From: Luteitalea sp.
GTDB taxonomy: Bacteria; Acidobacteriota; Vicinamibacteria; Vicinamibacterales; CAVVIG01
Direction: 5' to 3'
Assembly: GCA_009380045.1 (NCBI GenBank)
Contig: WHSN01000025.1
Location: forward strand, 1-32,913
Length of the DNA stretch: 32,913 nucleotides
A program made the position numbers and the translations under genes. Shown one piece after another: positions 1 through 32,913 of this stretch (positions are counted from its first letter, which is position 1; every line of letters begins with the position of its first letter). The notes beneath the pieces were generated by a model. The model did not search any database. It saw nothing but the letters and a program-made list of their open reading frames with translations, and was not told the origin of the DNA.

Positions 1-1
1 C

Positions 2-183
2 CTGCGGGGACAGATCGGCGAACGGCGGTGGCACTCGGGTCTACAGGATCTCCAGGAGTTAATTGCCGTCCTCGCCCGACATGGACCCCTTGAGTCTCTC
101 GAACGTCCGATGGCGTTCAGGCCGGGCGTTTGCGGGACCGAGATTGCCCGCCGCATCCCTCGCCGCAGCATCGCAACCTGGTG
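2..183 (+). CDS. C-terminal end of an unidentified protein (5' truncated by window edge)
   Basis: An open frame runs in from the left edge and ends at a TGA at 181-183, giving about 60 residues. It contains a stretch reading LQELIAVLARHGPLESLERP, which looks like ordinary helical protein sequence rather than a shadow frame. I do not recognise the family. The following 280 bases (184-460) hold no convincing gene. The stretch may be decayed, as the two genes just downstream are. Treat it as a possible partial gene only. Confidence 0.3.
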
Positions 184-460
184 ATCCCGATGTCCAGGCG
201 TGATATGGCTGAGTCGACTTGCGCCACCTGGCGCCTTGCTGGCAGATTCGATTGGAGATGCGGCAGTTTTGACGACGAAATACGACATCGGCCCGATACT
301 GCACATCTAAGCACTCTGCGACACTTCGAATCGAATAGAACAGAGGGCCGCATGAGGACACAGATGGTGGCAGCTCGGGTGGCCAGGCTCCAGCCGTTGG
401 CGTTCGGCGCCGTGGGGGCGCCAGCGCCACGAGAGGACGGTATCCGACTCCGCCGGGAGA

Positions 461-1271
461 CGAATCGTCGTGTTCACGGATCCCGACACACTTCGCAACG
501 AACACGCCCCATCATCGCCCCAGCCCGGCGCCGTGCTGAACGGCCTTGCCGATCAAGGTGTCGCCGTGGTGCTGTGGGGGTAACGAAACGCGCGCCGAGC
601 TCGAACTGATCCAACAGGATCTCCACGTGCAGCACCCGTTTATCAGTGAGAACGGCGGTGGCGTGTTCCTCCCGTCCGCGTATTTTCCAGTGGTTCCCTC
701 AGGCGCGCGGCGCGTCGCCGGCTACGATGTGCTCGAGTTCGGGAAGCCGTATCACCTCCTGACACGAGCCCTTCACGAAGTCGCGAACAAGGCCGGGATC
801 GCGGTGCTCGGCTTCAGTGACATGTCCGTCCCAGAGGTCGCCGACGACTGTCAGCTGTCGCTTGCACAGGCCCGACTAGCCAAGTTACGGGAGTACGACG
901 AGCCGTTCCGCCTCGTTGAGCCCAAGCCCCCCGTGCAAAGTCGCCTCTTCACGGCATTCCGCCGAGTGGGTCTGCGTTGCTTCACGCACGGACGGTACCA
1001 CTATTTGACGAGCGTCACAGACAAAACTGAGAGCATTCGAACGTTGACGTCGCTGTACAGACAAACGTCGGAACGCGTCCTGACGATTGGCTTGGCGGGG
1101 GATTCCAGCGACATCGGCCTCCTTCAGGCCTTCGACATTCCCCTCGTGGTGCAGAACGGCGCCGTGGACGTCGCCCAGCTAATGCGCAAGGTGCCCTCCG
1201 CAAGGTTCACCAGTATGCGTGGCTCGCAGAGCTGGAGCGAAGCGATTCGGGGTGTCGTAAACGCAGAATAG
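461..1271 (+). pseudogene. Mannosyl-3-phosphoglycerate phosphatase-like HAD protein, frameshifted
   Basis: Family members remove the phosphate from mannosyl- or glucosyl-3-phosphoglycerate, the last step in making the compatible solutes mannosyl- or glucosylglycerate. The C-terminal part (about 230 residues) is open from 546 to 1271. It shows the family blocks NETRAELELIQQDL, HPFISENGGGVFLP and GLAGDSSDIGLLQAFDIP, the last being the HAD motif with the Mg-binding aspartate. It lacks the N-terminal nucleophile motif. That piece is found in another frame: from 461 the +2 frame reads RIVVFTDPDTLRNEHA, an aberrant version of the usual FTDLDGTL with the glycine lost, and runs into TAA at 581. One extra base in the G-run at 575-580 would join the two frames. 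The frameshift together with the damaged motif I argues for a dead gene. A TTG start at 546 would give a product without the catalytic aspartate. Confidence 0.75.
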
Positions 1272-1422
1272 GTGACCTAACGATGCCGACGTCACGCGGG
1301 ACCTCGAACCGTACGGCGGCACACGAGACCGTCGAGGATGTCCAGCATCGGGCAGCACACCGTGTCCCGCCACGGCGAGTGAGCCTGCTGCAGCGCTCGC
1401 GGCATCGAGGGAGGCCCACGGC

Positions 1423-1729
1423 ATGACAACGCGACGGACAAGACGCGAAGAACGACGCGGCGAAATCAGCATGGACGGTGCAGACGACATCGCGCACCGA
1501 TCCTACGAGCTGTTCCTGGCGCGGGTGGGAGCCTGGGCATGACCTCGACGACTGGCTCCAAGCCGAACGGGAACTCAATGGCGGGTCCGTTGCTCTCGCG
1601 CCTGGGGGTCGTCGAATGCCTCAGCAGGAGGATGGGCAGCCTGCGTTTTCCTCCGGAGCAGCCGTGGTGCAGCGTATAATCCCCAGGTTTGCCGGTCAAA
1701 TCGGAAATATCGGTCAAGAGCTGCGCTGA
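1423..1729 (+). pseudogene. DUF2934-type small protein, frameshifted
   Basis: DUF2934 proteins are short, with a conserved pattern of the type AYELYLxRG..GHDLDDWLxAExEL; their function is unknown. The first half, DDIAHRSYELFLAR, is in the frame starting at ATG 1423 (or the internal ATG 1471) and stops at about 1542. The second half, GHDLDDWLQAERELNG, lies in the next frame, which stays open to 1729. The switch falls near 1527-1532 (gcgcgggtggga). A single-base change there rebuilds the whole domain. Residues after the domain show no recognisable conservation. The 3' end lies just upstream of the first TonB receptor gene. It is either a pseudogene or a base-call error; a second frameshifted gene lies only 150 bp upstream. 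Confidence 0.65.
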
Positions 1730-1752
1730 TGCGCAGGCAGCGTCAGAGGAGG
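1675..1752 (+). promoter_or_regulatory. Possible -10 box and ribosome binding site for the first TonB receptor
   Basis: A perfect TATAAT occurs at 1675-1680, about 80 bp before the receptor start. No good -35 sits 16-18 bp upstream, so the promoter call is weak. Two direct CGGTCAA repeats follow (about 1695-1701 and 1710-1716). A strong Shine-Dalgarno sequence, AGAGGAGG at 1745-1752, ends 7 bases before the ATG at 1760 and fixes that start. None of the three shared elements of the minus-strand receptor units is seen here. Confidence 0.4.
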
Positions 1753-1759
1753 ATGATGG

Positions 1760-4700
1760 ATGGGAACCATGGGATCTATTGCCCGGAGCGTCAGGGCGTC
1801 GGCCGTCGCGGGTCTACTGCTGCTCTCCACGCCCGCGTGGGCGCAGGAGGCGAGTGGTATTGCCGGCGTGGTCAGAGACACGTCCGGTGCAGTCCTGCCG
1901 GGCGTGACGGTGGAAGCCGCCAGTCCGGCCCTCATCGAAAAGGTGCGGAGCGTCGTCACGGACGGCGAAGGCCGGTACAACATCGTGGATCTGCGACCCG
2001 GCACCTACACGGTCACCTTCAGTCTGACCGGCTTCCGAACCGTCCAGCGAGAGGGCATCCAGTTGCCGACCGGCTTTACGGCGACCGTCAACGGGGACCT
2101 TTCGGTCGGGGCGCTCGAGGAGACGATTACCGTGAGCGGCGCGGTGCCGCTTGTGGACACTCAGAACGTGCGCAAGCAAACCGTGGCCTCGCGTGAGCTG
2201 CTCGACACGCTGCCGACCAGCACGAAGCGCGTTGACACGCTTGTGACCCTCACCCCAGGCTTCACCGGCGTCGCCGATGTCGGCGGCCGCTACAATAGCG
2301 AGCCGGGCTCCTATCACGGCAAGCGCGGGACGAAGCAGTATTTCGACGGCATGGGCGTCGAAAACAGCTCGGGCAACAGCAGCTACCAGATCAATGCGGC
2401 GACGATCGAGGAGATGGTGCTGCAGACGAGCGGCATCTCGGCGGAGGTGAATGCCGACGGGCCGGTGATGAACGTCATCCCGAAGGAAGGGAGCAACACC
2501 TTCCGGACGATTCTGAACGGCGTGTTCAGCAACAACAAGATGGAAAGCGACAACCTGAGTGACGAGCTGCGGGCGCGCGGCCTGGAGACGGGGAACAAGA
2601 CCGTCAAGATCTTTGATGAGTCGATCAGTGTCGGGGGCCCTATCCAACAGGACAGGCTCTGGTTCTTCGGCGCGTTTCGGACGTGGGGCATGGCCCGGCA
2701 GTTCGCGGGCGTCTATTGGAACAAGACGCAGAACGAGCTCTTGTCGCCGCCCGGTGCGCCGCTCGAGGTAGTGAAACTGACGCCGTGGGTCGATCGGCCG
2801 CTCGACCGCCTGAGCAGCCGGTGGGAGTGGTACGACTCGCCGGCCGGCCGGGTCACGTGGCAAGCAACCCCCAGGAACAAAGTCAACTTCTTCATGGATT
2901 ACCAGATTGCGTGCAACTGCGGGTCGACCTCCTCGTCGAATCTGCAGGAAGTCTCGAATGGGTATCGGTTCGAGCCCAATATGTTCATGCAGCTGACGTG
3001 GAACTCGCCGGTGACGAGCCGCCTGCTGCTCGAAGCCGGTATCGGGGCGTCGATTTCCCAGTGGAACCAATACCGGGCGACTGGCGTGCAGGAGAACACC
3101 ATTGCCATCACGGACCAAGGGTCCGGTCTCAGCTACGGGGCGGCGACCCAATACCGCGGTCATCCGAATTACACGAACCGCAAGTCGCAGCGGTTCTCGG
3201 CAACGTACGTGACCGGGTCACATACGATGAAGACTGGCGTCCAGGTGGAGGAGCTGTTCACCGACAACTTCATCAATGCCAACGGCAACCTGAGCTACAC
3301 GTTCCGCAACGGCGTGCCGCAAAGCATCACCCAACGCACGACACCGTATCTCGAACAGGAAGGCGCCCGCGAGTTCGGGATGTTCGCGCAGGATCAGTGG
3401 CGCGTCAGCCGCTGGACGTTCAACTATGGCGTCCGCTTCGATTACTTTTATGGCTTCGCGCCCGCCCAGCATTTACCGGGCACCCCACGCGATAAGTTCG
3501 ACGACCGCTTCCCCGGCGCCCTGCGCACCAACGCGTGGGTCGGCGAACGGAGCTTCGACAAGGTGACCGGCATCCCGTCGTGGAAGGATATCAGTCCCCG
3601 GCTTGGGACGTCGTGGGACGTGTTCGGAAACGGCCGGACCGCCCTCAAGGCGTCGATCGGCCGGTATGTGGCCAAGACCGGTACGGACCTCACCCGTGAG
3701 CTCAATCCGATTACGACGTCCGTCAACGCCGCGAACCGCGCCTGGGCCGATGCGAACCAGAACTACTTCCCGGATTGCGACCTCGGCAACTTCGCCGCGA
3801 ATGGCGAATGCGGCGCCCTCAATAATCTGAATTTCGGACAGAACAACCCGAATGCGACCCGCTGGCAGGACGCGGTGCTCGAGGGCTGGGGCGTGCGGGA
3901 CAACAACTGGGAGGTCTCGACCGAGGTGCAGCACGAGATCACCCGCGAGTTGTCGCTGACCGCGGGCTACTATCGAAACAACGGCGGCTACTTCCGCGAG
4001 AGAGACAGCAAGCAGCGGGTCAACGACAACATTCTGGTGGGCCCGGCGGACTATGACACCTACTGCATCACCGCGCCGAGCGATCCGCGGCTGCCCGGTG
4101 GCGGCGGGTATCAGGTATGCGGCCTCGCCGACATCAGGCCGTCGAAATTCGGCCAGGTCGAAAACGTGACGAAGCCGACTTCGGAATTCGGGACCGACAA
4201 GCGGGTCAACCACTTCCTTGCCGTGGGGCTGACCGCACGCCTGCCGAACGGCGCGCGCGTGAGTGGGGGTTTCGACACGGGCCGCTCGGTCAGCGACCAG
4301 TGTTTCGTGGTCGATGCACCAGGGTTGGTGGCTGTCACCACCGCCACCAGTAACTTCAGTCAGATCGCCGTTGGGACGGCCACGACCATCGATGGACAGC
4401 CGCTCTGTCGTGTCGTCACGCCGTTCAAGGCCCAGACCCAGGTGAAAGTGAACGGCAGCTTCCCACTGCCGATGGGCTTCGTCGTCAGCGGCGTGTATCA
4501 GGACCTGGCGGGCACCGCCATCGCCGCGAATTACGCGGCGACGACGGCCGAGATCGCGCCGTCTCTGGGCCGGCCCCTGGCGGGCGGCACACGGAGCGTC
4601 AACGTGTCGCTCATCGCGCCACAGACGCTCTTCGAAGACCGGACGCGGCGCCTGGACTTGCGGCTGACGAAGAACTTCCAACTGACCCCACGGCTGCGGC

Positions 4701-4843
4701 TGCAGGCGAACCTCGACGCCTACAACGCCCTGAATTCCAACGCCGTCCAGTCGGTCAATACGACGTACGGCGCGAACTGGCTGACGCCGACGACGATTCT
4801 CGATCCGCGTATTCTGCAGATCAGCTTCCAGCTCACCTTCTGA
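1760..4843 (+). CDS. TonB-dependent receptor, Oar-like, with carboxypeptidase-regulatory domain
   Basis: This is a 1027-residue outer-membrane receptor of the kind that takes up large or scarce substrates with energy from TonB. A Sec signal peptide ends near AWA|QE (residue 28). A carboxypeptidase-regulatory-like beta-sandwich covers about 30-115 (SGIAGVVRDTSGAVLPGVTV). A plug domain follows to about 250, then a long beta-barrel ending in the strand LQISFQLTF, with the terminal phenylalanine typical of barrel proteins. Predicted outer loops carry cysteines: ACNCG near residue 383, PDCDLGNFAANGEC near 672, then YCITAPSDPRLPGGGGYQVC, and DQCF. The start has a strong ribosome binding site. It closely resembles the two full-length minus-strand receptors at 16816-19875 and 20203-23274 throughout, so all are paralogues. 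The substrate cannot be told from sequence. Confidence 0.93.
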   Translation: MGTMGSIARSVRASAVAGLLLLSTPAWAQEASGIAGVVRDTSGAVLPGVTVEAASPALIEKVRSVVTDGEGRYNIVDLRPGTYTVTFSLTGFRTVQREGIQLPTGFTATVNGDLSVGALEETITVSGAVPLVDTQNVRKQTVASRELLDTLPTSTKRVDTLVTLTPGFTGVADVGGRYNSEPGSYHGKRGTKQYFDGMGVENSSGNSSYQINAATIEEMVLQTSGISAEVNADGPVMNVIPKEGSNTFRTILNGVFSNNKMESDNLSDELRARGLETGNKTVKIFDESISVGGPIQQDRLWFFGAFRTWGMARQFAGVYWNKTQNELLSPPGAPLEVVKLTPWVDRPLDRLSSRWEWYDSPAGRVTWQATPRNKVNFFMDYQIACNCGSTSSSNLQEVSNGYRFEPNMFMQLTWNSPVTSRLLLEAGIGASISQWNQYRATGVQENTIAITDQGSGLSYGAATQYRGHPNYTNRKSQRFSATYVTGSHTMKTGVQVEELFTDNFINANGNLSYTFRNGVPQSITQRTTPYLEQEGAREFGMFAQDQWRVSRWTFNYGVRFDYFYGFAPAQHLPGTPRDKFDDRFPGALRTNAWVGERSFDKVTGIPSWKDISPRLGTSWDVFGNGRTALKASIGRYVAKTGTDLTRELNPITTSVNAANRAWADANQNYFPDCDLGNFAANGECGALNNLNFGQNNPNATRWQDAVLEGWGVRDNNWEVSTEVQHEITRELSLTAGYYRNNGGYFRERDSKQRVNDNILVGPADYDTYCITAPSDPRLPGGGGYQVCGLADIRPSKFGQVENVTKPTSEFGTDKRVNHFLAVGLTARLPNGARVSGGFDTGRSVSDQCFVVDAPGLVAVTTATSNFSQIAVGTATTIDGQPLCRVVTPFKAQTQVKVNGSFPLPMGFVVSGVYQDLAGTAIAANYAATTAEIAPSLGRPLAGGTRSVNVSLIAPQTLFEDRTRRLDLRLTKNFQLTPRLRLQANLDAYNALNSNAVQSVNTTYGANWLTPTTILDPRILQISFQLTF

Positions 4844-4852
4844 TCCGCATCG

Positions 4853-4881
4853 CCCGGGCAGGGCCTCTCGCTCTGCCCGGG
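4853..4881 (+). terminator. GC-rich hairpin after the first TonB receptor
   Basis: Perfect 9-bp arms CCCGGGCAG (4853-4861) and CTGCCCGGG (4873-4881) begin 9 bases after the stop codon. No T-run follows, so this may be a terminator of the weak GC-rich kind or a 3' stabiliser. Confidence 0.55.
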
Positions 4882-4922
4882 GCGGCGACTACCGCAGCGT
4901 TTTCTCAGCGGGGGGGTCGGGG

Positions 4923-5150
4923 GCGCGGTATCCAGAACAAGGGGCCGACCTCGAGCGCAGCTTCCGCGTGCTGCGAAGCCTCCCCGTCGACATTTGGGTG
5001 ACTTCGCATGCGAGGTTTTGGGGCAGGTACCGCAAGTTCGTCGCAAGCCAGACAGCGAAGAACCCGGCTCATTCGTTCGTCGACCCTTCGGGCTACCGCG
5101 CCTACATCGACACCTCCGAGGCGGAATTCCGCAGCGGTCGCACGTACTAG
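4923..5150 (+). pseudogene. C-terminal relic of a subclass-B3-like metallo-beta-lactamase
   Basis: The frame from about 4923 to TAG at 5148-5150 reads as the last 75 residues of a B3-type metallo-beta-lactamase fold protein. The pieces are YPEQGADLERSFRVLRSLP, DIWVTSHARFWGRYRKF (with the last zinc-ligand histidine of the family in TSHA) and FVDPSGYRAYIDTSEAEFR. These match the family's usual ending, a run of the type NPFIDPxGYxxYIxxxExxF. The HxHxDH zinc site and the rest of the enzyme are missing, because the upstream sequence is the end of the TonB gene. It cannot be an active enzyme. A different, intact MBL-fold gene lies at 10895-11806. Confidence 0.7.
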
Positions 5151-5333
5151 CAGCAGCGCGGCGGCTGTCGGCCATCCAGAACGATGTAGGTAACGAGTGA
5201 CGCCGCCTGGTTGATCGACCCGCCGTCGATGTCCCCGCAGTTCGTTCAGGTAGCTTTGCGATCTGCCGTAGCCGTCTTTCATCAGAACGGCACGCAGGAA
5301 CACGAAGGTTCGGCGACTCTCTGAGCCGATGTC
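5147..5333 (-). pseudogene. Frameshifted fragment of an unidentified protein
   Basis: Right after the stop of the 5340-5912 gene, minus-strand sequence reads RRTFVFLRAVLMKDGYGR then SQSYLNEL. A shift of frame at about 5237-5245 continues as DIDGGSINQAASLVTYIVL then DGRQ, ending at TAG. Each half looks protein-like and they join sensibly, so I take it as the 3' end of a decayed gene lacking its start. I do not recognise the family. Its stop codon overlaps that of the plus-strand relic in a CTAG tetramer at 5147-5150. Confidence 0.4.
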
Positions 5334-5339
5334 TTGACG

Positions 5340-5912
5340 TTACGTGTCCGGTGAGGCGGCTGCCGACGGAGTCAACACCGAGGCGGCATAGCCGTGTTCG
5401 GCCACGATCGCCGCGCGCTGGCGGTAGAAGTCGGGATCGCGCGGCGTCCAGGTGGCCAGCCCGTCGACGTAGCGGTTGCACAGACAGAAGAAAGCGGCGA
5501 TGAGGACCGTGTCGTGAATCTCGAGATCGGTCGCGCCGTGCGCGCGGGCGCGCTCGACGTCGGCCGCGGTGACCTGTTTCCCGCCTTCCGCGGTCTTGCC
5601 GGCAATCACGAGCAGCGACTTGAGCTTGTCCGAGATGGCGGCGTGCTCGAAGTCGCGTTTCACCTGCGCGACGAGATCTTCGTTGCGGCTCAGGTGGTGC
5701 GCGGCGATTGCTCCGTGGATGGTCTGGCAGTACTCGCAATCGTTGCGCGCCGACACGTGGGTCGCGATCAACTCCCGTTCACCAGGCGTGAGCGGATGCG
5801 GGCCACGCAACAGGATGTCGACGAGCTCGTTGAGCGGCCTGGCCGTCTCGGGCCGGAACGCCATCGGACCCCGGATTCCAGGAAGGCCGTCGGGCAATGC
5901 AATGTGCGCCAT
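5340..5912 (-). CDS. AhpD-like / carboxymuconolactone decarboxylase family peroxidase-related protein
   Basis: This 190-residue protein has the all-helical AhpD-like fold. The redox motif is plain: NDCEYCQTIHG, that is CxxC followed by a histidine four residues on. In AhpD these residues reduce peroxide or a partner peroxidase. The later block ATDLEIHDTVLIAAFFCLCNRYVDGLAT is shared almost word for word with the gene at 6525-7067 and is typical of the peroxidase-related subgroup. There is no signal peptide, so it is probably cytoplasmic. It is the last gene of a three-gene run, 14 bases after the stop of 5927-6544. Only a weak ribosome binding site is visible, which suggests translation coupled to the gene before it. 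The substrate is unknown. Confidence 0.85.
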   Translation of the reverse strand: MAHIALPDGLPGIRGPMAFRPETARPLNELVDILLRGPHPLTPGERELIATHVSARNDCEYCQTIHGAIAAHHLSRNEDLVAQVKRDFEHAAISDKLKSLLVIAGKTAEGGKQVTAADVERARAHGATDLEIHDTVLIAAFFCLCNRYVDGLATWTPRDPDFYRQRAAIVAEHGYAASVLTPSAAASPDT

Positions 5913-5926
5913 TGGAGTCTTTCGGA

Positions 5927-6544
5927 CTATTCGCGGAGGTATCCGCGCGCGGCCAGCGATCGGCCCTGTTCGCGGTGCGCCTGCCCGGTCATCTCGGGAA
6001 CCCCGGTCCCCGCAATCCAGCGGTTGTAGAAGTTGAACAGGGCATAGGTCGTGATCGCGTAGTAGATCGCCTCATCGTCCCAGCTCGCGGACTGCAGAGC
6101 GGTGACGTCGCCGGCATGCAGGAAGGACGGGTTCTTCGTCACCTTCGCCGTGAACCGCAGCAGCAGCTTTTCTTTCTCTTCGAGCGGTGACTGCTCCAGA
6201 TCCTGGAGCACCTGTGACACGAGCGCCTCGTCTCCAAGGAGCTCGGCCGCCGCCGCGGCGTGCGCCCGGGTGCAAAACCCGCATTCGTTCTGGTGAGAGG
6301 TGTAGGCGGCGATCAGTTCACGGAGCCCGGGGCTGATCGTGGTTGGCTGACGAAGAACGCCTTGCGTGAACCGCGCCAGGTGGATGGTGAAGTCCTGCTG
6401 GAAGGCGAACAGGTCCCAGATTTTCGAGTACTCGTCGTTCTGGCTCTTCGCGGTGTCGATGAGCGCCCGGTACGCGCCCGGTTTCGGGTCCGCTTCGACG
6501 CCGGGGAGATAGAGCGCTCCGACGCTAGGGGTTCGGCGGGACAT
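5927..6544 (-). CDS. AhpD-like / carboxymuconolactone decarboxylase family protein, second of three
   Basis: A 205-residue AhpD-fold protein with the redox motif NECGFCTRAHAAAA (CxxC, then His). It is more distant from the two flanking copies: it has a longer N-terminal helical part (IWDLFAFQQDFTIHLARF) and ends with YYAITTYALFNFYNRWIAGTG instead of the IHDTVLIAA block. The start overlaps the end of the preceding gene by 20 bases, so the two are translationally coupled. There is no signal peptide. Having two unlike members of one redox family in a single transcript suggests paired subunits or different partners. The reaction (peroxide reduction versus gamma-carboxymuconolactone-type decarboxylation) cannot be decided; the CxxC favours redox activity. 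Confidence 0.85.
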   Translation of the reverse strand: MSRRTPSVGALYLPGVEADPKPGAYRALIDTAKSQNDEYSKIWDLFAFQQDFTIHLARFTQGVLRQPTTISPGLRELIAAYTSHQNECGFCTRAHAAAAAELLGDEALVSQVLQDLEQSPLEEKEKLLLRFTAKVTKNPSFLHAGDVTALQSASWDDEAIYYAITTYALFNFYNRWIAGTGVPEMTGQAHREQGRSLAARGYLRE

Positions 6545-7067
6545 AACCCTGCTTGGCCATTCGCTGTCCCATCAGGTCGTAGGCGTCATGACCGGTTGGC
6601 GTCCAGGTGGCGAGACCGTCAACGTAACGGTTGTACATGCAGAACGCCGCGGCGATGAGCACGGTATCGTGGATCTCGAGGTCGGTGGCGCCGTCGGCCC
6701 GCGCCCGCGCCACGTCTTCGCTCGTCACCTGCTTGCCGCCCTGGCGCACCTTCTCGGCGATGCTCAGGAGCGACCGCAGCTTGTGAGAGATCGGCGCGGT
6801 GCGCGGATCGCGCCTCACCGCGTCCACGAGAGCGTAGTCGCCTTCGAGGTGGTGGGCGGCGGCAGCCCGGTGGCTGTCGCGGCAGAAATGGCAATCGTTC
6901 GCGGACGAGACGGACATGGCGATCATCTCCCGTTCGCCGCTCGTGAGCGTGTTCGGCCCGCGGAGCAGAACCTCAGCCAGCGCTCGGAGCGGCCCGGCGG
7001 TCTCGGGCCGATAGGCAAAGCCACTGGTGATTCCGGGAAGACCCTCGGGTAGACAGATGTGTGGAAT
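6525..7067 (-). CDS. AhpD-like peroxidase-related protein, first of three, probable ATT start
   Basis: The frame holds the redox motif NDCHFCRDSHRAAA and the block DLEIHDTVLIAAAFCMYNRYV, close to the gene at 5340-5912. The first ATG (6926) would drop 47 residues that are clearly homologous to that gene's N-terminus: PHICLPEGLPGITSGFAYRP here against AHIALPDGLPGIRGPMAFRP there. The frame stays open upstream only to a TAG a few codons further on, and no ATG, GTG or TTG lies in between. An ATT at 7065-7067 sits exactly where the homologue has its ATG, 6 bases after GGAGG. I therefore place the start at ATT, giving 180 residues. Alternatives are a recent ATG-to-ATT change that cuts expression, or a sequencing error. 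Confidence 0.78.
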   Translation of the reverse strand: MPHICLPEGLPGITSGFAYRPETAGPLRALAEVLLRGPNTLTSGEREMIAMSVSSANDCHFCRDSHRAAAAHHLEGDYALVDAVRRDPRTAPISHKLRSLLSIAEKVRQGGKQVTSEDVARARADGATDLEIHDTVLIAAAFCMYNRYVDGLATWTPTGHDAYDLMGQRMAKQGYVPPNP

Positions 7068-7094
7068 CGGACACCTCCCGCCGTGTTGCCAGGA

Positions 7095-7123
7095 ATTCTA
7101 GACAGGCGGACCGGACGGCTCAA
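7095..7123 (-). promoter_or_regulatory. Sigma-70-like promoter of the AhpD-like operon
   Basis: On the minus strand TTGAGC (7118-7123) and TAGAAT (7095-7100) are separated by exactly 17 bases. They lie about 28 bases upstream of the proposed ATT start, with GGAGG in between (about 7074-7078). The short leader fits a start at 7067 and would leave a start at 6926 with an unusually long leader. Confidence 0.6.
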
Positions 7124-7299
7124 TACTTCGTTCACGTTACGCCGCCGGCCGCCAGGGGCGTCCTTCGCCGCCCCGAGTGCTCGGAGCAGGGCGCCTGGCC
7201 AGCAGAAGTGACCGTCTACAGATTCGACAGAGTAGCGTCAGCGGCAGAACCGGAGGCGCGGCGGCGCGTGAGCGCCGACCGCGTCTCCGGAGGTGACCG

Positions 7300-7728
7300 C
7301 TATTTGAGGGGCGAGAAGTCGGTCGGGTCGACGAAGATCGTTTCCGACTTGGCGACGACCGGGCCGGCCGCCTCGGAGCGCTGACGGATGACCTTCCACT
7401 CCGGGTCTTCCCTGAACTTGGCCCAGTTCTCCTTCGCCTTCTCGCGGCTCTCGTGCGAAAGGATGTAGACGAATGTATTCTCGGACTTTGGCGCTTCCGC
7501 GGCGACGAAATACCCCATCGGCTTCATCCCGAGCCGCTCGAACACCTGTCCCTCGCCGTTGCCCATGCGCTCGACCAGCGCCGGCAGCCGGCCGTCGTGG
7601 GTGGTATAGGTCCGAATCTCCAGCACTCTGTTGCCCGCGGCGCTCACCAGGGTCGCCTGGCCAACGAGGAGTCCGGCCGCGAAGGTGAGTCCGAGCACTC
7701 CGACCATCACACTGTACTTCCGTAACAT
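7300..7728 (-). CDS. NIPSNAP family protein with N-terminal signal or anchor
   Basis: A 142-residue protein. A hydrophobic N-terminus (about residues 5-30, ending VSAAG) serves as signal peptide or anchor. A NIPSNAP-type ferredoxin-like domain follows: VLEIRTYTTHDGRLPALVER at the start, GYFVAAEAPKSENTFVYIL in the middle, and REKAKENWAKFREDPEWKVI near the end, which is the usual pattern. NIPSNAP proteins have no settled biochemical role; small dimeric alpha/beta-barrel proteins of this kind often bind small hydrophobic ligands. The ribosome binding site GGAGGGACT directly precedes ATG 7728. It lies 45 bases downstream of the lipoprotein gene 7774-8178 and may be cotranscribed with it. Confidence 0.85.
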   Translation of the reverse strand: MLRKYSVMVGVLGLTFAAGLLVGQATLVSAAGNRVLEIRTYTTHDGRLPALVERMGNGEGQVFERLGMKPMGYFVAAEAPKSENTFVYILSHESREKAKENWAKFREDPEWKVIRQRSEAAGPVVAKSETIFVDPTDFSPLK

Positions 7729-7773
7729 AGTCCCTCCATGTCGTGATTCACCGTTTGACGTGCTTCGTCGAGG

Positions 7774-8178
7774 TCACTCCCAACTCCATCGCCTGGTCTC
7801 CGGTTCCCAAAACGCCCAGCAGTCCTGGCTCACCCCCTTGTCGAGAAGCTCGATCGGGAGATTGGACTCGTTGCCGGACGGCCGGATCAACTGATCGTTT
7901 GCGTACCAGGACGATTTCACCGTTCCCTTGTAGGGCTGCGTCTGGTCGTCGTTCGGCTCGATTGTCGCCGAATCGACATGGATCCGCCATTTCGCGTCAC
8001 CGCCGGCGCCATCAGGTCCGGCGAATCGCAGCTCGTCACCGTCTTGCTCGAAATCGCGAACGAAACGGTTCGAGGCGACCTGCTGGGCGAACGACTCCCG
8101 CAGGCTTTCCACGCCAGGCTGCCCGCATGCGGCCAGCGGCCAGGCGGCCAGTATCAGAACCACACGCAGAAATCGCAT
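7774..8178 (-). CDS. Small putative lipoprotein, function unknown
   Basis: A 134-residue protein with a lipoprotein signal: a hydrophobic stretch followed by the lipobox PLAAC, with the cysteine at residue 18. The frame is open far upstream (to 9219), but that part is antisense to the ThuA gene. The true start is set by the signal peptide, at ATG 8178 (a GTG at 8184 is possible). The mature part is polar, with blocks ESLRESFAQQVASNRFVRDF and CWAFWEPETRRWSWE. I do not recognise the family. It is divergent from the ThuA gene (66-base gap) and followed by NIPSNAP. Confidence 0.7.
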   Translation of the reverse strand: MRFLRVVLILAAWPLAACGQPGVESLRESFAQQVASNRFVRDFEQDGDELRFAGPDGAGGDAKWRIHVDSATIEPNDDQTQPYKGTVKSSWYANDQLIRPSGNESNLPIELLDKGVSQDCWAFWEPETRRWSWE

Positions 8179-8244
8179 TCTCACGTCACCTTCCCGCCGG
8201 CCGCCCCGGCTCTGCGGCCTTTCGTATCGATGCCGGCGAAGTAT

Positions 8245-9147
8245 ATGATGCGGCGCATGCGCCAATACATCATTCGTTTCGGCCTGCTCGCCCTTGTGGC
8301 TGCATCTGGTGTGAGCGCGACGGTTTCGACCACCACCGCTCAGGCGACCCAGGCGCAGCCCCGAAAAAAACTGCTCTTCCTGACCTATCCCGGTGTGGCC
8401 TACCACCAGAGTCTCGACCCGGCTGAGCAGGCGGTGACCGAGCTGGGCAAGGCCGGCGGGTTCGACGTCACCCTGGATCCTCGCCGGCCCAAGTCCCTGG
8501 AGGGCGCCGACAAGATCGACGTGTCGTTCATCACGCCGGAATACCTCGCTCAGTTCGACGGCTTGATGATGATGACCAACGGCAATCCGCCGTTCACCGA
8601 GGTGCAGAAACGGGCGATGGTGGACTTCGTCCGGAGCGGCAAAGCCCTGATCGGCGCCCACTGCGCAACCGTCACGTTCTACGATTATCCGCCGTACGGC
8701 GAAATGCTCGGCGCCTACTATCGGCGCTCGATGAGACAGGGCGCCATCGCGGTGTTGAAAGTCGAGGACCCGAATCACCCGGCGACAAGAATGCTCGGCG
8801 GGTTGACCTGGCCGGTCGTGGACGAGTTCTACCACTTCGCGAAGGAGCCGTGGGACGCCAGCCGGCCGACTGAAAACGTCAGCAGCCCTGGCAACTTCCG
8901 GATTCCGATGGGTTTCTCGCGGGACCGCGTCCACGTCCTCCTGAGCATCGACACGGAACGGACCGACATCAGCAAGCTGCCTGAAGTGACCCGGGGCGGC
9001 GACTACCCGCAGGCCTGGGAACGAACCTTCGGCAAGGGACGCGTATTCTACACCGCGCTGGGCCATCGCGCCGACATCTGGAGCAACGACCCGGTGTTTC
9101 GGGCGCACATCACCGGCGGCATCCGGTGGGCGCTCGGGATCGAATAG
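8245..9147 (+). CDS. ThuA domain-containing protein, exported
   Basis: About 300 residues. After a signal sequence (hydrophobic stretch, then STTTAQATQAQ) comes a ThuA-like domain with a glutamine-amidotransferase-like fold: KKLLFLTYPGVAYHQSL, then FDGLMMMTNGNPPFTEVQKR, then GKALIGAHCATVTFYDYPPYGEMLGAYY, then HPATRMLGGLTWPVVDEFYHF, and GKGRVFYTALGHR near the end. The last block is a strong ThuA signature. ThuA was named for trehalose utilisation in rhizobia, but most exported members act on unknown sugars. The frame is open to 7978. ATG 8245 or 8248 is preferred because it sits just before the signal peptide and after GGCGAAG; 8230 and 8257 are alternatives. It is divergent from the lipoprotein and converges with 9158-9856 across a 10-base gap. 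Confidence 0.87.
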   Translation: MMRRMRQYIIRFGLLALVAASGVSATVSTTTAQATQAQPRKKLLFLTYPGVAYHQSLDPAEQAVTELGKAGGFDVTLDPRRPKSLEGADKIDVSFITPEYLAQFDGLMMMTNGNPPFTEVQKRAMVDFVRSGKALIGAHCATVTFYDYPPYGEMLGAYYRRSMRQGAIAVLKVEDPNHPATRMLGGLTWPVVDEFYHFAKEPWDASRPTENVSSPGNFRIPMGFSRDRVHVLLSIDTERTDISKLPEVTRGGDYPQAWERTFGKGRVFYTALGHRADIWSNDPVFRAHITGGIRWALGIE

Positions 9148-9157
9148 GCCGCGCGAT

Positions 9158-9856
9158 CTATTTTTCCCAGCGCGCGGCAACCCATTGGCCGGCGCGACGA
9201 AGCGCGTCGACGTAGCCACCCATCTGATAGTGGCCGACGCCGCTCAGCTCTTCGAATCTGACGGCACGTCCCAGTTGTTCCAGTGCCTTGGCGTTCTGCG
9301 CTGCCGGTTCGAACGGCACCACCTGATCGTTGCGGCTGTGGATGATGTAGGTGGGCATCGTGCCCAGGCGCTCGGTCGCTTCGCCGGCGACCGAGGCGGC
9401 GATCGGAATCGCCGCCGTGAAAATGTCAGCATGGTGCGAGGCCATGAACCAGGTGCCGCGGCCGCCCATGCTGAAGCCGGTGACCAGAATTCGTCGCTTG
9501 TCGATCGTGTACTCGCCGAGCACGCTCTCGAGCAGAGCCATGACGGCGCGGTCCGACACCGGATCGGTCCAGGACCGAACCGGCGCGTCCGGCGCCACGA
9601 CGATCGCGTCCAGCGCGCCGAGAGCCGGCAGCACGATCTGACGCATGAAGGCGCTGCCCTGATACGCCACCCGTTCGCCACCAGGGTGGAGCGCCAGGAC
9701 CAGCGGGCGCGGCTCGCCAGCCGTGTAGCTCGCCGGCACGGCGATGCCGTAGGTGATCGGGCCGGCCTCCGCAAAAGCGAGCGTCCGGTTCTGCACCCGC
9801 GCCGGCGCGGAGGTCGTCGCCTGTGCGAGCAGCATGCTCGCGAGCAGAAGCCTCAT
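9158..9856 (-). CDS. Secreted alpha/beta hydrolase, feruloyl esterase / PHB depolymerase-like
   Basis: A 232-residue protein with a short signal peptide (MRLLLASMLLAQATTSAPA) and an esterase-type alpha/beta-hydrolase domain. It shows the oxyanion region PLVLALHPGGERVAYQGS, the nucleophile elbow GFSMGGRGTW (GxSxG), a likely acid region at IIHSRNDQVVPFE, and the catalytic histidine in GVGHYQMGGY. This order fits the LpqC / feruloyl esterase / poly(3-hydroxybutyrate) depolymerase group. The start follows the stop of 9858-10871 by one base (TGAGATG), so the two are translationally coupled. It is the last gene of an operon with the MBL-fold hydrolase. The natural ester substrate is unknown. Confidence 0.85.
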   Translation of the reverse strand: MRLLLASMLLAQATTSAPARVQNRTLAFAEAGPITYGIAVPASYTAGEPRPLVLALHPGGERVAYQGSAFMRQIVLPALGALDAIVVAPDAPVRSWTDPVSDRAVMALLESVLGEYTIDKRRILVTGFSMGGRGTWFMASHHADIFTAAIPIAASVAGEATERLGTMPTYIIHSRNDQVVPFEPAAQNAKALEQLGRAVRFEELSGVGHYQMGGYVDALRRAGQWVAARWEK

Positions 9857-9857
9857 C

Positions 9858-10871
9858 TCATCGCGACCCTTTCTTGCGCGCCTCTTCCGCCGCCTTCTCT
9901 TCCGCCCGTGCGCCGGCCAGGATCCCCTTCAGCCCGTAGTTGCCCTCGTGGCACGCGTATTCGTACATGCTTCCCGCGGTCTTCGGCATCGGCATTTGCA
10001 CGGTCCATGGCCTCGTCCAGGTGGACGGATCCTCGAAGGTCACTTCGTAGTTGAGCGTCTCCGCATCGGCGCGGCTGATGCGCTCGATCATGCGCAGCCC
10101 GTCGGTCGATCCTCTGAAGTTGGTCTTGTCGCTGAAGTTGGTCGTCTCGACCACCAGTGTGTTGCCCTCCCAGCGACCGCGGGAATCGCCGAGCCACTGG
10201 CGTACGCTCGGCGGAAGGTGCGGGCGACCGTCCAGCGGAATGACGCGAGCCTCGTGAATCTGCTCGTGGAGAACGACCACCGCGTCAGCGGACTGGAAGA
10301 TCTGGAAGTTCGCGTTGTAGGCGCCGCTCGCCAGCCTCGACGATCCCTGCGTGATGCACCGCTCCCACAAGCTGCGATCCAGCCACGAGTCCGCCCCGCG
10401 GCCGCCGGTCCCGAGTGAGCCGACAGGCCGGGTTGATTCCAGCTTGGCCCGCTCCTCCGCCCGGGCCGTGAGCGGCGGAACTTTCCCGTCCGGCGGATCC
10501 ACAATCAGCGACGTTCGCCTGGTAGAGACGACCTTGGTCGCCCGATCCCACCAGAAATCGTTGTAGGCGCTGCTGACGTCCCGGCCGATGTCGGAGGGCC
10601 GTTCCTCGTCGGTGTTGGCGAGAATCGCCGCCTGTTCGAGCTGCGCGGCTTCCTCTTCCGTCAGGAACTCCCGGCCCTCCAGCTGCTTCGGACGCTCCAG
10701 AGGCGTGATGCTGTGGCGGTCCCATGTTCCCTGCAGGTCGGGGTGACCCCACGGGGTGCGCGGCGGCGGCGCGGTGGTGTCCTTCTGCTGGCCGGTCGCC
10801 GGGCTGGTGGCCACCAGGACGCCGAGCACGACCATGGCTGCACCGATCGACCTCGGAAATGAACGACGCAT
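9858..10871 (-). CDS. Secreted PDLQGxW-family protein (copy 1), function unknown
   Basis: About 337 residues with a Sec signal peptide, then the hallmark PPPRTPWGHPDLQGTWDRHS and TPLERPKQLEGREFLTEEE. The C-terminal half has further blocks shared with the copies at 27410 and 29238: VDPPDGKVPPLT, RCIT, IPLDGRPHLPPSVRQWLGDS, RGRWEGNTLVVETTNFSDKT and YEYACHEGNYGL. The family is common in acidobacterial genomes but I know of no assigned function. The conserved ACHEGN suggests a metal-binding or active-site residue pair (inference). GGAGG 7 bases before ATG 10871 decides the start over the upstream ATG 10895. It is the middle gene of the operon MBL hydrolase, this protein, alpha/beta hydrolase. Confidence 0.85.
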   Translation of the reverse strand: MRRSFPRSIGAAMVVLGVLVATSPATGQQKDTTAPPPRTPWGHPDLQGTWDRHSITPLERPKQLEGREFLTEEEAAQLEQAAILANTDEERPSDIGRDVSSAYNDFWWDRATKVVSTRRTSLIVDPPDGKVPPLTARAEERAKLESTRPVGSLGTGGRGADSWLDRSLWERCITQGSSRLASGAYNANFQIFQSADAVVVLHEQIHEARVIPLDGRPHLPPSVRQWLGDSRGRWEGNTLVVETTNFSDKTNFRGSTDGLRMIERISRADAETLNYEVTFEDPSTWTRPWTVQMPMPKTAGSMYEYACHEGNYGLKGILAGARAEEKAAEEARKKGSR

Positions 10872-10894
10872 CTTTCGACCTCCGGTTGAACGCA

Positions 10895-11806
10895 TTACGC
10901 TTTCGCGGTCAGCTCTTCGTACGCCATCTGCAACGTGCCGGTGGGGACGCCTTCGAAACCCGTGAATCCTGGCAGCGCGGCGACCTTCGTGATTTCGTCA
11001 GCGGACTTGCCGGCCGAAATCCCTTTCTGCACGTAGTCGAGCAGCGCCGTGAAGTAGTCCCGGAACCCCAGCAAGTCGGCGCGCGACCCCTTCACCGGCA
11101 TGCCGGCCTTGGCGTGCCCGAAGATGTAGATCGTGTCGGCGCCGTGCTCCTTCGTCACCTGGTCGAGAAGGGCAATCCAGTTCTTGATCGAGGCGCCGGA
11201 CGGCCGGTCGACGCGCGGGTGCCGGTTGCTGAACATCAAGTCTCCCATGTGAACGACGTTGGCGCGCTCGAAGAATACCGCGACGTCACCGCTGGTGTGC
11301 CCGGGGCCGTAGTACTTCGCGGTCACCACCTCGTTGCCGACGTTGGCCTTCCAGCTGTCCTTGAAGGTCTCGTCGGGATACGCCTGCGCGTCTTCGGTCT
11401 TGGCGGCAGCGGCCTGTTTCTTCTGCAGCCCCGGTTCGTTTTCGTGCGCCACCATCTTGATCGCCGACGACCGCAGGAGCTTGTTCCCGCCAGTGTGGTC
11501 GCCGTGATGATGCGTGTTGATGAAGACGTCGATCTTGCGCTGGGTCCGCGACTTGAGCCCGTCGAGGAACATCTGTGCGGTGTCCGGGAACTGGCTGTCC
11601 ACGACGACCACCGCATCGGGGCCTACGAACCAGCCGATCGTGCCACCTCGCGCGGTGAAGGTGCCCACGTTGCTCCGCAGGGCCTCGAACGTCGGAACGA
11701 CGGGCGGGGCCGGTGTCTGTTGACCGAGGAGGCTCGCGGGTCGCAGGGCGCCGGCGGTTACGGCAAGCGAGGAAGTCACGATGAACTCGCGTCGGCTCAA
11801 CGGCAT
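10895..11806 (-). CDS. MBL-fold metallo-hydrolase, exported by Tat
   Basis: A 303-residue protein. The N-terminus MPLSRREFIVTSS has the twin-arginine pattern, followed by a hydrophobic stretch. The metallo-beta-lactamase fold shows its metal ligands in order: NTHHHGDHTGG (HxHxDH), GPGHTSGD, HMGDLMFS and IFGHAKAG. The general architecture resembles the SoxH / quinoprotein-relay hydrolase group more than true beta-lactamases. A lactamase, lactonase or thioesterase-type hydrolysis in the periplasm is possible; the substrate is unknown. AGGAG 7 bases before the ATG supports the start. It is the first gene of a three-gene operon running to 9158. Confidence 0.9.
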   Translation of the reverse strand: MPLSRREFIVTSSLAVTAGALRPASLLGQQTPAPPVVPTFEALRSNVGTFTARGGTIGWFVGPDAVVVVDSQFPDTAQMFLDGLKSRTQRKIDVFINTHHHGDHTGGNKLLRSSAIKMVAHENEPGLQKKQAAAAKTEDAQAYPDETFKDSWKANVGNEVVTAKYYGPGHTSGDVAVFFERANVVHMGDLMFSNRHPRVDRPSGASIKNWIALLDQVTKEHGADTIYIFGHAKAGMPVKGSRADLLGFRDYFTALLDYVQKGISAGKSADEITKVAALPGFTGFEGVPTGTLQMAYEELTAKA

Positions 11807-11881
11807 AATGTGGCTCCTGTCAGAGAAGGGTGCGGCGCAGGGCGGCTCAGTCGGATCATACGACGGCGGAGCTCCTTCGGC

Positions 11882-11910
11882 TTACAACGGCTTGTTGCGC
11901 AACATGTCAA
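11882..11910 (-). promoter_or_regulatory. Candidate promoter with a palindromic operator in its spacer
   Basis: On the minus strand a perfect TTGACA lies at 11905-11910. A 17-base spacer leads to TTGTAA (11882-11887), which is a poor -10. The spacer contains the perfect 12-bp palindrome TGTTGCGCAACA (11893-11904), abutting the -35. It lies about 75 bases upstream of the MBL-fold hydrolase operon. A repressor bound there would block the polymerase. The -10 is weak, so the promoter call is tentative. Confidence 0.4.
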
Positions 11911-12098
11911 AAAGCCCTTTCGCCGTTGAGGCCTTTCGCAGAGAATTTCGCAAGTCGGTTCAGCTCGAGACACCTCAAGCTCATGCACACAAGCGACGCC
12001 GGCGACGAATTGATGGCGGAGACGATCGATCTCGAGAAGTTCGCCGCGCGTCCGGCTGCGCCGCGAGGCGCGGCCGATAGCCGCCGGAAACCTTTGCC

Positions 12099-12791
12099 AT
12101 GACCGGCCGCCGGCGACGCATCATCGTCTTCGACGTCAACGAGACGCTCCTCGACGTCACCGCCCTCGAGCCGCTCTTTGCGCAGGCATTCGGCGACCTC
12201 CGCGTGCTTCGAGAGTGGTTTGCCACGGTGTTGCTCTACTCCGAGGTCGTCACGCTGGCCGGCCCGTACGCCGACTTCACCGCCATCGGCGGTGCGGCGC
12301 TCGACATGATCGCCACCAGCCGCGGGGTCGCGCTGTCGGCCGGGGACCGCACGAACATCGTCGCTGGCATGCGCGCGCTGCCGGCCCACCCGGATGTCAG
12401 AGACGGGCTGACGCGGTTGAAGGAGGCCGGCTTTCGGCTCGTCACCCTGACCAACTCGGCCCCGGCCGCGATGGAGCAGCAGATCGGCCACGCCGGTCTC
12501 TCGGACTGCTTCGAACGGACCTTTTCGGTCGACGCCGTTCGCCGCTTCAAACCTGCGCCCGAACCGTACCGCTTCGCGGCGACCCAACTCGGCGTCGGGA
12601 CCGGTTCGCTGCGGATGGTGGCGGCCCACGCCTGGGACGTGCTCGGGGCGATGCAGGCTGGTTGCGCGGCTGCGTTCGTCGCGCGACCCGGGAAGGCCGT
12701 CTATCCCCTCGGACCGGCGCCGGACATCATCGCACCTGACCTGCGCGCCATCGCGGAACAGATCGTCGCGACCGACGACCCGCACGAGTAG
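12099..12791 (+). CDS. Haloacid dehalogenase type II-like HAD hydrolase
   Basis: A 230-residue HAD protein. Motif I is FDVNETLLD, with the nucleophile aspartate at about residue 11 and the DxNxT pattern of 2-haloacid dehalogenases rather than the DxDxT of phosphatases. Motif II is LVTLTNSAP. The lysine region is RFKPAPEPYRFAA. Motif III is MVAAHAWDVLGA, where type II dehalogenases commonly have S(A/S)NxWD; a histidine replaces the asparagine. 2-Haloacid dehalogenases hydrolyse L-2-haloacids to D-2-hydroxyacids. There is no signal peptide, so it is cytoplasmic. The ribosome binding site is weak. The start overlaps the stop of a short upstream reading frame (ATGA), which I do not consider a proven gene. 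Whether halogenated acids are the real substrate is open. Confidence 0.85.
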   Translation: MTGRRRRIIVFDVNETLLDVTALEPLFAQAFGDLRVLREWFATVLLYSEVVTLAGPYADFTAIGGAALDMIATSRGVALSAGDRTNIVAGMRALPAHPDVRDGLTRLKEAGFRLVTLTNSAPAAMEQQIGHAGLSDCFERTFSVDAVRRFKPAPEPYRFAATQLGVGTGSLRMVAAHAWDVLGAMQAGCAAAFVARPGKAVYPLGPAPDIIAPDLRAIAEQIVATDDPHE

Positions 12792-12832
12792 CACTCGGCA
12801 ATCTGTCGAGGAATTCAGGATCTCTTCAGATG

Positions 12833-12854
12833 ATTGCACCGGGACCGGTGCGAT
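12833..12854. promoter_or_regulatory. Inverted repeat upstream of the cytochrome gene
   Basis: GCACCGG (12836-12842) and CCGGTGC (12845-12851) are perfect arms around a 2-base centre. The symmetry extends to 10 bases per side with one mismatch. It lies 41 bases after the HAD stop and about 60 before the cytochrome start. The short loop favours a protein-binding site over a terminator. Confidence 0.4.
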
Positions 12855-12912
12855 ACAGTGACTCGTAGATGATCTGCGCGGTACATCCCGTGCTCCGATC
12901 CGAGGAGGAATG

Positions 12913-13539
12913 ATGCAGAGGGCTCAGATGCTCCTGGTCTGTGCGACCGCGGGGCTGGCGGGAATCGTCGCGACGGCGCAGCAGACTCCTCCCGGTCCCG
13001 CGCCGGCCAGACGATCCACTGCACGGCGCCCGGCCGGCGCCCGGTCTCCCTATCGGCCGGCCGCGACCGTCCAAGACTTGATGGCCGGGATGATCGATCC
13101 AGCGTCGAAAGTCGTGTTCAGAGCCGTATCGTCAGAGGTGACAACCAGCGGAACCGTGGAAACGGCGCCCGAGACCGACGGTGAGTGGGCGGTGGTGCGA
13201 AAAAATGCCTTGATGATGGTGGAAGGGGCCAATCTCTTGATGATGCCCGGACGCCGCATCGCCCTGCCGCAGTTCGCCAATCAGCACAACGACGGCGAGC
13301 TGGCGCCCGCCGAAATCGAAATCAGGGTAGCCAAAGCGCGCGGGGAGTGGAACAAGCTCGCGGCCGAGTTCCGCGCCGCCGCCTTGGTCGCCTTGAAGGC
13401 AGCGGACGACAGGAAAACGGACGATTTCTCCGGCGCGAACGAGGCGCTCGACACGGCATGCGAGAGCTGCCACCTGCGGTTCTGGTACCCCGACCAGGAG
13501 AAGCTGCTGCAGGATGCGCCGAAGCCGGGTCAGTTCTAA
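12913..13539 (+). CDS. Exported class II-like cytochrome c (cytochrome c'-like)
   Basis: A protein of about 208 residues with a signal peptide ending near VATAQQ, a proline- and arginine-rich linker, and a helical domain. That domain opens with TVQDLMAGMIDPASKVVF and contains NALMMVEGANLLMMPGRR. A single haem-binding motif, CESCH, lies close to the C-terminus (about residue 183). One CxxCH near the end of a helical protein is the layout of class II cytochromes c'. It is a paralogue of 30644-31108, which shares the IDPAxxVV and NLLMM blocks. GAGGAGG at 12902-12908 serves ATG 12913 better than ATG 12910. The role may be periplasmic electron transfer or gas-ligand binding; the sequence does not decide. 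Confidence 0.85.
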   Translation: MQRAQMLLVCATAGLAGIVATAQQTPPGPAPARRSTARRPAGARSPYRPAATVQDLMAGMIDPASKVVFRAVSSEVTTSGTVETAPETDGEWAVVRKNALMMVEGANLLMMPGRRIALPQFANQHNDGELAPAEIEIRVAKARGEWNKLAAEFRAAALVALKAADDRKTDDFSGANEALDTACESCHLRFWYPDQEKLLQDAPKPGQF

Positions 13540-13736
13540 AGGAAGACGCGTCCGCGGTTTGGCAGACAGCGCGCTGAGCGGGGACATCGACAATCAGATG
13601 CGTGCCACGGCTGCCTCCGCCGGCTTTTGGCTCATGAAAGCTGGCTCCGGCGGCCAACGGAAAGGTGTATCTTGACACCGCCGACGTCGTTAGAGATGAC
13701 CCGCTACCGACGGCGCCAAACTGACGCGAGCGTGCC

Positions 13737-16100
13737 TCACAACCGGAACAGCCTGGTAATCTTGACCACCAGCGCCCGGTTCGCGAGCTCGGGGAACCGG
13801 GCGCCCAGCGTGTCACGCTGCTCGTCGAAGACGACGAACAGCTCGCTGCCGGGCTGGTATTCCCAGCGAAGTCGCACGTTGACGCCGACCGCGTGACTTG
13901 CGGAGTTGTACTGCAGCAGCGCGCTGGCGAACATGAGCGGCGTCATCGTGTGGGTGACGCGGGAGCCGAGGAGATGGGTCACGAACGCCCCCTCGACGAG
14001 CTTGACGCGATTCAATGAATAGGTCGGCTCGATCGACAGCTGCGGCGACAGGTTCATGCGCCCCTGGGTGAGGGTGAACGCGGTCTTGTGGCCGTTGTAG
14101 AACGTGCCGTGCTCCGCCGCGACGTTGCCCGAGATCCGGCGCTGGCGGCCGAAGTCGACGCCGACGCGGCCCGTGGCGAACTCGTACTCCCCGCTCGGGA
14201 GCGTGACGCCAGACCCGATGCCGAACGGCGCCGGTAGAAACTCGAAGGTGCGCGAATACGCGACCTCGAAACGATCGCTGCTCTGGAATTCGGCGGCGAA
14301 CTCGCCATCCCAGCTCCGGGTTTCGAGCTGGCCGGCGCCATTCTCAACGTAGTTGAGCGTGCCGGTGTAGAAGAACTTCCGGACCGCCTTGATCGCTTCT
14401 GGCCGCGGACTGAACCGAAACTGGCCGAAGCTGCGCCGCATGTCGTCGCGCCGTACGAATCCCACCTCCGGGTTGAAGTCATCGCCGACGATGAGGCGCT
14501 CTGCCTGGACGCCGTACCGATCGCCGTTGTAGTCGAGCTGAGCGCGATAGCTGGTGTCGTCGCCCGACAGTCCGTCGGTGTGCGTCCGCGCCCAGTAGGT
14601 GTTGATGGTCAACATGTCGGACAGGACGAAGGCGGCGTCGGCGCCGTAGGCCTGGTTCGTGCCGGCGCCGCTCGCGCCGACCGATCGGGCGGTCGCGAGC
14701 ACACCGACGCTGCTCCTGCGCAAGATGTCGCCCTTCAGCCGGAGCACCGAAAAATTGGTGGCGCGCGCGGCCGAGTCGTCGTCTTCGCCCGACTGGACGT
14801 TCAGCACACCGAGCGCGAACCGGCCGACGCGTCCGGTCAACCGCCCCCCGGCGACGATCGGTATCGGCCGGCCCCTGTCAAGGCCAATCCGACGGCTGTA
14901 GAACAACATCGGCGTGTCGGTCACCATGTTCGGCATTCCACTGGTGACACCGCCAAAAGTGAACGTCCCCTGATTCTCGAGAAAGAAATCGCGCTTCTCA
15001 GGGAACGACAGATTGAACCGCGTGAGGTTGACCTGTTGCTCGTCCGCCTCGACCTGCGCGAAGTCGGTGTTGTAGGTCAGATCGGCTGTCAGGCCCTGCG
15101 TGATTCCATATTTCAGGTCGACGCCGACGTCGGCGCCGAGCGCGTTGAGGACCGGCGGCGTTGCCAGCCGATCGCTCGTCATGTTGGCGTTGGCGAACGG
15201 CTTCATCTCGAGGTTCCTGGTTTGCGCCGGCGCTTCCAACCCGGTGACCGTTGCCGCGAGCGACGCCCTGAAGTGCCCTGCGCGGCCGTGCACCGCCGCA
15301 ATCGGGGTCAGATAGGAGACCTCGTTCTTCCACCGGTTGACACGCCGTGCGTTGAAGCCCCAGATCTGCGCGCGCCCGGGCCGGAAGCGCAGCGACTTGA
15401 ACGGCAGCGCGGCTTCCACGACCCAGCCGCCCTCGAACCGTCCAACCTTGACGTCCCACACCGGATTCCAGTCGCGATTCAGTTGCCGTTCGTTGGTGAC
15501 CTGGCCGTCGAGGCGCCCGCCGACCGGCGTGACTTCGAAGATGACGCCGTTCCGGCGATCGTAGAACGTGTCGAACATCCAGGCGAAGTTGTCGTTCTGC
15601 GGGACGTTGGCGCCGTCGCGGCGCATCTCGTTCGCGACCAGGCGCTCCGGCCGGCTCTCCCAGCAGCGCGCGGTGACGATCACGCTGTCGCCGTCAAAGA
15701 AGATCCAGACCTCGGTTTTCTCCGTCGCGGGAGCGCCCTCGGACGGGTCGTTCTGGATGAAGTCCGAGATCGACGGCACGGTTGCGTAGACGGCTTCGTC
15801 CAGCTGGCCGTCAATCTGAATCGGCGTCGTCAGCCGCACCGCGCGAATCGTCACCCGCCCCGATTCATCTCGCGCGACCACGGCCGGAGGCAGCGGCGCC
15901 GCCGGGCCGTCGAACGTGAAGGGAGCCCCGGCGGAGGCCGGCGCCGCCGCATCTGGTGCACGGAGGAGCGGCCCGGTCTGACCGGCGCCTGCGGCGCGGG
16001 CGACCACGAGCAGGCAGACGATCGCGTACCCACAGGATTGCAAGATTGCAAAATAGCGGGACAAGGGGATAGCGGAAAGGCAGCGAGCCAGGCGACCCAT
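13737..16100 (-). CDS. DUF5916 outer-membrane protein with N-terminal CBM9-like domain
   Basis: A 787-residue protein. After a signal-like N-terminus comes a CBM9-like sandwich: IRAVRLTTPIQIDGQLDEAVY, then FIQNDPSEGAPATEKTEVWI, then NDNFAWMFDTFYDRRNG. The DUF5916 part follows, with VEAALPFKSLRFRPG and FNARRVNRWKNEVSYLTPI, and then a long beta-rich barrel-like part (FSFPEKRDFFLENQGTF region and many alternating strands) ending LVVKITRLFRL. Proteins of this type are common near TonB receptors and metalloproteases in Acidobacteria and Bacteroidetes. They are thought to sit in the outer membrane; the ligand is unknown. The start at 16100 is uncertain: the signal peptide is preceded by about 25 extra residues and the region holds inverted repeats. 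Confidence 0.87.
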   Translation of the reverse strand: MGRLARCLSAIPLSRYFAILQSCGYAIVCLLVVARAAGAGQTGPLLRAPDAAAPASAGAPFTFDGPAAPLPPAVVARDESGRVTIRAVRLTTPIQIDGQLDEAVYATVPSISDFIQNDPSEGAPATEKTEVWIFFDGDSVIVTARCWESRPERLVANEMRRDGANVPQNDNFAWMFDTFYDRRNGVIFEVTPVGGRLDGQVTNERQLNRDWNPVWDVKVGRFEGGWVVEAALPFKSLRFRPGRAQIWGFNARRVNRWKNEVSYLTPIAAVHGRAGHFRASLAATVTGLEAPAQTRNLEMKPFANANMTSDRLATPPVLNALGADVGVDLKYGITQGLTADLTYNTDFAQVEADEQQVNLTRFNLSFPEKRDFFLENQGTFTFGGVTSGMPNMVTDTPMLFYSRRIGLDRGRPIPIVAGGRLTGRVGRFALGVLNVQSGEDDDSAARATNFSVLRLKGDILRRSSVGVLATARSVGASGAGTNQAYGADAAFVLSDMLTINTYWARTHTDGLSGDDTSYRAQLDYNGDRYGVQAERLIVGDDFNPEVGFVRRDDMRRSFGQFRFSPRPEAIKAVRKFFYTGTLNYVENGAGQLETRSWDGEFAAEFQSSDRFEVAYSRTFEFLPAPFGIGSGVTLPSGEYEFATGRVGVDFGRQRRISGNVAAEHGTFYNGHKTAFTLTQGRMNLSPQLSIEPTYSLNRVKLVEGAFVTHLLGSRVTHTMTPLMFASALLQYNSASHAVGVNVRLRWEYQPGSELFVVFDEQRDTLGARFPELANRALVVKITRLFRL

Positions 16101-16130
16101 CGTTCCTAGTGTCCTACGATCCCGCTATCC
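16067..16130. repeat. Inverted repeat spanning the DUF5916 gene start
   Basis: GGATAGCGG (16067-16075) is inverted as CCGCTATCC (16122-16130). A further near copy of the left arm, AATAGCGGG, lies at 16052-16060. The ATG at 16100 and its leader fall inside the loop, so the mRNA could fold over its own ribosome binding site. The same stretch carries GATTGCAA-type direct repeats (16036-16050), suggesting a small intergenic repeat that has entered the 5' end of the gene. Confidence 0.45.
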
Positions 16131-16148
16131 TGCCATTTCCGCCGCACG

Positions 16149-16526
16149 TCAGAACGTCAACTGGCCGCTGATCTGGAAGAGGCGTGGATCCAGAATCCCG
16201 GTCGGCGTCAAGTAGCTCGGGCCGTAAGTGAAGTTGAGCGTTTGAATGGCGCTCGATTTCAGGGCGTTGTAGGCGTCGAGGTTTGCCTGCAGCCGAAGCC
16301 TGGTGGTGAGCTGGAACACTTTCGTCAACCGCAGGTCGAGGCGCCGGATTCGGCCCTCGAACTCCGTATTCGCCACCAGCAAGGGCACGTTGATCGTCCT
16401 GGCGCCGCCTGCCAGCGGCCGGCCCACGGACAACACGGCATCGCTGGCCTCCTGGCCGGATGCGGAGGACGCCGCCAACCTGCACACGACAAACAGACCG
16501 CAGACCAAAGGAAGGCGGCGAAGCAT
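16149..16526 (-). pseudogene. TonB-receptor gene with a large in-frame internal deletion
   Basis: A 125-residue frame that joins the two ends of a TonB-dependent receptor. Residues 1-28 are a signal peptide nearly identical to that of 20203-23274 (MLRRLPLVCGLFVVCRLAAS here, MLRRLHVVCGLFVVCTLAAS there) and include QEAS. The sequence then jumps straight to the last roughly 95 residues of a receptor: VGRPLAGGARTINVPLL, then LDLRLTKVFQLTTRLRLQAN, and ends LFQISGQLTF. About 900 codons of regulatory, plug and barrel sequence are missing, yet the frame is kept. Start, signal peptide, promoter and barrel end are all intact, so a small exported product with about four barrel strands could still be made. 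Deletion relic is the simplest reading. Confidence 0.85.
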
Positions 16527-16573
16527 CCTGAATGACCTCAGCGTGAAAGGATTGAGAGTCGAAGGCTGAGGGA

Positions 16574-16602
16574 AAACTAGCATCCGCTACCGCCTCTGTC
16601 AA
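16574..16602 (-). promoter_or_regulatory. Promoter of the deleted TonB-receptor unit
   Basis: Minus strand: TTGACA (16597-16602), a 17-base spacer ending TGC, then TAGTTT (16574-16579). The surrounding CAATTGACAGAG is identical in all three minus-strand receptor units, and TGCTAG at the -10 is shared with the unit at 19922. The start codon at 16526 lies about 40 bases downstream. Confidence 0.65.
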
Positions 16603-16660
16603 TTGCCAAACATTGCCAAACACCACCAACGGTGAGGAAGGCGCTGCACATCAACGCTTG

Positions 16661-16687
16661 CAGCGGTGGTATTCATCCGATTGGATC
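16661..16687 (-). promoter_or_regulatory. Shared 27-bp upstream element, copy 1
   Basis: This aligns without gaps to 19991-20017 and 23396-23422; 17 of 27 columns are identical in all three. On the plus strand the pattern is C(A/C)GCGG, four variable bases ending in T, one variable base, TTCA, then G(A/T)TTGGAT. It lies 58 bases upstream of the -35 box of its gene. Probable activator or repressor site. Confidence 0.5.
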
Positions 16688-16748
16688 TTCAAAGCGTCAG
16701 AGCGTCGTAGACACGTCTTCATCACGAGGTCGCGAAAAAAGCCACGAG

Positions 16749-16776
16749 GAACGTCTGGGACGTTCCCGAGATGTTC
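16749..16776 (-). terminator. Hairpin after TonB receptor 16816-19875
   Basis: Arms GAACGTCT (16749-16756) and AGATGTTC (16769-16776) pair over 8 bp with one G-U, with an inner self-complementary GGGACGTTCCC. It lies 40 bases after the stop. The paralogue at 20203 has an equivalent hairpin at the same distance. Confidence 0.6.
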
Positions 16777-16815
16777 TTCGTGCCTCTTCATGTGCCGTCG
16801 CGGCTTCGCGTGAAA

Positions 16816-19800
16816 TTAAAAACTCAGCTGGCCGCTAATCTGGAGGATGCGCGGGTCGAGAATCGTGGTCGGCGTCAGCCAGTTGGGTCCAAACGTCGTC
16901 TGGACCGTCTGGACGGCGCTGGAGTTCAGCGCGTTGTAGGCGTCGAGGTTCGCCTGCAGGCGCACTCGACTGGTCAGCTGAAAGATCTTCGTCAGCCGGA
17001 GATCGAGCCGCCGGGTCCGCCCTTCGAACACCGTCTGCGGGAGGACGAGCGGCACGTTGACGGTCCGGGCTCCACCGGCGAGGTTGCGGCCGAGCGACGA
17101 TGCCACTTCGGCGGTGGTCGCGGCGTAGACCGCCTCGATCGCGGGGCCCGACATATCCTGGTAAACGCCGCTCACGACGAAGCCTGCGCGCAGCGGAATG
17201 GTTCCATTCACCTTGAGCTGTGTCTGGGCCTTGAAGGGCGTGATGACCCGGCACGTCTGCCTGCCGTCGATCGTCGTGTCTGTCTGCGGCCCGAAGACGC
17301 CTACCGAGTAGCTGGTCAGACCCGGAGCATCGACGGCGAAACACTGGTCTTTCACCGACCGTCCGGTATCGAAGCCGCCTCCCACCCGGATGCCGTTGCC
17401 GAACCGCGCATTCAGGCCAACGCCCATGAAGTGGTTGACGCGCGTGTCGGTGCCGTACGTCGAGGCGGACTCCACCAGGTTCTGCACCTGGCCGAACCTC
17501 TCGGGCTTGATGGCGGACAAGCCGCACACCTGATAGCCCCCGCCGCCAGGCAGCCGTGGATCGCTGGGTGCCATGATGCAGAAGGTATCGTGGTCGGCTG
17601 GTCCGACCGCCAGGTTGTTGGTCACGCGCTGCTTGCTGTCCGTGTTCCGGTAGTAGCCGCCCGTATTGCGGTAATAGCCCGCTGTCAGCGACAGTCCCTG
17701 TGTGAGCTCGTGCTGCACTTCCCCCGAGAGCTCCCAGTTGTAATCCCGCACGCCCCAGCCGTCGCGCACCTCGTCGGCCCAGCTCGTGGCCGCCGGGTTG
17801 TTGCGGCCGAAGTTCTGATTGTCGAGCGCCCCGCATTCGCCGTTCGCGGCGAAATCACCCAGGTCGCAGTCAGGCACATAGTTTCCGTTGCCGTCCACCC
17901 ACGATCGGCCGGCGTTGTTGACCGACGTCGTGATCGGGTTGAGCTGATTGGCCACGTCCACGTTCGTCTTGGCCACGTATCGGCCCAGTGCGACTTTGAG
18001 GGCTGTCCGGCTGTTCCCGAACAGGTCATATGACGCGCCCAGTCGCGGATTCGCGTCCTTCCACGACGGCACTCCGTTCACCTTCTCGAAGTGGCGCTCT
18101 CCCACCCATGGATTGGATCGCAATGCGCCGGGGAACCTGTCGTCGAACTTCGGATCCGGGGTGCCGGGCAGATCTTGCACCGGCACGTAGCCGTTCAAGA
18201 AGTCGAACCGCAGGCCGTATGTGAGCGTCAGGCGGTTGAAGCGCCACTGATCCTGGGCATAGAGCCCGAGCTCGTGGGCGCCCTCCTGTTCCAGATACGG
18301 CGTCGCCCGCTGGGTGAGGCTGATCGGGACGCCATTCCGGAACGTGTAGCCGACGTTGCCGTTCGCGAAGATGAAGTTGTCGGTGAACAGCTCCTCCCGC
18401 TGAACGCCGGTCTTGAAGGTGTGTGCTCCGGTGACGTAGGTCATCGAAAACCGCTGCGTGAAGCGGTTCGTGTAATCGGGATGGCCGCGGTAGGTGCTGC
18501 TGGCGCCGTAGCTGAGACCAAGCCCGACGTCGGTAATCGGCACGGTGCCTGCCTGCACGCCAGGCGACCAGAACTGATTCCACTGCGAGATCGACGCGCC
18601 GACGCCCGCTTCGAGCAGGAGCCGGCTTGTCATCGGGGCGTTCCACGTCGCCTGCATGAACCGGTTGGGCTCGAATCGATACTGCCCGATATACGCCTCC
18701 TGCGAGGTATTGGCATTGATCGCCCCGCAGTTGCAGGCCGTCTGGTTGTCGATGAAGAAGTTGATCTTGTTCTTCGGCGTGGCCTGCCACGTCAGTCGGC
18801 CGACGGTCGAGTCGTACCATTCCCACCGGCCACTGAGCCGGTCGAGTGGCCGATCGACCCATGGGGTCCAGCGCACCACCTCCCGTTCCGCGCCGGGCGG
18901 CGTCAACAGCTCGTTTTGCGTCTTGTTCCAGTAGACGCCGGCAAACTGCCGCGCCATCCCCCACGTCCGGAACGCGCCGAAAAACCACAGCGTGTCCTGC
19001 TTGATCGGCCCTCCGACACTCACCGACTGGTCGAAGATCTTGACCGTCTTGTTGGCTGTCTGCAGCCCGCGGGCGCGCAGCTCATCGCTCAGGTTTTCGC
19101 TCTCCAGCGTGTCGTTGGAGAAGACGCCGTTCAGGATGGTCCTGAACGTGTTGCCCCCCTCCTTGGGCACAACGTTCATCACCGGGCCATCGGCGTTCAC
19201 CTCGGCTGAGATGCCGCTCGTCTGCAGCACCATCTCCTCGACGGCCGCGGCGTTGATCTGGTAGCTGCTGTTGCCGGAACTGTTCTCGACGCCCATGCCG
19301 TCGAACGACACCTTGGTGCCCCGCTTGCCGTGATAGCTGCCGGGCTCCGACTGATAGCGGCCGCCAACGTCGGTGACGCCGGTGAACCCCGCGGTGAGCG
19401 TCACCAGGGTGTTGACATGCTTGGTGCTGGTGGGCAGCGTGTCGAGCAGTTCGCGGTTCGCCACGATCTGCTTCCGGACGTTCTGCGTATCGACGAGCGG
19501 CGCCGCGCCGCTCACGGTGATGGTTTCCTCGAGCGACCCGACGCGCAGGTCCCCATTCACGGTCGCGGTGAATCTGGTCGGCAGCTCGATCCCTTCCCGT
19601 CTGACGGTGCTGAAGCCGGGCAGCGTGAAGGTGACCGTGTAGACGCCCGGCCGTAAGTCGATGATGCTGTAACGGCCCTCGCCGTCGGTGATGGCGGTTC
19701 GGACCTTCTCGATCAGCACCGGGCTGGCGGCTTCCACCGTCACGCCAGGGAGCACCGCGCCCGATGGGTCCCTTGCGACCCCGGCGATTCCGCTGGCCTC

Positions 19801-19875
19801 CTGCGCGAATCCGGGAGACGCAGCCAGCGCGCAGACCGCGACGACGCCGAGAACCAGGTGACGTCGATGAGCCAT
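16816..19875 (-). CDS. TonB-dependent receptor, Oar-like (second full-length copy)
   Basis: A 1019-residue receptor, paralogous over its whole length to 1760-4843 and 20203-23274. The signal peptide ends near GFA|QE (residue 24). The regulatory sandwich (SGIAGVARDPSGAVLPGVTV) is followed by plug blocks including VEEMVLQTSGISAEVNADGP and then the barrel, which ends RILQISGQLSF. Outer-loop cysteines are conserved: ACNCGA, VDGNGNYVPDCDLGDFAANG with EC following, YQVCGL and DQCFAVD. AGGAGG lies 8 bases before ATG 19875, which decides that start. The longer frame to 19923 would begin inside the -10 box, so it is not transcribed. It has its own promoter (19922-19951), upstream element and terminator, so it is a single-gene unit. 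Confidence 0.93.
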   Translation of the reverse strand: MAHRRHLVLGVVAVCALAASPGFAQEASGIAGVARDPSGAVLPGVTVEAASPVLIEKVRTAITDGEGRYSIIDLRPGVYTVTFTLPGFSTVRREGIELPTRFTATVNGDLRVGSLEETITVSGAAPLVDTQNVRKQIVANRELLDTLPTSTKHVNTLVTLTAGFTGVTDVGGRYQSEPGSYHGKRGTKVSFDGMGVENSSGNSSYQINAAAVEEMVLQTSGISAEVNADGPVMNVVPKEGGNTFRTILNGVFSNDTLESENLSDELRARGLQTANKTVKIFDQSVSVGGPIKQDTLWFFGAFRTWGMARQFAGVYWNKTQNELLTPPGAEREVVRWTPWVDRPLDRLSGRWEWYDSTVGRLTWQATPKNKINFFIDNQTACNCGAINANTSQEAYIGQYRFEPNRFMQATWNAPMTSRLLLEAGVGASISQWNQFWSPGVQAGTVPITDVGLGLSYGASSTYRGHPDYTNRFTQRFSMTYVTGAHTFKTGVQREELFTDNFIFANGNVGYTFRNGVPISLTQRATPYLEQEGAHELGLYAQDQWRFNRLTLTYGLRFDFLNGYVPVQDLPGTPDPKFDDRFPGALRSNPWVGERHFEKVNGVPSWKDANPRLGASYDLFGNSRTALKVALGRYVAKTNVDVANQLNPITTSVNNAGRSWVDGNGNYVPDCDLGDFAANGECGALDNQNFGRNNPAATSWADEVRDGWGVRDYNWELSGEVQHELTQGLSLTAGYYRNTGGYYRNTDSKQRVTNNLAVGPADHDTFCIMAPSDPRLPGGGGYQVCGLSAIKPERFGQVQNLVESASTYGTDTRVNHFMGVGLNARFGNGIRVGGGFDTGRSVKDQCFAVDAPGLTSYSVGVFGPQTDTTIDGRQTCRVITPFKAQTQLKVNGTIPLRAGFVVSGVYQDMSGPAIEAVYAATTAEVASSLGRNLAGGARTVNVPLVLPQTVFEGRTRRLDLRLTKIFQLTSRVRLQANLDAYNALNSSAVQTVQTTFGPNWLTPTTILDPRILQISGQLSF

Positions 19876-19921
19876 CTCGATTACCTCCTGAAAAGAAGAA
19901 GGTGAGGACTCCGCCCGGCGC

Positions 19922-19951
19922 ACGCTAGCATCCGGCTGCGATCTCTGTCAA
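19922..19951 (-). promoter_or_regulatory. Promoter of TonB receptor 16816-19875
   Basis: Minus strand: TTGACA (19946-19951), an 18-base spacer, TAGCGT (19922-19927), embedded in the shared CAATTGACAGAG and TGCTAG sequences. The ATG at 19875 lies about 40 bases downstream, with AGGAGG between. Confidence 0.65.
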
Positions 19952-19990
19952 TTGCCAACCGCCGAAAAACATACGAAATGTGCCGCTGGG

Positions 19991-20017
19991 CCGCGGCGAT
20001 GTTCACACGATTGGATT
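19991..20017 (-). promoter_or_regulatory. Shared 27-bp upstream element, copy 2
   Basis: This is the ungapped counterpart of 16661-16687 and 23396-23422. It lies 39 bases upstream of the -35 box. The rest of the 250-base gap to the next gene (20018-20202) holds no reading frame I would support, only CACGAGG- and GACGGAG-type short repeats and the terminator of the next receptor. Confidence 0.5.
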
Positions 20018-20137
20018 TGCCACGGGCGACGTGAAGACGGGTTGCAAAGCGGGTTGATCACGAGGCGGGTCGATCACGAGGTCACCAAGGGGCGACGGAG
20101 GGCGACGGAGCGCGGGAGGTGCGACGAAGGACGACGA

Positions 20138-20166
20138 AGAACATCTGGGCGATCCCTTGATGTTCT
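20138..20166 (-). terminator. Hairpin after TonB receptor 20203-23274
   Basis: Perfect 8-bp arms AGAACATC and GATGTTCT (20138-20145 and 20159-20166) with inner GGG/CCC pairing. It begins 37 bases after the stop. Shape and position match the hairpin at 16749-16776 although the loop sequence differs. Confidence 0.6.
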
Positions 20167-20202
20167 CCGTCCTCTTCGTGTGCGATCGCGGCTCGTGCTG
20201 AC

Positions 20203-23200
20203 CTAGAAAGTCAGCTGACCGCTGAACTGGAGGATGCGCGGGTCCAGAATCTGGGTCGGATTCAGCCAACTCGCTCCGTAGGTCGTGTTGATGTTCTGAA
20301 TCGCACTGGAGTTCAGCGCGTTGTACGCGTCGAGGTTCGCCTGCAGGCGGATCCGGCTGGTCAGCTGAAAGTACTTGGTCACGCGCAGGTCGAGACGCCT
20401 GATCCGGCCCTCGTACATCGAGTTCGGCATGACGAGTGGGACGATGACCGTGCGGGCGCCGCCGGCGAGGTTCCGCCCGAGCGACTCTACGACGTCGCCG
20501 GTCGGCGCCGCGTAGCGGGCGTCGACCGCGGGTCCGGCCTGGTCCTGGAACACGCCACTGACGACGAAGCCCATCGGCAGCGGGACGCTTCCGTTCATCT
20601 TCAGCATCGCCAGCCCCTTGATCGGGGTGACCACGCGACAAGTCCGCTCTCCGTCAATCGTCGTCTCCGTCTGTGGCCCCCAGGAACCCCCGGTGGTGCC
20701 GGAGATGGAGTACGTGGCGAGCCCGGGCGAATCGACGACGAAGCACTGGTCCTTGGTCGAGCGTCCGGCGTCGAAGCCGCCGCCGATCCGGATGCCCCCG
20801 GCCAGTCGCGCGTTCAGCCCGACACCGAAGAAATGGTTGCGCCGGACGTCCTTGCCGAATTTGGTCGAGGACTCCACCACTTCCTGCGACTGGCCGAACT
20901 TTTCCGGCTTGACGTTCGACAGACCGCAGATCGGATAGCCGCCACCGCCAGGCAGACGCGAATCGGTTGGCGCCGTCACACAGAAGCTGTCGAAATCCTG
21001 TGGTCCCACCGCCAGGTTGTCGGTCACGCGTTGTGCGCTGTCCGTGTTGCGGTAGTACCCGCCGGTGTTGAAGTAGTAGCCGCCGGTCAGCGACAGGCCG
21101 CGGGTGAGCTCGTGCTGGATCTCGGACCCGAACTCCCAGTTGTTGTCCCGCACTCCCCAGCCTTCGCGCACGTCGTCGGTCCAGCGGAGGGCGTTCGGGT
21201 TGCTCTGACCGAAGTTCTGGTTGTCGAGCGCCCCGCACTCGCCGTTCGCGCCGAGACTTCCCAGATCGCAGTCGGGCACATAGTTCTGGTTGACGTCGTT
21301 CCACGAGCGGTTGGCCGTGTTGACCGTGGTGGTGATCGGGTTGAGCAGCACCGCCACGTCGACGTTGGTTTTGGCCACGTAGCGCCCCAGTGACGTTTTG
21401 AGCGCGGTCCGGCCGTCGCCGAAGAGGTCGTAGGCTACGCCCAATCGAGGATTCAGGTCGAGCCATCGCGGGATGCCGTTGACCGCCGCGAACTTCCGCT
21501 CGCCCACCCATGGATTGATGAGCGGGACCCCCGGGAACCGATCGAAGAACTTCTCGTCCGGCGTGCCGGGCGTGTCCTGGGCCGGTACGTAGCCGTTGAC
21601 GTAGTCGAACCGCAACCCGTAGTTGAACGTGAACCGCCCGTATTTCCACTGGTCCTGGGCGAAGATGCCGAGATCGTCGGTGCGATCGAGCTCCAGATAC
21701 GGCGTCGTGCGCTGGAGCAGGCTGATCGGGACCCCGTTGCGAAACGTGTATTGCACGTTGCCGTTCGCGAGGAAATAGTTGTCCGTGACCAGGTGTTCGC
21801 GCTGGAACCCGACCTTCATCGTGTGCGAGCCGGTGACGTAGGTCATCGCCGCCCGCACCATGTAGCGGTTGGTGTAATCCGGGTGGCCGCGGTAGGTAGC
21901 CGACGCGCCGTAGGTGAGACCGAGCCCGACATCGGTGATGCTGGCGGTCCGCGCCTGCACGCCCGGCTGCCAGAACGCATTCCACTGCGAAATCGACGCC
22001 CCCACCCCCGCTTCGAGCAGGAGACGGCTCGTCAGCGGTGAGTTGTACGTGCCCTGCATGAACCGGTTCGGCTCGAACCGGTACCCGCCGCCCGCCTCTT
22101 GCATGGTGGTGGAAGCGGTCGACCCGCAGTTGCACGCGTGCTGATTGTCGCTGATGAAGTTGAACTTGTGCTTCGGCGTCGCCTGCCACGTCAACCGCCC
22201 GAGCAGGGTGTCGTACCATTCCCACCGGCTGCTGAGCCGGTCCAGCGGGCGATCGACCCACGGGGTCAGCCGCACCACTTCAACTTCAGCACCGGGCGGC
22301 GTCAGCAGCTCGTTCTGGGTCTTGTTCCAGTAGACACCGGCGAACTGCCGCGCCATCCCCCACGTGCGGGCCGCCCCAAAAAACCAGAGCTTGTCCTTTT
22401 TGATCGGTCCGCCGAGGCTGAACGCCTCGTCGAAGATCTTCACGGTCTTGTTCGCGTTTTGTAACCCGCGCGCGCGCAGCTCGTCGGTCAGGTTCTCGCT
22501 CTCCAGCTTGTCGTTCGTGAATAGCGCGTTCGCGATTCCCCGGAAGGTGTTGCCGCCTTCCTTCGGCACCACGTTCATCACCGGACCGTCGGCATTGACT
22601 TCGGCGGAGATTCCGCTCGTCTGCAGCACCATCTCCTCGACGACCGCCGCGTTCACCTGGTAGCTGCTGTTGCCGGCGCTGTTCTCGATGCCCATGCCGT
22701 CGAAATACACCTTGGTGCCGCGCTTGCCATGGTAGGCGCCGGCTTCGGCGAAGTATCGGCCGCCGACATCGGTGACGCCGGTGAAGCCCGGGGTGAGGGT
22801 GACCAGGGTGTTGACGTGCTTCGTGCTGGTGGGCAAGGAGTCGAGCAAGTCGCGGTTCGCCACGGTCTGTCTGCGGACATTCGTCGTGTCGACCAGCGGC
22901 GCCGCGCCGCTGACGGTGATGGTCTCTTCGAGCGACCCGACGCGGAGATCGCCGTTCACGGTGGCGGTGAATCCGGTCGGCAGGTCGATCCCTTCCCGCC
23001 TGACCGTGCTGAAGCCAGGCAAGGTGAAGGTGACGGTGTAGACGCCCGGCCGTAAGTCGACGATGCTGTAACGACCCTCGCCGTCGGTGATGGCGGTGCG
23101 GACCTTTTCAATCAGCACCGGGCTGGCCGCCTCGACGGTGACTCCCGGGAGCACAGCACCGGACGGGTCCCTCGCGACCCCGGCAATCCCGCTGGCCTCT

Positions 23201-23274
23201 TGCGCGGATGCGGCGGACGCCGCCAACGTGCACACCACAAACAGACCGCAGACAACGTGAAGTCGCCGGAGCAT
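20203..23274 (-). CDS. TonB-dependent receptor, Oar-like (third full-length copy)
   Basis: A 1023-residue receptor with signal peptide MLRRLHVVCGLFVVCTLAAS, cleaved near ASA|QE, then the regulatory sandwich, plug and barrel as in its paralogues, ending RILQFSGQLTF. The loop cysteines are again present: ACNCGS, NQNYVPDCDLGSLGANGEC, YPICGL and DQCFVVD. GAGG lies 8 bases before ATG 23274 but only 2 before ATG 23280, so 23274 is chosen; the frame to 23328 would start upstream of the transcription start. The signal peptide is nearly the same as that of the deleted copy at 16149-16526, so those two are probably the closest relatives. It is divergent from the CRTAC1-like gene. Confidence 0.93.
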   Translation of the reverse strand: MLRRLHVVCGLFVVCTLAASAASAQEASGIAGVARDPSGAVLPGVTVEAASPVLIEKVRTAITDGEGRYSIVDLRPGVYTVTFTLPGFSTVRREGIDLPTGFTATVNGDLRVGSLEETITVSGAAPLVDTTNVRRQTVANRDLLDSLPTSTKHVNTLVTLTPGFTGVTDVGGRYFAEAGAYHGKRGTKVYFDGMGIENSAGNSSYQVNAAVVEEMVLQTSGISAEVNADGPVMNVVPKEGGNTFRGIANALFTNDKLESENLTDELRARGLQNANKTVKIFDEAFSLGGPIKKDKLWFFGAARTWGMARQFAGVYWNKTQNELLTPPGAEVEVVRLTPWVDRPLDRLSSRWEWYDTLLGRLTWQATPKHKFNFISDNQHACNCGSTASTTMQEAGGGYRFEPNRFMQGTYNSPLTSRLLLEAGVGASISQWNAFWQPGVQARTASITDVGLGLTYGASATYRGHPDYTNRYMVRAAMTYVTGSHTMKVGFQREHLVTDNYFLANGNVQYTFRNGVPISLLQRTTPYLELDRTDDLGIFAQDQWKYGRFTFNYGLRFDYVNGYVPAQDTPGTPDEKFFDRFPGVPLINPWVGERKFAAVNGIPRWLDLNPRLGVAYDLFGDGRTALKTSLGRYVAKTNVDVAVLLNPITTTVNTANRSWNDVNQNYVPDCDLGSLGANGECGALDNQNFGQSNPNALRWTDDVREGWGVRDNNWEFGSEIQHELTRGLSLTGGYYFNTGGYYRNTDSAQRVTDNLAVGPQDFDSFCVTAPTDSRLPGGGGYPICGLSNVKPEKFGQSQEVVESSTKFGKDVRRNHFFGVGLNARLAGGIRIGGGFDAGRSTKDQCFVVDSPGLATYSISGTTGGSWGPQTETTIDGERTCRVVTPIKGLAMLKMNGSVPLPMGFVVSGVFQDQAGPAVDARYAAPTGDVVESLGRNLAGGARTVIVPLVMPNSMYEGRIRRLDLRVTKYFQLTSRIRLQANLDAYNALNSSAIQNINTTYGASWLNPTQILDPRILQFSGQLTF

Positions 23275-23318
23275 ACTCATCACCTCGTCGGGAAGGCAAA
23301 AGATCCCAAATCGAACGG

Positions 23319-23347
23319 ACCCTAACACCTGGTATCACCTCTGTCAA
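23319..23347 (-). promoter_or_regulatory. Promoter of TonB receptor 20203-23274
   Basis: Minus strand: TTGACA (23342-23347), a 17-base spacer, TAGGGT (23319-23324), within the shared CAATTGACAGAG. The start codon at 23274 lies about 40 bases downstream. Confidence 0.65.
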
Positions 23348-23683
23348 TTGAGAATTCGCCCAGAAGGTGCCGAAATCTCGCACGTGGACGCTTTCCAGCG
23401 GCACTCTTCATCAGTTTGGATCCGTTGGCTCGATCCTGATGAAAAGGTCATCACCGTGCAGACATTTCGTCAGTGTCGATCAGGGCGTGCGTTGCGCCGC
23501 CGGCGACGTGGCCGGTCACGCGAACGAACCCGTCGGTGTGCCTCTAAAGTCGGTATGCCTCAGAAACGAACCGCCGGGTGCCTCAGAAGAAGAAGACTGG
23601 ACTCGTGCGGCCCACGGGTGCAGGCACGGTCGCCGTGTGCCTCGATCGCGAAAAGTGATAACAATAGTGGGCAGCGTTACGTA
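23348..23683. other. 336-base divergent intergenic region
   Basis: This region lies between receptor 20203-23274 and the CRTAC1-like gene. It holds the third shared upstream element (23396-23422), which here is part of an imperfect hairpin: TTCATCA and GGATC (from 23407) pair with GATCC and TGATGAA (to 23443). Four TGCCTC motifs occur between 23530 and 23645 (in TGTGCCTCTA, TATGCCTCAG, GGTGCCTCAG and TGTGCCTCGA). No convincing gene: the open frame here is the upstream extension of the CRTAC1-like frame and lacks protein character. Confidence 0.5.
23396..23422 (-). promoter_or_regulatory. Shared 27-bp upstream element, copy 3
   Basis: This is the ungapped counterpart of 16661-16687 and 19991-20017. 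It lies 48 bases upstream of the -35 box. The three distances (39, 48, 58) differ by about one helical turn each, as expected if a bound protein must face the polymerase. Confidence 0.5.
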
Positions 23684-25513
23684 ATGAGCATTTTCCCCGT
23701 CGCAGTACAGTCGGCTACCCGGCTGCTGGCCCCGGTTCTCGTTGCCGTCGCAACCCTCACCGGCTGTGCCGGCGAGCCTCAAGAAGCCAGCCCTGATCCG
23801 CCACCGGCGTCCGCGGCCTCCTCGAGCGCCGTGGCAGCCGCTTCTGCGGGCGGGCCGGAGGATTGGTTCCTCGAGCGGGCCGAGGCCGTCGGACTCCGCT
23901 TCGTACATTTCAACGGCATGTCCGGGCAGTTCTATTTTCCTGAGACGATCCCGGCCGGTGTTGCGTTGTTCGACTACGACAACGACGGCGACCTGGATGT
24001 GTACCTGGTGCAGGGGCAGATGCTCGGCGAAGGGAAGACGCTCAGCCAGGCGCTGTTCCAGCCGGTCGGTCCGCTGCCGCCGAGGGGCCGGCTCTTTCGC
24101 AACGACCTGGATGTCCGCTCCGACGGGACCCGCACGCTGAATTTCACCGACGTGACCGACGCCAGCGGGATCGACGCCCGCGGATATGGCATGGGGGCGG
24201 CAACGGGGGACATCGACAACGACGGCTGCATCGACCTTTACCTGACGAACCTCGGCGTCAACCAGCTGTTTCAGAACCGCTGCGACGGCACGTTCACCGA
24301 CGTGTCGAAACCGAGCGGCACCGACCGTTCGGGTTGGGGCGTGTCCGCGTCGTTTGTGGACTACGACCGCGATGGCTGGCTGGATCTGTACGTCGGTAAC
24401 TACGTGCAGTACGACTTGGGGACCGACAAGCCGTGCACGAACCTGACCGGGAAGCGCGACTACTGTACGCCGGCCGTCTACCAGGCACAGCCGGACACGC
24501 TGTATCACAACGATCGCAACGGCAGGTTCACGGATGTGACGGCGAAGGCTCTGTCCGAGCCGTTCGGCCCGGCGCTCGGCGTCGTGAGCGCCGACTTCAA
24601 CAACGACGGCTGGCCCGACATCTTCGTCGGGAACGACACGGCGCCAAACCTGTTGTGGATCAACCAGCGCGATGGCACGTTCAAGAACACCGGGCTGATC
24701 TCGGGCGCCGCGGTGAGCTCGACCGGCAAGCCGGAGGCGAGCATGGGAGTTGACGCCGGCGATTACGACAATGACGGCGATGACGACCTGGTCGTCACGG
24801 TTCTCCCGGCGGAGGGGAGTAACCTGTTCGTCAACGACGGGACCGGGCTGTTCGAGGACCTGAGCGCGACCTCGCAGCTCGGCCCTGGCAGTCTCGGGTA
24901 CAGCGGCTTCGGCACGGCCTGGATCGACTTCGACAATGACGGCTGGCTCGACATCCTGACCGTGAATGGCGCGATTCAGGCCATTGAAGGTCGCGGGGAC
25001 GATCCCTTTCCGTACGCCGAGCGCAAGCTCCTGTTCCGCAATCGCGGCGACGGCCGGTTCGCGGACGTCACGAGCGAGGCCGGTGCCGCCTTCGCGGGGG
25101 CGGACGTGGGTCGCGGCGCGGCGTTCGGCGACATCGACAACGATGGGGACACCGACGTCCTCGTCGGCAATCTGAACGGTCCCGTCCGGCTCCTGCTCAA
25201 CAACATCGGCCACCGCAACCACAGCGTGTGTCTCAGGCTCGTGGGCGAGCGGCGAACGCCGGCCGCGGAAGGGCGTGACATGTTGGGGGCGCGGATCGAA
25301 GTGATTCGGGAGGGCAGGCCGACGCTCGTGCGCCGGGCGAGAACCGACGGGAGCTACGCCTCGGCCAACGACCCACGCGTGCTCGTCGGGCTCGGCGAGT
25401 CGACCGACCTGCCCACTATCCGCGTACGCTGGCCGGACGGGCGTGTTCAGCAGTGGCCGCGGGTCGCCATCGATCGGTGCACGACGCTCGAACAGGGCCC
25501 GGGCGCCCGGTGA
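23684..25513 (+). CDS. CRTAC1-like lipoprotein with FG-GAP/VCBS repeats and ASPIC/UnbV domain
   Basis: A 609-residue lipoprotein: lipobox LTGC after a hydrophobic stretch, then an alanine- and serine-rich linker. Seven calcium-binding FG-GAP/VCBS-type repeats follow, each with a D-x-(D/N)-x-D-G core: DYDNDGDLDVYL, DIDNDGCIDLYL, DYDRDGWLDLYV, DFNNDGWPDIFV, DYDNDGDDDLVV, DFDNDGWLDILT and DIDNDGDTDVLV. This predicts a seven-bladed propeller. The C-terminus (GARIEVIREG onward, with IRVRWPDGRVQ) is the ASPIC/UnbV domain. Such proteins probably act at the cell surface in binding or adhesion; function is unproven. ATG 23684 is chosen for the signal peptide; the ribosome binding site is weak. The TPR gene follows 168 bases later, a pairing commonly seen for this family. 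Confidence 0.9.
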   Translation: MSIFPVAVQSATRLLAPVLVAVATLTGCAGEPQEASPDPPPASAASSSAVAAASAGGPEDWFLERAEAVGLRFVHFNGMSGQFYFPETIPAGVALFDYDNDGDLDVYLVQGQMLGEGKTLSQALFQPVGPLPPRGRLFRNDLDVRSDGTRTLNFTDVTDASGIDARGYGMGAATGDIDNDGCIDLYLTNLGVNQLFQNRCDGTFTDVSKPSGTDRSGWGVSASFVDYDRDGWLDLYVGNYVQYDLGTDKPCTNLTGKRDYCTPAVYQAQPDTLYHNDRNGRFTDVTAKALSEPFGPALGVVSADFNNDGWPDIFVGNDTAPNLLWINQRDGTFKNTGLISGAAVSSTGKPEASMGVDAGDYDNDGDDDLVVTVLPAEGSNLFVNDGTGLFEDLSATSQLGPGSLGYSGFGTAWIDFDNDGWLDILTVNGAIQAIEGRGDDPFPYAERKLLFRNRGDGRFADVTSEAGAAFAGADVGRGAAFGDIDNDGDTDVLVGNLNGPVRLLLNNIGHRNHSVCLRLVGERRTPAAEGRDMLGARIEVIREGRPTLVRRARTDGSYASANDPRVLVGLGESTDLPTIRVRWPDGRVQQWPRVAIDRCTTLEQGPGAR

Positions 25514-25541
25514 CAGAAGCGACGCGAAGGAGCGCGCAGGC

Positions 25542-25579
25542 GATGAGTGACCGATGAGTGACCAATGAGTGACCGATGA
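25542..25579 (+). repeat. 11-bp tandem repeat, three copies and a partial fourth
   Basis: GATGAGTGACC occurs at 25542-25552 and 25553-25563, AATGAGTGACC at 25564-25574, followed by GATGATGAC. It lies in the 168-base gap between the CRTAC1-like and TPR genes, which otherwise holds only short GTGTCG/CGACAC inverted arms near 25585-25610. Confidence 0.8.
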
Positions 25580-25681
25580 TGACGTAGTGTCGTGGCCCCG
25601 CCTCGCGACACGCGTCCTCGTTGAGGTTTCTGCGAGCTCGGCGGCGATCATTGTGACCCGCCGTTGCTGGATCTCCACGCG

Positions 25682-27322
25682 ATGATGAAGAGTGGACTAG
25701 TGACCGGGATTGGAGCGGTTTGCGTGTCGGCCGCGCTGGCTGGTGCGTGCCGGTCCGGTGACCAGGCAGCACCATCGGTTTCGGGGGGCCGCGTGACGCT
25801 GAAGCCGCCAGTGGGGCGGGAGCTGCGAGAGGTGTCATTGCCAGACGTCTCGCAGATGGAGGCGTCGGTGCGGACGCAGGTGCTGGAACGCGCCGCGTCG
25901 GTGAGGTCGGCGATCGACTCCGCCGGCGCCCGGCCGTCCGAGCTCGCCTTTGCCTACGGAGAGTTGGGCAAGCTGCTGATGGCCGCCGAGCAGGTGGAGG
26001 CGGCCGAAAGCTGCTACTTGAATGCAGCGGTGCTCGCTCCGGAGGATCGGCGCTGGCCCTACTATCTCGGCCACCTGTACAGAATCAGAGGGCCGCTGCC
26101 GAAATCGGCGGCCGCGTTCGAACGGGCGCTGCAGCTGCAGCCGAACGACGTCGCCACGATCGTCTGGCTCGGCGAGGTGTATCTCGCCCAGGGCCGGGCG
26201 GAAGAGGCCGACTCGACGTTCGCGAAGGCCCTGACGATCGAGGCTGGGTCGGTGCCTGCGCACTTCGGCGCCGGCCGTGCGGCGCTGGAGAGAAAGGACT
26301 ACGCGCGCGCGGCCAAGCACCTGGAGCAGGCCCTCGCCGCCAGCCCCCACGCGACGGCCGCCCACTACCCGCTCGCCATGGCCTATCGCGGCTTGCGGGA
26401 TCTGACGAAGGCGGAAGCCCACCTGCGGCAGCGGGGCGACATCCAGATCCACCCGGCCGATCCGCTGATGAGAGACCTGGACGAGCTGCTGCAGAGTCCA
26501 AAGGCGTACGACATGCGAGGAGGTCGCGCCCTCGAGACCGGCGACTTCGCCGGCGCCGCAGACTACTTTCGCAAGGGGCTGGCCCTGGAGCCTGGCAACG
26601 CGTCGCTGCGGCTCCGTCTCGGGACCGCGTTGTTTCAGATGGGAGATGCGGGCGGCGCGCTGGAGCAGTTCGAACAGGTGGTGCAAACCTCGCCGCAGTA
26701 CGCGCGCGGTCACTACAGCCTTGCCGTCCTCCTCGCCGCGAGTGGCCGGCGTCAGGAAGCGATCGACCGGTTCCGAGCGGCGGTCAAGTACGAGCCGTGG
26801 TATGTCCAGGCACGCGTCGGGCTGGCCGGTTCCTTGAGAGAGAGCGGACGGCTGGGAGAGGCGCTGGCCGAGTACGAAGCGGCGCGCCGCATGAATCCGA
26901 GCTCCGCCGGGGCGGCGCTCGGTTACGCGATGACGCTTGTGCGCCTGGAGCGGTATCAGGAGGCACGGGATATCTTGACCGAGGCGATGGCGCTCAACCC
27001 CGCTGATCCGGTCTTCCCCCACTCGCTGGCTCGCCTGCTCGCGGCTGCGCCCGACTCGCGCATCCGGGATGGCCGCCGGGCGCTGGCGTTGGTCGAGGGC
27101 TTGCTGAAGAGCCAGCAGACGCTGGAGCTGGGCGAAGCCCTCGCGATGTCGCTCGCCGAGCTGGGGCAGTACGAGCAGGCGGTGACCGTGCAGCGTGACG
27201 TGATCGCGGCGGCCGGGAAGGCCGGCCTCGATCACGTGGCGCGCCTCATGGGCGACAACCTCGAGCTGTACCAGCGGCGCGAGCCCTGCCGGACGCCGTG
27301 GCGAAACGGCGAGATGCCTTAG
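25682..27322 (+). CDS. Exported TPR-repeat protein
   Basis: A 546-residue protein with a signal sequence ending in LAGACRSG, a possible though imperfect lipobox. About ten tetratricopeptide repeats fill most of the rest, for example AFAYGELGKLLMAAEQVEAA, KSAAAFERALQLQPND, YARAAKHLEQALAASPHATA, FAGAADYFRKGLALEPGNAS, GGALEQFEQVVQTSPQYARG and YQEARDILTEAMALNPADPV. TPR arrays are scaffolds for protein contacts. Its place behind the ASPIC/UnbV lipoprotein suggests the two form an envelope assembly. ATG 25682 or 25685 is chosen on the signal sequence; a TTG at 25664 would add six residues. The ribosome binding site is weak. Confidence 0.9.
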   Translation: MMKSGLVTGIGAVCVSAALAGACRSGDQAAPSVSGGRVTLKPPVGRELREVSLPDVSQMEASVRTQVLERAASVRSAIDSAGARPSELAFAYGELGKLLMAAEQVEAAESCYLNAAVLAPEDRRWPYYLGHLYRIRGPLPKSAAAFERALQLQPNDVATIVWLGEVYLAQGRAEEADSTFAKALTIEAGSVPAHFGAGRAALERKDYARAAKHLEQALAASPHATAAHYPLAMAYRGLRDLTKAEAHLRQRGDIQIHPADPLMRDLDELLQSPKAYDMRGGRALETGDFAGAADYFRKGLALEPGNASLRLRLGTALFQMGDAGGALEQFEQVVQTSPQYARGHYSLAVLLAASGRRQEAIDRFRAAVKYEPWYVQARVGLAGSLRESGRLGEALAEYEAARRMNPSSAGAALGYAMTLVRLERYQEARDILTEAMALNPADPVFPHSLARLLAAAPDSRIRDGRRALALVEGLLKSQQTLELGEALAMSLAELGQYEQAVTVQRDVIAAAGKAGLDHVARLMGDNLELYQRREPCRTPWRNGEMP

Positions 27323-27409
27323 AAACAGGTGTGGGCGGGGTCCCGACAGGATTAGAATGGCGCGAGTCAAACAATGTGCCCTGCCGGGCGGAAAGAAGGC
27401 ACTGATCAA

Positions 27410-28456
27410 ATGCGGCCCCAGTTCTTCGCGCGCGTCGGTTTATGCGCCCTGATCTCGTGCTCCCTGTCGCTCGCCTCGCCTGACGCGTCGGCCCAAACCC
27501 CCTCGTCGTCCACAACCCCAGCCGCTCAGAAGAGTTGGACGCCCCCCAGGACACCAGACGGCCAGCCCGATCTGCAGGGGGTCTGGGATTACCGCACGGT
27601 CACGCCGCTCGAACGTCCGGACGACCTGGCCGGCAAAGCGTCGCTGACAGATGAGGAAATCGCGGAGTACGAGCGGCAGCAGGCTGCGACCCGCGATCGC
27701 GATCGTCGGGACGGCTCGGCGCAGGCCGACGTGCAGCGCGCCTACAACCAGTTCTGGTGGGATTTCGGCACCAAGGTCGCCGGCAACCAGACGTCCCTGA
27801 TTGTCGACCCGCCAAACGGCAAGATTCCTCCCCGTACCCCGGAAGGTGAGAAGAGGACGTCAGCCCAGAGGGGCTTCCAGACCAACAGTGCTCGCGAGGA
27901 AGGAAGCGTCGGCCGCGGGTTCGACTCTTACACCGACCGGCCTCTCGGGGAGCGCTGCATTCTGTGGGGCGTCGCCGGGCCGCCGATGATGCCGGGCGCG
28001 TACAACAACAACGTGCAGCTCTTCCAGTCGAAAGACTACGTGGTCATCTTCAACGAGATGATCCATGAGCACCGGATGGTCCCGCTCGACGGACGTCCGC
28101 ACCTCGCTGGGAACGTCCGGCAGTGGATGGGCGACTCGCGTGGCCGGTGGGACGGGGACACGCTGGTCGTGGACACGACCAATTTCTCGAACAAGACCAG
28201 CTTCCGCGGCGCCAGCGACAAGCTGCACCTCGTCGAGCGCTTCACGCGGGTCGCGCCGGACACGCTCGTCTACGAATATACGGTTGACGATCCGGCCACC
28301 TTCACCAGGCCCTGGACCGTACGGCTCCCGATGGTCAAGTCGAACGAGCCGATCTACGAGTACGCGTGCCACGAGGGAAATTACGCGCTGCCCCACGCCC
28401 TCGAAGGATCGCGAAACCTCGAGAAGGCCGCCGCCAAGCAGAAAAGCTCCCGTTAG
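27410..28456 (+). CDS. Secreted PDLQGxW-family protein (copy 2), function unknown
   Basis: A protein of about 348 residues with signal peptide cleavage near ASA|QT, then TPPRTPDGQPDLQGVWDYRT and TPLERPDDLAGKASLTDEE. Conserved later blocks are AYNQFWWDFGTKVAGNQTSL, IVDPPNGKIPPRTPEGEKR, GERCILWG, MIHEHRMVPLDGRPHLAGN, RQWMGDSRGRWDGDTLVVD and YEYACHEGNYAL. The tail is lysine- and alanine-rich (LEKAAAKQKSSR), as in copy 3. ATG 27410 is preferred over 27374 because it gives a normal signal peptide. It lies 87 bases downstream of the TPR gene and could be read from the same transcript. No function is known to me. Confidence 0.87.
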   Translation: MRPQFFARVGLCALISCSLSLASPDASAQTPSSSTTPAAQKSWTPPRTPDGQPDLQGVWDYRTVTPLERPDDLAGKASLTDEEIAEYERQQAATRDRDRRDGSAQADVQRAYNQFWWDFGTKVAGNQTSLIVDPPNGKIPPRTPEGEKRTSAQRGFQTNSAREEGSVGRGFDSYTDRPLGERCILWGVAGPPMMPGAYNNNVQLFQSKDYVVIFNEMIHEHRMVPLDGRPHLAGNVRQWMGDSRGRWDGDTLVVDTTNFSNKTSFRGASDKLHLVERFTRVAPDTLVYEYTVDDPATFTRPWTVRLPMVKSNEPIYEYACHEGNYALPHALEGSRNLEKAAAKQKSSR

Positions 28457-28474
28457 TTTCGTCGTCAGCTCCGT

Positions 28475-28499
28475 CGCCCGGCAGCGTGCCCGCCGGGCG
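28475..28499 (+). terminator. GC-rich hairpin after PDLQGxW copy 2
   Basis: Perfect 8-bp arms CGCCCGGC (28475-28482) and GCCGGGCG (28492-28499) around a 9-base loop, 18 bases after the stop. There is no T-run. It separates convergent genes. Confidence 0.5.
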
Positions 28500-28593
28500 C
28501 AATTCCTGCCGGGCGGCACGCGAGCTCCGAAGGATTCAGGTCGAGACGAGATGCAGGTTGAGGGAGGACCGGGAGCGCGTCCAATAGCCGCCG

Positions 28594-29184
28594 TTACATC
28601 AACACGAACGGAGGCATGGTTTCCGCGGACGGCACCGGCATCGCGTCCATCTCGGGACTGCGCTTCACTTCGTCCCGGGTGATCGCGACCTCGATTGTGC
28701 GATCCGTCCAATCGATGGAGCGGAGCACGCTCGGAACGACCGCCACCCATTTGCCGCCAATCCAGTTGCTGGTGTCGACAACGAGATAGCAGATGCGCCA
28801 GCTTGCCTCGTCGATGAGCAGGTCGTCGACGTGGCCGATGTCGCCGTCGGTGGCCTTGAGGTGAAAACCCATCAATTGGTCGGTGTTCCGCGTCTGACCT
28901 GAAGCGGGGCGGGTCGGCCGCAGGTCGGCGTCGCCGCCGACCTCAGCACTGTCGCGAATCTCGCGCTGGCCGATGTTCGCGACCAGCATGGCGATGTTCC
29001 AATTCGGTCGAATCGAGGTCGGCGAGACGAGTACCGAGCCTTCCTTCAACGCCTTGTCGCGGCCGATGATGAGATGGCGGACCGTCCAATCCTTCTCGTC
29101 GAAGTAGAGCCCTTCCACGACACCAAGATCGCCGTCGGTCCCGCGAACGAGCGTTCCCTTCAGCCGTCGATCCCTGTGCAACAT
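28594..29184 (-). CDS. Protein with two PRC-barrel domains
   Basis: A 196-residue soluble protein. The first PRC-barrel lies at about residues 5-75 (GTLVRGTDGDLGVVEGLYFD, then WTVRHLIIGRDK and VLVSPTSI). The second is at about 100-170 (LMGFHLKATDGDIGHVDDLL, then WRICYLVVDTSNW and WVAVVPSVLRSI). The linker between them is acidic and proline-rich. PRC-barrels occur in photosynthetic reaction centre subunit H and in RimM; stand-alone pairs like this one are common and are often linked to stress or membrane association, without a defined reaction. AGGAG 7 bases before the ATG supports the start. A perfect hairpin at 29206-29231 separates it from the upstream gene. Confidence 0.88.
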   Translation of the reverse strand: MLHRDRRLKGTLVRGTDGDLGVVEGLYFDEKDWTVRHLIIGRDKALKEGSVLVSPTSIRPNWNIAMLVANIGQREIRDSAEVGGDADLRPTRPASGQTRNTDQLMGFHLKATDGDIGHVDDLLIDEASWRICYLVVDTSNWIGGKWVAVVPSVLRSIDWTDRTIEVAITRDEVKRSPEMDAMPVPSAETMPPFVLM

Positions 29185-29205
29185 CGCGTGTCTCCTGGGG
29201 TGTTG

Positions 29206-29231
29206 AGGCGGACCTCGTGTGAGGTCCGCCT
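29206..29231 (-). terminator. Perfect 11-bp hairpin between PDLQGxW copy 3 and the PRC-barrel gene
   Basis: AGGCGGACCTC (29206-29216) and GAGGTCCGCCT (29221-29231) form a perfect stem with a GTGT loop, beginning 6 bases after the stop at 29238. It is likely the terminator of 29238-30296, although no long T-run follows on either strand. Confidence 0.65.
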
Positions 29232-29237
29232 TGGCAC

Positions 29238-30296
29238 TTACCTCGAGCTCTTGGCCGGCGCCTTCTCGAGCGCCCGGTGTCCGCTGAGGGCGCCCGACAG
29301 GCCTTCGTTCCCCTCATGGCAGGCCATCTCGAAAATCGGATCTGGCGTGGATCGCAGAAGAAGCGTCGCCGTCCAGGGCTTCGTCCAGGTGGACGGGTCG
29401 TTCACGGTGACGTCCCACTGAATCGTCTTCGGGCCAATCCGCGTGTACCGCTCGACCACCTTCAGGTTCTCGCTGGAGAGCCCCTGGAAGCGGCTCTTGT
29501 CGGAGAAATTCGTCGTCTCCACGACCAGCGTGTCGCCTTCCCAGCGGCCGCGGGGATCGCCGTGCCACTGTCGAACAGCTGGACTGAGATGCGGACGCCC
29601 GTCGAGGGGGACAAGCCGCACGTCGTGGATCATCTCCTGACCAATCGCCACCTGGTTGCGGCTCTGGAAGATCTGGAAGTAGCTGTTGTAGCCGGCGCCC
29701 AGCCTGGGCACGCCGAAGGTGACGCACCGATGGCTGAGCGGCAGATCCTCGGGGCCGTCGGCCGGGTGCAGCTTCCTGTACTCCGCCGCCGCGGCCTGCC
29801 GTTCCTTGGCCTGGGGCGTCAGCTCCGGCACTCTGCCATCCGGCGGGTCGGTGATGAGCGCCGTTCGATTGTCGAACTCGCGCTCGACGATCCAGAAGTG
29901 ATTGTAATTGCCGGTTTGCGTGTCGGTTGACTTGAAGTCCTTGGCCTCCTTGAGGACGGCCAGGTAGACGCTGTCGCCGAAGGCGGCATCGGTCTCGCCG
30001 TTGAAGAGCTCGCCGGCCCGCCTCTTGAGCACCGCCACTTCCGCCTCGGTGAGGAATTTCCGTCCTTCGAGCTCTTTGGGCCGTTCGAGCGGCGTCGCGT
30101 CGTTGTTCGCCCAGACGCCCTGCAGGTCGGGATGGCCATCGGGAGTGCGCGGCACCACGTACGCGGGTGCGGCCGGGGCCTTGGCGGCTGCGTCAGCGGC
30201 GGGCGCCTGTCCCGCGATCGTGCTCGATGACAGCGAGACGACGATCATGACGACTCCGAACGCTCCAAGTGACGCTGCGATCAGTCGATGTTTCAT
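29238..30296 (-). CDS. Secreted PDLQGxW-family protein (copy 3), function unknown
   Basis: A protein of about 352 residues with a signal peptide ending near IAGQA and an alanine-rich linker, then YVVPRTPDGHPDLQGVWANN and TPLERPKELEGRKFLTEAE. Shared blocks are LITDPPDGRVPELTPQAKER, RCVTFG, VRLVPLDGRPHLSPAVRQW, RGRWEGDTLVVETTNFSDKS and FEMACHEGNEGL. It differs from copies 1 and 2 by an insertion of about 15 residues after the LTEAE block and by HGDPRGRW where they have MGDSRGRW or LGDSRGRW. GAGGAGG 5 bases before ATG 30296 decides the start over 30344. It is divergent from the cytochrome/HupE operon across a repeat-rich region. Confidence 0.87.
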   Translation of the reverse strand: MKHRLIAASLGAFGVVMIVVSLSSSTIAGQAPAADAAAKAPAAPAYVVPRTPDGHPDLQGVWANNDATPLERPKELEGRKFLTEAEVAVLKRRAGELFNGETDAAFGDSVYLAVLKEAKDFKSTDTQTGNYNHFWIVEREFDNRTALITDPPDGRVPELTPQAKERQAAAAEYRKLHPADGPEDLPLSHRCVTFGVPRLGAGYNSYFQIFQSRNQVAIGQEMIHDVRLVPLDGRPHLSPAVRQWHGDPRGRWEGDTLVVETTNFSDKSRFQGLSSENLKVVERYTRIGPKTIQWDVTVNDPSTWTKPWTATLLLRSTPDPIFEMACHEGNEGLSGALSGHRALEKAPAKSSR

Positions 30297-30346
30297 CTGG
30301 TCCTCCTCAGCCCGGTTCACGCCCAGGTTGCTCCCACGGGTCACGG

Positions 30347-30368
30347 TCTCGTTCTCAGTGGAACGAGA
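30347..30368. promoter_or_regulatory. 8-bp inverted repeat at the edge of a 19-bp repeat array
   Basis: TCTCGTTC (30347-30354) and GAACGAGA (30361-30368) are perfect arms around TCAGTG. The right arm is the core of each 19-bp repeat that follows, so the left arm is an inverted half-copy of the same site. Confidence 0.45.
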
Positions 30369-30415
30369 GAAGATTGCTGGAACGAGAGAAGATTGCTGGA
30401 ACGAGAGAAGATTGC
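30359..30415 (+). repeat. Three perfect tandem copies of a 19-bp repeat
   Basis: TGGAACGAGAGAAGATTGC is repeated exactly at 30359-30377, 30378-30396 and 30397-30415. It lies between divergent genes, 63-119 bases upstream of PDLQGxW copy 3 and about 230 upstream of the cytochrome gene. Perfect identity implies recent duplication or selection. It may be an operator array or a simple slippage product. Confidence 0.9.
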
Positions 30416-30423
30416 TCCGGAAC

Positions 30424-30437
30424 TGACATGCATGTCA
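30424..30437. promoter_or_regulatory. Perfect 14-bp palindrome
   Basis: TGACATGCATGTCA reads the same on both strands. It lies 9 bases after the 19-bp repeat array in the same divergent gap. The remainder of the gap (30438-30643) holds no gene and no clear promoter that I can defend. Confidence 0.45.
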
Positions 30438-30643
30438 ACGCCAAAGCCTCGCCGGCGCGGCGAAGGACACGGCGTTCTCCCGTCCACGGAAGCTCCGGCC
30501 GGGAAGCGGAGCTGTTTGCTCGGCTGGCCCGATGATCTATTCTCCTATAAGCGTCTCCCATAAGCAGCGCGATTTTGAAGTCGCGATCAGGTGGCCCACG
30601 ACATACTATACGCCTCGCGGGTCACGATCAGAAAGGAATCGAG

Positions 30644-31108
30644 ATGTGCAAGCAGGGAATCATGTTGGCGCTCGGTCTCATCCTCGTCGGCTGCGGTGAG
30701 GCTCAGCAGGCGCCGCCGTTCACCCCGGTCGCCGACACCAAGCTGCTGATGGAGTCGGTCATCGACCCGGCTGCCGACGTGGTGTGGGATTCGGTCAAGA
30801 CGATCATCACGGCGGAGGGAATGGAGGAGATTCGGCCGCACACCGAGGAGCAGTGGACCGCGGTCCGCAACGCCGCCATGGTGGTCACCGAATCGGGCAA
30901 CCTGCTCATGATGGCGCCGCGTGCGGTGGACAGCGACGAATGGATGAAAGCGGCGCAAGCGATGGTCGAGACCGGCCAGCAGGCGATTCGAGCGATCGAG
31001 AAGAGGGATGCGGACGAGCTGTTCGTTGTCGGCGGCTACATCTACGACTCGTGCACCAATTGCCACTCGAAGTACATCGACGAAATCGTCAACGCACAGA
31101 CCAATTGA
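30644..31108 (+). CDS. Cytochrome c' -like lipoprotein
   Basis: A 154-residue protein with a clean lipobox, LVGC, so it is anchored in a membrane. The mature domain opens VADTKLLMESVIDPAADVVW and includes EEQWTAVRNAAMVVTESGNL and the single haem motif CTNCH at about residue 137, near the C-terminus. This is the class II cytochrome layout and makes it a shorter, lipid-anchored paralogue of 12913-13539. AAGGA 7 bases before ATG 30644 decides the start; the frame to 30575 would spoil the signal peptide. It is followed after 35 bases by the HupE-like gene and probably forms an operon with it. Confidence 0.88.
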   Translation: MCKQGIMLALGLILVGCGEAQQAPPFTPVADTKLLMESVIDPAADVVWDSVKTIITAEGMEEIRPHTEEQWTAVRNAAMVVTESGNLLMMAPRAVDSDEWMKAAQAMVETGQQAIRAIEKRDADELFVVGGYIYDSCTNCHSKYIDEIVNAQTN

Positions 31109-31143
31109 GCAGTCTGGCCCTGCGAGAAGAACGGCGGCGCGTC

Positions 31144-31833
31144 ATGCGTCACGCCACCGGGTGGGCGGCAGCCGTCCTCGTGTCGATGCTGTTCCCGGCT
31201 CTCCTGTGCGCGCACCCGATGACCGGCCAGAATGCGACGTTCGTGCAGGGCGTTCAGGGCACCGCCGTCGCGCCGTTTCTCTATCTCGGCGCGAAGCACA
31301 TGGTGACCGGCTACGATCACCTGGCCTTCCTGGTCGGCGTGATTTTCTTTTTGTACCGATTGAAAGACGTCGTCGCCTACGTCAGCCTGTTCACCATCGG
31401 CCACAGTCTGACGCTGCTTCTGGGCGTGCTCGGCCGGGTCGGCGCCAACGCCTACATCGTCGACGCGATCATCGGGCTGTCGGTGGTGTACAAGGCGTTC
31501 GACAACCTGGGAGGCTTTGAACGTCTGTTCGGCGTTCGTCCGAACACGAAGCTCGCGGTGCTGGTGTTCGGGCTGTTCCATGGATTCGGGCTCGCCACCA
31601 AGCTCCAGGAATTCGAGCTGTCGCCGAACGGGCTGGTGGTCAACATTCTGAGCTTCAACGTCGGCGTGGAGATCGGTCAAATCCTGGCGCTCACCGCCGT
31701 GCTGCTGGCGTTCAGTCTGTGGCGCTCGCGCGCCAGTTTCGTTCGATACGCGTTCGTCACCAATGGGGCGCTGATGGCCGTCGGGTTCGCCCTTGCAGGA
31801 CAGCACGCGGTCGGATATGTATTGTCCCAATGA
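31144..31833 (+). CDS. HupE/UreJ-family membrane protein
   Basis: A 229-residue membrane protein with a cleavable-type N-terminal hydrophobic stretch ending ALLCAHPM and about six further transmembrane segments. Family signatures are HMVTGYDHLAFLVGVIFF, FTIGHSLTLLLGVL, FGLFHGFGLATKLQEFEL and ILSFNVGVEIGQILAL. The histidines in GYDHL, GHS and FHGF are the conserved putative metal ligands. HupE and UreJ are nickel (or cobalt) permeases of hydrogenase and urease clusters. No hydrogenase or urease gene is present here, so the cargo is uncertain; a metal for a haem or other metalloprotein is an inference. It overlaps the next gene by 4 bases. Confidence 0.88.
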   Translation: MRHATGWAAAVLVSMLFPALLCAHPMTGQNATFVQGVQGTAVAPFLYLGAKHMVTGYDHLAFLVGVIFFLYRLKDVVAYVSLFTIGHSLTLLLGVLGRVGANAYIVDAIIGLSVVYKAFDNLGGFERLFGVRPNTKLAVLVFGLFHGFGLATKLQEFELSPNGLVVNILSFNVGVEIGQILALTAVLLAFSLWRSRASFVRYAFVTNGALMAVGFALAGQHAVGYVLSQ

Positions 31834-32444
31834 TCACCGACCAGGCAGCGTTCACGGTGCCGGCCGCCTCCGGGAAGAAGATCGTCATCGCGACCGTTGC
31901 GGCGTTGCTTCTGGCGATCGTCATCTTGGTCACCGCCGTTCTGCCTGCCGAGTACGGCCTCGATCCGCTCGGGATCGGCGGGGCGCTCGGCCTGACGGCG
32001 CTCGCTGGCGATGGCTCCGCTGCGGTGGCGCGACAGAGCGGTGATTACAAGGTGGATTCGATTGAATTCGTGCTGGGCCCGTACCAGTCGGTCGAGTACA
32101 AGTACCGGCTCGCCCAGGATGCGACGATGCTGTTTTCGTGGCAGGCGACGGACAGGGTTGTCGCCGAGCTGCATAGCGAGCCGGATGGCGCGGCGCCCGG
32201 GTATGCGGAGAGCTTCGACCGGTTGGAGGGAACGGCCGGTGCCGGCAGCTTCAGGGCCCCGTTCCCAGGCATACACGGCTGGTACTGGGAGAATGCGGCA
32301 AGAAAGGAGTTGCGGATTTCGCTGAAGACGGCAGGGTTCTATACCGCCGCAACCGAATTCTTCGACGGCGACGCCATCGACCACCCGCTGACGGAGCGGT
32401 CGCTGTCGTCTGGAGAGCCTGAGCTCGCCACACAGCCGCGGTGA
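31830..32444 (+). CDS. Single-pass membrane-anchor protein next to HupE
   Basis: A 204-residue protein with one transmembrane helix (IVIATVAALLLAIVILVTAV), directly followed by LPAEYGLDPLGIGGALGLT, then a soluble beta-rich domain (EYKYRLAQDATMLFSWQATD and FPGIHGWYWENAARKELRIS). The LPAEYGxDPxGxGxxLGL pattern after the helix is one I associate with small anchor proteins encoded beside HupE-like genes in other bacteria. The start overlaps the HupE stop (ATGA), so the two are translationally coupled, which implies they work together. The soluble domain probably faces the periplasm. No enzyme motif is visible. Confidence 0.85.
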   Translation: MITDQAAFTVPAASGKKIVIATVAALLLAIVILVTAVLPAEYGLDPLGIGGALGLTALAGDGSAAVARQSGDYKVDSIEFVLGPYQSVEYKYRLAQDATMLFSWQATDRVVAELHSEPDGAAPGYAESFDRLEGTAGAGSFRAPFPGIHGWYWENAARKELRISLKTAGFYTAATEFFDGDAIDHPLTERSLSSGEPELATQPR

Positions 32445-32670
32445 CCTCGGCGGGCTGCGGGCCATCCGGCGGGCCGATCGAGGGCGAAGGTTCCGGCTGC
32501 TGAGCGGGTAGCCGCACATTGCACTGGCGGTCGCACGCGTGCGCCTGTAGAATATCCCGCCACTGCTGGTGTCGGCGCTCTGCCGACCTGGAACAGAAGA
32601 GGGCGGCCGGTATCGAAAAGATGCGTGGAGAGGGTCGAACGTGCCTGACATCGAGGGGGGACTTACCAGT

Positions 32671-32913
32671 ATGAAATATCGATTGGGAGCGGCAGTGATC
32701 GCAACGGTAGCAGCGAGTGTGGCGGTCGGCTTCGTGCTGGCCGGCAGCCCGGTCGCCGGCCAGGGGCAACCTGCGCCGTACAAGGCGGCGCGCACGGCGG
32801 ACGGGAAACCGAACCTGAACGGGATCTGGCAGGCGAACACGACCGCCAACTTCGATCTCGAGCCGCACGCGGCGAAGCCCTCGCCGGTGATTGCCATGGG
32901 CGCCGCGGGCGCG
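32671..32913 (+). CDS. Secreted PDLQGxW-family protein (copy 4), 3' truncated by window edge
   Basis: The first 81 codons of a gene that continues beyond the window. The signal peptide ends near VAGQG and is followed by YKAARTADGKPNLNGIWQAN, a divergent form of the family hallmark (N-L-N-G-I-W for D-L-Q-G-x-W). A G-rich ribosome binding site (GAGGGGGGA) precedes ATG 32671. The gap before it (32445-32670) holds a TAGAAT at 32548-32553, a CGCACGCGTGCG palindrome just upstream of that and small GTCGGC/GCCGAC arms, but no gene. Confidence 0.7.
   Translation, partial: MKYRLGAAVIATVAASVAVGFVLAGSPVAGQGQPAPYKAARTADGKPNLNGIWQANTTANFDLEPHAAKPSPVIAMGAAGA

Follow-up and report, generated by a model that had tools for sequence, protein, structure and literature searches.

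A tandem array of Oar-like receptor units in Luteitalea sp. carries, upstream of the promoter of each unit, a 27-bp block that is better kept than its flanks, than the spacers leading to the promoters, and than most neutral estimates would predict (p 0.0008-0.06). Because the block outlasts its flanks and most of these estimates, the best reading, to which we give a probability of about 0.5, is a local cis-acting site on an array whose units have their own sigma-70 promoters. The sequence data suggest that control is local, through a site retained from the time of gene duplication, and do not point to a genome-wide receptor regulon.

The receptor array and its neighbors

Units C (20203..23274) and B (16816..19875), both on the minus strand of the window (the whole stretch of 32,913 nucleotides that was analyzed), encode full-length Oar-like receptors of 1023 and 1019 aa, respectively. 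Each has the signal peptide (MLRRLHVVCGLFVVC in unit C), the N-terminal CarboxypepD_reg domain and the large beta barrel (in unit C, an outer-membrane beta barrel) that characterize such proteins. Unit A (16149..16526, minus strand) encodes just 125 aa and is what an in-frame deletion has left of a receptor gene. Thus, the first-pass annotation, which had counted three receptor units, was right for the genes starting at 19875 and 23274 but not for the one at 16526. Oar-like TonB-dependent receptors, with a CarboxypepD_reg N-terminal extension and a barrel, occur in Xanthomonas and Myxococcus. Their PF13620 plus PF25183 architecture is shared by units B and D, and by unit C through full-length homology: Pfam found both families above the cut-off in P0001, a homologue 76% identical to unit C across its full length. 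Pfam returned no TonB-plug family, and coupling to TonB is presumed. The Oar-like N-terminal extension marks a named subclass (PMC1790865). Dozens of such receptors are present per genome in this acidobacterial group, and a receptor search of the 4.3-Mb assembly returned 72 matching stretches.

Units B and C are 76% identical in amino acid sequence and 60% identical at 4-fold sites. In the receptor tree, unit C clusters with orthologues from four other genera, and unit B branches outside this group and also outside a paralogue on contig C123. The divergent neighbor of unit C is a gene for an FG-GAP repeat/UnbV_ASPIC protein with a signal-like N terminus (23684..25513, plus strand, ATG at 23684), followed by a gene for a TPR protein (25664..27322, plus strand). 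A terminator-like hairpin with a T tract separates unit B from unit A, 3' of the former (16747..16767, minus strand); in the scanned stretch as a whole, the count of terminator-like sites is not above shuffle expectation. None of the window ORFs tested belongs to a DNA-binding family.

Core promoters and the 27-bp block

An identical CAATTGACAGAG followed by a TAGnnT -10 had been reported at all three units, and this was borne out: the sequence has exactly three copies in the assembly, all on the minus strand of the array, at 16594-16605, 19943-19954 and 23339-23350. Promoter A (16574..16602) reads TTGACA-N17-TAGTTT with an extended -10 TGC, promoter B (19922..19951) TTGACA-N18-TAGCGT with TGC, and promoter C (23319..23347) TTGACA-N17-TAGGGT with TGT, all on the minus strand. 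The -10 sequence of promoter C, GTGTTAGGGT, is common to the orthologue in G009. Extended -10 sigma-70 promoters were defined by a TTGACA-like -35, a 16- to 18-nt spacer, TGn just upstream of the -10, and a -10 that has TA in positions 1-2 and T in position 6, and sequence-based prediction finds all these features in the three units. The predicted array promoters are thus of consensus sigma-70 type (TTGACA, 17-18 nt, TGnTAGnnT). They share the -35, the spacing and the TG-n with known promoters of this kind but have TAGnnT instead of TATAAT at the -10; a generic promoter scan lists none of them because it demands more TATAAT matches.

The TTGACA-TGnTAGnnT class has five sites in the genome, all five preceding receptors of the array's family, and a relaxed pattern has 15, of which 6 are upstream of receptors. 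In other genomes of the family, 4 of 13 sites of the class precede receptors; other sites front a DksA/TraR-like gene, an ExbB/TolQ-like gene and a transposase, kinds that were judged by eye from translations. Since the same class precedes unrelated genes in family members, it is not special to receptors, and a receptor-specific promoter was ruled out.

The 27-bp block lies on the minus strand as copy A (GATCCAATCGGATGAATACCACCGCTG, 16661..16687), copy B (AATCCAATCGTGTGAACATCGCCGCGG, 19991..20017) and copy C (GATCCAAACTGATGAAGAGTGCCGCTG, 23396..23422), at 58, 39 and 48 nt from TTGACA, respectively; copy C is in the intergenic region that unit C shares with the divergent FG-GAP/UnbV gene. An exhaustive ungapped search recovered the element as first described, with 17 of 27 columns identical, as the best three-way match; the best of 60 dinucleotide shuffles reached 11/27. 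The copies agree pairwise at 21, 20 and 18 of 27 positions, and the B-C match alone (18/27) is no better than expected by chance, since the 95th percentile of the null distribution for best pairwise matches is also 18. The spacers between block and promoter align slightly above shuffles or no better, in keeping with the earlier statement that the element is kept while its surroundings diverge. The plus-strand paralogue at 1760 lacks the element, as had been claimed, and lacks the promoter too.

How unusual such conservation is depends on the rate assumed for neutral change. At 4-fold degenerate sites, all three sequences agree in 24% of cases (9/37) in the C-terminal codons of units A, B and C and in 35% for units B, C and D. 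The chance of finding such a window in a neutral 120-column alignment is p 0.0008 at 24% identity, 0.009 at 30% and 0.056 at 35%; with 35-40% taken as the neutral three-way identity, p climbs to 0.06-0.19.

The block contains no convincing dyad. Small hairpins at its right edge, with loops of 3, 6 and 4, are not significant in two of the three copies, and a dyad operator was rejected. A known RNA element was likewise rejected, as the block has no match to an Rfam family.

Confinement of the block to the array and its explanation

In the Luteitalea sp. assembly, the block occurs at no more than one mismatch only at its three array copies, the best other site having two mismatches. It is absent from all other receptor-related places among the 72 matching stretches, among them the upstream region of a paralogue on contig C123 with 80% identity. 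It is also absent upstream of the unit C orthologues in the four other genera (G003, G009, G014 and G017), in three of which the divergent FG-GAP/UnbV gene is kept beside the orthologue. The pattern was not found in 26 other genomes of the family. Among 161 other genomes of the order there was one hit, with one mismatch, in an apparent long open frame (G109:C230), and no receptor was seen downstream of it.

These results bear directly on the model of the first-pass annotation, a dedicated regulator that controls a receptor regulon through a helically phased site. The block does lie upstream of strong promoters, and its distances of 39, 48 and 58 nt differ in steps of roughly 10 bp, with an arc of 1.0 bp for a period of 10.0 (p about 0.03-0.07) and of 2.0 bp for a period of 10.5 (p about 0.11-0.15). 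However, the phase clustering amounts to p about 0.07-0.15, and one of the steps comes from an exact 10-bp tandem duplication, TGTTTGGCAA-TGTTTGGCAA, adjoining the -35 of unit A (16603..16622, minus strand), which accounts for the +10-nt spacing of unit A relative to unit C. The claim of spacing in helical steps did not reach significance. Moreover, a search for the pattern upstream of other Oar-like receptors, which the model called for, gave no match outside the array, and only one further hit turned up in 162 genomes of the order. Because the block is confined to three tandem units, a receptor-family regulon is unsupported; we consider it very improbable, and its genome-wide version is contradicted and was rejected by the pattern searches in the genome, family and order. 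No receptor-wide regulon, which would have given the finding its importance, has been opened up. What remains of the model is a local form, which we take as the best explanation.

According to this local explanation, the head-to-tail paralogous genes C and B and remnant A, each with its own predicted consensus sigma-70 promoter, would share an upstream cis-acting site that is ~27-38 bp long and lies 39-58 nt from the -35. Most probably, this site would be contacted by a DNA-binding protein or the RNA polymerase alpha-CTD, which would modulate the promoters of this array only. The site would have been copied along with the tandem units or homogenized among them through recombination; mild constraint may then have kept it while the spacer drifted, the additional 10 nt of unit A arising by the tandem duplication. 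Each block stands upstream of a full TTGACA-TGnTAGnnT promoter, which speaks for a local site, whereas the orthologues of unit C manage without the block, which speaks against it. A close rival, with somewhat less than an even chance in our estimation, is that shared ancestry or gene conversion is all there is to it: the upstream segments of these tandem copies would have been duplicated or recombined, and the block would be a stretch of similarity that happens to survive and does nothing that the core promoter does not. The units are adjacent, in the same orientation, and resemble each other in their linkers and hairpin-like sequences; a weak alignment of the A and C spacers can still be made (shuffle p 0.008-0.03); and the significance of the block's excess varies with the assumed neutral rate. 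Upstream similarity also departs from the gene tree, since the closest relatives of unit C, in other genera, are without the block; an exchange of upstream DNA within the array would have this effect. It also tells against the local site that there are just three copies, all paralogous and adjacent, so that likeness due to ancestry or gene conversion does not amount to independent evidence. What argues against this rival is that the block is ungapped and 67-78% identical pairwise, whereas flanks and spacers are near random and units A, B and C differ at ~40-57% of 4-fold sites.

The block might instead have another role, for example in control of the FG-GAP/UnbV gene at unit C, as what is left of a terminator region belonging to the unit before it, or as an array recombination site. 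Copy C does sit in a divergent intergenic region, copies A and B come after the terminator region of the unit ahead of them, and the block sits at the upstream limit of the similarity in which unit C takes part. However, units A and B have no divergent gene, Rfam offers no match, and the small dyad is not followed by a T tract; we give such roles little credence.

There are precedents for a short conserved motif that precedes a number of receptor genes and hints that they are controlled together: a putative Fur box, a 19-bp 9-1-9 palindrome, in Xanthomonas campestris, and the 20-bp xylose-regulon palindrome upstream of TonB-dependent receptor genes in Caulobacter, a motif present in two genera (PMC1790865). 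Those motifs are palindromic and found at unlinked genes, whereas the array block is not clearly palindromic and belongs to one tandem array. Within the literature library searched, we found no study on the control of acidobacterial Oar-like receptors. Kept in one array yet missing in orthologues, such a block would be a modest case, open to testing, of how regulation turns over within a receptor family.

The deletion remnant and the DUF5916 gene

The product of unit A consists of a signal peptide like that of unit C joined to the last ~97 barrel residues, and in the receptor search it matches query residues 1-29 and 927-1023 only. It gave no Pfam hit and differs from Oar-like receptors in that the N-terminal CarboxypepD_reg domain and the plug region are gone, as is the greater part of the barrel. 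The gene for a DUF5916 protein (13737..16100, minus strand; PF19313, E 3e-17) begins 48 nt downstream of unit A, and a scan from 16000 detected no terminator-like site between them. This gene is probably transcribed from the unit A promoter, which may now mainly serve it. A bolder view, which we regard as unlikely, is that the block is an array-specific operator, missing in orthologues and spread by recombination, that rewired the tandem receptors under one regulator; one receptor would have been gutted to a short leader, with the same switch driving the DUF5916 protein. A second candidate mini-receptor like unit A, on contig C144, was set aside as what appears to be a frameshifted fragment without a matching start.

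A shared promoter in the receptor array

Three units of the Oar-like receptor family lie head to tail on the minus strand: unit C occupies 20203-23274, unit B 16816-19875 and unit A 16149-16526, and a DUF5916 gene comes next (13737-16100, minus strand). C and B encode full-length receptors. A receptor search found 72 matching stretches of this family in the genome; divergent paralogue families have been described in another acidobacterial genome, that of Solibacter (PMC3174227). The assembly, in which the window is contig C22, is a 4.3-Mb draft in 251 contigs with an estimated completeness of 90%, and whole-genome counts cover this draft, from which about 10% of the genome may be absent.

The first-pass annotation reported an identical upstream sequence with a TAGnnT -10 in the three units. 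This was confirmed: CAATTGACAGAG occurs three times in the whole assembly, upstream of A, B and C. It forms the -35 portion of the promoter TTGACA-N17/18/17-TAGnnT, with TGn preceding the -10, and pattern matching placed these extended -10 promoters at 16574-16602, 19922-19951 and 23319-23347 (minus strand). A terminator-like hairpin follows unit B, and inspection revealed a similar hairpin-like sequence after unit C that the terminator scan missed. In the best reading, each unit would be transcribed from its own sigma-70 promoter.

The pattern TTGACA-N13-15-TGnTAGnnT yielded five sites in this genome and none in the reversed control; all five precede Oar-like receptors, namely units A, B and C and those on contigs C123 and C219. 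Among 26 other genomes of the family, about a third of the sites (4 of 13) precede receptors, and the others precede unrelated genes, e.g., DksA/TraR-like, ExbB/TolQ-like and transposase genes as judged by eye from the translations. Because relatives also carry it before unrelated genes, we take this to be an ordinary type of consensus promoter that often serves these receptors without being exclusive to them.

Conservation and spacing of the 27-bp block

A search covering 146 nt upstream of each -35 returned, as the best three-way ungapped match, the same 27-bp element that had been noted earlier (16661-16687, 19991-20017 and 23396-23422), identical in 17 of 27 columns and located 58, 39 and 48 nt from the -35 in A, B and C, respectively. 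The highest three-way score in 60 dinucleotide shuffles was 11, excluding chance resemblance of the copies. Fourfold-degenerate sites are 60% identical between B and C; three-way identity is 24% (9/37) over the C-terminal codons that all three units retain, and 35% over the whole gene when a further paralogue, unit D, replaces A. With this small number of sites as the neutral reference, the probability of 17 matches in any 27-column window of 120 columns is 0.0008, 0.009 or 0.056 at 24, 30 or 35% neutral identity. The stretch separating the block from the -35 aligns weakly between A and C (shuffle p 0.008-0.03) and no better than chance between B and C (p 0.12). These probabilities and spacer alignments thus suggest, with moderate rather than strong force, that the block is somewhat better kept than neutral sequence. 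It may extend rightward as far as an AGCG a few nucleotides past its right end.

The distances do not convincingly support the proposed helical steps. Modulo 10.5, all three fall within 2.0 bp (p 0.11 for uniform phases, 0.15 for random distances of 30-65); a period of 10.0 gives p 0.03 and 0.07, respectively. The extra 10 nt of unit A relative to unit C coincide with an exact 10-bp tandem duplication, TGTTTGGCAATGTTTGGCAA (TGTTTGGCAA), abutting the unit A -35 (16603-16622, minus strand), an ordinary slippage event.

Distribution and possible role of the block

The first-pass annotation had suggested a dedicated regulator and had called for a genome-wide search for the 27-bp pattern plus TTGACA, to see whether it lies upstream of other Oar-like receptor genes. 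The block was not found there: with 72 receptor stretches in the genome, the array copies alone match at ≤1 mismatch, and the next best site has two. The block is absent upstream of an 80%-identical paralogue on contig C123 and of the unit C orthologues in four genomes of other genera (G003, G009, G014 and G017), where receptor starts were set by alignment and may err by some codons. The divergent FG-GAP/UnbV neighbour is retained in G009, G014 and G017, judging by the presence of matches alone, so the orthologous intergenic region was compared. None of the 26 other family genomes has the block, and an order-level search of 162 genomes added a single one-mismatch match, within an apparent coding frame. 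Operators common to several receptor genes are known, such as a 19-bp putative Fur box in Xanthomonas and a 20-bp xylose motif in Caulobacter; both recur at unlinked genes, and the latter in more than one genus (PMC1790865). In contrast, in the genomes searched the array block recurs neither at unlinked receptor genes nor upstream of the orthologues in other genera, which argues against a receptor regulon under a shared operator.

In the protein tree, C clusters with its orthologues from other genera (92/94), the C123 paralogue falls outside that group, and B falls outside all of these (94/96). The presence of the block in A, B and C is discordant with this topology; it would therefore be either ancestral with at least two losses, or spread within the array by recombination. 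The unit C -10 (GTGTTAGGGT) is identical to that of the G009 orthologue and its -35 surroundings are identical to those of its array mates, a mosaic that fits local exchange upstream of the -10. Shared ancestry or conversion, with no function for the block, is the closest rival and nearly as likely as the reading we favor, in which the block would act as a local binding site and modulate the array promoters.

The unit A remnant and neighboring genes

The unit starting at 16526, earlier taken for a receptor, is instead an in-frame remnant of 125 residues: a C-like signal peptide runs directly into the receptor's final ~97 residues, with the fusion point near GAGGCCAGCG. In a protein search it matches solely residues 1-29 and 927-1023 of the receptor query. 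In the C-terminal tree its branch length of 0.33 exceeds those of the other members of its close group, which would be consistent with relaxed constraint. Misassembly between repeats is a possible origin of this structure. Signal peptide, promoter and upstream block are all intact, and the DUF5916 gene lies directly downstream. Because just 48 nt separate the two, with no terminator-like site found in this gap, the truncated unit's promoter and block are now probably used for the DUF5916 gene, by co-transcription.

A second receptor C-terminal fragment, L108 (G000:C144:4808-5182, on another contig of this genome), is out of frame with its upstream part and is probably a pseudogene. Unit C has divergent FG-GAP/UnbV_ASPIC and TPR genes as neighbors; this pairing (23275-27322) is kept in G014 and G009, and its FG-GAP part in G017, which suggests a functional unit. 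Elsewhere in the window, a HAD protein resembling mannosyl-3-phosphoglycerate phosphatase is encoded at 546-1271 (plus strand), with NCBIfam scores below the curated cut-off, and three neighboring ORFs at 5340-6926 (minus strand) carry carboxymuconolactone decarboxylase (CMD) domains.
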